Shown one piece after another: positions 1 through 64,000 of a stretch of DNA of 64,000 nucleotides (position 1 is its first letter; each line of letters begins with the position of its first letter). Origin of the DNA: Gracilariopsis chorda (lineage: Eukaryota > Rhodophyta > Florideophyceae > Gracilariales > Gracilariaceae). The translations under genes were made by a program, and so were the position numbers. The notes under the pieces were generated by a model, which was given only the letters and a program-made list of their open reading frames with translations, ran no database searches and had not been told where the DNA came from. Location of the stretch: contig NBIV01000198.1 in the NCBI GenBank assembly GCA_003194525.1, forward strand, positions 89,942 through 153,941, in the 5' to 3' direction.

Positions 1-1924
1 TTCCAACCCCAACAATCACAATAGCAATAGGAGTGTTATACGATGCGTCAATGATTGTGTCCACAGTGGCCGCCATGTCGGTGATAATCCCGTCCGTAAT
101 GATGAGCAACACGCAGAAGTGCTGATTTGCTTGAGACACTGGTTGCGACTGGCAGAGACCCATTGCATTGCGGATAAGCGGAGTGAAGTTTGTAGGGCCC
201 GAAAGCGTCACATTGGCCAATGCAGTTTTGTACGCTTCCAGTAGGCCCTGCACGCCAATCACGCGCGGATCCTGTCCACTGAGTGCAAAGTCAAAGGAAG
301 CAGCTCTCTCCTGCGGTAGAATAGCACCAAAGCCCAGAGCAGTGAATTGACCATCCGGAACATATGACTCCAGCACGGTGCCAATACCATGCAGTGCCTG
401 GTAGTACAGAGACGGCGCCATAGGATCTCCCATATAGTGCAGTGACTGCGGATCAGTTACGGGCCCGTTAGATGAAGTGAAATCGACGGCCACTATGAAT
501 TCTAGCCGCAGACCTCCTAGTAGAAACTGAGTGAAGGTAGGCATTTGCACAGGATCGACGTTGTGCACAATAAGCTCACCAGAATTGACGTATCGCGGCC
601 TGTTTACTTTCTTCGGATTGATAAGCGGAAAGGAGGAAGCGTTTTTGAGTCTGGCGAGTGAGAATTCTGCAATGCCAATGAGGTCATGTGGCGTATACCT
701 GTCATAGTCAAAGACCTCACAGCGAAGCTTGACTTGATCCCACGGTTCGCCATGTGTGTGCAGCATGAAACTGTCCGGGGTCCATGCCGGATTGAGCGTC
801 TTTGGGATGTATGCGGATTTGTAAACTGCGGAGTTTCGATTGTTGGTGATGTAGTATATCTTGAAGTACGGGTCGGACTTGCCAAATAAATCCTTCTTGT
901 CAAGCTTCTTGCCGGCGAATTGGACCTTGACTCGGACTTTTGTGGACTGGCTCTCATCATGAGCGTCAACGATGAGGACGCCAAAGTTGCCCGGTCTTCC
1001 CGTGCGATCAGCAAGCGTAAGTTGGGATGTACCCTTGGTAACAAGCTCTGCAAGGTTTGTAACGACCTGTCCCAGAAAGTCGCCCCTCCCTGTCTTGGGG
1101 TTATCGACGTCGATGAGGTGGAACTTGAGCGGTTGATACTGCTCGAAGAAATACGGGACCTTGATTCGGGTGACCCAAGAGGGAGAGGTGTTGTTCGGCG
1201 AAACCTCGGTCTTGGCGTGAAAAACCCATTGGATGTCGCCCGCGGTTGGGGCAAGCATCTTCTTGTTGGGCACGAGAAGATGGCAGACGGGATCGGATCG
1301 GCCGACTAGATCCTTGTTCTTGAGGCCCTTTGCGCTGAGCTCGAGGGAGATGTGGGCGACCTTGCCACTGGAGATTGAGGAGTTGGAGCCTATTGAGGGC
1401 CTTGACACGAGATATGGAGGGACGCCAGTTGAGGGATGCATATGCAAAGGCGGCTGCTGGTGAGGGTCCGTGGGAGGGTAGTACATGTTGTTTGGTTGGG
1501 GCGTGGGATAGCCGGGGTTGTACGGCATGGACGGAGTTGGATAGACATGGTACTGAGGTGTTTGCGGGTTTGGGACGGGGGTACCGAGAGGATTGCTGTA
1601 GTGCGGAGCGAGCGCGGGTTGTTGATAAGGGGAGTTGGGGAAGTGATGCTGCGGCTGGTGGGGGAGAATGGGCGGGCTTGGAGTTGACATGTGGGGTAGG
1701 AGATTGTGCATTTGGTGCGGAGGAAAGACGCCGGGGAATTCGGGGGGCGGGGGGGGGGGAGGTGGAGCTTGAGAGAATGTCGGGTGCATCCAGGTGGTGC
1801 GGTTCGAAACGTTGTTATGGTAATAGGCCCTGCCACTGCCATCAAAGTGGCGCGTCCACCCTTCGGGAAGTGTTTCGTCCAAGGCGGGCGGCGGAGGCAC
1901 GGGGACGGGGTGCGTGGAGGACAT
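1..1924 (-). CDS. WW-domain copine (C2A-C2B-vWA), partial, runs off left edge
   Basis: One open frame runs from an ATG at 1924 to the window edge (641 codons seen). Residues 19-48 form a WW domain: LPEGW at 19-23, a YY pair at 34-35, TTW at 43-45 and P48. A Pro/Tyr/His-rich linker fills about 50-180. C2A spans about 185-320 with a GRSDP loop and a DVDN...GDFLG loop; C2B spans about 322-455 with GKSDP and DYD...HDLIG. Both keep the acidic loops expected for calcium binding. The copine vWA domain starts near 470 with a DFTSS MIDAS motif and is cut while reading IVIVGVG. Copines are cytosolic calcium-dependent phospholipid-binding proteins that recruit partners to membranes. The C2-C2-vWA order is standard; the N-terminal WW domain, which binds Pro-rich ligands, is not usual for the family. 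The frame is unbroken, so the fusion looks genuine. The vWA end and stop lie outside the window. Confidence 0.9.
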   Translation of the reverse strand, partial: MSSTHPVPVPPPPALDETLPEGWTRHFDGSGRAYYHNNVSNRTTWMHPTFSQAPPPPPPPPEFPGVFPPHQMHNLLPHMSTPSPPILPHQPQHHFPNSPYQQPALAPHYSNPLGTPVPNPQTPQYHVYPTPSMPYNPGYPTPQPNNMYYPPTDPHQQPPLHMHPSTGVPPYLVSRPSIGSNSSISSGKVAHISLELSAKGLKNKDLVGRSDPVCHLLVPNKKMLAPTAGDIQWVFHAKTEVSPNNTSPSWVTRIKVPYFFEQYQPLKFHLIDVDNPKTGRGDFLGQVVTNLAELVTKGTSQLTLADRTGRPGNFGVLIVDAHDESQSTKVRVKVQFAGKKLDKKDLFGKSDPYFKIYYITNNRNSAVYKSAYIPKTLNPAWTPDSFMLHTHGEPWDQVKLRCEVFDYDRYTPHDLIGIAEFSLARLKNASSFPLINPKKVNRPRYVNSGELIVHNVDPVQMPTFTQFLLGGLRLEFIVAVDFTSSNGPVTDPQSLHYMGDPMAPSLYYQALHGIGTVLESYVPDGQFTALGFGAILPQERAASFDFALSGQDPRVIGVQGLLEAYKTALANVTLSGPTNFTPLIRNAMGLCQSQPVSQANQHFCVLLIITDGIITDMAATVDTIIDASYNTPIAIVIVGVG

Positions 1925-2245
1925 GATGGTGTTCAGGGTGGCGAAGGGCAGAGAGAGCGCGGGGAAGAAGGGGGTAGCAAAGTTGGGGCGGGGGAGGGGA
2001 GCGCAAAGAGGGTTCTGGCGGAGTGGAGTCGACGGGAGTTGGGGCGCGTGTATGCGCCCTTATTTTTTTTGAGCGATAGGAACGCTGGTTGCGAAGGTTG
2101 CGGATATCTATGATACGGCGGGTCCACGCAGGTGTGGTTCCTTTTTACATAAGTTGGGCAATGCACAAGGCTACGGCGCTACCGCCACACGTGGCACGCA
2201 GGTTACACTTTCCCCTCACACCCGCGCACGGCAGCGCACCGAGCG
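1925..2245. other. Intergenic: promoter side of the WW-copine gene
   Basis: This 321-bp gap separates the start of the WW-copine gene from the stop of the DUF2854 gene, both on the minus strand. It is purine-rich on the plus strand near 1940-2040, which makes a pyrimidine-rich leader on the minus strand. I see no gene in it. Confidence 0.4.
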
Positions 2246-3064
2246 TCATTGTTGCGCGCCAGAGCGCAGAGTGAGTGCCACCAGGCGCAGTTTGGGGTCC
2301 ACTTTCTCCACATGCGCCGACACTCCCGGTCCGAAGAAGCGTTCAAATCGCTCTTGTCTCTGCTCCCAGTCGCTGTACGGCGTCGCCACGGAGCGGAAGA
2401 TAAGCCGTAAGCAGTATTCACCTCCCTCTGCCACCTGCTCTTCAGCGCGTTCTAACACGGGACACGCCTCGCCGCGTGGCACCAGTCCCAGACTGGACAA
2501 CGCGGCAGCCATGTGTGCCTCGTCTCCGTATCGATGCCTCGTTATGTCTTGATAGATCTTCTTCTGAATTGGCGTCGCACGCGCTTCCCGCGCTTGCTTG
2601 GCGCCCGCGGCGGACGTGACTGGCACCGGCTGCAACTCGGCGTACTTGAGCGCGCAACCGACGAGAAGGATTGGCACGCCGTACACGAAGCCTAGCGACG
2701 TGGCCGACGCCGTGCCATATGATCCGATGTACGACCAGAACGACGAGATTGTGACCAATGCGCCGGCGCCTAGAAAGACGTTTGCCAGCGAGAAACCGCG
2801 GATTTCAAACGGCGGCTCGGCGCTGTCCGCCTTCTGTTCGGACGGCGCACATGCGTGTATGGTCGCCCTTCGCCGCTGTGGCGCGACTGCCGTGGTGCTC
2901 CGCGACGGGCATGTGCGCGACGTGCCGAGGAACGAGCGCAGTGGCGAGGCGCTGCTTGCGATGAAAGCTGATGGCATTGCCCGCGAGTGCTTCATGACGA
3001 TGCAAAAGCGCCGGATGGTCGCAAGCACAACCACAGCCAGCGCTATTTCGCAGATGTCAAGCAC
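2246..3064 (-). CDS. DUF2854 family plastid protein
   Basis: The conserved part, about residues 85-150, reads as two closely spaced hydrophobic helices (FLGAGALVTISSF and GFVYGVPILLVGCALK) followed by AELQPVPV. This is the signature of DUF2854, found in cyanobacteria and plastids. The function is unknown. The N-terminus is Ser/Arg/Ala-rich with few acidic residues, as in plastid transit peptides. The frame opens at 3064, but ATG codons at 2995 and 2977 give shorter proteins whose N-termini (for example MPSAFIASSAS) look more like a transit peptide, so the start is uncertain. The C-terminal 110 residues are soluble and charged. It is divergent from the coiled-coil gene at 3540, with 475 bp between them. 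The family call is fairly firm; the localisation is inferred. Confidence 0.75.
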   Translation of the reverse strand: MLDICEIALAVVVLATIRRFCIVMKHSRAMPSAFIASSASPLRSFLGTSRTCPSRSTTAVAPQRRRATIHACAPSEQKADSAEPPFEIRGFSLANVFLGAGALVTISSFWSYIGSYGTASATSLGFVYGVPILLVGCALKYAELQPVPVTSAAGAKQAREARATPIQKKIYQDITRHRYGDEAHMAAALSSLGLVPRGEACPVLERAEEQVAEGGEYCLRLIFRSVATPYSDWEQRQERFERFFGPGVSAHVEKVDPKLRLVALTLRSGAQQ

Positions 3065-3539
3065 GGCGAGATACGAAGGTACATAAGGCCGTGGTGGACA
3101 CGCCGTGCTAAGTTACTAGAGGTGGCGTCGTGGGTGGCGCCGTTGCCAAACGTGTGGTCAGCGGAAAGCGCGCCCAGCCCGCGTCGGTCAGTAGCCCTCC
3201 GCAGCCGCAGCTAACCGCGTTTGCGCCTGTGGTTACCTGGCGCGTAGCCGTCACACGTCGTGACGAGGCAAATGCAGCATGCGCCGGACGCCCGCCGCAT
3301 GCCTTCCGTGGGGCCTGTCTCACGTCATGGACAGAGCAGCAGTGCGCGTCCACATCATCAACCGAACGCACCATCGCCCATCGCGCCCGTCCAGTTCGCC
3401 ACCCCCCCCGCGCACACTCGCGTCACGTAGCACGTAGCACAGTCTCAGCCCAACCGAAAACGGCTATTTACTATTTACTACCTTCTTCTACGTCGCCCAT
3501 CCCAACGCCCCCCCCGCCCCCCTCCGTCGCTCCACAAGC
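3065..3539. promoter_or_regulatory. Divergent intergenic promoter region
   Basis: This 475-bp gap lies between head-to-head genes (DUF2854 on minus, coiled-coil protein on plus). It holds an AT-rich CTATTTACTATTTACTA stretch at about 3464-3482, followed by a C-rich leader just before the ATG at 3540. No gene is evident; the several short frames here are not convincing. Confidence 0.4.
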
Positions 3540-6314
3540 ATGCCCTCCTACCTTTTCGACAGACTATCTGCATTCGTCTCTACCATATTCCCCGTCGCAA
3601 CCGTCGACTGGGACGACCAACTCTCCGAGGACGACCCTCATGACCTCTTGCATCGCCACTTATCCACTTCCATACCGCCCATCGATGACCTTCCACGTCG
3701 GTGGGACCGCTGCGCCGCCAGCGCCGAAATTGCTCCCGCTTCCGACTTTGCTCGCGCGAAAGTGAAATTGCGCACACTTCGCGCTCAGCGCGCAGAGCTG
3801 CGAAACACAGTGCAAACCCTCACCCACAAGCTCGCCGCCATGGAGTGTGAACGGAACGCCGCTACAAACCGCGTCGCATCGTTGCCTTCCTCCCTTTCCG
3901 ATGCCACGCACCAAATCTCTTGGCTGCGCTCCCGCGTAGCCGCCCTGGAGCGACATAACGAGCACCTGCTCCAGCGCACTGACCACCAAGTCTCCGTTGT
4001 GTACCACGCGCGTTCACAAGCTGCCTTGCATAACGCCACGTTCACCGATACTATGTATGCATTGCACACTGACCTGGCCGACCTTCGTCATGAAAGGGAC
4101 CACCTACTCGATCGTCTGCATTCGCTCGAGCATCGTCTCGTCGATTCTGACGCCGACAGATGCATGCTCTACGTTGTATCTGTCGAGCGTGACCGTTTGG
4201 AAGAGCGCCTTCAGCACATACACAACGTTCATAAAAGTCATGCAAAAGTGCATTCTGAACTTGCGAACAATAAGCGTCTATTGGAAACTGTTACCAAGAA
4301 ATTACTTGAGGCCTGTCATCGTAACAACCAACTACGTCTAGACAATGAGGCTAAGATCCAAAATGAACATAGTATGCGCCAGATGTTTGGCGATTTGAAA
4401 AAGGAATGCGAGCGTTTACAGTTGGAACGTGATCAAGCTGCGGAGCTTGAACAACAACTCACCGCTCAACTGGCTGCACTGAGGCGCCACTTTGCTGACT
4501 TTGATCAACTGCAACTGGCCGCACAACGTGCTCATACCCTTGAGCATGCTTACAGCTCTTTGGCTCGCGCCGTTGGACAACACGTACACAGCCCCGTGGA
4601 TGAAACGGCTACTGTGCAGCTGAACTCGTTTGTTCAGCAGATTGTCGCGCGATACCAGCAAAGCGCTACCGATCTTGAAGCTTTGCAAGCTGATGCAGAT
4701 ATGCACCAATCGCGGATTGATCAACTCAACGATGCGCTGGAGAAAGAGCGCCATGCAACAGCTCAGGCGGAGCTTCGTATTGATGTAATTGCCGAAAAGC
4801 ACGTCCAACTGGCGACCGCTATCGGCCATCGCGAATGTCCGCTTGACCCACAAACCGGCTTGGCTAACATCTATCCACATGCTCGGCGTCTCGCCGAGCT
4901 GACCGAGTCCCAACAGAGCACCATCCTCAACTTGAGAGAAAACTTGGTCAAATGTGAGGCCGAAGCCGAGACCACTTCTATGCAAGTGGAAAAGCTCAAG
5001 CGTTTGCGTCGAACCATGAAAGCCGACGCCGAACAGCTTGAAAGCCGAGTGCATTCACTCGAGGCTGAAGTTGCTGCACTGTCCAGAGAGAACAGTGCTA
5101 TGAAAAATTCTCTGCAATACTTTGAAGAACAAAGTCACCAACGCCAAGGCATTTCTGAGGTGCTGCGGCTTGAGAAGGAACGTAACGCTACCAATGTTAG
5201 GGACCATGGAGTGGAGATGGCCCACTTGCGTGCTCAATTAGCGGAACGTGACGCGTTGGTCGAGAAGAGTGTTGCGGAGACCAAGCGCTTGCATGAGATT
5301 GTTAGCGACTTGCAGACCACTTGTACTACGCTGCAAGGGGAGAAGCTTGAGCTTGATGGCCAAGCTTCTGAGAATTCTGATAAGAATCAGCGTATGGAGG
5401 CTGAGATGACCAAACTGTCTGCCGAGCTCCACCACATTCGAGATGAGCGTGATTCTTTGCAGAATGAGCTTAGGGAACAGGGCCAACTTGTTTCGGCTGA
5501 GCGTGAGGAACTTGCTGTACAACTTGCGGAGCGTACTGCCAACTTTGCGGAGCTTGAGGCTGAACTGAATGATGCGAGAAAGACGTACATTGAGGCGGCC
5601 AACAACTTTGAGGCGCAGAGAGCAGCTTTGGAGAAACAACTTGGAGTTTCGCAACGAGAGAAGGAACAAGTGAATGACTTGCTTGTTGCTATGAGTGGTA
5701 GCAATGAAGAAGGGGACAAACGACTGGAGCAAGCAATGAAAAGATGTGAGCAACTGGAACAGGAGAACGACGGGCTGCGACTATCTGTTGGAGAATCGAG
5801 ACAGGTGAACCGAAATGTGCACTTGAGAAGTATGACTCGAGAGGAAGATAGTAGCTCTTTTCGGTCGGACTCTTGCTCTGTTACGAGCAGTTTGACGACG
5901 AGTTCGGCTGGTAGTGAGGAGGGCCTGGGCCTTTCAAGGCGTGTGCAGCAGTTGCAAAGTCGGTTGGATGAAGAGACCAGAGTGAGGGAGGACAAGGCGA
6001 AGCGGCTACGTGAGGCTGAGCAACGACTGAGGGATATGCGCGGTGATATGGAAAAGCTGAAGAATGTGGCCAAGGACAAGGAGCGTGAGGCGGATGGACT
6101 GAGGAATGAAATGAAGAGTATTCACTCGCGGATGAGAAAGATGGCGCATGTTTCTATGCCGAGGGATTATGAAAAGTGGCTTGAGGGGGATGATGAGGAT
6201 TTGGAACGTTTGCAACAAGTGAGGGAGGCGACTAGAAAGGAACGAGAGGTGGATCGAAGATCGAAAGGAAGAAGAAAAAGCAAGGGTGTGATGTTTGAGA
6301 ATAAGGGGCGATGA
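3540..6314 (+). CDS. Large coiled-coil protein of unknown function (924 aa)
   Basis: I do not recognise a family. The first 65 residues are non-helical and acidic (VDWDDQLSEDDPHDLL). From about 75 to 760 the protein is almost continuous heptad-type sequence rich in Leu, Glu, Gln, Lys and Arg, so a long parallel coiled coil is likely. A Ser-rich break lies around 760-800 (SSSFRSDSCSVTSS), then a second coiled segment (about 805-880) and a very basic tail (RRSKGRRKSKG). No transmembrane segment, motor or kinase motif is visible. The architecture fits centrosomal/spindle-like, Golgin-like or vesicle-tether proteins, but that rests on shape alone. Coiled-coil homology is unreliable. The ATG at 3540 follows a C-rich leader and is the first in frame. 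The gene is a single exon. Confidence 0.8.
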   Translation: MPSYLFDRLSAFVSTIFPVATVDWDDQLSEDDPHDLLHRHLSTSIPPIDDLPRRWDRCAASAEIAPASDFARAKVKLRTLRAQRAELRNTVQTLTHKLAAMECERNAATNRVASLPSSLSDATHQISWLRSRVAALERHNEHLLQRTDHQVSVVYHARSQAALHNATFTDTMYALHTDLADLRHERDHLLDRLHSLEHRLVDSDADRCMLYVVSVERDRLEERLQHIHNVHKSHAKVHSELANNKRLLETVTKKLLEACHRNNQLRLDNEAKIQNEHSMRQMFGDLKKECERLQLERDQAAELEQQLTAQLAALRRHFADFDQLQLAAQRAHTLEHAYSSLARAVGQHVHSPVDETATVQLNSFVQQIVARYQQSATDLEALQADADMHQSRIDQLNDALEKERHATAQAELRIDVIAEKHVQLATAIGHRECPLDPQTGLANIYPHARRLAELTESQQSTILNLRENLVKCEAEAETTSMQVEKLKRLRRTMKADAEQLESRVHSLEAEVAALSRENSAMKNSLQYFEEQSHQRQGISEVLRLEKERNATNVRDHGVEMAHLRAQLAERDALVEKSVAETKRLHEIVSDLQTTCTTLQGEKLELDGQASENSDKNQRMEAEMTKLSAELHHIRDERDSLQNELREQGQLVSAEREELAVQLAERTANFAELEAELNDARKTYIEAANNFEAQRAALEKQLGVSQREKEQVNDLLVAMSGSNEEGDKRLEQAMKRCEQLEQENDGLRLSVGESRQVNRNVHLRSMTREEDSSSFRSDSCSVTSSLTTSSAGSEEGLGLSRRVQQLQSRLDEETRVREDKAKRLREAEQRLRDMRGDMEKLKNVAKDKEREADGLRNEMKSIHSRMRKMAHVSMPRDYEKWLEGDDEDLERLQQVREATRKEREVDRRSKGRRKSKGVMFENKGR

Positions 6315-6591
6315 AGGTAGGTGTTGTGATGTGTGTTGCTACTACTGACGAGCGAAGATTGCTCGCGTCGTTGGTGATATTCTCCACCGAGAGGTTTTGT
6401 ATTGTAACGTACAAGCTAATATGTTGTTTACATGGGACGGATTTCTTGTAGTGTATCCGGTACTAGTTGCGGCGCCAAGTCGTTTTGAAATTAAATTGTT
6501 GCTAACATGTTTATATCTATGTGTAAGGCCTTTTGAAGGAAGAGCACGCTTCTCGTTACCAGACATTGCTTTAGCAGAAGAAAGAGACATG

Positions 6592-6993
6592 CTATCTCAG
6601 TGGCTGCGCTATTCGGTGTGCTTTGGTTATGCAGGTGCCCGCAACGGACAGAACATTGGCGGTATCATCCACGATGTCGCGCAGTGCGGAAAGCTCGTGT
6701 CGCACGTCGGTGGACTTGAGTCGTTCCTTGTGGTTATCAATGACTGCGCGGACGTTTTCATCGGCGTCCATGGCATGTCTCATTTCGCGAAGGGCGGCAC
6801 ACCCATCGGTGAGATTTTTTGAAACGGCCAGGTCGATCTGACGTTCGAAGAGAAGAACGGCGTCCTTCTTGGCGGTATCGAACCGTTTGTGCTGACGGGA
6901 TGTGCTCTCAGCTGCTTTTTGACGCGCCTTCATCTTGTTGAGCGTGTCCCAGACGGACGCCATGGAGGACTGCGGACGCGGTTTTTCGGACAT
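6592..6993 (-). CDS. Small helical protein, unknown function (133 aa)
   Basis: The reading frame extends upstream to 7167, but the preferred start is the ATG at 6993 (MSEKPRPQSSMASVWDTL), because the upstream 58 residues are Pro/Ser-rich and look like untranslated leader. The protein is charged and predicted helical, with repeated Arg/Lys/Asp/Glu and Ala, and no signal or membrane segment. I do not recognise a family. It converges with the coiled-coil gene ending at 6314 and diverges from the ClpF-like gene starting at 7552. The low AT/GC contrast and short length make this a moderate-confidence gene; a conserved homologue would settle it. Confidence 0.5.
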   Translation of the reverse strand: MSEKPRPQSSMASVWDTLNKMKARQKAAESTSRQHKRFDTAKKDAVLLFERQIDLAVSKNLTDGCAALREMRHAMDADENVRAVIDNHKERLKSTDVRHELSALRDIVDDTANVLSVAGTCITKAHRIAQPLR

Positions 6994-7551
6994 GTTTTGC
7001 GCGGGATGTGACGGTGACCAGGGGGTTTTTAGGGGGAGTTGAGCGGAGCGATGGATGGAGTGATGGACGGAGAATGAAGGTGAGGCACGAAGGGAGCAGT
7101 TGGGCGGGTAAAGCTGTGGGGACGCAAGGAGGCGGATGGGCGTCATGGCTGTATGAAACGTGTGCACGGTGGAGTGTAAACTTGTGCACTGTCAGCGACA
7201 TGGTATGGTAACTTATATCATACGGCGAGCTGAGAAGATCTGGTGGCGCGGAGATGATGGCTCGGCGAGTTTTCCATTGGCTCTTCGCGGCAGCGCCTGC
7301 TGATTGGTCGCAGCAGATATCGAGCGCGATATTGGGAGCCGATGCAAATTGAAATGCACGCGCTGTGTTACAAAAGTTGCAGACCAGGACGGCTGTCTCA
7401 TCAGCAGTTGCATGTTGACAGACCTGCATGTTGACCACCCGCCCAACGTTGTCCATCCCCGTTGACGTCGCGGCTATTCTATCTACCCTGCCGTCTTTGA
7501 AGCTTACCTGTCTTCTCCCGTGCGCCTTCTCACCCACGTAGTCGTCGCGCC
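6994..7551. promoter_or_regulatory. Divergent intergenic region
   Basis: This gap lies between the small helical gene (minus) and the ClpF-like gene (plus). The frame of the former stays open to 7167, so part of this may be coding if an upstream start is used. Otherwise I see no gene; it presumably holds the promoters of both. Confidence 0.35.
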
Positions 7552-8268
7552 ATGCATGCTTGCTTCGTGGTGCACTCGCCTTTCAACCCTACGCACACGC
7601 CTGCGCGACGCGCGCCGTGTTGCAGTCTCGCGGACCGAGCCGCGCATGAAGCGCAGCCTCTCTCCCGCTCCGAGAACAACACGCTTTTGTCCAGAATGCT
7701 TCAACTCGCCTTGAAAGAGCAAGACTTCCAAACCGCCGCGCAGATTCGCGACGCACGTCGCGCACTGGATGACACCGACCCCACCGCCAAACTGCGCACA
7801 GAACTTCAACATGCACTAGACACTCAGGATTTTTCAAGGGCCTGCGCGCTACGTGACCGTATTGATCAACTTACAATGATGCTGTTTGCAGAGCGAGCGA
7901 AACCGAAGTTCCCTATTGGCTTGGTTGTGCGACATAAGTTGTTGGGCTATCGTATGATTTTGTTCGGAGTGGATTATAGATGTAGAACGGCGCGAGGGGG
8001 GCATTCTTTTTTCTCCAGTGGGTTGAATGAACGGGGGGATGACCAACCTTGGTACCATGCTGCTGTTGATGAGAGAGACAAGACTGCTGGAGATAACATT
8101 GTGTACGTGGCGGAGGACGAGTGTTGTCCGGCTGCAGAAGGCACTCTTGTGCAGCATCCAATTACGCGTATCATGTTTAAGGGCATTTACGAGACCACGA
8201 CTTGCCCCGGTCTCACGTGCTACATTCCGTGTGGACGTGACGAAGAAGCTTATGAAGATTACCCCTGA
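7552..8268 (+). CDS. ClpF-like protein: UVR motifs plus YccV-like domain, probably plastid
   Basis: After an N-terminal stretch of about 45 residues low in acidic residues (possible transit peptide), two UVR-like helical motifs follow at about 48-75 and 83-110 (each of the form LxxALxxxDFxxAxxxRD). A YccV/HspQ-like domain runs from about 120 to 238, with the family core GLVVRHKLLGYR, then RGDDQPWYHAAVDERD and YVAEDE. This combination is that of ClpF, the plastid adaptor that with ClpS1 delivers substrates to the Clp protease; EXECUTER proteins carry a related domain set but are much longer. The length (238 aa) suits a ClpF-type protein. The domain reading is strong; the Clp role in this organism is inferred. 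Confidence 0.8.
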   Translation: MHACFVVHSPFNPTHTPARRAPCCSLADRAAHEAQPLSRSENNTLLSRMLQLALKEQDFQTAAQIRDARRALDDTDPTAKLRTELQHALDTQDFSRACALRDRIDQLTMMLFAERAKPKFPIGLVVRHKLLGYRMILFGVDYRCRTARGGHSFFSSGLNERGDDQPWYHAAVDERDKTAGDNIVYVAEDECCPAAEGTLVQHPITRIMFKGIYETTTCPGLTCYIPCGRDEEAYEDYP

Positions 8269-8650
8269 GGTCGCTGGCTACTGCGGACCGTTGTCGCTGT
8301 GCGTGTGTATACTTTTGTTTTTACTTTAGCTCTTGTATAGTGTTTGTATGTGCTTGCTGCGGTTTTGCTTGTATAAGGATACATGTAAAGCTTTGTTGTT
8401 TCGGTTCGGAGCGCATGCTCTTCCACAGTCCATCACATGATCATGCCAAAACGTTTTGTATCATCCGTCCGCTATCACTAGTACACGGTGCGGAATAGAG
8501 ATATACCACGTGGACACGTCATTTTTCCGCCATTTCCATTCGCTATTATCAAATCATGCCACCCTTCCAAACGAAAGCGCCCTTCTTCTTCGCGTTCGAC
8601 CAACCCGTCGTTTGGCCGCGTACATAGCACACTTTCTTGTTGCTGCCAAT
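8269..8650. other. Intergenic: 3' end of ClpF-like gene and promoter of BolA gene
   Basis: An AT-richer stretch follows the stop at 8268, probably the 3' UTR. The frame of the BolA gene is open back to 8456, but the conserved domain begins exactly at the ATG at 8651. No other gene is seen. Confidence 0.4.
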
Positions 8651-8905
8651 ATGCCGTTGAATGTGGAGCTAGTGAAATCTGTCTTGCAGAAAAACCCGCA
8701 CTTGAACCCGATCCATGTCGACGTGGAAGACATATCAAGTAACTGTGGAACCTCCTTCTCTGTCTTCATCGTCTCTGCCGCATTCGAGTCCAAGTCGCTT
8801 CTCGCCCGACACCGTCTCGTTCACGCCGCTCTCTCGGAGCAAATGCCCTCCATACACGCTCTCAACATAAAATGCCTCACTCCAGACGCCTACCAGTCCT
8901 CATAG
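8651..8905 (+). CDS. BOLA2: BolA2-like Fe-S trafficking protein (84 aa)
   Basis: The whole protein is one BolA domain: MPLNVELVKSVLQKN, then HVDVEDISSNCGTSF with the loop Cys that marks the BolA2 class, then the core FESKSLLARHRLVHAAL with the invariant RHR...V, and LTPDAY at the end. BolA2 proteins pair with monothiol CGFS glutaredoxins (Grx3/4) in the cytosol, sharing a [2Fe-2S] cluster through the loop Cys and the conserved His. The length matches the family (about 85 aa). The start at 8651 is chosen because upstream frame sequence has no homology. The stop TAG (8903-8905) directly abuts the TGA of the convergent isomerase gene (8900-8902 on minus), so the two CDSs overlap by 6 bp. Confidence 0.9.
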   Translation: MPLNVELVKSVLQKNPHLNPIHVDVEDISSNCGTSFSVFIVSAAFESKSLLARHRLVHAALSEQMPSIHALNIKCLTPDAYQSS

Positions 8906-9790
8906 CTTGGATGTCAACTGTCGCACTCTCGCTCTCACCAAACGTGACGTCCGCCCGCTCTCCAGGTCTTCGTAGATCTGCTTAAACTCTCTTTCGATGG
9001 CGCTGTCCACACTTCCCATCACACCCATCTTCATCAGCTTCTTTGCGGCTAGCACCGACGCCCACTGCTCATCACTGGCTTCTTTGCTCCACCTGACGCA
9101 ATCCTGTAGCGCTGTTTGGAACACCTTGTCTACATCACCGTTACTCCCTTCCACAATGCGGCATATCCCAGCATCCGCCATTTTGTACGCGCTTATCACC
9201 TCGCCTCGCAGCAGAAATTCATTCGATAACTGTTTTCCGAGCATTGTTGGGAAGAGCACGGACGATGCGAATTCAGGTGCAATACCCACCTGACAGAACG
9301 GCGTTTGAAAAGTTGTACTTTCACTGCAATAAACAACATCACAGTGCATTAACAAAGTCACTCCAATCCCCGTAACTTGGCCGAAAACAGCCGCCACCAC
9401 GATTTTGCGGCAGCGTGTAAGAGCCTGCATGAACTGTCGCGCAGCCGTCACCGTTCGTAACGATTGCTCCTTCTCGCTGGCTTCAATTATATCCATTCCG
9501 GCGCAAAACGTTTTGCCAGCGCCGGTGATCAGTATGATGCGTGTGTCATTGTCAATGCTTAGTCTTTCGAGAGCGTCTGTTGTGGCCAGATATAGTGACT
9601 CGTTGAAAGCGTTCAGTCGGTTCGGACGATTTAAGGTGAGTTGCGTTACTTGATTGGAATATCGCGCTTCCAGCAGCAGATTGCTTGGAGCCGCCCGCAT
9701 CCTTATCCGTGTCGCTCGCAAGTCTTGCGCCTTGGTTTCGACTCTGATACTCTCCGTGCTTCCAGCTTCACGGCATGCCAGTGATGTCAA
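8900..9790 (-). CDS. Peroxisomal delta3,delta2-enoyl-CoA isomerase (crotonase family)
   Basis: This is a crotonase-fold protein of 296 residues. LNRPNRLNAFN starts the fold at about 54; the first oxyanion-hole segment is FCAGMDI, the second GQVTGIGVTLL. The segment GIAPEFASS places a Glu where delta3,delta2-enoyl-CoA isomerases (ECI2/PECI group) have their catalytic base, which favours isomerase over hydratase. The last three residues are SKL, a canonical PTS1 peroxisome signal, so the protein probably isomerises double bonds during peroxisomal beta-oxidation of unsaturated fatty acids. About 30 residues precede the domain, so an internal Met (MRAAPSN) could be the true start. The gene is convergent with BolA2, with a 6-bp CDS overlap. 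Confidence 0.88.
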   Translation of the reverse strand: MTSLACREAGSTESIRVETKAQDLRATRIRMRAAPSNLLLEARYSNQVTQLTLNRPNRLNAFNESLYLATTDALERLSIDNDTRIILITGAGKTFCAGMDIIEASEKEQSLRTVTAARQFMQALTRCRKIVVAAVFGQVTGIGVTLLMHCDVVYCSESTTFQTPFCQVGIAPEFASSVLFPTMLGKQLSNEFLLRGEVISAYKMADAGICRIVEGSNGDVDKVFQTALQDCVRWSKEASDEQWASVLAAKKLMKMGVMGSVDSAIEREFKQIYEDLESGRTSRLVRARVRQLTSKL

Positions 9791-12605
9791 CCAGCACTAC
9801 GTGCGAGGTAAAGCACTGTAGATGACCAGCTGCGGAGGTGAATATCTAAGGTCAAGCGGGCGCTGGGGTAGAAGGCTACCTAGTTCGAAAACAAAAGAAC
9901 GGGAGCTCCAAACCGGAGGCTTCTGCTCTATTTACAAGAGGCATATTCTGTCACCTGCATGATAGCGGTTGTTGGCGAAGGTGTTGTCGAAAAAGTTCAA
10001 AAGGCACTGTAGCCGGGCACCGCACATAAGCACAATTATGGCTTTTGATCATGATCATCAGAAAGATGAAAGATTGGGCCGGAACACGTAGATGGCCTTT
10101 CAACACTTACCATCGGAGGTCATCATCTCCAACTTTGGCTTCTCGTCCCGTCGTTTGATGGCAATCAAGCCCAATAATGTGATATCTTCAACAGTGCGGG
10201 AAGCAATGCAATGGTGTTTCCTTTGAAGTTCCGTACGCCGGCGAGTATCGTTTTCCACAATGTACTGTACCTGATGAGCTGCAGCGCATCGGCTCTTCGT
10301 GCTTTGAACAAGGATCCAAATCTACAATCCTCAAAGGCGTGTACTTTCAGCTGGACACAGTGCATGAGGTTGTGCGCGGTCCCCGACAGTTCTGCACCTG
10401 GATGTTCGACGTACCTTGGTACAAGGGTGCCAGACGGAGCCAAAATCCCTGAACAGATACTTAAATTCGCTTCAGTTCGGGCACATACAGTGTCGCCCAT
10501 CGAGGTTTGCCGACCTTCCAAAAAGGCTGCAAAATTACTATCAAAGTTACGCCGGATGAAGAAGCCAAATGGAGATGCAGTTGGATCTATTTGGGGAAAC
10601 TAGCCGTCGAATAGATGATTAGCCTTCTACACTCTAGGAACTTCCTAGGAAGTAGGAAGCTAATCGGAATCAGACGCACGAGCCCGTAACAACACATACA
10701 CACACGCACTTCAGTTCTCAACAAGAGGTTGCGCTCTTGAAGACTCAGTTCTTAAGTTAATCGCAACAACGCCGGCTGCAAGTGCGGGTCCTGGAGGACT
10801 CTAATTTACGGCTAGCGATCCGGTTGATATTTACACACTTTTCACATCTCTCTAAAGCCTCGCGCAACCCGGTATTGGTGACACGGGAAGAAGCGTGTTT
10901 TAATGAGGCTAGACAATCGTCAGAGATGCTCTACTTGATCACCCACATCCACACCCGTTTTCTTTAACAGAATGCGCTTCCTTGCCGAGTGACAAGTAAC
11001 AGTTCACAACTAACTTAGTCCCGGATCAACTTTGCAAGATGAGTCGCATGGCCTTGAACGAGTAACGTTGCTGTATCAAAGGGTGGTGCTGACTTTCGTT
11101 ACTCAATATATTAGTATCAATGAGCGAGCAAATGAATCGACGAACTTTGCTGCAGCAAGTGGGTACCATCTTGTTGAAATGGTCAGGCGTTCGCATCATG
11201 CCTTGAGAAGAAGGCCGCTCTTTCCATGTGCCGCAGGCGAGATAAAAGATGCACGAAGGATACAAAACTACGGTTCAGGAAGCTGTTGGCCCGCCACCAA
11301 GGCTGTGCGAGGAGTGGAGCTACTAAGTACAGATCGCTGTGCTCCCTCGCCTTAACAGCTTTGGATGGCCTCGATGGAGGAAGAGAGGGCCACAAGCCAA
11401 GATATTGGCTACAATAGAGTCAAACAGAAAGCAACCAACCAGTCCAGTAACAACTATTGCAATCGTCAGAAAATGTGCTGGGAATCCGATGCTCTTTCCG
11501 TACAACGCATTTTACAACAGCATGGCACGAAGAGAGATCGTGCTTGATAACGTGCTTTTCATGCCTTGTTCGCCGTGAAGCACGTGAGTGTGGATTCACG
11601 ATTTGACTGTTTTCTGTTCGCCGCAAAGCGTTCAAAGCTTACTACGAGCAGTACAGCGTTCAAAAGTATAGGGTTACAATAAAGCGAAAAGAATTCTTGT
11701 TCGGCTCCGCAATGTCTAACCATGCCAAAACCCAACAACGCATGGCAGGCCCCGGACATAGGACTTACCTTTCTATGTACAGTGTCTTGGCCCTGGGTAC
11801 CCCTCCGGAGTTAGGCAGACTCGCCGCCAGCCCCCACCAACGCTGTTACGAAGAAAAATGTAAGCGTCATGGAGAGCATTAGACTTCCATGTTGGCGTTC
11901 TCAGAATGAGAAGCTCCCTACGTCGGCAGTCCAACACGGACATCGATGGCCTGCCTGTTGCTTCGATGTTAGCCCACTGTTGGATAAGGGTTTAGGGCTA
12001 TCCCTAACCCTCTGCTCTCCAAGAGTCTGAGTTGTAAGCATGAACATTTTTGACGCGTCACAGGGGCATCCATCCCATCCTGATATGCTGCTGACGCATG
12101 AGCATCCATGCTGTCTGGATGCTCATGCTAAGTTACGGATGAAGCAAGCAACGATATGCACAACACACATCCAATCAAAAATGACACCAATTCCGAAAAC
12201 CGAACCGCTGCTCTTCTTCCAACCAAGCAGCCATTCCCAAAGCATACTGGCGAATCCAAGAGCGTGCGAACAGCCTTCCAGACGAGTAAGTTTACACAAA
12301 AAAACTCTCAAAAAGTTAGTTCACTTCGTTTTGGTAATAGAGAGAAAACGAAGGGTTATCATGAAGCTCGATTGACTAAAAAGGGCAGCCTTCCCATGAT
12401 AGAGGAAAGGCAAGGAAAGCAAGACACGCATAGTCGAGATGACTATTGCCAACGTAGATAGTTAAAACATCCCGACAAAAAAAAGTGCAAAGGCTGTGCG
12501 CACCCAGGTTACCAGGGGTCCCGGGTTGGTCGGTGCAACGGCCAAGCATGAAAGAACATACCAAAAACGATTGGATATACTAAACAAAAGTACGACGCCA
12601 GATAT
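9791..12605. other. Gene-poor stretch with possible retroelement debris
   Basis: No convincing gene is present in these 2.8 kb. Frames at 10165-10521 (minus) and 10211-10603 (plus) overlap each other. The plus-strand one has a run (VFHNVLYLMS) faintly like the region before copia integrase, but it is not enough to call. A short near-palindromic block at about 10617-10660 (AGCCTTCTAC...GGAACTTCCTAGGAAG) could be an LTR-type relic. A telomere-like inverted repeat is listed separately. Confidence 0.35.
11987..12011. repeat. Inverted telomere-like repeat (AGGGTTTAGGG / CCCTAACCCT)
   Basis: AGGGTTTAGGG (11987-11997) is followed four bases later by CCCTAACCCT (12002-12011). The arms are complementary except for one extra T. 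The left arm contains the plant-type telomere unit TTTAGGG. It may be a tiny interstitial head-to-head telomeric remnant or coincidence. Confidence 0.4.
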
Positions 12606-14111
12606 CTACTCGTTCCTGATAACACGGAGGATGTTAGTACCGCCTGAGACTCCCTCGCGCATCCCAGAGACAAGAACGACGAGGTCTCCTTTCTTACAGA
12701 ATCCAGCAGAAGTAGATCGATTAAGCACCCTTGCAATAAGCGATTCGGTACCGACAAACGAGCCGACGACGAGAGGGAAGGCCCCTCTGTGTATAAGAAG
12801 TTGGCGGGCTGTAGTTTCGTTCGAAGTGACGCAGATGACCGGGCTTATTGGGCGGTACTTGCACACCAATCTTCCCGTGTTACCAGTTTCAGTGAGACAC
12901 AGAATAATGGCAGCGTTGAGGTCATAAGCAGTTTTCACAGCGGATGAAGTAATAGTTTCAGTAATGCTCATGTCTTGTGTGCGATGAAGGTTCCTGAGGG
13001 ATTGGAAGACATAGCGATAGTCCAAACTCTTCTCCGCTTCTCGGCAAATACCGACCATGGTCTGAACGGCCTCAACGGCGTAAATACCCTTGGCGGTTTC
13101 TCCCGAAAGCATGACGCAATCGGAACCATCAAACACAGCATTAGCAACATCAGTAGTTTCAGCACGCGTCGGTCGAGGGTTCTTAATCATACTGTCGAGC
13201 ATCTGCGTGGCGGTAACAACCGGTTTGCCCGCAACGTTGCACTTTGAAATCATCATTTTCTGCGCAATGGCAACCATTTCGATGGGAATTTCAACGCCGA
13301 GATCACCGCGCGCAACCATAATAGCGTCGGATGCTTCGAGAATGCCGTCAAAGTTCTCGAGACCTTCTTGGTTCTCGATCTTGGACATGATCTTAATAGT
13401 GGAGCCACCGTGGGCATCGAGGAATTCGCGAATGGACACAACGTCAGCAGCCTTTCTAATAAATGAGGCGGCGATCATATCGACTTGCTGGTCGCATCCA
13501 AACTTGAGATCGCTCTTGTCCTTCTCGGTAAGCGCGGGAAGATCCACCTTTGCACCCGGCAGGTTGACACCCTTGGTCTCTCCAAGCACGCCGTCATTGT
13601 TAATACGGCAGGTAACGGTGTTGGCAGCGATATCGGTGCTCATGACCGTGAGCGAAATGAGACCGTCATCGATGAGAATCTCCGAGCCCTCGCTGACGGT
13701 GGCGACCATGCTGGCGTAGGAATGGCCAATGACGGAGGAATGGCCGACATAGTTGGGGTCGGAGATGAGATCGATTGTTGCACCAGCTTTGAGAGAGATT
13801 TCGTCGCCGTTCTTAAGCTTGCCCGTTCGGATTTCGGGGCCCTTTGTGTCGAGCATGATGCCGCACATGCGGCCGGCTGAAGCGAGAAAGTTGCGCAGAT
13901 TCTTGATTGCGGTGGCGTGATGTTGATGATCGCCGTGGGAAAAGTTGAGACGCATGATGTTCATTCCGGCGTTGATGAGGGAGGCAAGTCGCTGCTCGTC
14001 GACAACCCTTCCGACGGTGCAAATGACCTTAGAGCGGATTCGACCCCTCTCAGGATTGAAGGCGCCGTCATACTTGTAGGTGATCTTGAGATTATTATCC
14101 AAACTGGTCAT
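12606..14111 (-). CDS. PK: Pyruvate kinase
   Basis: This 501-residue protein is a full-length pyruvate kinase, which converts phosphoenolpyruvate and ADP to pyruvate and ATP in the last step of glycolysis. Visible signatures in order are RSKVICTVG, MNIMRLNFSHG (substrate and K+ binding), MLDTKGPEIRTG, the B domain (about 100-195), MSKIENQEGLENFD (active-site region with the catalytic Lys of IKIMSKIEN), MVARGDLGVE, TQMLDSMIKNPRPTRAE and DGSDCVMLSGETAKG, then the C domain to 501. No transit peptide is apparent if translation begins at the ATG at 14111. The frame stays open upstream to 14354 but is Pro/Arg-rich and low-complexity, so I prefer the 14111 start. The protein is probably cytosolic. 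Confidence 0.95.
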   Translation of the reverse strand: MTSLDNNLKITYKYDGAFNPERGRIRSKVICTVGRVVDEQRLASLINAGMNIMRLNFSHGDHQHHATAIKNLRNFLASAGRMCGIMLDTKGPEIRTGKLKNGDEISLKAGATIDLISDPNYVGHSSVIGHSYASMVATVSEGSEILIDDGLISLTVMSTDIAANTVTCRINNDGVLGETKGVNLPGAKVDLPALTEKDKSDLKFGCDQQVDMIAASFIRKAADVVSIREFLDAHGGSTIKIMSKIENQEGLENFDGILEASDAIMVARGDLGVEIPIEMVAIAQKMMISKCNVAGKPVVTATQMLDSMIKNPRPTRAETTDVANAVFDGSDCVMLSGETAKGIYAVEAVQTMVGICREAEKSLDYRYVFQSLRNLHRTQDMSITETITSSAVKTAYDLNAAIILCLTETGNTGRLVCKYRPISPVICVTSNETTARQLLIHRGAFPLVVGSFVGTESLIARVLNRSTSAGFCKKGDLVVLVSGMREGVSGGTNILRVIRNE

Positions 14112-14200
14112 GGTAGGTGGTGAAGTGTGTATACGGGGGGGGTGGGGTGTTTGAATAGGGGGAGGGAGGGCGGAGGGAGAGGGATGTTGAGGTTGGAGGG

Positions 14201-14207
14201 ATATATA
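14201..14207 (-). promoter_or_regulatory. TATA-like element of the pyruvate kinase gene
   Basis: TATATAT on the minus strand lies about 90 nt upstream of the pyruvate kinase ATG at 14111, inside an otherwise C-rich leader. Position and sequence suit a TATA box; no transcript data are available. Confidence 0.4.
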
Positions 14208-14671
14208 AGGGGGGAGAGGAGGGCGGTGAAGGGGGGGGCGGTGTAACGCGCGTGTAAAGCGGCGGCGGGCGGAGGCGGGAAGTGGGGGGTTTCGGTTCGG
14301 GGCGGCAGCGATGAGGGGGACACGCCGGCGGCCGCGAAAGGGCGACGGCGACAAGCGCTCACAGCAGCACGGCGGCGCGCAAAAGATTCAGAGCGATGAC
14401 GGAGCGAAGATGCGCACACTTGGCCACGTCGACATGCGCGCGCCTGCATTGCGACACGTGTGCGAATGTGCTGCCGCGCAGCGAGCGGCGTGCGGCGTCG
14501 ACATTCTGCTCAATTGGAAAGCCGTGCGCCGCTTTTTGGAGCCGCCCCGCGTGCTGCGCCCCGCGCGTGCTCCTCCTCCGCCTCCGCCGCTGTCAGGAAC
14601 GGTTAAGCGCTTATCACATCGCGCGTCGTGCTGCTCTCAACCTCGCATGCTTCCTTCCAGTCGGACCGTTG

Positions 14672-14727
14672 TAGCTCTACGAGCTCTATGAGCTCTGCGA
14701 GCTCTGCGAGCTCTGCGAGCTCTGCTA
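14672..14727. repeat. 9-bp tandem repeat (GAGCTCTGC)
   Basis: About six copies of a 9-bp unit, GAGCTCTGC with early variants GAGCTCTAC and GAGCTCTAT, sit in direct tandem. The unit contains a SacI-type palindrome GAGCTC. It lies in a gene-poor stretch and would read as a Ser/Ala-rich run in the plus frame, which is probably not translated. Confidence 0.85.
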
Positions 14728-17700
14728 CAATTCCTAACTTTACCCTCACGTGCAACAACAACGCTTGCTTGCCATGCGCACCCGCCTGCCCCCTCCGTTC
14801 AACGCCATGTACCTTCACCTTCACCACGTCACCGCTTGCCCAACCATGCTCCCAGCCCCCCCATCCCGCGCCCTCGCGCCCATCGCGTTTTTGTACTACG
14901 TCGTCGCTATCACCACCCTCCCACTCGTTTCTTCTTGCCCTCTCCGCCATCAATCGCATGCACGTCATGCTTTTTCACCCTTCCTCCCATCCACCGATCG
15001 TTGCGCACAACTGCGTAACGCTGTCAAACACTCGCTTTCGCTCCTCCGTCCTCCAAGCTGCATATGCATCGCACACACACGTTGCACACATGCACAATCA
15101 ACGCGCTAACTCCCGCTTACATCACCCTCCCCAGCTATCAAACGGAAACAGTTTCACCAGTCCGTGCCCTATACTCAGTTGCCTCTCCTCCCCGCTTTCT
15201 GTATCACCTTCACAGCAAACTCGAGATACATATTCTCACCATGTGCCTCTCCTTTCAAAGCTATTTTCGCAAGCAGATATGCGCTCTATGTTTGCCTCAC
15301 AAGGGACAATCGGCTCAATTCCTCCTTTGAAAAAGCTTTACAACGCTGTACTAGCTAATCCCCATTACTTACACCATCAGCACTAGAAAGAGAGCGCTCT
15401 CTCGAGACACCCCTTCTGCACTCTTGGAATTAGAGCACCAAGCGCGTATTAAAAGGCACTTCCCACCTTCAGCCTTGCACCCACTTCGCTGTCTGCTAGT
15501 ACACTGTATCTGTCAGAACACCGACGCTACTGCACTGTCTGCATTGTCTCTTACATATACCACTTCCAGCCCGGTTTAGCTGTGCTCATTAAACACCGGC
15601 GTGCCCTAATACGATTGCCACTTGAGAGCCCAACAAATATCACAACATCCACCACCACCATCCTCTACTGCTTTGCCTTGCCTTTTCTGTTTTCCATTTC
15701 TTTCCCTTTCATAACTCTGATCGTCGGGAGCCCTGCTTTCTCCCGTTATTCTTTCCCTGTCAACCTTCTCCTCCTCCCCATGACCGCCCTGACCGCTGCA
15801 ACCCAGCAGAGCGCATCTTATACACCATCACACAAATGGAAGTATCTTTTAAGAACCTTATAGAAAAGCTTCAATTGGCTTATGCAGCAACGAGATCATG
15901 ATAGTGTCTTTTTATCTTTCGTGGTTCTTCTTATCTCCTCCTTTTCATAGTCACAGCCGTCGTCTCGGGGTAAAGCACCAGACAGTCAATGCTAAAAATA
16001 GCAGTGCTAACTAATTCTGTGGCAGTCTAAAAAAAAGTCATTACGAAAGCATTCAAGAACGATGCTGCCAACTACGCCTGTCTACACTGTCGCAGCTTTG
16101 CTGGCCCCTACCGATGCTCAAACAAATCGCGGTTTCCCAATAACAACCCATACTTTGTGCTCTGCAACTCAGGTTCACTTTTTAAACCAATTCTGCGGTA
16201 AGACGCACACTTTAGTAAACGGAGAGTTTTACCCTGCGTTTACCATATCTTCATTTTCTGAGGTTCCGAAAACTGTGCGATCAAGTCCACTTGCGGCAGT
16301 GGTACAACCTTCATAGTCAAATGGTGCTTCCATTGTAATCACTGCACGAAATGCCTAGCTTTATTTTCTTCACAACCTCGTTGTACTACTTGGGACTACT
16401 GGAAAGCACTGAAACCGAAAACCGGTGTGCCGCGGTATAGTAAAGATTTTTAAGGAGAATTTGTACAAAAAGTTTGTTTAGAAACATTCAGATATATCCA
16501 AGGCTCTAAGATCGAATCATGAAGGAATGAAACGGAATCTTTTTGCCAACTTGTCTGCAAGAGCTACTACATGCCCGTATATTCATTGCCTTCTGTTCTT
16601 GAGATTCTTTTATCTCTCGTTTTGTTGTGATCCCGGGTTTGTGCTCTTCTATCAATCTGTCTTAAAAGCACATCCGCGTTGCAGATGTTGCAGAGGGTGT
16701 TTAATGGTATCTTACAAGTCAAAAGTTTCCAGGCGGTGGTGAGAAAAGGTCAGATCCTTACAGTATGCGCATTTGCGTTTTTGGCTTTTTGAGGTGTAAT
16801 AGTGTTTTATGTTTCCCATTTCGTGAAGAATATGTCGTTACGAGTAGCCTCTCGTCATTTGCTCATCTGTCACGGACAGCAGGTCAATAATCATGAAGCG
16901 ATAACGATGTTGTATACGTTAAGTTCATCAGGAAGACAAGGCTGAAATCGAGCACTCAAAAAATGGCCTGGTGTATTATGTACACTGTACATAATACAGG
17001 TATCACAATACTTTTGTCTGAATCGAAGCCTCTCCTAATTCAAAACCAAAATGCATTTTCAAACATGAGTTGTAATTTCTTTGTTTTCTTTCTCGACAAC
17101 GACGATACGATGATCACGAAACAATCTTGAGGGGCAGCAAAAAAAGGCTGGTGCGATTTGAAAAACTACAGCATAACATTCGCTATTCAGGAGCAAGTAT
17201 GAGCTGAGAATGAATTTTACGTTTCTTAACCCACACGTCACATACTCAGTGCAGAAAATACACGTCATGCTAATTATGCTACACGCAAGTTTGAAGGTCG
17301 AAAGTATCATGTACAAATAGAAGCGTTGAATTGCTGTTTCAAAGGCCATTCTCAATCGCGCAAGCTAACTCTTATTCTTATAAACAAGGAATTCAATATG
17401 GTGTAAGAGGACGCTCGGAATATTAATTGAGGCTTGTGTAGCTCAAGAGTTGAGAATGCAACAATTGGGTGAAGAATAATGGTCTCCACATTTCAGTTCA
17501 AGGGAGAAACAGTGGCTGTGCGTTCATCAGCATCATGCTGATGAGGACAGCATTGGTGACAATTTGATGTCCTGGAACTGTACCGCCGGTAGCCCTCCTT
17601 TGGTGTCATTGGTAACCGGTCAACCAGAACCACTTAGGAAAATTTCTAATTCGTGCTTCATATTCGTTACATCTAAAGATCTCATTCATTCTCAGGCGGG

Positions 17701-18234
17701 CTAGAAACCCTTTTTACTGCATTGAAACCTGAATAGCTTGATATCTGATACAAACAGGTTCAAGAGACAACAGCCCGTAGCTACGGAGGTTGCAAACCAG
17801 GTGACAAAGTTTGAGCGGAATCGTTTGACAACTTCTATCTACATGGAGCATGGAGTCGGTACTTGTTAAGATCATTTCAGGTCATCAACATACATTTTGG
17901 CCTTCTATTTTGAAGCCTTAAACTTGGCAGAGCGTCAAAGGTATTTCTTTAATTTAGTTGAAAGAATATGGCGTATTGCACCCGCATAAGGCACGGACGA
18001 CGAACTAAAATGATATGCGAAAACGGCATCGTTTCGCGATGTCTGTTGATTTGCTTCTCCCTTAGAAACTACTAAACCTGTTGTGCTGAAACTTTGTTGT
18101 CCTGTAGTCTGCACATCTGGATTTTACAAGAAGCTTTCAGAACTCAAATTGGTCAACGAGGAGCGAAGTTATGGTTTCTAAGATCCATTCGTAAAGCAAA
18201 AGCTAGCTCATTCGACGAATTAATGCGTGAGCGG

Positions 18235-18590
18235 TGTGACGTTGCGGGGCTGAAAGGGAATCAGGTCGAACGACCAAGGGGCAGGCAAACACAGAGTTGG
18301 TGCTGCACCGGCCGCGGGGACTTGAGGTCAGTTCTGTTGTTCCCTCTCTGGCCTGACCGGGCTCACCTTTATTAGACCTACTCACTACCGCCGCCGGCCG
18401 CCCGGCGGTACCATGTCCTCCAATCACTGGACGCCATTGGTCCAAGTTGGCCGAACGGCTTACAGATGGGCGGGCTCCCACTACCGGAGAAACCTACCGC
18501 GCCATCCCGCTCTCGTCGTCCCGTGTCTGCCAAGCTCCCTCGACAGACCACAGCGACGGACGCAGGCGAGTAGAACTACTCAGCGTCACA
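18235..18590 (-). repeat. Element 1, 3' LTR
   Basis: 356 bp, TGTGACG...GTCACA, matching 23485-23840 with one mismatch seen at 18477. The inner flank on the minus strand (AAGGCATGGGGCCC) may serve as the polypurine tract. Confidence 0.95.
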
Positions 18591-18628
18591 GGGCCCCATG
18601 CCTTGGCCGCCCCGCGCGCGTTAAGGCA

Positions 18629-21600
18629 TCATTCAGATCCCAGCGAGCACTCACGAAGAGCACGACGCTTGAGACCCCGCTGTCCAGCGGTGTGGAGGTA
18701 GTCTTCCAGCAATCCTGGCAAGTCCTCAAACACTTGACCCAACGGTTCCCAAGTAAAGTCTATCTCATCGGGCAGACCTGCCCACTCCACGAGCACTTCC
18801 AGCTGACGATCTTTCTCACGAATGCCACGAAGCTGTTCAGCTGTCTCGTACTTCGTCTCCGAAGCTCGAGCAGCCTCCAGCAGCTTTGGGGTGAACACCC
18901 TACCATCCATATCTGCACGATAGGAGTGGAGGCGTCTAGCGTGCACAACTTCACGCTTGTCTTTGACCAGGTCCTGTACCTCATACACCCAGTCAGATCT
19001 TACTGCTGTAACTCTGCGAGGACCCCTCCAGGTGAACTGCAACTTGTGCCCACCCTTTGTCACCGTTCGGACGAGCACGAAGTCCCCGACGCTAAAGTCG
19101 GCCTCCTTGATGTTCGTCCGGCGGTTGTGCTTCTGTACCTTCCGCGCACGCGAAGCCGACGTCAGTCCTTCCACGTCGCGATGAACATCGCACAGGGCAC
19201 CTTGCAACTTTCCGATGTCCACAAGTTGCCTGGCCCGCACTTCGTCCTCCGTCCGAGCACTGCTGTATGCCGGGACCGGCAGCGCACGAAGAAGCGGGCG
19301 AACGGGGAAATGGCCCGTGAAGACCTCCAGGGGTGTTCGATAGACTTCGGAGTTCTCCGGGTCGCGTAACCCGAGCCGCTTGAGCGGAGCGTGATTGAGC
19401 ACACTCTGCACGCACTCCGTTACCGCCGGCCAGTCCTGGGGCGCCAACTTCCATTCACTCAACAAGGCTTTGCACGCACGAAGCACTTCGCTGCATACCC
19501 TTTCAACGGTACCGTTGGCCCAGGGCGAGTAGGCCGTGGTAAAGTGATGGTGCACACGCACTTCGGCCGTCAACTCGGCAATCAGCTGGTTCTTGAAATG
19601 AGAACCCTGATCGCTGACGAGCCAAGTCATACTTCCAAACGTCCCGAACCATGTACCCAGGGCGTCGGCTGCAGCCTCGCTTGTACAAGCTGTTGTAGGC
19701 CAGAGCCACACAAACGACGAAAGGTCGTCTCGAATGAGCAGCAAGTACTTCTTGTCATCCCGTCCGGGCCCCATGAACAGATAGTCCATGTGCACAACTT
19801 CATTCGGCCTCGACCCATGGAGAGCCGATCCGAGCGGACGGGGAATCAAATCGCCACTACGGGTGACGATGCAATGGAGGCAGCCTCGAACGAGGGTCTC
19901 GACGTCAGCACCCATCGTCGGCCACCACCATTCCTCAGCCAGCACACTCCTCGTAGCGTCGCGCCCGCGATGACCTAAGGTCCCGCAGTGGGAGACCACG
20001 AGGATCTTGAGCTGTAGCTCCTTGTCCTCCTGCGGCACCCAAACGCGACCGCGCTTCTTCCAGACTCCTTCTTGCTCATCGAGCTTCAGGCCGTCCGGCC
20101 GAGTTGCGGCTTCTTGCGATTTCTTGATCGAGTCCATGTCTGGCCAGACGAAATCATCCGGAGATGGGATGAGCTGCTCCGAGTCTTGCAACAGCATACT
20201 GCTGACGGCGGAGCGTTCGCTCCTATCTCTGCGATACCCGCGCGTCCACCGCGTGAGCATGTCTGCGCAGACGTTGTCCTTCCCATCGATATGCTCGATC
20301 ACGTAAGCAAAGCGGGACAAGAACAGTGCCCACCGTTGCACTTTCGATACCACGTGGCGACCAAGAGCTGGTTCCAGCGCCAACGGCGCAAAGACAAACA
20401 GCAAATTGCGATGGTCCGTGAACACGTGCGTACGCACATGACTCTGGAACAAATAATCCATCTTCTCTAACGTCTGGAAAATGGCAAATCCCTCCTTCTC
20501 GAAGGTTGTCCAACCTATCTCAGCTCCCTTGAACGAGGAACCCAGAAATCCGAGGGGCTCGTGCCGTTGCTCCTCGAAGGGCAGTCGGAGCTGCACAGCA
20601 TCCGTTTGCGTGACCACGCCAGACCAGTACATTTCAGAAGCATCTGTAAAGACGCAAAGCACTTTCTCCGGGTCCGGATGTGAGAGAGTAACAGCATTGC
20701 GGAGGCTTTCTTGCATATCTGCAAACGCTTGGTCGTGTGTAGGGCCCCAAGAAAGGCTTCGCAGAGAGATACGGCGAATAGATCTATTCGTTCGGCGACC
20801 CGATTGAGCGTACGCTCGTTCCAAAACTTCCACGAGGGGGGCTATGCGAGCGGCAAAGTTAGGGATAGCATTAGCCATCCACCGGCAACAATAAATAAAC
20901 TGCGCCAATTCTTCCGCGGTTTGCGGTGCGTCCATGTCTTTGAGACCGTCGAGACGCGCCGGGTCCATTCGATATCCATCCTTTGATACGATGCGACCGC
21001 ACCACTTGAGCTCACGCTCGAACAGCTTGCACTTCCGAGCGTGAAGGAAGAGGTTCCGCTCCCTGCAGATTGCCAAAAACTCCTGGAGCTTGCTCAGCAA
21101 CGTTGACTCGTCTTTCGCATGAATACTGAAGTCGTCCAACCACGCCTTGACCGAATCACGCAACGAAGCGAACAGTGGCTCCACTGAACTCTGAAAGTAC
21201 GACGTCGCATTGGCCAGTCCTGGCAACACCCTCTTCGACACCACGACTCCACGCGGTGTGACGATGCCACATGCCGAGTACGAATCGGGGTGCAAAGGCA
21301 ACTGCCAATAGCCCGATACGAAGTCCAAACTTGCGAAACATGTGCTTCCAGCAAAGTCGGAGACCTCCGAGTCCAGGTGAGGCATAGGCCACGCCTCCTT
21401 GATTGTTGCGGCGTTCACCGGCCGCAAGTCAACAGCCATGCGGTACCGCGCTTTCGACCCATGCTTGGGGACCAGCAGCGGTGCCGCTTGCCACGCAGCT
21501 GAGGGCATGTCTTCCACGAAGCCCATCTCTCGCAGCGCGTCCACGTACTTGTCCAAGAACAGGCGCTGGTCCGGCGAGTAGCGTCGTGCCTTCACTCTAA

Positions 21601-23440
21601 CCGACCGCTTGCCTGGTTCCAGGCGTACCCTCATCGGCTCGACGTCAGCTGGTGGGGATTTTCCCAGCCGGAGCCGAAAAACCGAACGGTACTCCTTCAT
21701 CATCGTGGAGAGCCTCCCCACTCCTGTGGGGCTCAGGCCATTTGATTGCGCTCGTTCGAGCATCTTGTCGAGCGCTGCGTCGAGAGCCTCAGGGGGATCA
21801 TCGCCGAGATCGACGTACACGTCGCTATCTTCCAGGCGGTCGCCTCCTCCTTCTCCGCCCTCTCGATGAAAAGCACTGCCCCAATCGAACCCTCGTTCGC
21901 GGAGCATGCTCCCTATTGAGGTGGCACCACCCGCACTGGGGTCGTCGTTCTGTCCCCTGGCCTGCAACAGGCCAGGTACATCGACGCTACCACCCAGGCG
22001 GTCACGGGCAGCTGCCAGCATGACACGGTTGTCCAACCCCAAAGCAGCCAACAAATGTCGGCCGATGTAAGCATGAGCCAGCTCATCATCACTGACTAGC
22101 CAACGCACCCGACGCAGCAGGAGCTTCTCTCCATGCCTTATCCTCAACTCGATATCCGATTGTGTCGATCGACTACAGCGAATCGGGGGGACGGACGTCG
22201 CCGCGTTGCCAAACAGCATGACTTCCTTGAGCTTCTCAACCCTTACATTCGGATCCGCCTTCATGATAGCCTTGAGCAAGGCAGATGAGATCACGTTCGT
22301 GTCCGAGCCTTGATCGGCGAGCAAGGTGCTCTCCACAGCGCCGTTGCAAAACGAAGCGCTGAACAGCGATGAATTGTCGTCCCGGTCATCGGCGCCCGAG
22401 ATCGCACCGATCTTCTTACCCGACGAACTCCCACCTTCACTCTTGCGGCGCTTGTCGAAGTACTCTGCGAGATACTTCGTCTTCTCTTCATCCGAGGCCA
22501 GGTTGCAGTTACGGATGTAGTGCCGCTTACCACAGCGCGGCAGCAGACACAACGGCAGTTCTGCCGGGCGCTTCCGGCTGCCCTGCTGGGACCCACCGGT
22601 AGCCGCTTTCTCACCGTCACTCTGTCCTGATCTCGATTTGTCCTCTTTTTCGCGCCCGGGCGTGCGATTCCGCCCCCGGCGCTTCTTGCGGTGGGTGCTG
22701 GCACTGCCAGACCCCCCACCGTACACATCATCTCGATCGGAGTCGGACTGCTCAGCCCTGTAGCCCTTGGCCGACTCGTGTCGATCGATGACCTTGGCTT
22801 CCTCCGCGAGTTCTCGCATGAACTTGCCGAAGTCCTTCTCCAACTCGTCCTTGCGCAGTCGGAGCGTTAGCATCATGCGGGTCCGCAGATCGGCATGAGT
22901 GATGCGTTTCATGATATGCCGAACGGCCAACTTCGGTTGCCGCTTGACAAAATCGTCGTAGCCACAGTGACGGAGCTTCTCATTGTACTGTAAGCAAAGG
23001 CGCCACACCTGCCGCTGGAGGTTAGCGGTCTTGTCGGCGTTCGCCAGCTTCACATCTTGCAGCTCTCTCTCGATACGGGCCAGATCGTAGTCGGCGGGAT
23101 CCACGCGTGCGCGCTCTTCGACGCACTGCCGCAGGTCCTCCTCGGTGATATCCTCCACTGTGTCGGCCGACACCCAGTTGGCTAACACCAGCAGCTCCAA
23201 GATTGACTTGTCGATCGAGTTGCGGTAGCTTGTGAGCGGAATCTGAACAGATTGCTCTTCGTTCTTCTCGGCGACACGACGCTCATAGATCTCCCTCGCT
23301 TCCTTGAACTGGACGAAGTTCGCGGTCGCGATGTCTTCTAGCCGAGGTGCCTCGACTGTCTCAACGATGGTCTGCTTGACGGTAGCGTTGTCATCGCGCG
23401 TTCGCGCACCAGACCCTGCTTGTCTTGTCGCAGTTGGCAT
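18629..23440 (-). CDS. Gag-Pol polyprotein of element 1 (1603 aa), Ty3/gypsy with chromodomain
   Basis: A single frame carries all domains. Gag-like sequence runs to about 330, ending in a knuckle-like CLLPRCGKRHYIRNC. The retropepsin is near 375 with DQGSDTNVIS, an unusual DQG in place of DTG/DSG. Reverse transcriptase spans about 640-850 (VDLRPVN, LDFVSGYWQLPL, and WLDDFS as the catalytic box). RNase H starts near 925 with FTDASEM. The integrase zinc domain is at about 1150 (HCGTLGHRG...CLHC), and its catalytic triad lies in HMDYLF, SDQGSHF and NGTVERV. A chromodomain-like end at about 1540-1580 (LVEWAGL...DFTWEPL) probably steers integration to marked chromatin. Gag and Pol share one frame with no frameshift or stop between them, so Gag excess must be achieved some other way. 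Confidence 0.95.
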   Translation of the reverse strand: MPTATRQAGSGARTRDDNATVKQTIVETVEAPRLEDIATANFVQFKEAREIYERRVAEKNEEQSVQIPLTSYRNSIDKSILELLVLANWVSADTVEDITEEDLRQCVEERARVDPADYDLARIERELQDVKLANADKTANLQRQVWRLCLQYNEKLRHCGYDDFVKRQPKLAVRHIMKRITHADLRTRMMLTLRLRKDELEKDFGKFMRELAEEAKVIDRHESAKGYRAEQSDSDRDDVYGGGSGSASTHRKKRRGRNRTPGREKEDKSRSGQSDGEKAATGGSQQGSRKRPAELPLCLLPRCGKRHYIRNCNLASDEEKTKYLAEYFDKRRKSEGGSSSGKKIGAISGADDRDDNSSLFSASFCNGAVESTLLADQGSDTNVISSALLKAIMKADPNVRVEKLKEVMLFGNAATSVPPIRCSRSTQSDIELRIRHGEKLLLRRVRWLVSDDELAHAYIGRHLLAALGLDNRVMLAAARDRLGGSVDVPGLLQARGQNDDPSAGGATSIGSMLRERGFDWGSAFHREGGEGGGDRLEDSDVYVDLGDDPPEALDAALDKMLERAQSNGLSPTGVGRLSTMMKEYRSVFRLRLGKSPPADVEPMRVRLEPGKRSVRVKARRYSPDQRLFLDKYVDALREMGFVEDMPSAAWQAAPLLVPKHGSKARYRMAVDLRPVNAATIKEAWPMPHLDSEVSDFAGSTCFASLDFVSGYWQLPLHPDSYSACGIVTPRGVVVSKRVLPGLANATSYFQSSVEPLFASLRDSVKAWLDDFSIHAKDESTLLSKLQEFLAICRERNLFLHARKCKLFERELKWCGRIVSKDGYRMDPARLDGLKDMDAPQTAEELAQFIYCCRWMANAIPNFAARIAPLVEVLERAYAQSGRRTNRSIRRISLRSLSWGPTHDQAFADMQESLRNAVTLSHPDPEKVLCVFTDASEMYWSGVVTQTDAVQLRLPFEEQRHEPLGFLGSSFKGAEIGWTTFEKEGFAIFQTLEKMDYLFQSHVRTHVFTDHRNLLFVFAPLALEPALGRHVVSKVQRWALFLSRFAYVIEHIDGKDNVCADMLTRWTRGYRRDRSERSAVSSMLLQDSEQLIPSPDDFVWPDMDSIKKSQEAATRPDGLKLDEQEGVWKKRGRVWVPQEDKELQLKILVVSHCGTLGHRGRDATRSVLAEEWWWPTMGADVETLVRGCLHCIVTRSGDLIPRPLGSALHGSRPNEVVHMDYLFMGPGRDDKKYLLLIRDDLSSFVWLWPTTACTSEAAADALGTWFGTFGSMTWLVSDQGSHFKNQLIAELTAEVRVHHHFTTAYSPWANGTVERVCSEVLRACKALLSEWKLAPQDWPAVTECVQSVLNHAPLKRLGLRDPENSEVYRTPLEVFTGHFPVRPLLRALPVPAYSSARTEDEVRARQLVDIGKLQGALCDVHRDVEGLTSASRARKVQKHNRRTNIKEADFSVGDFVLVRTVTKGGHKLQFTWRGPRRVTAVRSDWVYEVQDLVKDKREVVHARRLHSYRADMDGRVFTPKLLEAARASETKYETAEQLRGIREKDRQLEVLVEWAGLPDEIDFTWEPLGQVFEDLPGLLEDYLHTAGQRGLKRRALRECSLGSE

Positions 23441-23484
23441 GATTTCCAGTCAACTCCAATACCCTCGCGCGATGGAGTATATAC

Positions 23485-23840
23485 TGTGACGTTGCGGGGC
23501 TGAAAGGGAATCAGGTCGAACGACCAAGGGGCAGGCAAACACAGAGTTGGTGCTGCACCGGCCGCGGGGACTTGAGGTCAGTTCTGTTGTTCCCTCTCTG
23601 GCCTGACCGGGCTCACCTTTATTAGACCTACTCACTACCGCCGCCGGCCGCCCGGCGGTACCATGTCCTCCAATCACTGGACGCCATTGGTCCAAGTTGG
23701 CCGAACGGCTTACAGATGGGCGGGCTTCCACTACCGGAGAAACCTACCGCGCCATCCCGCTCTCGTCGTCCCGTGTCTGCCAAGCTCCCTCGACAGACCA
23801 CAGCGACGGACGCAGGCGAGTAGAACTACTCAGCGTCACA
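23485..23840 (-). repeat. Element 1, 5' LTR
   Basis: 356-bp LTR, TGTGACG...GTCACA, upstream of gag-pol on the minus strand and therefore the promoter-bearing copy. Target duplication GCGG lies just outside at 23841-23844. Confidence 0.95.
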
Positions 23841-23844
23841 GCGG

Positions 23845-25926
23845 GCCCCTTTACTGGCAGTGGTCGGAAGGCTACGTCCGCGTGCGGTCCGTTGAAAAAG
23901 AGAGACAACAAGGCACGCGGAGCGGTGTGTGTGGTGAGTCACCACACGGCAGTTATAAATCTGTGATGAGTTGTCCTAATACAGCAGTAAGTTAACTTCC
24001 TAGTTGGCAGAGGGCCAATTGGTTTTTCTCCAACCGATGCGTGTCTGAGATTTGAGGTGTCGCATGGCTCCCCAGTAACTCTAAGCCTGCGTAATGTAGC
24101 ATTTTGCGCACTCCATAATTTGGAGTCCAAATATGTGCGCAGAAATTATTGAAGTGGGTTATCGTCATTCCTTACAGGCATCCTAATTCAGGGGTTACTA
24201 GCTGTATAAACACCTCAGCTTCCTGAACCGTTTGGTTCTTCAAATCGTCATCAAGAGTGTTGGCAGAAAAATTGGTGCGGAAAATTGTACGTGGAGCGGG
24301 ATGATGGTGCTCTGGCAAAGGTTTCCGTGTACTGAGCGACTCTGCGAGAGTACTTTGCTCTCTGGTGCTGTGAAGGAGCGAAAGCTCAAACAGGAGAGAT
24401 ATGGACACGACGCTGTCCCATAGCATATCTGATGCTTACAGTTTACTCCAGTGCGCGCGAGGAACCAAACTGTTGACCAGACGTGATTCGCAAGCGGAAT
24501 GGTCATAAAAACGATTCGCAGTGGGGTATGGTGGTTATACGCTCCTCCTACGCCTGATGTAGAGAAACAAGACATCAGCATAGAATGGGAGATTGGCTCA
24601 AAGAAGTAATCGTTATAAGCGGTTGGGCGACGGGATGTGTAAATCATACTTGTGTTTCGTAGTAAGTGATGCGCTGCGCGTCAGGCTTTGTAGATACGGT
24701 TGAATGTGCTAATCGCAGTAATGTGGGGAGAGGAAGATTAGTAGGGAGTGAGACAGTGCTGCTGAGGCGGTTGCAAACATACGAAGGTATATTACTGATG
24801 TTTCCGATACAAATGAGGTGGCACAGCTGCGCAACATGCTCAAAGTGTGGCAGCTAAACGTGGCGATAATGAGGATCTGTGCCATGGCTGTAGAAGAGTT
24901 GACGCGGAGAAGTGATTTGGAAGTGGAATATCACGCGAGATGGTGCCGCTGTATAGCGATGGCTGCTCCACAGCGAGGAGCGAAACGAGCTCAATGAGAC
25001 GGAAGCGGTTTTGAAGAAGAAGCATAAAGTTCTGCGCGTACAAGAGTAGCGGTTGCTCAGACAGGGACAAAGCACATGACATGCGACGTGGTACGGTAGC
25101 CATTGGCTAGACATACTCCGTGTAGTGTGTAGTTTGAAGTCAGATGGCGGAAGCTCACTTGGTACGTGCTGCGTTTGATTGCGGACTTGGGCGAATGTGG
25201 GCATTACACCGGACGAAGACTGAAGTGGTGTTCGTGCGGCTAGCTATGGTGCGGTGGAACGCATCGCTCGGAGATGGAATGCATCGTTCGGACACCTGGT
25301 ACGAAATGCATCGATACGGCGCAGCTATGCGATCTGTCGAATAATGGTGTTGTTCACTTCGCACTCCGTGCCGTTATACAAGTGATGCCTGCACGGTGAT
25401 AGCGCCGCAAGCAACATGTCGCAGAAGGCAAGTGATACCGGCGAGAGAAGAGTGCGCTCGGGGGCAAATCCATCTACATTCTACACAGATAGATATGTAC
25501 ACGACGCGAGACGGAACTCGAGAGCAGAAGTTGGCGCCAACGCGCCGCTTGGAAGCGGCGCCGAGACAGAGCGCACGGCGCTGTATTACAAGCGCACCTC
25601 CGTCGAACGCCGCCATACGTGCAATTTGCATGTGGGGCGCGTGCGCACCGCCGCCCCGCATCAAAAAAAAAAAAAAATTACAAACATTCGCAGACCATGC
25701 AAGCACACGCCTACCCTTGCAGCTAAAACGTCGCTGCCGCCTCGCTGAACGCATTAAACCCCCCCACAGCTTCCTTGCCCCTCCACCGCCATTGCCCACC
25801 CACGTCCAACTCCACCCCAACCCCCCACTCCTCCCCCAACCCCCCCCTACCCTCTACCCCCTACTCCCTAACCCCTACTACCTCTCAAACGTCCCAAACC
25901 CCCCGCACCACCCTGAAGCCCCGAAA
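23845..25926. other. Intergenic: no gene seen; C-rich copine leader at right end
   Basis: Between element 1 and the copine gene no frame exceeds about 135 codons or resembles a family. A run of about 15 A lies near 25663-25677. A strongly C-rich, pyrimidine-rich leader occupies about 25755-25926, just upstream of the copine ATG, similar in style to the C-rich leaders of the pyruvate kinase and coiled-coil genes. Confidence 0.4.
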
Positions 25927-28149
25927 ATGTCCGCTTCTTCCTCATTCGAACTCCCCCCCGCCCAGCGCTCAAACTCCCTTTCCGAAAGCGCGGGCTCTCT
26001 CCTTCGACCCTTCTCCTCCCCCGACGAAGAGCTCGCCCGCGCCATGAAGATCTCCCTGCAACTTGAGGCCACCGCCCTACCAAACATGGACCTTCGCGGA
26101 AAGAGCGACCCTTTCGTAGTCCTCTACAAGAAGCTAGACCCCGTGAAATCCCAACAGTCCTCGGAGTGTTGGACCAAGGTCGGACAAACCGAGACTGTGT
26201 ACAACAACCTTAACCCCAAGTGGAGTAACACTTTCAACTTGGAATACCACTTTGGTACCAATACCGTCCTTCGTTTCGACGTCTACGACCGCGACTCTCC
26301 ACTTGACGACCTCTCCAAACACGACTACATCGGTGAGGCACGCTGTACCGTGGCCCAGGTCGTGCTTGCGGACAATCAAACCCTGCACCTGCCCATTCGA
26401 CTTCCAAGCAAGGCCAGGGCAAACCGCGGCACACTCACCATTCGTGGCGAGGAGCAAAAGGGAGACCTAGGAGACGCCGTCACACTTCAGTTTTCCGCAT
26501 TCAATCTGCGAAAAGCCAAACGTCCTTTTTACGTCCTCAGTCGCCAAAACCCCAGCGACTCCTCCTTCAGCCCCGTAGTATACTCCGAGGTACACCAGAA
26601 CTACGCTGCAGGCAATACTGAAAACATCTTTCGTCCCGTTAACAGGTCGCTTACCCGACTCGTCAACGGCGACCTTGACCGACTGCTCAAAATCGAGTTC
26701 CTTAACTTTCGCCCTTGGGGTGACTATGGCACATGTGGCAGTGCTACGTTCACATTACGCACCGCCAGGCTTGCCGCGACCGACCCAATGTCGCATAAGA
26801 TTGAACTCAAGAAGCAGCGGAAGAATGGCCAAGTAGTAACGGCTGGCACCTTGATTATCAAGAAGTGTGACATTTCCGCGCCATATTCGTTCATCGATTA
26901 CATTCAAAGCGGCGTCGTTATCAACACCGTTATCGCCGTTGATATGTCCAGTTCGAACGGAGATCCACAACATCCTACGTCTCTGCAATACAACGACCCT
27001 GCAAATCCCAACGAATACGTCATCGCCTTGCGCGCCGTCGGAGACGTCCTAGCGGCGTACGACACTTCAAAAACATTTCCGGCGTTCGGATTTGGGGCCG
27101 CTCTGCCTCCGCACTACGAGGAAGCCGCCCATGTATTTGCGTTAACCGGAGATATATCACGACCGGTTTGTAACGGTGTGGAAGACGTTATCCGTTCGTA
27201 CTACAACGCACTCGGTCGGGTAGCACCGTTCGAACCGTGCAAATACGGCCCCATGTTGGAGCACGTTATCAGAAGCGCAAAGGGTGAAAACGGACAAGAC
27301 GGCAAGATAGTTTACACCATTTTGCTAATCGTGACGGATGGCGAGTTTTCCGACTTTGCAGATGTTGCAAATCTGATCTGCTCTGCGGCTGATTTGCCGT
27401 TATCCATCGTGATTGTTGGGGTGGGAAACTCCAGTTTTAAAATGCTGGACAAACTGGACGGCGATTCGGAACAGCTTTGCTCCTCCGATGGAACGCCTTG
27501 TGCTCGCGATATTGTGCAGTTTGTGCCGTTTCACAAGCATCGGTATAGCACTCATCAACTGGCTGCAGAGGTTCTTGAAGAGATTCCGGAACAGTTTCTG
27601 TCGTACATGCGCAGCAGAAGTATACGACCGAAGGATATCAAACCGGCAGGGGTGGTGCGTCGCAATTCGAAAGGGCCGTATTATCCAAACGGCAATGGAC
27701 CGACTCCGCTACCGCCGGCGCTGCCGACTTCGCTGCCGACTGCGCTACCGACTTCGCTAGCGACTTCAGTAGAGACAGCAATGATGAACGTTCCAACATC
27801 GTTAGGCGCAATGAGCAACCCGTTACAATGGTCGGTTGGTGGTGGGGCTCCCTTTCAACCACGATCCTCACGTCGGCCGTCTGTCGGGCCGTATTCATTC
27901 ATACACCGAGGGTATACTCCTCAACAAAGAATGTACATGCCAGGCCAAGGTGCAGTTCCCTCTCAGGCGATGGGGACTCCGGGTACGGTGTCTCATTATT
28001 CACAATCGTATGCGCCTGGTGTTGCGCTTCATATGGCACCGTCTACATTTTCGCCCGGTGGATATCCGCCTCAAACGCCGCTTAGACAGACGGGGTCGTT
28101 TCATCATGGGTATCCATCAACAGGGTATGATCTATATCAACGGCAGTAG
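25927..28149 (+). CDS. Copine (C2A-C2B-vWA), 740 aa
   Basis: The frame is open from 25396, but the ATG at 25927 is the natural start: the upstream part is low-complexity leader. C2A (about 38-175) keeps the acidic loops MDLRGKSDP and DVYDRDSP...HDYIG, so it should bind calcium. C2B (about 180-330) lacks them and is probably calcium-independent. The vWA/copine domain (about 335-565) has the MIDAS motif VDMSSSNG, FGFGAALPP, LLIVTDGEFSD and IVIVGVGN. The C-terminal 170 residues are disordered: a Leu-Pro-Thr/Ser repeat (about 597-620) and a Gly/Pro/Tyr/Gln-rich tail, reminiscent of the Pro/Tyr-rich linker at the other end of the WW-copine. It lies 25 kb from the WW-copine and upstream of a copine-like gene. 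The product is probably a cytosolic, calcium-triggered membrane-binding adaptor. Confidence 0.93.
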   Translation: MSASSSFELPPAQRSNSLSESAGSLLRPFSSPDEELARAMKISLQLEATALPNMDLRGKSDPFVVLYKKLDPVKSQQSSECWTKVGQTETVYNNLNPKWSNTFNLEYHFGTNTVLRFDVYDRDSPLDDLSKHDYIGEARCTVAQVVLADNQTLHLPIRLPSKARANRGTLTIRGEEQKGDLGDAVTLQFSAFNLRKAKRPFYVLSRQNPSDSSFSPVVYSEVHQNYAAGNTENIFRPVNRSLTRLVNGDLDRLLKIEFLNFRPWGDYGTCGSATFTLRTARLAATDPMSHKIELKKQRKNGQVVTAGTLIIKKCDISAPYSFIDYIQSGVVINTVIAVDMSSSNGDPQHPTSLQYNDPANPNEYVIALRAVGDVLAAYDTSKTFPAFGFGAALPPHYEEAAHVFALTGDISRPVCNGVEDVIRSYYNALGRVAPFEPCKYGPMLEHVIRSAKGENGQDGKIVYTILLIVTDGEFSDFADVANLICSAADLPLSIVIVGVGNSSFKMLDKLDGDSEQLCSSDGTPCARDIVQFVPFHKHRYSTHQLAAEVLEEIPEQFLSYMRSRSIRPKDIKPAGVVRRNSKGPYYPNGNGPTPLPPALPTSLPTALPTSLATSVETAMMNVPTSLGAMSNPLQWSVGGGAPFQPRSSRRPSVGPYSFIHRGYTPQQRMYMPGQGAVPSQAMGTPGTVSHYSQSYAPGVALHMAPSTFSPGGYPPQTPLRQTGSFHHGYPSTGYDLYQRQ

Positions 28150-29646
28150 TGTTGATAAGTACGACGAGGAGGAGGCCAAGCTTACGATGATGGCTCTGTG
28201 TGTATATGTAAAGACGACAATATATAGCTATTCTAAACAAATGAACGTTGCAAGAATGCACTTTGAATTATGTAGCAATTGATGAAGACAGAAAACTGTA
28301 GATAGTGATGAGGTGTGTGTGCAGTTTTTGGGGGAGAACGTGGCCTTATTGGGAGATAAAGCATCCTCAACAGTATATTTTTGGTCTCGAGAGTGAAACG
28401 AAAGGTTGATTGAAGTTTCTTCTCGATGCAAGCTGCTCTCTTGCTCTTTTTTTTTGCTCATGTCCGTTGAGACGAGGGTTCATGTCATAAGCAACGCCGC
28501 AACAAAGCAGACACACTGGCGTGATGGACAAGCGCGATGGGGTATCCAGAAGTGTCAGCAAAAAAGAAAGGAAGACAGCGCTGGGGAGCACTTTTGGCCG
28601 GTGGAGGCTCCGCCTGCTGGAACAGATTACAGAAGCGGTGTGGCAGGTGCGTCGCAGCTTTGGCATACAAGGGTAAGGGATAAAGACTCTTTTTTTCTGG
28701 TGACAAGTTCAGTTTAGAGGGTGGGTTTTGTTAGCTGGGGGGCGGGTGGTTTGCGTTGAAGAGGTGTGCAATGGAAGACGATTGGCGGACGGCGGGGTAT
28801 TGTTGTGCTGCTGTCGGCGCAGTTGAAGAGTGAGGTTTTATTGCAACCGGACAGACAAGCGCGGCGTTGAGATGGTTAGCTTCCATTGCAGAGGGTAAAC
28901 CGCAGATTAGCAAATTAAATTATCGTGCTATGAGCGACGGTTAAGACGCGTGGTTGGAGTGGGCGCTGCGGAGCGACCAATCACACACTGGCGATTAACA
29001 CTTAATGCCAGCTGGATACAATGAATTATTATTGTGCGAAGGTTGGCTTGCATCTGCGAGATATCATACGGCTCCGCCACTGACGATTCACAGCGCCGAG
29101 TGGTGTCGTGCTCGGCAAGAAGCAATCCTAACCCTTTACAAGGGTACATCGCTAACCCTTCAACCCTTCTAATCTGTGACCGTGGGCAACTGTTTGAAGC
29201 GTAGACGTAAATGTTCACCTAACTCCAGCCTCATACGAACGGTAGATGCAACTTGACCCCTTTGCAAAAAATGCACCAGATGCTTCAACAAGCGCGCCGC
29301 CTCGCCGCGCTCTTGCAAGCAAGATTCATATACGCAATAGCCGCTTGTTAGCACTGCTTAGAGGCTGTTTAAACCCCTCGCAAGCATCGCGCCGAACGGA
29401 GACAGCAGCTTGCGACGTTTACAACTTCACGCTGCAACACAAACGCCGAGAGCGCACCGTTGCTAGTGCCGATCGCACACATTCAACTCTCGTGAGTGGC
29501 CGACCCGTGTGCCGCAAAAAAATACATCTTCTCACACACCTCGCACATCACCCGCCGCATCAGCCACGCGTCGCCCTTCACCAGCAACGCGCGTGCCACG
29601 CGCCGCAAAATAACAGACGCGCTGCCCGAGCTAGTCCTACATTATC
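28150..29646. other. Intergenic between two copine-family genes
   Basis: No convincing gene lies here. The frame at 29246-29932 overlaps the next gene out of phase and is a shadow. Short CCCTAA-like words near 29126-29170 are scattered, not an array. Confidence 0.4.
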
Positions 29647-29653
29647 TATAAAG
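29647..29653 (+). promoter_or_regulatory. TATA-like box (TATAAAG)
   Basis: TATAAAG lies 71 nt upstream of the ATG at 29724 and suits a core promoter for the copine-like tandem-C2 gene. Confidence 0.45.
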
Positions 29654-29723
29654 CGTACGTTCTCGCCGCGCGCCCCAAGTTCTGCGCGCAACCTCTGCGC
29701 CGCGGCCAACAAGTTGAAGCGCG

Positions 29724-31085
29724 ATGCCCGAGTCCATCATGCTTTCCGCAAAACGCACCGCCACGCACTCGCAATGCACGGCCACGTCTTCGCAACCCTC
29801 CCTGCCGCCGTCGTCAACGTTGCGCCTCTTTCTCTCCGCGCGCGACTTGCCCGAGCCGGACCGTCGTTCACGCGCTTGTTACGCGGTCATTTACCTGTGC
29901 GAGGAGCGCGTTGTGCCGGCTTTGCCCGCTGATGGCGATGAGGCTTTGGTGAAAGCCAAGCGCTCTGCACGACGTTTACCAGCCGATGCGGTTCAGTTTG
30001 ACCAGAGCCTTGTTCGTAAGGCCGCTCGCTTGTTGCGCAATTCCAATCGCTCAGAGTCTCTTAGAGCGCCGCATGTGGCCGCGCTGTACAGCGCGCCGCA
30101 ACAGCCCACTTTGCACGTTAGAGCGGATGGTGTGCACGTTGTACGCACGTCGTGGAGCGTTGTGGGCGTTTCCGATATAGCGAGGAAGAACGGCAGGGAT
30201 GTGGAAATAGCGCAGAGTTTTTACGTCGATTATGATGCCACGCGCGTGCAGTTGCTACGAGTTGCGTTTTATGACGGCACTACCTCACAACAGAACAAGC
30301 AACGGTTGATAGCAACTGCGGACTGCTTGCTGTCAAGCGTGGTGGCTGCCTATGGCAAACCGCTGGCGTGTGCGTTGAGATTTGTGCCGGTTTCGGACAA
30401 GGATGCGAAGAAAAGTGCTAGAATTCCTACAGGCACGCTGTTGCTTTCGGCGCTGAGTGTGAGTGATGAAGCGCAACAATTCCGGATAGACGTGCAGTGC
30501 AGTCGCATTCTACGCGCCAGAACGCTTTCTTATTCGCAGGTGAAGCGCACGTTCTACACTGTGCATGCCATTCTGGACGACCATCCCAAGTCGGATCTGT
30601 GGACGCTTGTGTATCGTTCCAACACGGTGGGAATGATTGCGTCGAAGAAGGATGGCGGCAGTTTGCAGTACAACTACTTTTCGTGTCGTCGCGTCATTGC
30701 GCGGCCGGGTGTCATTATCGATGACGCTGATGCTCCAAAGGAAAGCGGCAGCGCTGCGGTTGGGCTGTTCGAAAAGCTTGGCTCGGCGCTCGGTTTGCAT
30801 CAAGCGAAAAGCTTCTTCTCGCTTCCAGGCGCCGATATATATCTGCATTCGAATGATACGCGTCTCAAGTTGACGCTTTACGAAGACAACGGGACCGCCG
30901 CCGGGTATGACATGATCGCCGATTCCGAGTTCACCTTTGCCGATCTGCAGCGAAGAGAGCTTGGCGACTCGTCGCCCATTAAGATGCGCACCAACATTGT
31001 GGGAAAGGCCGTACTCAAGTACAAGGAATGCTCTCCGGATCCGCGCTACTTCTGTCTGTCGTTGCTCATGCGTGCTCCACGATAG
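29724..31085 (+). CDS. Copine-like tandem C2 protein without vWA domain (453 aa)
   Basis: Two C2-like halves can be read: about 30-235 (LRLFLSARDLPEPD, then LLRVAFYDG and a closing strand), and about 240-450 (FRIDVQCSRILRA, FYTVHAILDDHP, LKLTLYEDNG, SEFTFADLQ). The strand pattern and the paired arrangement resemble the C2A-C2B half of copines, but the calcium-binding Asp residues are mostly missing and the protein stops where a vWA domain would begin. It lies 1.6 kb downstream of a true copine on the same strand, so it may be a diverged, truncated tandem duplicate. Calcium-independent membrane or protein binding is a guess. The ATG at 29724 follows a TATA-like box. A structure prediction should show two beta-sandwiches. 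Confidence 0.6.
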   Translation: MPESIMLSAKRTATHSQCTATSSQPSLPPSSTLRLFLSARDLPEPDRRSRACYAVIYLCEERVVPALPADGDEALVKAKRSARRLPADAVQFDQSLVRKAARLLRNSNRSESLRAPHVAALYSAPQQPTLHVRADGVHVVRTSWSVVGVSDIARKNGRDVEIAQSFYVDYDATRVQLLRVAFYDGTTSQQNKQRLIATADCLLSSVVAAYGKPLACALRFVPVSDKDAKKSARIPTGTLLLSALSVSDEAQQFRIDVQCSRILRARTLSYSQVKRTFYTVHAILDDHPKSDLWTLVYRSNTVGMIASKKDGGSLQYNYFSCRRVIARPGVIIDDADAPKESGSAAVGLFEKLGSALGLHQAKSFFSLPGADIYLHSNDTRLKLTLYEDNGTAAGYDMIADSEFTFADLQRRELGDSSPIKMRTNIVGKAVLKYKECSPDPRYFCLSLLMRAPR

Positions 31086-32492
31086 TGAAGTACGCGCCGT
31101 TTTGGGAGAAGACTCTGTTAATCCCTGATAGCATTCCCCACGCCTTACCCTCGTTTATGACGATTCGTGACATACTTTATTCTCCCCACTTGCGCCGCGC
31201 CTGCATCCGTCTTCTGTAACTGCGTCGTGTGATCATAGAGACAACGCATTGCGCTTTGCATTGCGAATGGCCAGCGCCCTTCTGCTTCCTTTCTCGCGCC
31301 TGACGCGCTTTTCCTGTTTTGCCTTTCTTTTCGGCGCGCTTTTGCATTTGCGCTTCGCCCAGATCACATGTGCTGCGTCATGGTGACCGCCACGGTATAG
31401 ACTACCTCTACGTGTTATGACGGTGCTGCCTTCTTCCTACCGATCCGTGGCTTTGCCATCGCTGCACGTCCGGTGCCGACCGCCTCACCCTTCTATTTTA
31501 CCCTTCGTAGTAAACTAGCTTAGCATGAGCGACTTTCTTGCCGTTCCTCATATACTCCCAAAGTGGTCACCAATCCAGCCTTCCACACACCCGCTTCTCT
31601 GCTTGTCTGTCCGCACCATGTTCATCACCCCGCGCTGCCTTCCTGCATTTGCTTTGCGTCCGCGTGCATAAATCCGTCTCGTTTTCTTGCATGCAACGCA
31701 GAAACACCCACGCCTTCCTGCACGCATACAACTCTTCGCTCTGCTTGAAAGCTTCGCCGACGAATACCCAACCACCTGTCTACACAAACCGTCATCAACA
31801 TCGACGTGTCTTCAACTACGTGTACTCGCCTTTCGCTGATTTGCAAACACTTCAACAGCCCCCGCTTTACGAGCGTCGTTTCGTCCTATCATACATTCTC
31901 CCTTCCTAAACCTTCACACTCTCGTACTGTAATCATCGGCGATTAAAACGAAGCTGTCGGTGCTTGCTGTCGCCGCCACCTCTTGTTCTGTCCTTTTTCG
32001 ATGTGAAATAGCTCAATGTTAACCGTCAAAAAACCGATGAAGTTGAAAACGTCATGAGAAGCGCGAGCCATGTTTGCCCAATTACTTGAGGAGTTGTCGC
32101 TCTCTTATTTGCTTATCGATATTCATTGCGGTAAGTCCGTCTGGAGATTACCTCCTTTGCATCCTCTCATCTGCTCAACTTCTGTGGCTGTTGTTTGTTA
32201 ACGAGACAGGCGCAACGCAGTACGGATCATGCACAGAATAGAACCGTACATGTTACGCCACGGAAATCTCCACCAGTCCCTGAAATGTGAATCATGCGCT
32301 TCGCTGCCCATTGTGCTACCCCGCTATGCAAGTATCCCAGTCGCGCAACTTGTTCTACAATGTTATCTGTTTGGCTTCATTTGATCCCATCTTCTTCTTC
32401 TTTATTGTGGGTTCAGCATGCCTGATTACGGCACGCTGATAGTGGTTTCTCATTTGATTCTCATTTGAAAAATTTCTCTCTCCTCAAGAAAG
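31086..32492. other. Intergenic: no gene seen
   Basis: Pyrimidine-rich, with short frames such as 31538-31909 that have no family resemblance or sensible composition. I see no repeats or RNA genes. Confidence 0.4.
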
Positions 32493-33098
32493 CTAACAAC
32501 TTTTGTGGCCACGGCGGACTATCTCCGTTAAAGTCTTACCTCTTCTTTCTGCAGGAGCAGGGAGCTCGCGTCTTCTAGATTCCGTCTGCTTGGCGCAACG
32601 CAGCACAAAATGTTCCACATCATTGGTAGCGTGTGTGTCGCAGTCGCACTGTGACGGCTTTCTTTCTGTGTAGGTAGCAACCGGATGAAGCTTCGGAGTG
32701 TGCCCTACGTAGATTTGCGACAGCGTACCTTCTGCTTTTCGAAACGATATGATGCCCTCTAGTTGTCCTGGGACATCACTGATGAAGGGTTTGGCTTTCG
32801 AAGCCGCCATGATTCGTGTTTTAGCGTCCTCAAAGTAGATCGGGACTTTGATTTGATCTTTCAAGGAAGTGCTCAAGCCTTGCTTTGCAAGGGTATCCAC
32901 CCGTTCATTTTGCGGAAGACCGCAATGACCGGGTATCCAAACGATATCGATGGAACCGTCTTTCCTCTCGCTGATAACTCTTAGGATTTGTGATACGCTT
33001 TGCAGCGAAGAGGGTTGTGTCCGGGGAGATTTGCGTAAGCCGTCGACCATGCTCTTCGAGTCTGTTAGTATTGATCCCATCGGGAGGAAGACGGGCAC
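32493..33098 (-). pseudogene. LINE-type RNase H plus zinc-knuckle fragment
   Basis: About 200 codons remain of the 3' end of a non-LTR retrotransposon ORF. RNase H core motifs are readable: ILTDSKSMVDGL (second acidic residue), IVWIPGHCGLPQNERVDTLAKQG (the conserved His and last Asp). They are followed by a CDCDTH...EHFVLRC knuckle typical of LINE RNase H tails. A TAA lies just upstream in the same frame, and the start of the RNase H domain (first catalytic Asp) and all RT sequence are missing, so this is a 5'-truncated, decayed copy. Confidence 0.75.
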
Positions 33099-34750
33099 TT
33101 ATCGACGAACAGTATAATCCATGTGCCATAGGCAAAGACGAAGGCGTTGAGCGTGTGCGCTGAGGTCAATGTGTGATTACGCGTTTACGTCTTATATGGG
33201 CTCTTATTACCTCAGTGTGGCGTTGTGGTGTTCAGAGCAACTTTTGCCTCTCCACATATGTTTTCCCGCAAAGGCATCTACTTAATGGTGTGCTTCTCTG
33301 TTTGCAGGAAACTAAGAACTCTGACCACTGTCCAAGAGTATTTCTGACGGGTTTCCCCACTTTCTCCCAAACTCTACAGATCTGCACCACATGACACTTT
33401 TTTATTCATTGCTTTCAAACGTACTTCCAGACTGGCCGATGGGCACAGAATATGCTGGACTCCTCTGAAGAGAGAGAATGACATTCACGGAAACAGCTCT
33501 CTCTCTCTCTTGTACGAACACGCGTATATTAATTCCTCGTAGCGCGGGGGTTTGCTAAGAACCCCAACAACCTACAATACTTACTCTTGTACAGTAGCAA
33601 CGAACTACAAACCAGCAGCCGTGCTATCTACACTCACTGTGCTGCATATGATGCGAAGGAAGTATTTCGTCCCGTAGGTGTCTTCAACTGCTGAAGCGTT
33701 TCGTTTCCGACGACTTTCGCCTTCTTCTCTGCACCTCTTCATTCACCCTCTAGAGATCGTCGGTTAAGGGGGACACCGCGACAAGGCGCTTCGCATGTAC
33801 CATGTTGGCCGCCATAGAAACCACTGACGACGTCCTTTCGCCCAATCCTCATATCGGCGAGACCAGACAAAAGAACCGGGGCGTAGCTTGCATCATCATC
33901 CGACCCAATCGTAGTCCTCCGAGAAAACCCTGGAAAACCCCGTCCAGAGGCTCCTCTGGAGCTCTTCCTTCGAGGGAAAATTCCAGGGAAACGGCGGTTG
34001 GATCTTCTTCTGACAACAGACTCGTGACCCGACTGCTTACGTGCAGTTAGACGGGAGCTTTTTCACGACTTTCCACTCAGGTCCGCGACCGGCAAGCTGA
34101 CCGATCGCCCGGACGAGTTTAACGACCTCTCGGGTCAACGGAGATAGCTGGGTGGCTAGTGTGGGCAAGACAAGCTTCATTCTGACTTCGCGTGCTATCT
34201 TTATGAAAATCTCTCACAAGAAGGCGAAGGCTAAGGGCTAACCTACTACGGCAGATCGATGCGCAGATCCTTCTTCTGATTCGCGTCAGCAGAAAGCTCG
34301 ACCCACACTACTACTGGCAGATTAGGGCAAATACAATCTTCCCCCGTCGTGTGGGCGAGCTTCTCTCACTGTGGCTAAAAGAGCCAAATGCTCCTGAGAT
34401 CGAGTCTCCTCGTCGCCCATTGACACGTCATGGCAACTCTTGTGATACCAAGTCTATTGATCGTGTGTTGTATCAGTATCAAAACGTTGTCCTGCGATAA
34501 AGGGGTGAGCTTTCTCGCACGTTCGATGACAGAGTAGTGATAAGGGCCTTGCGGTGATGGACGAGATCCCTTCGTAAGCATTATTTTTCAAGTACTGAGT
34601 TCTCTCATGATTATCACGGCGTGATATCGAACTCAGGACCCGTCCAATTAACATGTACACCTGGTAAGGCACAGATGTAGTGCATGGACTACCATCGAAA
34701 AGTCCACTTAAGCTATCTCTATAACACTGTAGTTCACGAGTCCATCATTT
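33099..34750. other. Retroelement-like debris, no intact gene
   Basis: A CT-rich microsatellite lies at about 33493-33511. On the plus strand 34252-34500 is an 83-codon open stretch (begins QIDAQILLLIRVSRKLD) with normal-looking protein composition but no ATG at its head; I cannot assign it. A frame at 33802-34050 is Arg/Ser/Pro-rich. The stretch is probably decayed mobile DNA. Confidence 0.35.
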
Positions 34751-35733
34751 TCATACGGTAGCATCGCACTTGCCCTCAAGATCGCCTTCGGTGGAACCTT
34801 TAGGCAACAGATCTCCGAGACCGTGATATCCAACCCATGGAGTCGGAGACAAGTTAAACTTGGGCAAAGTAGCATCGTGCATCTTCGTGCTCAGTCGAAA
34901 ATATATGTTCTTGCGAATCTTCGAGAACTTGTTCACACCGGGAGCGTGAGCCAACCTTTGGTGAACTATGAAACCGTCTCCTGGCATGACCAAAACTCGC
35001 TTAGGAAAACCGAGATCTGGCTTCCATGACTTGAATTTGCGAACAACTTCATCCGCGGGATGCTGCAAGATGTTAGGATGGTATACGAATGGACGATGAT
35101 GTAAAGAAATGGCTTGCGTACCGTTTGGATAATCTCACGCATAAGTTTATGTGTCCTGAAATGAGAACCTTTTGTGTGTATGAGTAATAAGTCAGTACTC
35201 TGGTCAGTGGGTCGCGCAAAAGACAGAACAAGAAACGTACCTGGCCAAACAGTGAGCTGGCCACGATTCTGGTCAACTATTTGCCCTTCACTTAGTGCAA
35301 CACCAAACATAAGAATGAAACTGGTTCCTTGATTGGCGTACGGGCCTTGTGGTGTGTCAATATGCCATTTGTTCTTCGGATGATCATCATCTAGCCCAAG
35401 TCCACTTTCCTCATCAGGAAGGGTATACGCAATCTGTCCTTCTTCTTTTCGCAAAACGGTATTAGACGGACCCAAGAGATCTTCAGCTACTTGATAAAGG
35501 TCAGTCTTGTAGAAGAGGTCGGTGACTGGATTCGCAGATTTCACTGAGTGCCAAAAAGAGGGGGTTGGTCTATAGTTGCCATTATTCTGCGGGAGATTGT
35601 ACTTCTTGGATTCATACGCAATGTCACAGTGATATAAGGCAGCTCCTGCCATATCAAATGGAACTATCCCTGGAAGAACAACGTAGCCATCGCGAATGAA
35701 CTCCAGCTTTTGCACTTCAGTAAGCACCGGCAT
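34751..35733 (-). CDS. Phytanoyl-CoA dioxygenase (PhyH) family protein, three exons
   Basis: Exon 1 is 35733-35241, exon 2 is 35168-35122, exon 3 is 35062-34751. The introns (35240-35169, 72 nt, and 35121-35063, 59 nt) begin GTACG and end AG; the second has CTAAC before its TTGCAG acceptor. Joining them keeps frame across WPG-SHF and IIQT-HPAD and gives 283 residues, normal for the family. These are Fe(II)/2-oxoglutarate oxygenases: the metal-binding HxD is in KWHIDTPQGP, the distal His in VHQRLAHAPG, and the 2-oxoglutarate-binding Arg probably in IRKNIYFRL. The substrate cannot be told from sequence. No PTS1 is present (it ends CDATV). This is the only gene in the window that needs splicing. 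The splice sites are my reading, supported by frame continuity and homology-like sequence in exon 2. Confidence 0.85.
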
Positions 35734-37483
35734 ACTATAACTTCTGTTTGAAACAAGTGAGACTTTCGATGCGGCGGGTTCGGTGATTGAAGTTCACTGT
35801 TCCTTAAACACTGAGCGAGTTGGTTTCTTTGGAGGAAAGCGCAAAGTGGTTTCTCGTAATAAGTACAGGGGCAAGGCTAGTTTCGCTGCTCTCGTCATAA
35901 TATGAATGACACTAGCATTGACTCAAGCAAATTCAAGTGGAGGCAGGATGAATAGGAGAACATTATGTTGTAAGCCCCCATCGAGGAACCCTGTTGTAGG
36001 AGCATCACATGGCTTCGTTTCGGCGTATTGGTGGAGCTGATGACGTGGATCCGGCTACAGGTATTGCGAATCACCAATGACAGCCTGTCCAACACTTCGA
36101 GAGTGGTAGACGGCTACTAACTCCTCATGTTGCGCAAGCCTTCTATCACGGTTGAGGAGGCTGGTCTTCCTACCGTGCGTCCATCTTCTTCGATACTTCT
36201 AGTTACCGTCGTACAAGAAGTGCGATCTGGTCCTTTCAGTCATCTGGTTTCCTTCGCTTTACCTTCCTTCCAGATTTCCTAACATCTCGGTCGCTGGTGT
36301 TAGGCCAATAGTATGAAAGAATCTCGGAGAGTCGGCACGTAACTCAAACCTCATCGACTGCGAGAGACGTATCAATCTGAAAAGTGTTGAAAAACAGGCG
36401 TATAAGTACTTCGGTATCCCACACACGCGAAACTTTTTCGAGGTCTTGAGCGAGACCCAGCAGGAGAACGATGGACAGTAAAGCGTTGATTACCAGCCAA
36501 AGATGACAAAATGATGAATAGTGTTGTTTAACTCTACGGTAGGAAGAAGATTCTAGGGCGCAACGCTACGCAGTAGGCGCAGTGGCACCACCTTCCCGTA
36601 GAGCTTGCCTTTACTCTTGGGTTGCAGTATAGGGTTCTTTAACAGATGCATGATGACTGATTGTTCTGATTCACTTCGTTGAGTCATCCAGTTCCCCAGT
36701 CAATGTTCTACATCGGTCTACAGGGGAAAAGCCAGGGTCATACATTCGTAGTATTCATGCATCGCTTGACTTCGGATGATGCTCTTCCCCGCCAATATAT
36801 GGCGAAAAAGCTCTGAACTAGTCAGAGATGAACGTGAAGAGGGTGTCGGACTTGTGCAAAACTCTACCGGCGCAAACAGTATGTATGGACGATAGATGGT
36901 GATTCTTCCATTTTCGCCACCCCCCCTAACATTGTCGTGTTGATACAGGGAGGAGCCTGTGAACGAGCGCGAGAGGAGACAGCAACGCTGTCGATCCAGC
37001 CATCACTGGCTTAAAACCGATAAGGCGGGAGGGTATCATAGTCCGCGCTGGAATTCAAATCTGCTGAAGAATTAACATTTCTCTCTACAGTTAACGCTTA
37101 GAAACCCATAGCGGTTCTGCCCTCATGATGGGCCCGTACAAGCATCGAATATGTGCTTCACAAGTGCGGTAGCCACCACTGCCGTCTGTGGTGGAAGCCA
37201 GAGTCAGCTGACTGTCGTCCCGTATTGTTCGATACTGTAACCTTCTACCGTTGGCACTGTGTGTGTGTAGTCTGCTGCGTGAGGCATAGAGTAGTTCGTG
37301 CGAAGATCTATTCGTTCTCTTCTGCAACAATTCGTCAACACATCTCCCTACACACACGCACAGCTCGTTCCCGACGCGAGAAGACGACGCCATTTCTCAC
37401 CCCAGCTTGCCCAAGACCAGAGTGCTCGCTGACCCAGTTCACACTCAACTTTGCCGCCCCGGGGTCCTTGCTTCGCTTTCACC
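35734..37483. other. Intergenic with a possible reverse-transcriptase scrap
   Basis: No gene is evident. On the plus strand 36317-36481 is a 54-codon open stretch ending EKQAYKYFGIPHTRNFFEV, a string like the C-terminal thumb region of non-LTR reverse transcriptases (xAYKYLGI). It may be another decayed LINE fragment. The rest shows only short frames. Confidence 0.35.
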
Positions 37484-38146
37484 ATGTCATATCTTTGTTG
37501 CATGCTTCCAGCTCTACTCGTTCTAGGGATGCTTCACGAGGCATACTCAGTCCAGATTTCGATGATGTTCGGGGCCAGAAAATGCTTCATGGAACAAGTT
37601 CCACGCGGTGCGACCATTTACGCGGAGGTGCACACTTTCTCTGCCTCAAATCCTCTTGACATAGACGTGTTCATCACCAATGAACGAGGAATTGTCGTGG
37701 CAAACAAGGCTGCAATAACAGATCATAAGTTCACAATTCAAGGTTCAACCAACAACCAGGGAAAACCGCCCTTTGAAACATACCGTTTATGTTTTTTGCA
37801 TCAGCCACATCCACACCAAGTAACTACACCAGGAGAGACTCGTGTATCATTCAACGTTCGGATTGGAGGTGGGGGCGTTGGAGCTCAACGTGTTGAACTA
37901 CTTAAGCGCGACCATATGGACCTTACAAATGACAAGATTCACAACTTAGAACAGGACTTGAATCGTTTGCTGCTGCAGATAGATGATTTGAAGCATCAGG
38001 AAGAAATGCTTTCCCGATACAACAGCGCAACGAGCAGGCATCTAGTTACTCTGAGCTCGCTTACTAGTGTCATTATTGTGGCGATTGGTGTTATGCAATT
38101 CGATGCTGTCAAACTCGCACTGCGCAAACGCAAAGTCATTCCGTAA
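37484..38146 (+). CDS. p24 family (emp24/GOLD) cargo receptor
   Basis: Type I membrane protein of 220 residues. The signal peptide spans about 1-22. The GOLD domain has the paired Cys of the family (RKCFME and YRLCFLH) that form a disulfide. A coiled coil follows at about 145-185 and a single transmembrane helix at about 190-210 (SSLTSVIIVAIGVMQF), with a short cytosolic tail (LALRKRKVIP). p24 proteins cycle between ER and Golgi in COPII and COPI vesicles, selecting cargo such as GPI-anchored proteins. The tail has basic residues, but not the usual paired aromatic plus KKxx arrangement. The start at 37484 gives a clean signal peptide. Convergent with a second p24 gene 298 bp away. Confidence 0.9.
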   Translation: MSYLCCMLPALLVLGMLHEAYSVQISMMFGARKCFMEQVPRGATIYAEVHTFSASNPLDIDVFITNERGIVVANKAAITDHKFTIQGSTNNQGKPPFETYRLCFLHQPHPHQVTTPGETRVSFNVRIGGGGVGAQRVELLKRDHMDLTNDKIHNLEQDLNRLLLQIDDLKHQEEMLSRYNSATSRHLVTLSSLTSVIIVAIGVMQFDAVKLALRKRKVIP

Positions 38147-38444
38147 CTAATACTTTCTTGAGCGTAATTTGTCTATTCGCCGCAACACACCTTCAGCCCC
38201 GAGTCGTGTACATGTAAATTGATACTGTTTCCCGTTACTGAGCAACTCATAAGGAACATGAAGGACCTAAGTATGTCCGAACAACCCCCAATCGCTTTCA
38301 CAGAGAAGAGGGGGTTGGCGGATGACTTGGAGCAATAGCTCTCGCGACGGATATCCTTTTCCCGAGGAGTCTTACGTGAGGCTTGGTCTTGGTACGTTTG
38401 TAGAAAAATATTCTTGTAGCTAGTTAGGAGACACAGTGGAAAGA

Positions 38445-39323
38445 TCAGCTTTTCTTCGGCCCGATTTCTCTTGACGCGCCATGTCTTGGTAAGACTGCAG
38501 TGTTTCCCACACTGGGAAGTCGCCCAAGCTTCGGTGCGCTTGGAAGCACGAAGCTTCCTTGTCTGGAGACCTTTTTGCTTCCTTCCCTCTGAATTTTTCC
38601 AGAGCCCGCCAGCAGTCGATCCCCATGCTTGACAAGCTCATTCTTGGTTTGCAAAACTTGAAGAACACCCGTTATTATGACGGCAATGCAACCAATGATT
38701 CCCATGAGCGTCATCTGAAAGGCCATTCTATCAGTGACGAGAAACATTTCGCCTTCGCGGATCCTAATATTATCAATTTCGTCTAGCGCATTGCTGATGG
38801 TATGTTCAATCTGTCGAATGGTCATTTCAATCTCCTTGACATTCGAGCCTGTTGCAAGACCTTCAAGTGGTCCGCGATGGTCCTCAAAATCGTCTGCCCC
38901 TCTGTCCGCGCTGAAAGTGAGATGAACGACGCGGTAATCTTGTGAACCACTGATTGCGGCTCGATTGTAAATGCAGAGCTTGTATTCAGCCGGGGTTGAA
39001 TGTTCATCATGGCCATGGTGCGGACCTGGCGGAGCGATGGTAGAAAAGCGCTCCTGGTCGATACTTTTCTTGCCAAGCAGATGAGCGTTGGTGGCACCTA
39101 CCAGCAAGAGATATCCTACCTCCATGTCACCCTTCCCGTTCACAACGCGTATTTCACCGTGCAGCTTGGAACCCGAATTCGCGTTCACTGTAAAGCATTG
39201 AGTAAATCCGCGCACCAGGTGAAACATAATGCTCTCTGGTTCTGCCTGGACGCATTTCGAGATTAGTATGAGCAGAAGAACGAACGAAAGGGGAAAACGA
39301 TTGCAGATGAGAATCGGCGCCAT
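38445..39323 (-). CDS. p24 family protein with long C-terminal tail
   Basis: 292 residues. The signal peptide is about 1-27 (FVLLLILISKCVQA). The GOLD domain has its two Cys (FTQCFTV and YKLCIYN) and a His-rich insertion (PGPHHGHDEH). A coiled coil lies at about 163-195 and the transmembrane helix at about 203-225 (GIIGCIAVIITGVL). The cytosolic tail is about 67 residues, rich in Ser, Lys and Arg and ending PKKS, whereas p24 tails are normally 10-15 residues. The extra tail has no recognised motif, but could carry sorting or phosphorylation sites (RQGS, REGS). The frame is clean, so the tail seems real unless the true stop is removed by splicing. Neighbouring p24 gene is convergent. Confidence 0.88.
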   Translation of the reverse strand: MAPILICNRFPLSFVLLLILISKCVQAEPESIMFHLVRGFTQCFTVNANSGSKLHGEIRVVNGKGDMEVGYLLLVGATNAHLLGKKSIDQERFSTIAPPGPHHGHDEHSTPAEYKLCIYNRAAISGSQDYRVVHLTFSADRGADDFEDHRGPLEGLATGSNVKEIEMTIRQIEHTISNALDEIDNIRIREGEMFLVTDRMAFQMTLMGIIGCIAVIITGVLQVLQTKNELVKHGDRLLAGSGKIQREGSKKVSRQGSFVLPSAPKLGRLPSVGNTAVLPRHGASREIGPKKS

Positions 39324-39915
39324 AGCTGCTTTACGGTTTGGTAGAAAAGAAATAGGCTGAGGTTCACGGCATGGGCGTGAAGCTCAGAGGAAGCAGACTC
39401 GACCTGTTCGGGAATAATACATTCTTGATACGTCTCGCGTTGGCTGGGTTTGCATGCGTGGCGAACCCCACAGGATCCAAATATTTGGTGCCAAAAAGGA
39501 GTTATAGAATTTTCGTGAACGAAGTTTACCCTTGGTTGGGCAATTCAAGAAGCTATCAGCACACATGAACACATCAAGTGCCGCACGGTGTAGAAAGTCT
39601 CTCATCTAAGATACAGCCGACGTGTCCCCATCCGCAGAGCCGCACCAAGGGTAAGGGTTACTTATAACAGTTTGGAGGTGCGTGTGCCAGTGCACTCAAA
39701 ACAAACAAGCGACAATTCTTTTTGTCGTGTTGATCTCGTTGAACCTTTGGTGTGATGGATTGCATGCGTAAGAAACGTTTCACAGCATAGCTACAAGACT
39801 ATTACCTGCATCATGGACGTCGATTAGATTAAGACAAGAAGAACCTCATTCACAGCAAAAGAGCTTGAGGCACAATCACAATCCAAAACGCCATAACGAG
39901 GCCTCGCCAAAACAG
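39324..39915. other. Intergenic: no gene seen
   Basis: Short frames only (39371-39568 and its antisense). The stretch presumably holds the promoter of the minus-strand p24 gene and the 3' end of SDHAF2. Confidence 0.4.
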
Positions 39916-40332
39916 CTAACGGTCATTAACATGACCGTCACCGGTGGCATATTCCCTCAAGCTAGCCAGAATCTCATTACGAAAGTGCAGAGGGGGTTCA
40001 CTCTGCCCGAGCACCCACTTCAGAACGTCCGGCGTTTCAGCTTCCAACAAGCGCTCAACCATTTCTACATGTCGTTCATCAGATATTCCCGGGACGTGTT
40101 TTGCAGCCCAGTTGCCGAAGAGAATATCGAGTTCGAGCCACCCGCGCTGCTTGCTGCGATAAATTATCCTTCGTTGCCGCGCAGTTAAGTCTCGTGGGAT
40201 TGGTGCGCCTGCTTGCGGCGCTTTAAGATATGCGGCTTGCCATTGCTTGTCGGTACTCGATAATGATCTTAGGTTTATCGATGCGCGCTGAAAGGTTGCG
40301 GGTAGAGATGAAGGAAGGCACAATCGCCACAT
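39916..40332 (-). CDS. SDHAF2: Succinate dehydrogenase assembly factor 2 (SDHAF2/Sdh5)
   Basis: 138 residues. The N-terminal 25 or so (MWRLCLPSSLPATFQRAS) are basic, Ser-rich and free of acidic residues, as in mitochondrial presequences. The rest is the SDHAF2 fold: RQRRIIYRSKQRGWLELDILFGNWA is the family hallmark, followed by LLEAETPDVLKWVLGQSEPP, where the family has its conserved acidic loop and W-x-x-G-x-x-P. The protein helps attach FAD to the SDHA subunit of complex II in the mitochondrial matrix. The frame extends upstream to 40380 only through a GTG, so the ATG at 40332 is chosen. Confidence 0.9.
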   Translation of the reverse strand: MWRLCLPSSLPATFQRASINLRSLSSTDKQWQAAYLKAPQAGAPIPRDLTARQRRIIYRSKQRGWLELDILFGNWAAKHVPGISDERHVEMVERLLEAETPDVLKWVLGQSEPPLHFRNEILASLREYATGDGHVNDR

Positions 40333-40698
40333 GGCTCGATTTCTCGCTGTTTTGGTGCGGAAGACGCAACTCCGGCCCACGGAATATGCGCTTTGGAGAA
40401 GACGGGATAATAACTGGGTATCTCTGCATTACTGTAAGCACACAACTGCAAGCCGCAAACATTCCATCGACGAAAAACTGCGCAAAGAGCACTTGTTTCG
40501 CCGAATATTTCACATATATCTACAAGGCACATGGAGTTCTTATCCCCCTTCCGTTACCGTTAGAGCTGAGACGCCGAACAGCAATACCACGTAAGATAGA
40601 CAGCTGTCAGTAGCTAGGCACCACCAAATAAATTATGCACCGGACGCCGCCGCACGGGAGTTGCGACGGTCCCGGGGGCATGGCGAGCTTTCGTCTCA

Positions 40699-40711
40699 GG
40701 TTATGGGCCCA
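40699..40711 (+). other. Copia primer-binding site, half-tRNA initiator-Met type
   Basis: GGTTATGGGCCCA is complementary to the anticodon loop and stem of initiator tRNA-Met (CCCATAACC core) rather than to a tRNA 3' end. Drosophila copia uses the same internal, cleaved-tRNA primer. It sits directly after an LTR-type CA end. Confidence 0.65.
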
Positions 40712-40719
40712 TTTACAGC

Positions 40720-41734
40720 ATGACCCCACCCAGCCTCCCCACTGACGATCAACACCAAAGCGAACGATCCCTCCGACAACAACAGCGAGAGCACCGAATC
40801 GAAGAACAAGAGTATATCCAACACTTGCTCCATAACACGCAAATCAACGCAACAAACAACACACACCCTACCGACACCACACAGGACATCGGAAAAATGT
40901 CCAACGACCATCCGAAACTACCAACCCTCTCCTACAACAACTTCCAATTTTGGAAGTCCGCACTCACCATCAACGCATCCCTTTTCGATGCGTCTAACCT
41001 TATTTCAAACCCAAACAATCATACCGCCCATCCACCCAGCACAACTCAAAACAAATATCACTAAAATCAACAAAATCAAGGCCTTAGTCATCCAAATCAT
41101 CCCAGAGAATATCGACACAGAATTCACCAGAGATTTCGTCCAACTATCTCCGTTTGAAATTCTTCAACTCATCGAATCACATATAGCGAACAAAAATCGC
41201 CAAAACCACAACTTACTTGAAGCCGAGCCACGTAGCATATTCTTCCTCTCCGGTGCGGACCTAGATAAATACAAAATCGTCCGAACCAAAATGATAAACG
41301 CTCCATATCCAAATATCCAAGCTGAGGGCACCACGGTAAATTTCATGATACAAGGACTCAGAAGACACCCCGACTTTACAACGCTTGCCATAGTACTCAC
41401 AGGCAACCCACCTGCAACCATTCAATCATTCGCAAACCACATAAGACAAGTTCTCTACTCCAAGACGACTCTCAACCAAGCACAAACTTCCAGCCTCCCC
41501 CACACAGAATGGATCTACGCCAGTACACTTCATGGCCACTGCAACCTCGCTTTGCACGTGCCAGACCATTTCAGCTCACCACCCCGATAAACCAACGATT
41601 CCCTAGTCCAGAAGGATGGAAAGGGCCTTGGTGCACATTTCACGCATCTGGCACGCACAACACAAACGAATGCCGAGTTCGCCGCAGAGTTGGGCAGCCT
41701 CCACAACAATATCAGGATAGAGCAATGCGAATGG
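40720..41734 (+). pseudogene. Copia gag remnant with two frameshifts
   Basis: The N-terminal frame (from 40720) carries LPTLSYNNFQFWKSALT, the typical copia Gag entry motif. The middle of Gag continues in another frame (about 41040-41500), and the third part returns to the first frame with a knuckle CTFHASGTHNTNEC (a C-H-H-C spacing seen in some copia Gags). Two frameshifts therefore break it. It ends at the insertion point of element 2 (41734), and its frame continues cleanly at 53280 once the inserted element and one target copy are ignored. Confidence 0.75.
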
Positions 41735-42541
41735 TGAAGTGCAACGCCCTCAGGGAGGGATTCTTGGTACTTGATTGTTTTCCCGATATTATCGGTTGTG
41801 TAGTGTGTATATGAACTACGCCCCACTACGGTGGGTATGGACACGTGGGACACGGTTTTGGGTCAATTGGCGGTTGGCCACAGTAGTGGATGTTGCCACG
41901 GAATGTGGAGTACTTTAGTTAATTTTATTTATTATTTTCACACCCATTTCTGGGAAGCTAGTACTTAGTGCGACGGCGCACTGCCGTCGCACCAGTAAAC
42001 CTTCCCCAACAAGGGACCCCAACCTGGGGAATTGGCTCTGAGCTTTACCGCCTCCGCGTGTTCTCAACTCCTCCTTGGAGGGAAGCACCGTAGTGTACGG
42101 AAGTTCACCCCCCTTGCACATCTAAAGGAGACCCATCATTGGGAGTACTAATTGTTCCAATCATCTTGGTGTTTCGCCCTGTATAGGGAGTCCTGTCCAC
42201 CGGCATCGCCGTATCTACTCGTCGCTCTCGCGACCCACTCGTCCTTCCTCTTTCCCCTTTTTAGGGTAGCACCTCCCGCTATCCGCGGCCCTCGTGTGCG
42301 CATCCGCTCACACACCCCCACTTACGTGGAAACATACCTCTACTGAGGACCACACCCCGCTCACGCGGATACCGATTCTTCGCCTTCACCTCCCTGCGCG
42401 AGTCGCGACAGGTGTCCCTGGTCTTACAAACCGGCTTCGCCGTGACACCTCTGGGAGGGCTCTACCCAACTGGGTTCACCTCGTGAGAGGAAGATCCCGG
42501 ACGTCTTTCGGTGTTTTTCCCCTTTGGGGCATTGCACCACA
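41735..42541 (+). repeat. Element 2, 5' LTR (807 bp)
   Basis: TGAAGTGCAACG...CACCACA. It holds an AT-rich run (TTAATTTTATTTATTATTTT at about 41919-41939) followed closely by a 10-bp-stem hairpin at 41968-41992, a plausible polyadenylation/termination region. Many short perfect hairpins are scattered along it. Confidence 0.95.
41968..41992 (+). other. LTR hairpin, 10-bp stem
   Basis: GTGCGACGGC (41968-41977), loop GCACT, then the perfect complement GCCGTCGCAC (41983-41992), preceded by TACTTA. The same hairpin lies in the 3' LTR at 52701-52725. Element 3 has an unrelated-sequence hairpin at the equivalent place that shares TACTTAGTGC. Confidence 0.85.
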
Positions 42542-42544
42542 AAG

Positions 42545-42562
42545 TGGTCTCCCGACCTAGAA
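42545..42562 (+). other. Element 2 primer-binding site
   Basis: TGGTCTCCCGACCTAGAA begins three bases after the 5' LTR and would pair with a tRNA 3' end ending in ACCA. The identical 18-mer follows the LTR of element 3 at 54228-54245. The tRNA species was not identified. Confidence 0.8.
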
Positions 42563-42646
42563 TCGGTTTTTGTTTTCCCTCTTACGAGGTTTGTTTTCAT
42601 TCACCGGAAGTTCCGTGATCGTTTCCCGTCGTAACGGTATTTTCTC

Positions 42647-44821
42647 ATGTCGAGAAATCCCTCCGACGCGGAGCCAGTGGTTACGCGTAGTCGCTCCCGC
42701 GACAACGCGGACTCTTCCGAAGTTCGGTTCGTATCCCGTATCCCTATACGGACAAGTTCCAGCCGTGCTGGCGCCGCTTCATCGCGGAATGATACCCCCG
42801 ACCGGGAACCCTGGAACCTCCTTTTGCCCTCGTTATCACCCCCGCAGGGGAATGCAGCATCGACTCCGGCTGTTGCCGCAGTGCCCCAGGCACCGCGGCC
42901 TGCTCCCGCTGTCGCGGCTTCAAGCCCCCATGGAACGGGCGATAACACCTCCCAGGGGACTTCCCTGGAATCCCAGGTCCGCGCTCTGTGGACCGCCCAT
43001 GACACCCTTGTAGGGGAACTAAAATCCCTCCAAGAGGTGGTCTCGGCAACCCCCGTAAAGGAGGTCGCCGAGGAGCTCCGTATTTTACGGTCTGACGTCA
43101 ACTCCGTGTTGGAGAGTTTGGGACAACCCGCCGCCTTCATCGAAGGAGTTGAAGCCCGATTTGATCGGATTGGTGCCCGCCTGGAGACGCTGGAGCAGTT
43201 CGTCCTCATGGACAAACCATCCCCGGGTGATCCGGTAAACGAGGCATCGCACAACGACCAGCTTGCTGGGAAGAAGAAACGCCGTCACCGACGGAAACAT
43301 CACCGAAAATATTCGGACTCCGATTCTTCGACATCGTCGGACTCACCCCGAAATCATTCGGTTAGCTCGAGCTCCTCGGACTCCGACTCGGAGGACGAGA
43401 AGCGAGGCTACTCCTCCCGCTCGAAGCGGTCATCGGCCACTGAAGGTGTGGTCCGAACCCGCCAGAAGGGGAGAAGACACCCCGGTCTCCGGGAATTGAA
43501 ACCGACAAACCCGGATTACCGGAAGCTTTTATCATACCGGTACTACCGGCTTGAAGATTCGTCACTTGGACGTACGCCCCGTGGTACGGGAAAAGTGCGA
43601 GAATGCATTAAGCGAATGCAGCTCTCGCTCCGCAACCAGTATTTTACTGGAGAGGACCCAGTCCTAGTACTGGATTTCCTATCCCGCTTTGTAGCGGAGG
43701 CCGATATCCTCGGTATGAATGAGGGACAAGCCTATTTGGCTTTACCGTATTTCTTACGGGGAGTGGCGGAGGACCAATACACCTCTGTCAGAGGATCTTC
43801 TCGCGCCTCCGAGGGAGGAGTTACTTGCTGGCCGGAGGCTGTGCAGTATCTTCTGCGCTCCTACGCCACCAACACCGCTATTCAGCAGGCTATCCTCGCT
43901 TTGCGAGATACACGCCAGCGTGCTGGAGAGACCGAGACCGATTACTCGGTGCGCCTTAACAAGGCTTTCCACAGATGTGGTAACGTATACCCCGCTGGGG
44001 AGCGCAGTACCATGTTCATTGATGGTCTTGACCCGGCAATCCGGAGTTTAGTTACCCGTTATCGGGAGGACAAGCGAAGGATCACCTACCTCGAGCTGGT
44101 CCAACACGCTCGAGCGGAAGGGGATGCACTTCGTGCAAGAACTCCGAACAATCGGTCTAAATCCGCCAAGGCGTTGTTGCTGGAAAGCGAAGCTTCCTCT
44201 CTCCCGCTCACCGCGGATGGGAACCCTGGACAGGGATTTGATACCGTGCATTTAGCGCAGGGGGATGGTGTGTCGATACCCACCAGTGAGTTACCGTCAA
44301 CGACGGAGATGACCCATGATACGGGAACAGAAGATCCCGTTCTATACGGTGGTAACAGTCGGGTTCAACCCCAACGACTCCCGTTTTCAAACGGTCAATC
44401 CCGTTATCAACGGCCTGGATGGACTGACACCCGCCCTGCGGTTCGCTTCTCCGATACTCGGAATAATCATCCGCGTGTCGCGGTGCTGGCTCTCATTTGC
44501 CACCTGTGCTATGCCCATGGCCATACCTCTCCTCAGTGTATTTGTTCACTGAAGGATATGGCCAAGGTGGTGGCAAATTATGAGGCCCTCACTCCAGAGG
44601 AGAAACGTTCCGTCCCGACGGCTTCCTACCTCCGTGCTAAAACGGACTTTTCTCACGCCCTACCACAGACCCCGCATGCGCGGCAAGCTTCATACACCCC
44701 GATTCGGGAGATCACGCAACCATCCGTTGCAACCCCCGCTTATGCGGATAGAAACCCCCGTCAACGGGATGAAGCACTCGTTGTCGAGGAAACCAACCCA
44801 CCGCCGAAGGCGGAAAACTAA
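42647..44821 (+). CDS. Gag of element 2 (724 aa)
   Basis: The N-terminal third is Ser/Pro/Ala-rich, with a coiled-coil stretch at about 105-190. A basic and Ser/Asp-rich segment (about 205-250, KKKRRHRRKHHRKY then SDSDSS runs) may bind RNA. The capsid-like retrotransposon Gag domain spans about 310-490 (QYFTGEDPVLVLDFLSRF, YLLRSYAT, FHRCGNVY, FIDGLDPAIRSLV). A zinc knuckle CHLCYAHGHTSPQC lies near 623. The frame ends with GAA AAC TAA at 44813-44821. Pol lies in the -1 frame, open from 44773, so a -1 shift in the last 49 nt would join them. Much longer than ordinary gypsy Gags because of the low-complexity N-terminal part. Confidence 0.92.
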   Translation: MSRNPSDAEPVVTRSRSRDNADSSEVRFVSRIPIRTSSSRAGAASSRNDTPDREPWNLLLPSLSPPQGNAASTPAVAAVPQAPRPAPAVAASSPHGTGDNTSQGTSLESQVRALWTAHDTLVGELKSLQEVVSATPVKEVAEELRILRSDVNSVLESLGQPAAFIEGVEARFDRIGARLETLEQFVLMDKPSPGDPVNEASHNDQLAGKKKRRHRRKHHRKYSDSDSSTSSDSPRNHSVSSSSSDSDSEDEKRGYSSRSKRSSATEGVVRTRQKGRRHPGLRELKPTNPDYRKLLSYRYYRLEDSSLGRTPRGTGKVRECIKRMQLSLRNQYFTGEDPVLVLDFLSRFVAEADILGMNEGQAYLALPYFLRGVAEDQYTSVRGSSRASEGGVTCWPEAVQYLLRSYATNTAIQQAILALRDTRQRAGETETDYSVRLNKAFHRCGNVYPAGERSTMFIDGLDPAIRSLVTRYREDKRRITYLELVQHARAEGDALRARTPNNRSKSAKALLLESEASSLPLTADGNPGQGFDTVHLAQGDGVSIPTSELPSTTEMTHDTGTEDPVLYGGNSRVQPQRLPFSNGQSRYQRPGWTDTRPAVRFSDTRNNHPRVAVLALICHLCYAHGHTSPQCICSLKDMAKVVANYEALTPEEKRSVPTASYLRAKTDFSHALPQTPHARQASYTPIREITQPSVATPAYADRNPRQRDEALVVEETNPPPKAEN

Positions 44822-44838
44822 CTGAGGGAGTCTCCCCT

Positions 44839-47800
44839 TTGGGAGAGGCGTCCTCAGACAAGAGGCTGTTGGCGCCCGAGGCGTCCCTGCCTCGCTCCCC
44901 GGTGAAAATCCTCTCGAGGAAAGACACCGCTGACGCGGACTCTGCGCACCTCGGTGTGTTGCGTCGCCCGTGGATACGGAGTAAAAATCCCCGGATTCCC
45001 GGTAGAGTCTTGATCATGGCCAAGCGCAACTATAAGGTCTATGCCGACCTTGGCCTTGATCCCCAGTTTATGGTGAGGTTTCTCACCGTCCTGGATACAG
45101 GTGCAGGCCCCAACTTCGTTGTGGAATCATTGTTACCCCCACTTGTGCGGTCTCGTATCCGCTCTGACGCGGTCCCCGACATTTCGGATGCGAATAACAA
45201 CCCGTTACAAACGGTGGGCACGGTGGACCTCGTCGTGAGACTTGGTACCTCTGTGGTGAAGTTGGACTTCATCGTTTGCCGTTCATTGGCAGCACCAGTT
45301 ATACTGGGATGTGATTACTGCGACAGATTTGTCGACGCAATCAGGCCCCGCCTCAGGCGTGTAGAACTTGACGACGGATCGTCGGTTCCGATTGTTCGCC
45401 GCCCGCTAAAGCGGTCCTCTCGGAAACAAGTTCCGCTCCCTGCTGCGCAGGAACCACCGCCCGCGTCCCGCGAGTCCACCAAGCTCCGCGTCGCTGCCTC
45501 GGTTTCTATACCGGCTGAGTCCCAAGTCTGGGTACAGGTAAATTCCCGTCAACACGGTCTTCGGGTTATACAACCCCTCGCCTCGTTGTACGAGAAATCC
45601 CAGCTGGCGCTGGCTAATGGAATTGTCTCCATTTCCCCGGATGTTCCTTTCCGCATATTGGTTGCCAACCTTGGCAAACACCCCCAGTATCTGGTCAAAC
45701 ACCAAGTAATTGGGAGTGTAACCCCCCATCCTATGGGAATGCTGCCAACGAAGATGACAGCCGCCGATGTACTCGGAGTTACCACCTCTTCTGAGGAGTT
45801 CACCCCGCCGTCCGAAGACGTCAAGTCTAAGGAGGGGGAGGAAACCGCTACTTCAGCGTCGAACATACCGAGTAACTCGGAATTGCGAACCACACCTGTT
45901 CCACAGGACAATGCTCCATCGAACAATGACCGGATTGATCCGGAAAAAGCACTTGAAGCGCTGGACTTCAGCCACGTGCCAGAGTCGCACCGCGACAAAC
46001 TCCGTACTATGTTACGGGAATTCACCACAATTTGGGATGGCTCGCTTGGCGAGATTGATGCAACGGAACACCGGATCGATTTAATCCCCGGTGCGCGACC
46101 GGTTGCACAACCCCCTTACAGGGCAGGTCCGAAAGCTCGGGAAGAGGAGCAGTCCCAGGTGGACAAGATGCTCCGCGCAGGTGTGATTGAGCCCGCTCAA
46201 TCGCCCTGGGCATCCCCAGTTGTACTGGCTTTAAAGGCTGACGGAACCTGGAGGTTCTGTGTCGACTACCGCCGGCTCAATGCCGTGACTGTTAGGGACA
46301 CGTACCCCATCCCTCGTATGGACGAGTGCATTGACTCCCTTGGAGACGCCACCGTGTTCACGGCCCTTGATGCCAATTGGGGATATTGGCAAGTACCTGT
46401 CAGACAGGAGGATCGCGACAAAACCGCATTCACCTGCCATGCAGGAACGTACCGCTTCAAGCGGATGCCATTTGGGTTAACCAACGCCCCCGCCACCTTT
46501 CAGCGTGCAGTAGATATTCTACTCAACCGCTTTAAGTGGCGGAGTTGTCTGGTCTACCTTGATGATATTATCATCTTCTCCAACTCGTTGGACGACCATC
46601 TCACTCACGTCCGAGACGTGCTGACCGTACTCCGCGATGCGGGAATTACCCTCAAGTTGAGGAAATGCGAGTTTTTCACAGATACTGTGAAGTATCTGGG
46701 TCACATTATCCGTCCTGGACGGTTAGCGATCGAGAAAGCTCGAGTCAAATCCCTCGTTGAGGCGAAAGAACCCCGTACTCAAACGGAACTGCGCTCCTTT
46801 CTGGGGCTGGTCAACGTCTATCGACGGTTTATCCCGAACTTTTCGGATACTGCAGCGCCCCTGAACGCGTTGTTGCGAAAGGGGAACCCCCCAAAACTGG
46901 GAACATTTACGCCCGAGCAATCGTAAGCCTTTAACTCCTTGAAGGAGGCTGTCACATCAGCACCAATCCTACATCTCCCAAAACTTGGGTTGCCATACTC
47001 CGTAGATACGGACTCGAGCGACTACCAAGTCGGGTGTGCTCTTTTTCAAACCACCCCCGAGGGGGAACGACACCCAATTGGTTATTGGTCGCGCTCGCTC
47101 AATGTCCATGAGCGGAACTACTCCGTATCGGAGAAAGAGTGCCTCGCCGTCGTATGGGCGATGACCACTCTGCGCCCCTACCTTATGGGAGTCCATTTCA
47201 CCGTGTACACGGATCATTCCTCACTGAGGTGGTTAATGAATATCTCCGACCCGTCGGGACGCCTCATGCGCTGGAGACTCCGCCTCGCGGAATATGACTT
47301 CCAAGTCATTTATAAAAAGGGCGCGCAGAACACCCAAGCCGACGCTCTGTCGCGTTTACCCACAAGTGGGGAGGCACTCCCAACGGAGGATGATGAAGTC
47401 CCATGTTTCATGGCAATGGACCCGGATGATCCGGAATGGGCCGTCGAGGCTGAGCCAGAAAACTGGGACGAAGATGCTGACTTCGACTACCTACTCGCAT
47501 CGCGAGATGATTCTGAGAAACCCATACCGGGAAATTATGTACCGGTTGAGACCGAGGAAATGATCCGAGAACAATTCGGGGACCCCTTCTGTACAAGGAT
47601 ACGTGCACGCCTCAACGGCGGAGAGAACCTCCCCTTCGGGGTGAACGACATTGGTTACCTCGTGAGGACCGTCGAGGCTACCCCACAAGTTGTGGTACCG
47701 CACACGCTACAGAAGCGGATATTGCACCTTTCGCATTACCCGAAACTCGGGGGACACTCCGGTGGGAGGAAGCTTTATCTAACCCTTCGCAGGGATTTCT

Positions 47801-50430
47801 ACTGGCCCGCCATGGCGGTTGATTGCTACGCTACGGTGCGGTTTTGCACGCAATGCGCGAAGAACCGGGTCAAACTCCGGAAGCACTCCAAACGGATGAA
47901 GCTATTCCCCGCCAGGGCGCCGCTCGAGTTTGTCGCAATTGACATTCTCGGACCATTGCTCTCTACCAGGAGAGGCAACAAGTTCCTACTCGTTATTACG
48001 GACAGGTTCTCGAAATTAGTTCGGACAGTCCCTCTAAAGAGGATTACCGCCTACACGGTCGCTCACGCCTTTGTGCGGCATTGGGTGTTTGCCTACGGAC
48101 CTCCTTTGGAGCTACTTTCCGACAACGGGAAACAGTTCGCATCGCGATTTTTCCAGGACGTCTGTCGGATACTGGACGTGAAGAATCTCTTCACGACCAC
48201 GTATCATCCCCAGTCTAATGGGCAGGTCGAGCGTTTCAACCGGACAATGCTCGCAGCTCTCCGTGCTTACACGGCTGACCACCCCAAGACTTGGGATATC
48301 TACACGGATGCCGTGACCTTTGCGTACAATACGCAGGTACACCGGACTACCGGAATATCCCCTTTCGAGTTGGTCCTTTCACGGACACCCCCGCCAATGG
48401 CGTTGGAATCCCAACCTAGGTTGGACGCGTTCCCTTCTGTGAAGGATTACCGCCAGAAGTGGAAAGCATGGCTGACCAAGCTGGTACCCGCAGCGCGGAA
48501 GGCGATGGACCACGCCCAAGCCGTCTACAAACGGAATTTCGATGCTCGCTTGCGAGGAGGCAAACCGGAACAGATCAACTCCGGGGACTTCGTATTCGTC
48601 CGCAAGGAGTACTACAACCCTGAAAGGGAGAAGCACCATAAGCTCTCGCCTGTGGCGGATGGTCCTTTCAAGGTTATCTCCGTCACGACGGACACAGTGG
48701 TTGTGGAAATGGGTGACGCGCATGAGCGGTTATCTCGCGATCGCATCGTGCTAGCTCCGCCACCCTCGACTGAGGCTGCACCAGCTACGCTGGACCCTAC
48801 GCTGGAATATGGCTCTGCATCCGATACATCGGTGGTGAGACGGCCTACCGTGCTACCACACCCCTCCCGGGGACTCTCAGACCTACCGACCCTGTCGGAC
48901 TCACCGGCTCAGCCGGGTAATTCGGGCCTCTCTGTGCCCGCCCCTATGGCGCGAATCTACACCCGCCAGGCGGGGCATGTTATCCCTTATCCCGCCGCTC
49001 CGTCTCAGGAGGGGGAGGAGAACACTCGTTTTCGAGGAATGAGATCGCCGTCGCAACGGGAAACACGCCGTACCATACGGACAACTGACCGTGGAGCACG
49101 GAGTATCTCACGCGACACTAATCCCCCGTCCTCGGGCAGCGCTGTGCAACAGGAACCAGACGCGCAGGTCCCGCAAAGGCGGCAAATACACCGTGTTACA
49201 CGGGAAGCTGAAACGCAGCTACCGCACACCCCTGTCAGGGAAGGATCCCCGATACGGGAGTACGGCGACAATCGCCCTCAATCCCCTGAGCAGGGAGATG
49301 CCTCAAAGCCGCCATTGGCGGAAGTCCCCGCGGAAGCGGTTCAATCAGGTCGCTCAGACCCGCGCCCCGCGGAGAAGAGGCGCCCAGATACACCAGCGCC
49401 GCTGGGAAATACCCACACCCCTATCGGGGAAAAGGGTAGCCAAGCCGCATCCGAAGCTTCAGGCCCTGGCGCGCAGCGCTCGGAAACGCTCCCCGTCGCA
49501 GACGGAATCGAAGCCCCCGTTCCGGGGAATAATTTGCGCCAACCACCGCAACGCTGCGGCGAAGAACCGAGGAACTCGGGAAAAACGCGCGCCATCGCAC
49601 GCTCGAAACCGGTCGTATCGGACGCTGCTCCTCCTCATGGAGACGGTGCACCGCACTTAGCGGCCAGGCCCCTGAAAAGGGTGTCATCGGCACCTGCCCG
49701 GCACCCCCCAAAGGGGAATTTTGACCAAAATACCGGTGTACCGGAGTTAGCCTTAGGCAACCCCCCAGTAGCCGGGGACACCACGGCGCCGCCGGAACGT
49801 ACGGTGCAGAGCGCTCGTGCGCCTGGCAGGGAGGCGGTTTGCCATCCAACCACCGTGTCGCACGGGACCCCCCAGGGGATCGTGGAAACGCCGATTCCGC
49901 AGGAGCGGTCATCTTCCCGCAAACTCGCGGTTCGTGAGTTCAACCGCGAATGCGGAGTTCAAGTCCCCCGCCGGTTGGCGGTTCGCCTGGCCTACCGTGA
50001 AGACGGGAACAACGACACCCCAATGGGGAATGACTTGCCGGGGAAAACCGTGACACCACATACCCTCTTGAGGGATATTTTCCCGCATGAGCAGCGGCCA
50101 CTAAGACAGCGCACGGCAACGTCGGAGTTATCGCCGAACACCCTGCTAAGGGACATTATACCGCACCGCGGACAACCCTCGCAAGGGAGTACAACCACCA
50201 CCCGGCACGGCCGGCAGGTCTACGAACGAGAGTTCGTAGTAGACCGACTTGTCGGACACACCTGGGACCAGGATGGTATTCTACAATACCGCGTCCGCTG
50301 GTACGGGTACGACCCCAGTGGGGATACGTGGGAGCCAATTGAACACCTCCCACGGTCGCAGATCGTGCGATACCACCGTCAAACGGGAACTGCAGCCCCA
50401 GCCACGCTGGTTAATGCCCAAGTTGGGTAA
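44839..50430 (+). pseudogene. Pol of element 2 (PR-RT-RH-IN-chromodomain) with one in-frame TAA
   Basis: The frame is open from 44773. The protease has LDTGAGPN (about 45090). Reverse transcriptase has FCVDYRRLN, LDANWGYWQV and YLDD at 46555-46566. A TAA at 46924-46926 falls between reverse transcriptase and RNase H (...EQS, stop, AFNSLKEAV); the frame then continues unchanged to 50430. RNase H shows VDTDSSD, SEKECLAVVWAM and YTDHSSL. Integrase has an HHCC domain (HYPKLGGHSGG...CTQC) and catalytic D-D-E in AIDILGP, LSDNGKQF and ERFNRTM. After a low-complexity linker of about 430 residues comes a chromodomain (about 50220-50390; RVRWYGYDPSGDTWEPI). One nonsense change is the simplest reading, since LTRs are nearly identical; readthrough is possible but unproven. 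Confidence 0.9.
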
Positions 50431-50623
50431 CGTTGCCGCGCGAGCGGAGGGCAATGAGAAAGGATAGCAAGGGAAAGTCCGTCTAAGACGGGGAATGCTA
50501 ATTGGAAATCACCGTTCTAAACGGGAAAGTTTATTCAGGGGAGCAGCTAGCTCCTCACGATACTACACTACACTAACTGGCATAGCCAGGGAAAGAATAC
50601 CAGGAAAACTGGACAAAAGGAGC

Positions 50624-52411
50624 TCACTCTTCGCCGTTGCCCGGGGCGTAACCCCCAACAAGGCGGTAGGCCAACGCGTCCGCCATGGTGGTGACATCCC
50701 CCGATACCTCGGCAGCGCTAAGACCGGCACCCCGGAGGAAACGTGCGATGATTTCGTTTTCATTCGCCGTCACCCCGCTGGGGATAGAAGGTCCGGCACT
50801 TGCCGTTGAAGGGTCAGCAGCCGGCTCGGCCGGAGATACCCCCTCTGGGAAAGCTTCCGCGCTAGCGCCGGTTTCCTCTACGTCCATCTCCCCGGGTTCT
50901 TCCGGTTCGTTATCGACCATTGGGTCATCCCCGCCGTATGCGTGGTAGTAGTCGTCAGAATCGACGTACCCCACCGGGTGGTCTTCCGGCACATGCCGGG
51001 GCGTATCGCGGAGCTCTCGCGCCTCCTCGGAGGAAATTTCCCGGAACTCCCAGGGGTCGAAGTAGATAAAATCCCCCGCAAGGGCGGTGTTTCTACCGAG
51101 TCCCGGACCACCGGTGTTACCGCTGCCGCCATCCAGACGACCGCTTTGCTCCAGCGGGACCTCACTCCAGCTAACGCTGTCGATGTACCCAAGTAATTGG
51201 AGGACCTCTTCATTGTTGGCCTGGCCCCCAAGGGGGATGCGAAGATCCAGGTTTCGGATCGCTGCCCGCACACGCGGTTGAAGGAACCAGAGACGATACT
51301 GGTCGTACGCCTCGTTGAGGATATAAGCCGCACTGCGGGCCGCCCACTCCGTAACCACTACGGACCACAACCCCGACCGGGGATCCTGCATGAGCAGCGA
51401 ACCGAGGTACGTAAGTACCGGCGGGAGTTCTATGTAGCACCCCCAGCAGGCTTCATGGAAGCGCCACCACTCGGGGAGTGCTACATACCGACCTAGTCGG
51501 TGAGGCGGCGCAATCCGCTCTATCTCCACGTTCTGATACGGGATAAAGTACCCGAATCGGGATCGCCAACGCCGCTCGTAGCGGATGAAGTTTTGGAGAA
51601 AGTTGGACCGGTATTGCCGGGGAAGGTACCTGAACTCCGCCCGAATAATCGGTCGCTCCCAGCAAAGGGCCTCTTGCCGCGCTGCGGGGAAATTCCTCCA
51701 AGCGAGGGTCTCGAGGCGGAACAGGTTCTCGCCGTACCCAATCTCCCCGCGAGTGCGGAAGTAGCTAACGTCGAAGCCAAACTCCGGTGGGACCGGTACA
51801 TCGAATGGAGCCCGGCTCTGCCGTTGATACGCCATACGCGTCAGCGCGGTCTGTGCCGCAGTGACGGTCTCGCCCGAGTTTCTTCGGAGGTGGTGACGCG
51901 GAATCGCAATCCGGTGACGCCAATCCCACGATGTGGTGACTGCTCTGGGCAGATCCCCCGGAAGGGTGTCTGAACCATCCGCATAAGCGGTGACCAATCC
52001 CTCATTGAGGACGGCGACCGGGTGAAACCACGGGGCAAGGCGCAGGCGCGACGCGTGATTCCGATTCATCGGGTTGAGCCCCACCAGGGTGTTGTAAGTT
52101 GGCCAGTTGGACACCGGAGTGGTCCCGGAGGACACCACCGAAGGTGGTAGTGCGAAGGGATGGTCGGCTTCAGCAGCCATATTTCCCGGTTGTACCGGAT
52201 TTCGATCGCCCTGAGGCAGGGGAACTGACCGGAAACCGGTGGTGTATCGCCCGAGAAGTCTCGGAGGTTGGCTGTGGTTATTGATGTTGTTGTCGTCGTT
52301 CATTTCTCCCTTGTCGAGGGTGGCTGTTGTTGTCGTTTGTGCACTTGAGGACTCTGGTGCGGAGGAATTTACCGGAGAACCGGAGACAAAGCACTCGCTT
52401 TTATCACCCAT
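50624..52411 (-). CDS. Antisense ORF of element 2 (595 aa), unknown function
   Basis: A clean 595-codon frame lies opposite to gag-pol, tail-to-tail with pol (193 bp apart). Its ATG is only 57 nt from the 3' LTR, so a promoter in or at the antisense face of the 3' LTR is likely. The N-terminus (1-110) is Ser/Thr/Pro-rich. The middle (about 110-400) is rich in Trp, Tyr and Arg (WRFHEACWGCYIEL, RRWRSRFGYFIPY). The C-terminus (about 455-560) is acidic (YVDSDDYYHAYGGDD, NEPEEPGEMDVEE). No signal, membrane or known domain is recognised. Homologous segments exist at the same place and orientation in element 3 (for example YVAL-PEWW matching YVRA-PQNW, and LGSLLMQ matching LVSLVMQ), which argues for a real, selected protein. 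It could be an RNA/DNA-binding or anti-silencing factor; that is speculation. Confidence 0.7.
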   Translation of the reverse strand: MGDKSECFVSGSPVNSSAPESSSAQTTTTATLDKGEMNDDNNINNHSQPPRLLGRYTTGFRSVPLPQGDRNPVQPGNMAAEADHPFALPPSVVSSGTTPVSNWPTYNTLVGLNPMNRNHASRLRLAPWFHPVAVLNEGLVTAYADGSDTLPGDLPRAVTTSWDWRHRIAIPRHHLRRNSGETVTAAQTALTRMAYQRQSRAPFDVPVPPEFGFDVSYFRTRGEIGYGENLFRLETLAWRNFPAARQEALCWERPIIRAEFRYLPRQYRSNFLQNFIRYERRWRSRFGYFIPYQNVEIERIAPPHRLGRYVALPEWWRFHEACWGCYIELPPVLTYLGSLLMQDPRSGLWSVVVTEWAARSAAYILNEAYDQYRLWFLQPRVRAAIRNLDLRIPLGGQANNEEVLQLLGYIDSVSWSEVPLEQSGRLDGGSGNTGGPGLGRNTALAGDFIYFDPWEFREISSEEARELRDTPRHVPEDHPVGYVDSDDYYHAYGGDDPMVDNEPEEPGEMDVEETGASAEAFPEGVSPAEPAADPSTASAGPSIPSGVTANENEIIARFLRGAGLSAAEVSGDVTTMADALAYRLVGGYAPGNGEE

Positions 52412-52455
52412 TTTCGTCTGGGAATCCTCCGCGTCCGCGGTCGTTTTCCCGTCTT

Positions 52456-52467
52456 AGGGGGGGGATA
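52456..52467 (+). other. Element 2 polypurine tract
   Basis: AGGGGGGGGATA directly precedes the 3' LTR, the expected place for plus-strand priming. It lies inside the untranslated leader of the antisense ORF. Confidence 0.8.
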
Positions 52468-53274
52468 TGAAGTGCAACGCCCTCAGGGAGGGATTCTTGG
52501 TACTTGATTGTTTTCCCGATATTATCGGTTGTGTAGTGTGTATATGAACTACGCCCCACTACGGTGGGTATGGACACGTGGGACACGGTTTTGGGTCAAT
52601 TGGCGGTTGGCCACAGTAGTGGATGTTGCCACGGAATGTGGAGTACTTTAGTTAATTTTATTTATTATTTTCACACCCATTTCTGGGAAGCTAGTACTTA
52701 GTGCGACGGCGCACTGCCGTCGCACCAGTAAACCTTCCCCAACAAGGGACCCCAACCTGGGGAATTGGCTCTGAGCTTTACCGCCTCCGCGTGTTCTCAA
52801 CTCCTCCTTGGAGGGAAGCACCGTAGTGTACGGAAGTTCACCCCCCTTGCACATCTAAAGGAGACCCATCATTGGGAGTACTAATTGTTCCAATCATCTT
52901 GGTGTTTCGCCCTGTATAGGGAGTCCTGTCCACCGGCATCGCCGTATCTACTCGTCGCTCTCGCGACCCACTCGTCCTTCCTCTTTCCCCTTTTTAGGGT
53001 AGCACCTCCCGCTATCCGCGGCCCTCGTGTGCGCATCCGCTCACACACCCCCACTTACGTGGAAACATACCTCTACTGAGGACCACACCCCGCTCACGCG
53101 GATACCGATTCTTCGCCTTCACCTCCCTGCGCGAGTCGCGACAGGTGTCCCTGCTCTTACAAACCGGCTTCGCCGTGACACCTCTGGGAGGGCTCTACCC
53201 AACTGGGTTCACCTCGTGAGAGGAAGATCCCGGACGTCTTTCGGTGTTTTTCCCCTTTGGGGCATTGCACCACA
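52468..53274 (+). repeat. Element 2, 3' LTR (807 bp)
   Basis: Copy of 41735-42541 with one mismatch seen (C at 53154). Followed at once by the AATGG target duplicate (53275-53279). Contains the hairpin at 52701-52725. Confidence 0.95.
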
Positions 53275-53564
53275 AATGGACGACAGCATCAATCCCGAAT
53301 TAGAAGAACTCGCCCTCCGCCAGTCCACGATCGAACAGGCCATGCAGCCGCATGCTGATAATCCACAAGACGGTACGATATATGATCTCGACTCCGCAGC
53401 CTACCCTTCCTATATCACTAACAAAACTGAGCTGCAACCGCTGAGCTCACCACTCACTACCAAAACTGCCGACGGTAGAACGCACAACGTAACACACCGT
53501 AGACAGATAACGCTGACAACGAGCAATAAACCGATCACAATCCGGACAGCTCTATATTCCCCAT
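53275..53564 (+). pseudogene. Copia element continued: end of Gag and protease region
   Basis: The copia frame resumes after element 2 and reads MDDSINPELEELAL, then DLDSAAYPSYITNK, a copia-type aspartic protease entry (DSA where DSG/DTG is usual), and on to TIRTALYSP. It is cut at 53564 by the LTR of element 3. Integrase and RT of this element must lie beyond the right edge. Confidence 0.7.
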
Positions 53565-54226
53565 TGTAGTATAGCGGGCCCGCCGGGAGTGCACTTCAGA
53601 GTGTGCTTGAGTGCCTTCAAGCACCGTATCCGAGCGGATTGTTTGGCACGTTATGATTGGCCGAACGGAATCATTGAGTGGTGCACGGGAGCGGGCAATG
53701 CCATTGGTTGTGCACTCATAGCCCACAGGTGTACACGTGCCGGACGGCTGAGGTGCAGGGTTGCTGCGCCAGACGGACAGGTAGCCACGTGGCTGGTGGC
53801 ATTTGTACGATAGGCTTAGATATTTTAATAATTTTATCCGTACGTAGTAGAAGGGTAGCGATTGCGGTGCAGGTTGAGCTCGAGGTGCAGTACTTAGTGC
53901 ACCTCGCTCCCCGCTACCCACACTCAGTAAACGGTAAGCACCACCGTCCCGAACTACTTTTGTCTCTAAAGCAGACCTGAGACATTACTCCGTACGGGAC
54001 TCAACTAGGTTTACAAGCCGTTCGGACTCTTCGCGCGTATCTCGACCGCGCCTGACGTACCTAACCGCCCAGTCTTTCCTACGACCGCCCGGTGCTGGCG
54101 CTCGTCCCCACGCATCACCTCCCCCCCGACCGGATCTCGTGACCCATCACGCCCCGCTACGCACGCCGAGCGGATACTGCTTCTAGGACACACTTTCAAT
54201 TGTGTGAATTAGATCACTATCTCACA
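53565..54226 (+). repeat. Element 3, 5' LTR (about 662 bp)
   Basis: The start (TGTAGTATAGC) is set by where the copia frame is broken, the end (...CTCACA) by the primer site that follows. The partner LTR lies outside the window, so the bounds are provisional. It holds CCGNNCGG at 53661-53668 and at several places after 53730, and a nested hairpin at 53853-53919. Confidence 0.75.
53853..53919 (+). other. Nested hairpin in LTR of element 3
   Basis: Outer arms GGGTAGCG (53853-53860) and CGCTACCC (53912-53919) enclose an inner perfect 9-bp hairpin, CGAGGTGCA (53881-53889), loop GTACTTAG, TGCACCTCG (53898-53906). It follows an AT-rich run, as does the hairpin in the LTR of element 2, and shares TACTTAGTGC with it. 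Confidence 0.8.
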
Positions 54227-54227
54227 C

Positions 54228-54245
54228 TGGTCTCCCGACCTAGAA
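54228..54245 (+). other. Element 3 primer-binding site
   Basis: TGGTCTCCCGACCTAGAA, identical over 18 nt to that of element 2 (42545-42562) although the flanking sequences differ. Confidence 0.8.
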
Positions 54246-54542
54246 GTGGGACTCGTGACTTTCCGTACGGATTTTAGAACGTTTTGGATAACGAACACGA
54301 GATGCAGACACGTGACGCAAACGTGGAGTCGACCGCAAGGTCGATGTCGAAAAAGAATTGGCTCCGTCCGGCGAGCCACCAATGCAGACCGCTTCGGACA
54401 ATGCCTCGGTTGGCCGCCGCAGCACCCGTAGCACTGCACCAGCTCCGGACGTCCGATTGGAGAACCCCGAGGTGCTCGTGCGCAAAGCTCCTCGCTCCTC
54501 CCGGCTTCTCAAACGCCTACCGACCGGAATTTAGGCCCGTCA

Positions 54543-56477
54543 ATGAACCCAGAGGGTGCAGCACCGCTCCCTCTACTCGCCACTCCGACCGGCCTAGTGG
54601 CAGCCGAAATTCCCGCACGGACGCTCCCAGAACTGTGGAAGCAGCTCGAGCCCTATTGGGGTTACAAGCTGAAGAGCGAGCTTGCTGCTCGTGTCCCCGT
54701 TCGGGTTGAGCGCTACCTGCAGGAGCGCCTGCCAGAACTGCTGGCAGAACTGATTACCCCGACGGTCCGCCAGACCACCGAGGCAATCCTTCAGCAGCTC
54801 CTTCCGACCGGACTTGGTGCCATGAAGCACGAGGACCGTACGGCAGTTTATACGGCAGCGACAACGCTGCCACCCCTTCCCAAGTTTTCCCTTGGCCGAC
54901 CGGACCAAGCCCAATTACACACCGGACGGGATGAGGAACCCCACCCAGAAGGGGCCATCAGAGTGCCCCCATGGTCCCAGTCCTCCCGGTGGAACCCCAC
55001 CGAGATGATCCGAACGGAAATTCAGACAGCTCCTCTTCTAACGAAGGAAGAGGGGGCCGCCGTGACAGGGCGGCAGAGCTGACAAGTCCGACACGGATCG
55101 CCCTCGCCGCGCACGGAAGAATCGTCGCCGCAGGAAAAAGCGACATTCCTCCGGTTCGGATACTGATTCTGACCGCTCGGATAGTTCCGATGCCGTTTCC
55201 GGAACTGATAGCGACTCAGACTCCGACCGTTCTGGCCGCAGAGGCCGCTCCGACCGGTATCGTTCCCGTTCGGAAAGATCCGCGCCTCGGCGCATCAAAC
55301 CACTGAACGAATTGTTCACCAGGGTGGTGAATTATCGTACGTACCGGCTAACCAATCGTAGCCAATCGTACAACTCGCGAGTCGCGCGTAAGATTACGCG
55401 CTACCAGAAGAAACTGAATGTCCAGATGAAGGGACATTCGTTTTCCGGAGCGGATCCGATATCCGTTCTAAACTTTTTACAGCGGTTCAAGACCGCCTGT
55501 AACCATAACGGACTGTCCGAGGGAGCAGCGGTATGGTGCTTCCAATTCTACCTGACCGGACCGGCTCACTCACTGATCCAGTCACGGCTCATGGAGAGTC
55601 GGGCGCCGTGGATGTACGACGTGGCGAGATGCTCCGCTCATACTCCGAAGTCGTCAACTTTTTATTGACAACGTACGCAACGGATGAAATAATTGCCGAC
55701 GCGTACTCCGAGGTCACCCTCTACCGTCAGTCGTCGGGTATGTCCGAAACGGAGTATTCACAGAAGCTGTGGAACAAGGCCCTCCGTTGCGGCAATGTAT
55801 TCTCCGACCGGCGTTTAAAGTCCCTATTCGTGGAAGGATTACTTCCTTCCATTCGGGCGAAGGTGAGAAATCACCTTACGACGCATCCGTCCATCGGCTA
55901 TGATGCGTTGGCGAGGTATGCCGAATCGTATGGCGACACCAGCCGTTCGGTACGACGACAATCCGTTCGGCTTGACTCCCTTCCCCATCCCACGGGGAAA
56001 AGGGTGGCCGCTCGTACAGACCGTCGGAGTGTCCTAAGCATGGGGAGCCGTACGGATTCGGTAGCCTCCGACACCGATGACGGTGAGGCCGTCCTGGCAT
56101 TTACCCCGGTCGGCTCCGCCCATCACCCCCACGACGCCGTCAACCGCGACGACCTCGTACCGTTCGGGACCCTCCCGATCGGATTTTTATAAGCCTGCTG
56201 ACGCTCGGCACCAACAAACCGACAGCCGGACGGGAAGCAGTTGATGGACAAACCGTGTCGGATTTGTCTGTCACGGGAACCGGACCACTGTCAAATGATC
56301 CCTCCGAACGTTCGGGATGCTCTGCTAGCCGCTCGGGAACAAAACTACCAACTTCGCAAAGAAGAGAGTTACTACAACCGTAACACTCCCGGTCGGTCCA
56401 GCATTGGGGTCCGGACCCTGGGTCAGCAGACTCCGAACGGAAACCTCCTGCATACGATCACGTCAACCGCTCAATAA
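54543..56477 (+). pseudogene. Gag of element 3, frameshifted
   Basis: The N-terminal part (54543-55082) contains a helical segment (ELWKQLEPYWGYKLKSEL). A basic, Ser/Asp-rich part follows in a different frame (55081 on, RRARKNRRRRKKRHSSGSD). The capsid-like domain starts in that frame (HSFSGADPISVLNFLQRF) and returns to the first frame near 55620 (FLLTTYATDEIIAD, ALRCGNVF, FVEGLLPSIRAKV). A shortened knuckle-like CRICLSREPDHC lies at about 56255. The order and sequence parallel Gag of element 2, so the frame changes are indels rather than different genes. Confidence 0.75.
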
Positions 56478-56607
56478 TGGCCGTTGAAAGATCACGGCAT
56501 GTCCGAGTCGGAAACGATGTGGAGGGAGCGTAGAGGCAACGCCCCCTCCGAGGTCGGAACGCCTCACCCGAACGAACGGTTTAGATTCTTCGCCCAAGCC
56601 GGACGAA

Positions 56608-57345
56608 GTGTACGTTGTGGATGAGTATGAGCCGACAGCCCCAGTGGCCCTTTTAAAGAATACCCACTATAAGATAAACTTTTCTGTGGGATTCTCCCGC
56701 TCGGTCTTGTACCCCCTCACCGGTGTACTTGACACCGGCGCTGGCCCTAACCTCATCCACGAACGGAACCTCCCCCTAATTGGGAGGAGCATCTCCAATC
56801 CCGTTCGTTCACCAACATCACGGATGCCTCTCGGAATCGTATGAACATCCGTGGTGTTGTTCCCCTACTCGTACACATCGGAGCTCTAACCGTTCGGATC
56901 CCCTTTCTCGTTGCCACCAACCTCGCGGCCAGTTGTATTCTCGGTACTTCTTTTATCGATAAGTACGTCATGGCAATACTACAGACCCGCACGGACAATA
57001 ATCTTACGTCACTCCCACCCGTGGCGATTCAATCTTCTGCCGGTCGGTCCTCTCGCTCGCCGGGAGAGCACGTACCGGCTACCACTCGGAAGACCCCTTC
57101 TAATAAGATACGGGTCGCCGACCGGTCGTCATACCCCCATGTCGGAATCATCCGTCCGGGAAACCACCAAGGCGGCCGGCCTTGCATTCTTGCAAGGATA
57201 TCACCGTTCGGCTAGCCGGCAGGAGTTAACCCTCCTGGCCAATGGCATCATGAACTCCGTCCGGACGTACCATTTTACGTCCAAGTGGCGAACTTTTCCG
57301 ACCGTCCGGTACGCTTACACAAGCGTACAATCATCGGATTAGCTC
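56608..57345 (+). pseudogene. Protease region of element 3, frameshifted
   Basis: The retropepsin motif LDTGAGPNLIHE (about 56730) matches LDTGAGPNFVVE of element 2. The frame breaks near 56800-56840 and the rest (VPLLVHIGALTVRIPFLV, ILGTSFIDKYV) is read in another frame from 56841. A further change leads into the RT frame at 57285. Not functional as it stands. Confidence 0.7.
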
Positions 57346-58346
57346 TACCCTCCCCCATCGCGTTAATCACACCGGAATTTCCGTCACGGAGTGACGAAAC
57401 TAAGGAGGGGGGACCCTTGCCTAATTCATTTTCCGATACGGACAACGCAGCTAACCCGCGCGTTCAGGCGCCACCAAAGGATCCGGACGATTGGATATCC
57501 AATATCCAATTGGCGCCCGAACACGAATCCGAACGGACGAAGATTGTCGAGCTACTGCGCCCATTCCGGGATATGTGGGACGGCCATCTCGGACGTGTGG
57601 CAGCGGCAAAACACCGCATTGAGCTGGAACCCGGCACGCGGCCAATTTACCAAATGCCGTACCGTGCGGGCCCCGCTCGTAGAGAACTTGAACGAGCGGA
57701 AGTCGAAAAGCAGCTCAGACAGGGCGTTATTGAGCCCTCTACATCTGAGTGGGCCAGCCCGGTCGTGTTTGCTCAGAAGAAGGACGGTAGCCTGCGCTTC
57801 TGCGTAGACTACCGCCGCCTAAACAAAGCAACCGTACGGGATACCTATCCACTACCGAGGATGGATGAATGCATCGACTCCCTTGGGGAGGCGAAGATAT
57901 TCACCACCCTCGATGCCAATAGCGGATATTGGCAAGTGGAAGTGGATGAGACCGATCGGGACAAGACTACCTTCACCTCACACATGGGGCTGTTCAGGTA
58001 TTTACGAATGCCGTTCGGATTGAAGAATGCTCCGGCGACGTTCCAACGTGCACTGGATATCATCCTATCCCGTGTGAAGTGGCAGTACGCATTGGTCTAC
58101 CTTGATGACGTCATCATCTACTCCAGTTCGGTAACCGAGCACTACGAGCACGTACGGACAATTCTGACCCTACTCCGATCGGCAGGCGTGACGCTACGTC
58201 TGGACAAGTGCCACTTTTTCAGTAGCACGGTCGACTACCTTGGCCACATCATCCGTCCGGCAAGCTTCAAGTGTCAACAAAGACACAAGAAGCAATCCGA
58301 GCGGCTAAGCCACCGACCAACCAGACAGAGCTCCGATCGTTCTTAG
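57285..58346 (+). pseudogene. Reverse transcriptase of element 3
   Basis: About 325 residues of good RT sequence: FCVDYRRLNKATVRDTYPLPRM, LDANSGYWQV, MPFGLKNAPATFQRA and YLDD at about 58098. The frame fails after LGHIIRPASFK near 58265, where a single-base indel moves RNase H to the frame starting at 58271. The catalytic residues are intact; the enzyme is broken only at its junction with RNase H. Confidence 0.85.
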
Positions 58347-60871
58347 GCCTGTGTAACGTCTTCCGCCGGTTCGTCAAGAATTTCGCTCGAGTTGCGGCAC
58401 CGCTTAACCGCAAGCTCGAGAAAGGCCAACCGGTCTGCTTCGATACTCTGTCCGATGAGGAATACCAGGCGTACGATGAGTTACGGCAACGGCTCATTCG
58501 ACCGCCTATCTTGGCAATTCCGCGCCAAGATATGCCGTACGTTCTGGACACTGATGCCTGTGATAAACAGGTAGGTTGCGTTCTCCTACAGAAGCAACCG
58601 GACGGCGACCTACTCCCGATCGGCTACTGGAGCCGTTCTTTGTCGAAACCCGAACGGGACTACACCACGACCGAACGGGAATGTCTCGCCGTTGTATGGG
58701 CGATATTGCACCTCCGACCGTACCTGGAAGGCCAGAGAATCACGCTCCGCACGGACCACCACGCATTACGGTGGATACTCAATCTGGCCGATGCCACCGG
58801 TCGGCTAGCACGATGGCGCCTGCGCCTCATGGAGTACGAATTTGACATCGTACACCGACCGGGAGTTAAGCATCAGGCAGCCGATGCTCTTTCCCGAATC
58901 CGAACGGACGGCGAAGACACCAACCCCCTTGACGAGGAGGTGCCGTGCCTCCTGATATCCGACCGAGCGGAAGAAGACGACGATTTGGTCGCCGATGTCA
59001 CCATCGACGGACAGGAGCACCGAGGCGTCACGCTGGACACCCCGTGCGGACATGACCCGGTCGGAATTCCAGAGGTCCTCGCAATAGTCGAGGAAGAGAC
59101 GGACGTCCGGCCAATCACGGTCGAAGAATTCGTCCGAGCCCAGGCCGAAGACGGATATTGCAAGACCGTGCGGAAGGACATTGGTGACGGTGTCACGCTA
59201 TTCGACGTGAACCGGTACGGAATTATCGTCCGACGCTCCCCCTTGGATGGTGCTCTCCAGCGAGTGGTGCCCCGTGCACTGGTACCGCGCGTGCTGTATC
59301 TCGCGCACTATCCGCGCTTGGAAGGGCACCCGGGCGGGACCCGCATGTACAATACCCTGAGGAGGGATTTCTACTGGCCGCAAATGGCGAACGATGTGTT
59401 CCAGACCGCACGGGACTGTCGATCGTGCGCTGCCGTGCGGGGAACTCAGTACCGGTCGCAGAAGCGACTCAAGCTGTTTCCCGCTGCCGGACCATTGGAA
59501 TTTGTCGCAATGGACATTGTCGGTCCATTCCCGAAGTCCGTCAACGGCTACGAGTATATCCTCGTCATTACCGACCGGTTCTCCAAATTATGCCGCGCTA
59601 TCCCGCTACGGTCAACCACAGCTCCCGTGGTTGCCAGGGCTTTCCTGGAAAACTGGGCGTATCCGTACGGCATTCCTAACCACCTACTTACCGATAACGG
59701 CCCGCAGTTCGTCTCCAAGTTTTTCGAAGAAGTCTGCGCCGCACTGGGGACAAAGCACGTGCGGACCACGGCATATCATCCCCAGACGAACGGTCAAGCC
59801 GAACGGTTTAACAAGATACTGGTGCAACGACTGCGACACTATGTCGCAGACCACCAGTCTAACTGGCACGCTTACGTGCAACCAATTACGTACGGATATA
59901 ATCTACAGGTCCACCGGAGCACCGGGACCACGCCTTTCGATTTGGCGTTAACCCGTGTCCCGCCGAACGTAATACTGGATGAGCCCAGTTCCGCAACGGA
60001 CCCGCGAACGCCGGTGCAACCGACGCCTGCACAGATGAAGCGTTACACTCTACGTCTTTTAAAGACGACGCTTCAGTCCGCTCGGAATCGCCTCACCGCT
60101 GCGCAACGGCGTTACAAAGAGGACTTCGATAAATCCGTACGGCTAACTCCAACCTTCCGACTGGGACAGGAAGTCTTTCTAGACCGCCCGGCTACTACTT
60201 CGACCGATGCGGCCCTGGAGGAGCACGAACGTACGTCACGGAAGTTTTCATTGAGAACGACCGGTCCGTACGTCATCATATCCGCGACGGACACCACCGT
60301 GACCATTGACGTTGACGGCGTTCATGACACCGTCAGCATCGATCGCGTCACGTTGGCCCCCGCTCGGCAGTCGAAATCGCACGGCAGGAGCCACCCGGAC
60401 GGAAATGCCCAAGACACGCTGACCGGAAGCACTCCCGCTCAATCGCGAGATACCCCGAGCGGTACAAATAGTTCCAAGCGGACGTCCCGGCCACTAACAC
60501 CTAACACACCCCCAGCCACCGAATTGGCAGAACCGGACGGCAGAGTGGATCTCCCTAAGGCGGGAACCTCACCGAACGGAGACACAACACCTGCCCGGGA
60601 CCACGAGTCTTCCCCGAACGGAAACCGACCGCCAACGACGTTGGCCGTTGTCGACCGCATTGTCGACCACGGCCGATCGGCCAACCACCCGTACGGAAGA
60701 TTATACCGCGTCCGCTGGCACGGATACTCCGCTCGGCATGACACATGGGAACCGCCCGAACACATACCGCCACATTTCGTTGCACGGTATTGGAACCGAC
60801 GGGCCGCACGGAGGCGCCCCACTTCAGGAGGGGGGGAATCAAACCCCAAACCCCTGAACCGAACGGAATGA
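58271..60871 (+). pseudogene. RNase H, integrase and chromodomain of element 3 (866 codons open)
   Basis: The frame opens right at the indel and stays clean for 866 codons. RNase H shows DTDACDKQVG, TERECLAVVWA and RTDHHAL. The integrase zinc domain has HYPRLEGHPGG...CRSCAA, and its catalytic D-D-E lies in AMDIVGP, LTDNGPQF and AERFNKI. A low-complexity Pro/Thr/Ser linker leads to a chromodomain at about 785-845 (RVRWHGYSARHDTWEPP). It resembles pol of element 2 throughout. A G-rich run (AGGAGGGGGGG at about 60828-60838) lies inside the last codons. CCGNNCGG occurs about once every 80 nt across this segment. Confidence 0.88.
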
Positions 60872-61686
60872 CGCCCCAAAACAGGCAGTTCCAAGCTTCC
60901 AAGCGGAGACATTCAATGGGGACACTCAACAATTGCTCCCAAACCGAACGAAAACGGCCTCGCCGAGATCGACACACTGTGAAACGGCGAACGAAAGAAC
61001 CGCAAACACTGAGCACCACGACCTACGAAGGGCTGCGCGTTCGCGGAAAGCCGTACGTACGTCACGGAAAGCGCCACCCGCATCGAGCTCACCGGTCACG
61101 CGTGCACCAAGCATGTCCACGCGTCAACCAGCATTGCTGGTGCCCGAACGGGGGCGAGTGCATGCACTCCTTGCCCGCATACTGCCGGCGCCGCCGCGGT
61201 TACTTGCAAGGATAATCAAAAAATTACGCGCGGAAATTGCCTGCCCGCACGGGGTCGAAAACGGCGATTTACCCTTTCGCCGATATCTCCGGAAAGGTGG
61301 CGTTTCAGACCCTCAAAATGGCCGATTTGGCTTCCCCGCACGGTCAAATAACTTAGAATGTTTTGAGACGCACCACACGCTCGCTACGTGCATTACTATA
61401 TACCGAATCGGATACCGAACGGCGACGCATTGCACCGCCCCTGAAATCGCACAATTCCCGATTTTTTGGATTCCGATCGGCGCTGACCACCGAGCAGGAC
61501 GCGGGCGCGCTAACGCTGACGTGGCAAGCAACGTCCGCGTGACACCCCCCTACGCGCGGCGACGATGACCTCACCCGGCTACAAGACCGCATGGCGGGAG
61601 TGCTCAAACGCTACCACGGGGAGCGAGACACACACAACAATAACAAGGTTTACTCAGTACGGACGGGAGGCTATGCTAGCAACCCA
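60872..61686. other. Element 3: spacer between pol and antisense ORF region
   Basis: No frame here is convincing (60933-61568 on plus is Arg-rich and low-complexity). CCGNNCGG continues (for example near 61146, 61416 and 61471), showing that the motif is not tied to coding sequence. Confidence 0.4.
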
Positions 61687-62157
61687 CTAACGGCCCCTAC
61701 GAGCGGAGGACGGCTGCGTCTTTGAGATGCCGCCACGAACGCCAGGCGTACTCCCTCCGCGACCGCCACGAACGCCAGGCGTACTTCCTCCGCGACCGCC
61801 ACGGCTAGCAGAAGCTGCACCGCGAGTACGGCCACGCGTACTGACGCCCGGAACCGGAAGGCTAGCCGAACCAGGGCTGACCCCCTGTGGGGTGGGAGGC
61901 CTCTGACCGGACGGAGTTGCAACCCCAGCCATCGGGGTAGGTGTGCTACAGCCCGCGGCAGCAGCCGTACCGCTACCCGAACTCGGCATCACCGGCAGCT
62001 CCGATACGGATTCCACTCCTTGGCCAACCACGGTACTGGCCGGCAGACTGGCCAAGCTTCCGTCCGGTTGTACGAACGGCACCTGCCCACTGCGGAGAAC
62101 ATTTACGAGCCGGCTGCCATCTGCTGCCTCAATCGGCGTTTTCCCCGCTCGGCGCAA
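61687..62157 (-). CDS. Antisense RGG-rich ORF of element 3 (156 aa), possibly the C-terminal end of its antisense gene
   Basis: A Pro/Ser/Gly-rich sequence ending in RGG repeats: SRGGRGGSTPGVRGG repeated, made by a 33-bp tandem repeat (61731-61796). RGG boxes commonly bind RNA. It lies on the same strand as the antisense ORF pieces further right and may be the tail of one broken gene. Element 2's antisense ORF has no RGG tail. Function unknown. Confidence 0.45.
   Translation of the reverse strand: MRRAGKTPIEAADGSRLVNVLRSGQVPFVQPDGSLASLPASTVVGQGVESVSELPVMPSSGSGTAAAAGCSTPTPMAGVATPSGQRPPTPQGVSPGSASLPVPGVSTRGRTRGAASASRGGRGGSTPGVRGGRGGSTPGVRGGISKTQPSSARRGR
61731..61796. repeat. 33-bp tandem repeat encoding an RGG motif
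   Basis: Two copies (61731-61763 and 61764-61796) differ at one base (CTCCCT versus CTTCCT), with a partial third copy starting at 61797. The unit length is a multiple of three, so the frame is kept. Confidence 0.9.
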
Positions 62158-62383
62158 GACGAGTGGTAATGGCAGGAAGCCACGAAGCCGCCAACTCCTC
62201 CCCGTCCGGAGCTGTACCCGGAGGACGCAATGCGGCCCGGATGGCTCCGAACCACAGGGTCCCCCGGTTCCTCGCGGTCAACAAGCTCCGTGCGGCAAGT
62301 ATTGAGCCCCTCAGACAGTACGGCCGGACTTGTCACCCCATCCGAAACGGCAGCATCCCCGAAGACCTCCAGGTGCCTTTCCA

Positions 62384-64000
62384 CTACGTCGACGGCAAGA
62401 TCACCCATGAATAACATGAGGTCGATGAGCCCGAGCGTATCCCTCTCACCACCCTTTCCGCTTTGGCAAGACGCTCGAGCCAGAGGCACGAGCTGACTAA
62501 CGCGCTCGTCACGGAAGTCGGAGCCGGGACTCCAAAGCGTCCACATGCTTCGGTCAGTGCGGTCAGAGCAGCTAGCTCCTCAGCCCGTTCGGCAGGATTC
62601 ACGTCGTCCGTCTGGGTACCCACTTCCTTGCTACCCGCCCCTGGCAGCCTCCGCTCCGGCTCCGGAGGAGCAACCTCCATGGCCTGAGCAGCGACACTCC
62701 GAGCGGGTCGAATTCGGCCACGTTGGGGAAATCCCACGGCGGCCGTACGGGGCCCAACTGGAGACGATGGGTGAGCGGGAACGGATCGGTGGGAAATCCG
62801 CGGCATCTCGGGAAAAGTTTCCGTCCGGGGATCAAACCACAGATAGCCTGGGGTCACGACCCAATCGGTCATCACCGACAGGTATAGCCACCTCCGCGCG
62901 GTCTCGGTTGCATAGATGGTGCACGAAGAACGTTCTCCAGCCCCCATCTGCATTACCAATGAGACCAAGCCGTACGCAACGGGAACAATCTCCAAGCCCG
63001 GGCGGTTCACGAGTGTTCGGTTGCCCCGGGAACCCTCGGAAAAAGTTAACTCGAGGATCTCCGTACGGGTGAACACCCGAACTCCTTCGAAGCGGTTTGG
63101 AGAAAGGCCATCAGAGCGCACACGGCCATTCCGCAATGGCGATGCGCATGACGCGCTCACTCAGGGCACTGTCGCGGAGCACCTCACCGGAGTAATAGGC
63201 CAGGACGGGCGGGGGTGATGACCGACAAATCACGGGTAACGTCAAACCTCCCCCCAGTTCTGGGGAGCCCGAACGTACAACTTCTCCCGATCGGCTGGGC
63301 TCACATCGAAGAACTCGATGTTGTGCCAACAGAACATGTATCTGTCACGGTTGCTGCGCAGACGCGCCTCCGTTGCGATATTGTCGCCCAACGGCGACGA
63401 TTTAACCAATACATCCGGTCGTACGGTCGAGAAAAACATACGAGCTGCAGCGGGTTACTGTCCGCACTGGGGAAGTCCACCATCGTCGCCATACGTCCGA
63501 TCAGTCCCGCATGCGGGCCTGACATTGAATACTCCTCCGGGCACCGGAGGAAGGCATGTCACAGCTGCCGACCGTCGTGTCGCTCTGGAGGCCGGCGATC
63601 CCCTGGAGATGTCGCCAGCGCTGTGCCCAGCCTCGCCCCGAGTACGTTTCGGGTTCCGGCCGGTTAGCTCAAAGAACGAGCGCCGTACGGGAATCGCGGC
63701 AAACCGCTTCGCGTCCAGGAAGTCGCGCAAGTCCGGAGCGTTGATCAGCTCCTCCACACCGTACGGCGGCTGCTTGTTCTGGCCACTGGACCCCGAACGG
63801 CGAAGGCGGTGATCGTACTGCTGCCCCGGCAACGGCGTTGCGAAAGTCCCGGGGAGATTCGCGCTTCCGGTCGGCTGGCTCGTACTTCCGGTTGGCGGCA
63901 GCGGGAGCGTCTGAGACGCGACCCTCGGTATGGATACCCCGCTCGGATCAACGGAGTGACCCGGAGGGGCATTCTCTTGGTTGTTTCCGCTCGGAGCGTT
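62384..64000 (-). pseudogene. Antisense ORF of element 3, frameshifted homologue of the element 2 antisense ORF; runs off right edge
   Basis: Pieces in several minus-strand frames line up, in order, with the 595-residue antisense protein of element 2. They are LIGRMATM...DFPSAD (63301-63525 frame) with LFRLETL...NFPAAR; RLRSNRDRYMF..HNIEF and LYVRAPQNW (63242-63439) with RWRSRFGYFIPYQNVEI and RYVALPEWW; and LVSLVMQMG...ARRWLYL...LWFDPR (62384-63160) with LGSLLMQDP...ARSAAYI...LWFLQPR. The similarity is weak but colinear. At least two frame changes and in-frame TGAs (about 63242) break it. The frame entering from the right edge (64000-63455) is Pro/Ser-rich at its start, as in element 2. Confidence 0.6.

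Follow-up and report, generated by a model that had tools for sequence, protein, structure and literature searches.

Family-specific codes of short, two-fold-symmetric sites run the whole length of several chromovirus retrotransposons in the red alga Gracilariopsis chorda

The window, a 64,000-nt stretch of the Gracilariopsis chorda genome, contains three LTR retrotransposons (Table 1). In elements 2 and 3 Pfam detects reverse transcriptase (RT), RNase H and an integrase with a C-terminal chromodomain; the chromodomain match of element 1 stays under the Pfam cut-off (20.5 vs 25.1 bits). Element 1 has its LTRs, and a clear target-site duplication was not seen around it. A survey of 17 element-2 junctions from nine copies gave a duplication in four of these and in the window copy, so that all five copies with both ends readable show one of 5 bp. 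Element 2 also encodes an antisense protein that is conserved and present in a second family, L021 (L021 and L022 are one family, 99.7% identical over 6 kb); its structure model is poor (mean pLDDT 46.9). Judged by eye, element 3 may contain a broken antisense protein.

Table 1. Retrotransposon features in the window and the sites they carry
Feature	Position	Strand	Description
Element 1	18235-23849	-	compact; 46 NNNN-GNNC-NNNN palindromes; 10 CCGNNCGG
Element 1 LTRs	18235-18597 and 23485-23849
Element 1 polyprotein	18629-23440	-	single ORF, 1603 aa
Target-site duplication AATGG	41730-41734	+	left copy; repeated at 53275-53279
Element 2	41735-53274	+	chromovirus; 224 mini-hairpins CCNN(N)-3/4nt-(N)NNGG; 2 CCGNNCGG
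Element 2 5' LTR	41735-42541	+	TG...CA, 807 nt
Element 2 gag-like ORF	42647-44821	+	no Pfam match; CCHC knuckle CHLCYAHGHTSPQC; 41 hairpins vs 3.4 (codon shuffles)
Element 2 RT ORF	44839-46926	+	32 hairpins vs 3.5
Element 2 RNase H-integrase-chromodomain ORF	46939-50430	+	75 hairpins vs 8.9
Element 2 antisense ORF	50624-52411	-	595 aa; no Pfam match; 33 hairpins vs 5.2
Element 2 3' LTR	52468-53274	+	807 nt
Element 3	53565-64000	+	Ty3/gypsy chromovirus; copy truncated by contig end; 107 CCGNNCGG, first at 53630
Element 3 5' LTR	53565-54226	+	662 nt; 99.2% identity to 3' LTR of another copy (L025:6613-7276)
Element 3 RT ORF	57285-58346	+	RVT_1; 9 CCGNNCGG
Element 3 RNase H-integrase-chromodomain ORF	58271-60871	+	33 CCGNNCGG

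Element 3 is saturated with CCGNNCGG. Its 107 copies compare with a mean of 8.6 in 100 dinucleotide shuffles of 53565-64000 (sd 2.8, max 20), and codon shuffles yield 7.0 copies for the 33 of the RNase H-integrase-chromodomain ORF (200 shuffles, sd 1.9, max 12) and 1.6 for the 9 of the RT ORF (max 5). A previous sequence-only reading had estimated about 33 copies in 58261-60900, which is the exact count, and the four examples it cited lie where it placed them; its chance expectation of one or two was too narrow: scaling the dinucleotide shuffles gives about 2, and shuffling the codons of the ORF gives 7. The motif is dense in non-coding parts as well. There are 10 copies vs 0.3 in shuffles over 53565-54500, and 25 vs 3.2 over 60900-64000. 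When the spacer between the half-sites is varied from 0 to 15 nt, two nucleotides give 107 copies, three give 22 and the remaining lengths 3-14. The two central bases, thought to be free, do vary but not without restraint: CC, GG, CG and GC together occupy only 6 of 107 centres. The sites respect the edges of the element. None falls in the 290 nt that separate elements 2 and 3, and in the L025 copy they stop where the 3' LTR meets the flanking DNA, with none in 2856-6666 (the LTR match starts at 6613). A search for hairpin extension around CCGNNCGG in element 3 found none. Spacing between sites is near-random rather than regular (CV 0.83-0.91), and the sole tandem repeat within the three elements of the window is 2.2 copies of a 33-nt unit at 61730-61803.

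The sequence-only reading had missed that elements 1 and 2 are tagged too, each in its own way. The 224 mini-hairpins of element 2 (shuffle mean 13.6) have complementary arms of arbitrary sequence, loops of at least 3 nt and CC/GG ends. Their density is 15-25 per kb across LTR, gag, pol, spacer and antisense ORF, and all three codon phases are used in the three sense ORFs; use in the antisense ORF is uneven (17/5/10). The position just outside the stem rarely pairs in stem 4/gap 4 (WC 0.06) and stem 5/gap 3 (WC 0.03); in the third class, stem 4/gap 3, which overlaps the stem-5 class, WC reaches 0.31. In element 1 the 46 NNNN-GNNC-NNNN palindromes (2.1 expected) form tetraloop-like hairpins. 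This element also holds 10 copies of CCGNNCGG, against a dinucleotide-shuffle mean of 2.3, where about two had been reported. The GNNC code is absent from its relatives at 66-52% identity, which counts against universality; the palindromes of element 1 arose after its split from the relatives at 66% identity.

The motifs are nearly exclusive. Element 2 has 224 mini-hairpins and 2 CCGNNCGG, element 3 has 12 and 107, and element 1 has 12 and 10. Host DNA totalling 36 kb has 13 and 4, with one CCGNNCGG in 18,234 nt and three in 17,885 nt. Other families in the genome use CCWN1-2WGG, CCTNNAGG or CCGN3-4CGG, and the dyads of element 3, L021, L023 and L024 combine preferred half-sites with a preferred spacing. 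The motifs of element 2, L021 and L023 require no CpG, and the methylation site that had been proposed for CCGNNCGG is therefore unsupported as a general explanation. In several chromovirus families, short two-fold-symmetric sites spread from one end of the element to the other make up a code specific to the family, which ignores gene and codon boundaries, stops at the element edge and follows phylogeny. The search for relatives from viral contigs found none; at the protein level, relatives occur in Agarophyton chilense and Chondrus crispus. In the Helitron region palindromes with gaps of 3-6 are in excess (z as high as 4.2), which is due at least partly, judged by eye, to short repeats around L025:5365-5512 and 5838-6430.

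Conservation of the sites could be assessed in elements 2 and 3. Among element-3 relatives at 66% protein identity, third codon positions within CCG/CGG differ in 1 of 32 cases, those within NN in 8 of 13 and other positions in 390 of 620. Only the six half-site bases are conserved, not the centre or the flanks, and both arms keep one fixed sequence despite near-saturated synonymous divergence. The proposal of a whole-element tag beyond codon usage is supported by this third-position conservation, together with the codon shuffles and the sharp element edges. In element 2, hairpin stems diverge about one third as fast as loops. In four comparisons, made of two related copies in both directions, both bases of a pair had changed with pairing retained in 3, 7, 2 and 6 cases, against 22, 31, 33 and 29 pairs with a change on one side only. 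There is no G.U tolerance, since the one-sided changes comprise 23 G.T vs 32 A.C (summed over the four overlapping comparisons). Purifying selection thus maintains the sites of elements 2 and 3, acting on paired or palindromic bases above loop or central ones.

Strand polarity and geometry differ among families. Read on its genomic-RNA strand, element 2 has more A at +1 and less T at -1 than its own GG|A and T|CC controls would give. Polarity does not go beyond controls in the element-3 clade, L023 or L024 (judged as a ratio to control, with no formal test), and in L021 it follows the coding strand, with T favoured at -1 in pol and A at +1 in the antisense ORF. Raw counts suggested polarity in L021 (p 4e-8) and in L023 (p 1e-4), but this was discarded, the ratios being near-equal once set against the GG|A and T|CC frequencies of each sequence itself. 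Gaps are 1-4 nt in the element-3 clade, L021, L023 and L024, and stems lack extension; those of 1-2 nt in element 3, L021 and L023 are too short for ordinary RNA hairpins. The strand pattern, short gaps and unextended stems of these four look like double-stranded DNA reading. The RNA of the elements folds a little more stably than shuffled sequence, at mean z -0.3 to -1.3 compared with -0.05 to -0.2 for the host.

We tentatively favour self-recognition: a symmetric nucleic-acid-binding protein, possibly Gag, would read the code and thereby select the element's own genomic RNA or cDNA. Such a protein would read the sites and co-evolve with the element, the most likely candidate being the element's own Gag/coat assembly machinery. 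By binding the mini-hairpins or dyads scattered over the genomic RNA or the cDNA made from it, Gag would let each family package and copy itself alone, in the way that dispersed packaging signals serve some RNA viruses. The whole-length density of sites in element 2 and their use of all codon phases are what a whole-molecule coating signal would show. Packaging is further favoured by the polarity of element 2, which keeps the element strand in gag-pol, the antisense-ORF part and the LTR, by the conservation of its +1 A, by the complementary arms, loop length, mostly unpaired outer position and conserved stems of its hairpins, by the tetraloop-like hairpins of element 1, by the way motif type tracks the pol phylogeny and by the absence of the CC/GG code from the Helitron, the sole non-LTR element examined. 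The strand pattern and geometry of the dyad families count against it, as do other observations: element 2 shows no G.U tolerance, the GNNC code is not universal, the folding excess is similar on both strands, a CCHC knuckle occurs only in element 2 among the three elements of the window, and in the L027 comparison of the 50431-52467 part, stems and loops are equally conserved (4/291 vs 2/117).

Single-stranded RNA viruses carry multiple dispersed packaging signals on their genomic RNA (Twarock et al., 2018, PMC6281560). They share with our elements many short stem-loops on one genomic RNA whose sequence varies around a common feature. Element 2, which has about 20 sites per kb, matches them by stems, polarity and conservation, and element 1 by stems only, whereas element 3, L021, L023 and L024 bear minimal dyads and not stable stem-loops.

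A close rival, which we hold to be possible though somewhat doubtful, is an anti-silencing identity tag on double-stranded DNA: a dimeric DNA-binding protein, encoded by element or host, would occupy the dyads along the whole element and oppose silencing, as VANC proteins do for VANDAL elements, or compact and protect cDNA, each family being defined by half-site (CCG, CCW, CCT) and spacing (1-4). The dyads of element 3, L021, L023 and L024 argue for it, with their preferred half-sites and spacing and no controlled element-strand polarity (by ratio only), as does conservation confined to six half-site bases in element 3, and the antisense protein conserved in element 2 and the L021 family could be the reader. 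The dimeric binding site suggested by the sequence-only reading would suit element 3, which shows no flank polarity, fixed half-sites and no stem extension, but alone it does not explain elements 1 and 2, where covarying arbitrary arms, like the sense-strand polarity of element 2, are unexpected for a dimer on double-stranded DNA. Element 1 offers no obvious counterpart of the antisense protein: its only open frames on the opposite strand overlap the polyprotein (longest 318 aa), without Pfam match or similarity to that protein. A separate antisense gene is not needed for a code, since element 1 has the GNNC code and is one large ORF.

Two known systems bear on this reading. Zn2Cys6-type proteins bind everted CGG repeats whose spacing serves as a specificity code. 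The CCG-Nn-CGG geometry with its spacing code is shared, but CCA, CCT or arbitrary arms take the place of CCG in other families here, and Pfam found no Zn2Cys6-type domain in the element ORFs scanned. In Arabidopsis, VANDAL motifs lie mainly in non-coding tandem repeats and in a single orientation (Hosaka et al., 2017, PMC5735166). This anti-silencing system, VANC/VANDAL, resembles our case in having a short motif that is dense in one transposon family, rare elsewhere and different among related families, with co-evolution with an element-encoded reader proposed. Here, in contrast, the sites are palindromic, single and dispersed, in coding and non-coding parts alike, and belong to LTR retrotransposons; site positions in the element-3 clade are common across 66% protein identity, and no VANC homologue was seen in Pfam scans of the element ORFs.

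It is improbable that RNA structure hinders host RNA silencing or degradation with no dedicated reader protein. Folding slightly above shuffles and the local hairpins throughout element 2 would suit this explanation, which fails to predict family-specific fixed sequences (CCGNNCGG, CCTNNAGG) or the base-by-base conservation of element 3. Still less probable is a functionless mutational origin, in which reverse transcriptase template switching (snap-back copying) makes perfect palindromes. The arbitrary complementary arms of elements 1 and 2 and the late appearance of the element 1 sites fit it; the CC/GG ends on element-2 sites and the fixed arms of element 3 do not, and copying should convert many single changes into paired double ones, which are scarce in element 2. 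We consider it very unlikely that the palindromes serve as landing pads, drawing the element's integrase and directing new insertions into existing copies. LTR retrotransposons show a weak preference for palindromic targets and some families self-insert (PMC6911290), and by eye one of five element-2 targets (C104) is a palindrome with 7-bp arms. However, none of the five (TAAAG, AGACT, GTGTC, TTTTC, AATGG) has a CC...GG hairpin at the insertion point, also by eye, and here, unlike in that account, the element body itself is full of palindromes. Codon usage, base composition or chance can practically be dismissed: elements have 57-59% GC vs about 50-52% in the host, but the codon and dinucleotide shuffles refute this origin, and the spacer specificity, the motif in non-coding parts and near-exclusive motifs at similar element GC also count against it.

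Little is understood of the way in which an LTR retrotransposon chooses its RNA, or of how related families escape cross-mobilisation or shared silencing, and our literature search listed no description of such a whole-element palindrome pattern. The sites reported here are a candidate signal readable from sequence, with dozens to hundreds per element, cleanly family-distinct and conserved where tested, and they allow other genomes to be screened for the same layer from sequence alone. Words kept by selection in the two testable families look like an unknown identity tag. Under the self-recognition reading, which we judge plausible yet short of an even chance, the half-site of a very short palindrome, together with its gap and stem length, would form an identity code that overrides synonymous freedom and lets an element's own assembly protein tell self from non-self. 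If true, related families in one nucleus would stay reproductively isolated through this code.

Element 3, an LTR retrotransposon, is saturated with the interrupted palindrome CCGNNCGG. The sequence-only reading had proposed this saturation, with about 33 copies in 58261-60900; we counted 33 there and 107 in the element as a whole, against 8.6 (sd 2.8) in dinucleotide shuffles. Across spacers of 0-15 nt, half-site pairs numbered 3, 5, 107, 22, 13, 8, 9, 6, 14, 9, 7, 10, 10, 10, 11 and 6, with a unique peak at spacer 2. Codon usage had been set aside as an explanation, and rightly so: the ORF at 58271-60871 holds 33 copies against 7.0 (sd 1.9) in codon-preserving shuffles. No clear excess was found in pyruvate kinase (1 copy, as had been counted by eye, against a shuffle mean of 0.2), copine (0 against 1.0) or one further long host ORF (0 against 0.2). 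Two long host stretches hold 1 copy in 18,234 nt and 3 in 17,885 nt; none lies in the 290 nt separating elements 2 and 3. Element 1 had been credited with about two copies and in fact has 10. The window sits at the end of its contig in a 91.3-Mb genome of 1081 contigs, and element 3 is therefore truncated.

Positions of the elements and of features within them, in the window unless a locus is named
Feature	Position	Strand	Details
Element 1	18235-23849	-	
Element 2	41735-53274	+	807-nt LTRs; 5-bp duplication
Hairpin in both element 2 LTRs	41968-41992, 52701-52725		perfect; 10-bp arms, 5-nt loop; longest in these LTRs (loops of 0-7 nt searched)
Element 2 antisense ORF	50624-52411	-	595 aa
Its counterpart in the L021 family	L021:2220-4427		735 aa
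Element 3	53565-64000	+	
Element 3 RT and RNase H-integrase ORFs	57285-60871		different frames, overlapping at 58271-58346
Possible broken antisense-ORF counterpart, element 3	near 62384-63160	-	seen by eye

All three LTR elements of the window have Pfam matches to RT, RNase H, integrase and chromodomain (the last under the cut-off in element 1), and each has a symmetric motif of its own. These codes are nearly exclusive, with 224 hairpins and 2 copies of CCGNNCGG in element 2, 12 and 107 in element 3, and 12 and 10 in element 1. Two close copies of element 3 have one longer open frame across the RT/RNase H-integrase junction (1462 and 1297 aa).

The motif of element 2 is a mini-hairpin. At CC...GG spans of 11-13, Watson-Crick pairing is 0.43-0.60 at depths 3-4, and 0.52 also at depth 5 for span 13, and falls to 0.18-0.28 at deeper positions, so the loops are 3-4 nt. 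Density is 15-25 hairpins per kb in each of LTR, gag, RT, integrase, spacer and antisense ORF. Within the sense ORFs every codon phase is used; within the antisense ORF the phases are used unequally (17/5/10). By the definition used for shuffles the total is 226, where shuffles give 13.6, and four ORFs each hold more than any of their 200 codon shuffles. By eye, the copy of element 2 on another contig (C104) entered a palindrome whose 7-bp arms span the duplication GTGTC; no obvious palindrome is seen at the four other targets read.

Perfect palindromes with 5-bp arms and a 2-nt gap occur 51 times in element 1 (dinucleotide shuffles: 6.5) and 48 times in its ORF (codon shuffles: 6.7). They require an inner G..C pair: four further pairs follow in 46/489 GNNC, 3/465 CNNG, 0/265 ANNT and 3/254 TNNA. 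Relatives at 66, 59 and 52% identity have just 2, 2 and 1 GNNC hairpins, and the strong code therefore arose in element 1's own lineage; the relatives listed include none between 67% and about 100%. A weaker excess of gap-4 palindromes is seen in two relatives (z 6.0 and 4.1; with 5-bp arms, 18 against 6.1 in L046 and 13 against 4.9 in L047), which may represent a weaker code particular to them. CGTN19CAG occurs 14 times in 18235-23784 (2.1 expected).

Such codes extend to other families of the genome. Element 3 relatives at ~58-66% protein identity retain CCGN2CGG (29 in L005, 26 in L018 and 35 in L020 per ~5 kb). Families further removed carry other codes: the L021/L022 family has CCAN1TGG, CCTN1AGG and CCTN2AGG, L023 has CCTN2AGG (40 against 6.1), and L024, the weakest code, has CCGN4CGG (27 against 5.5) and CCGN3CGG (22 against 5.5). 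CC-Nn-GG spectra have a sharp lower edge at a family-specific n (3 in L021, 4 in element 3); that of element 2 climbs from n=5 to a peak at 7-9. On a pol tree of 18 pieces, six analyst-assigned motif classes need 5 changes, the minimum (shuffled labels: mean 7.7, 0/200 as low), on a topology with good support on 5/15 inner branches only, where near-copies inflate clustering and element 1 covers just a quarter of columns. Members of the CCGN2CGG class do not form a single clade. One Helitron region lacks CC/GG codes. Host sequence at 1-17000 has clustered GGG runs, with GGGNnGGG at ~20 against 3.3 expected at many spacings.

Selection conserves the sites in elements 2 and 3. In the ORF aligned with L005 (66% identity), where element 3 has 33 sites, 15 of the 16 L005 sites are co-located with them; taking L018 and L020 in turn as reference, element 3 shares 8/10 and 12/17 of their sites. 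Third codon positions differ at 1/32 in CCG/CGG, 8/13 in NN, 21/38 in flanks and 390/620 elsewhere with L005 as reference, and at 11/48, 11/16, 40/60 and 357/578 with element 3 as reference, which takes in sites missing from L005. Position by position, the six fixed bases differ less than centre and flanks. Element 2 was compared with L026 and L027, one subfamily at 84-85% protein identity and hence not independent: rates are 0.030-0.041 in stems, 0.094-0.109 in loops and 0.072-0.094 in the remainder (third positions: stems 19/390 and 22/379, loops 20/161 and 22/156, rest 326/1979 and 286/1947). By position, stem depths differ at 0.004-0.054, the loop at 0.057-0.135 and the +1 base at 0.031. 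CC...GG pairs whose arms do not pair also fall below average (0.036-0.073), so part of the stem conservation may belong to CC/GG as such. Within 50431-52467 of the L027 comparison, stems (4/291) and loops (2/117) show no difference (rest 68/1627). Pairs changed on both sides yet still paired are few (3, 7, 2 and 6, with 22, 31, 33 and 29 changed on one side), which argues against a copying mutation process.

Evidence on which nucleic acid carries the code is divided. We tentatively prefer an RNA/cDNA self-recognition code; that the sites are instead a tag on double-stranded DNA is only slightly less likely. Element 2 sites are strand-polar: the base after the site is A in 110/220 (control 0.34) and the base before it is T in 32/224 (0.23), in the same direction in gag-pol (73/143, control 0.37; 23/146, 0.22), the antisense-ORF part (15/35, 0.29; 5/36, 0.25) and the LTR (11/19, 0.26; 2/19, 0.25). 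Two of three classes avoid pairing just beyond the stem (0.06 and 0.03; 0.31 in the third). Together these favour a folded single strand, most naturally genomic RNA. The DNA tag draws on the dyads of element 3 and its relatives, L021, L023 and L024, which show no stem extension. Judged by ratio, polarity does not exceed controls in element 3 and relatives, L023 or L024, and that of L021 tracks the coding strand (pol: -1 T 68/206, control 0.19, +1 A 86/184, 0.36; antisense ORF: 25/99, 0.24, and 55/99, 0.29). Lacking stem extension and own-strand polarity, these dyads favour a duplex reading. No G.U tolerance was found in hairpin stems, and RNA folding excess is modest and similar on both strands.

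The antisense ORF is conserved and alignable between element 2 and the L021 family. Its protein has no Pfam match and a structure model too poor for use; that of element 2 matches proteins in Gracilariopsis chorda (50%) and Gracilaria domingensis (48%), and for element 3 pol the matches are at 71% in Agarophyton chilense and at most 57% in Chondrus crispus. The first two species belong to the Gracilariales, as does A. chilense by lineage look-up; C. crispus lies outside. A gracilarioid red alga is therefore the very probable host. Element 1 has a single large ORF, and the frames opposite all overlap it and have no Pfam match, the longest showing no similarity to the antisense protein. This makes the antisense protein unlikely as a general reader of the codes; the candidates left are Gag, integrase and a host protein. 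A CCHC knuckle turned up in the scanned sense frames of element 2 and in those of neither other window element.

Searches of open-access PubMed Central yielded no account of LTR retrotransposons filled with family-specific palindromes; CCGNNCGG as a string was found there only in two Streptomyces papers. As far as the excerpts of these papers go, VANC motif arrays (PMC5735166) and dispersed packaging signals (PMC6281560) are among the nearest analogues, each an incomplete fit. We rate palindrome-filled LTR retrotransposons as a phenomenon of a new category; if the packaging reading were true, they would count as a variant of dispersed packaging signals.
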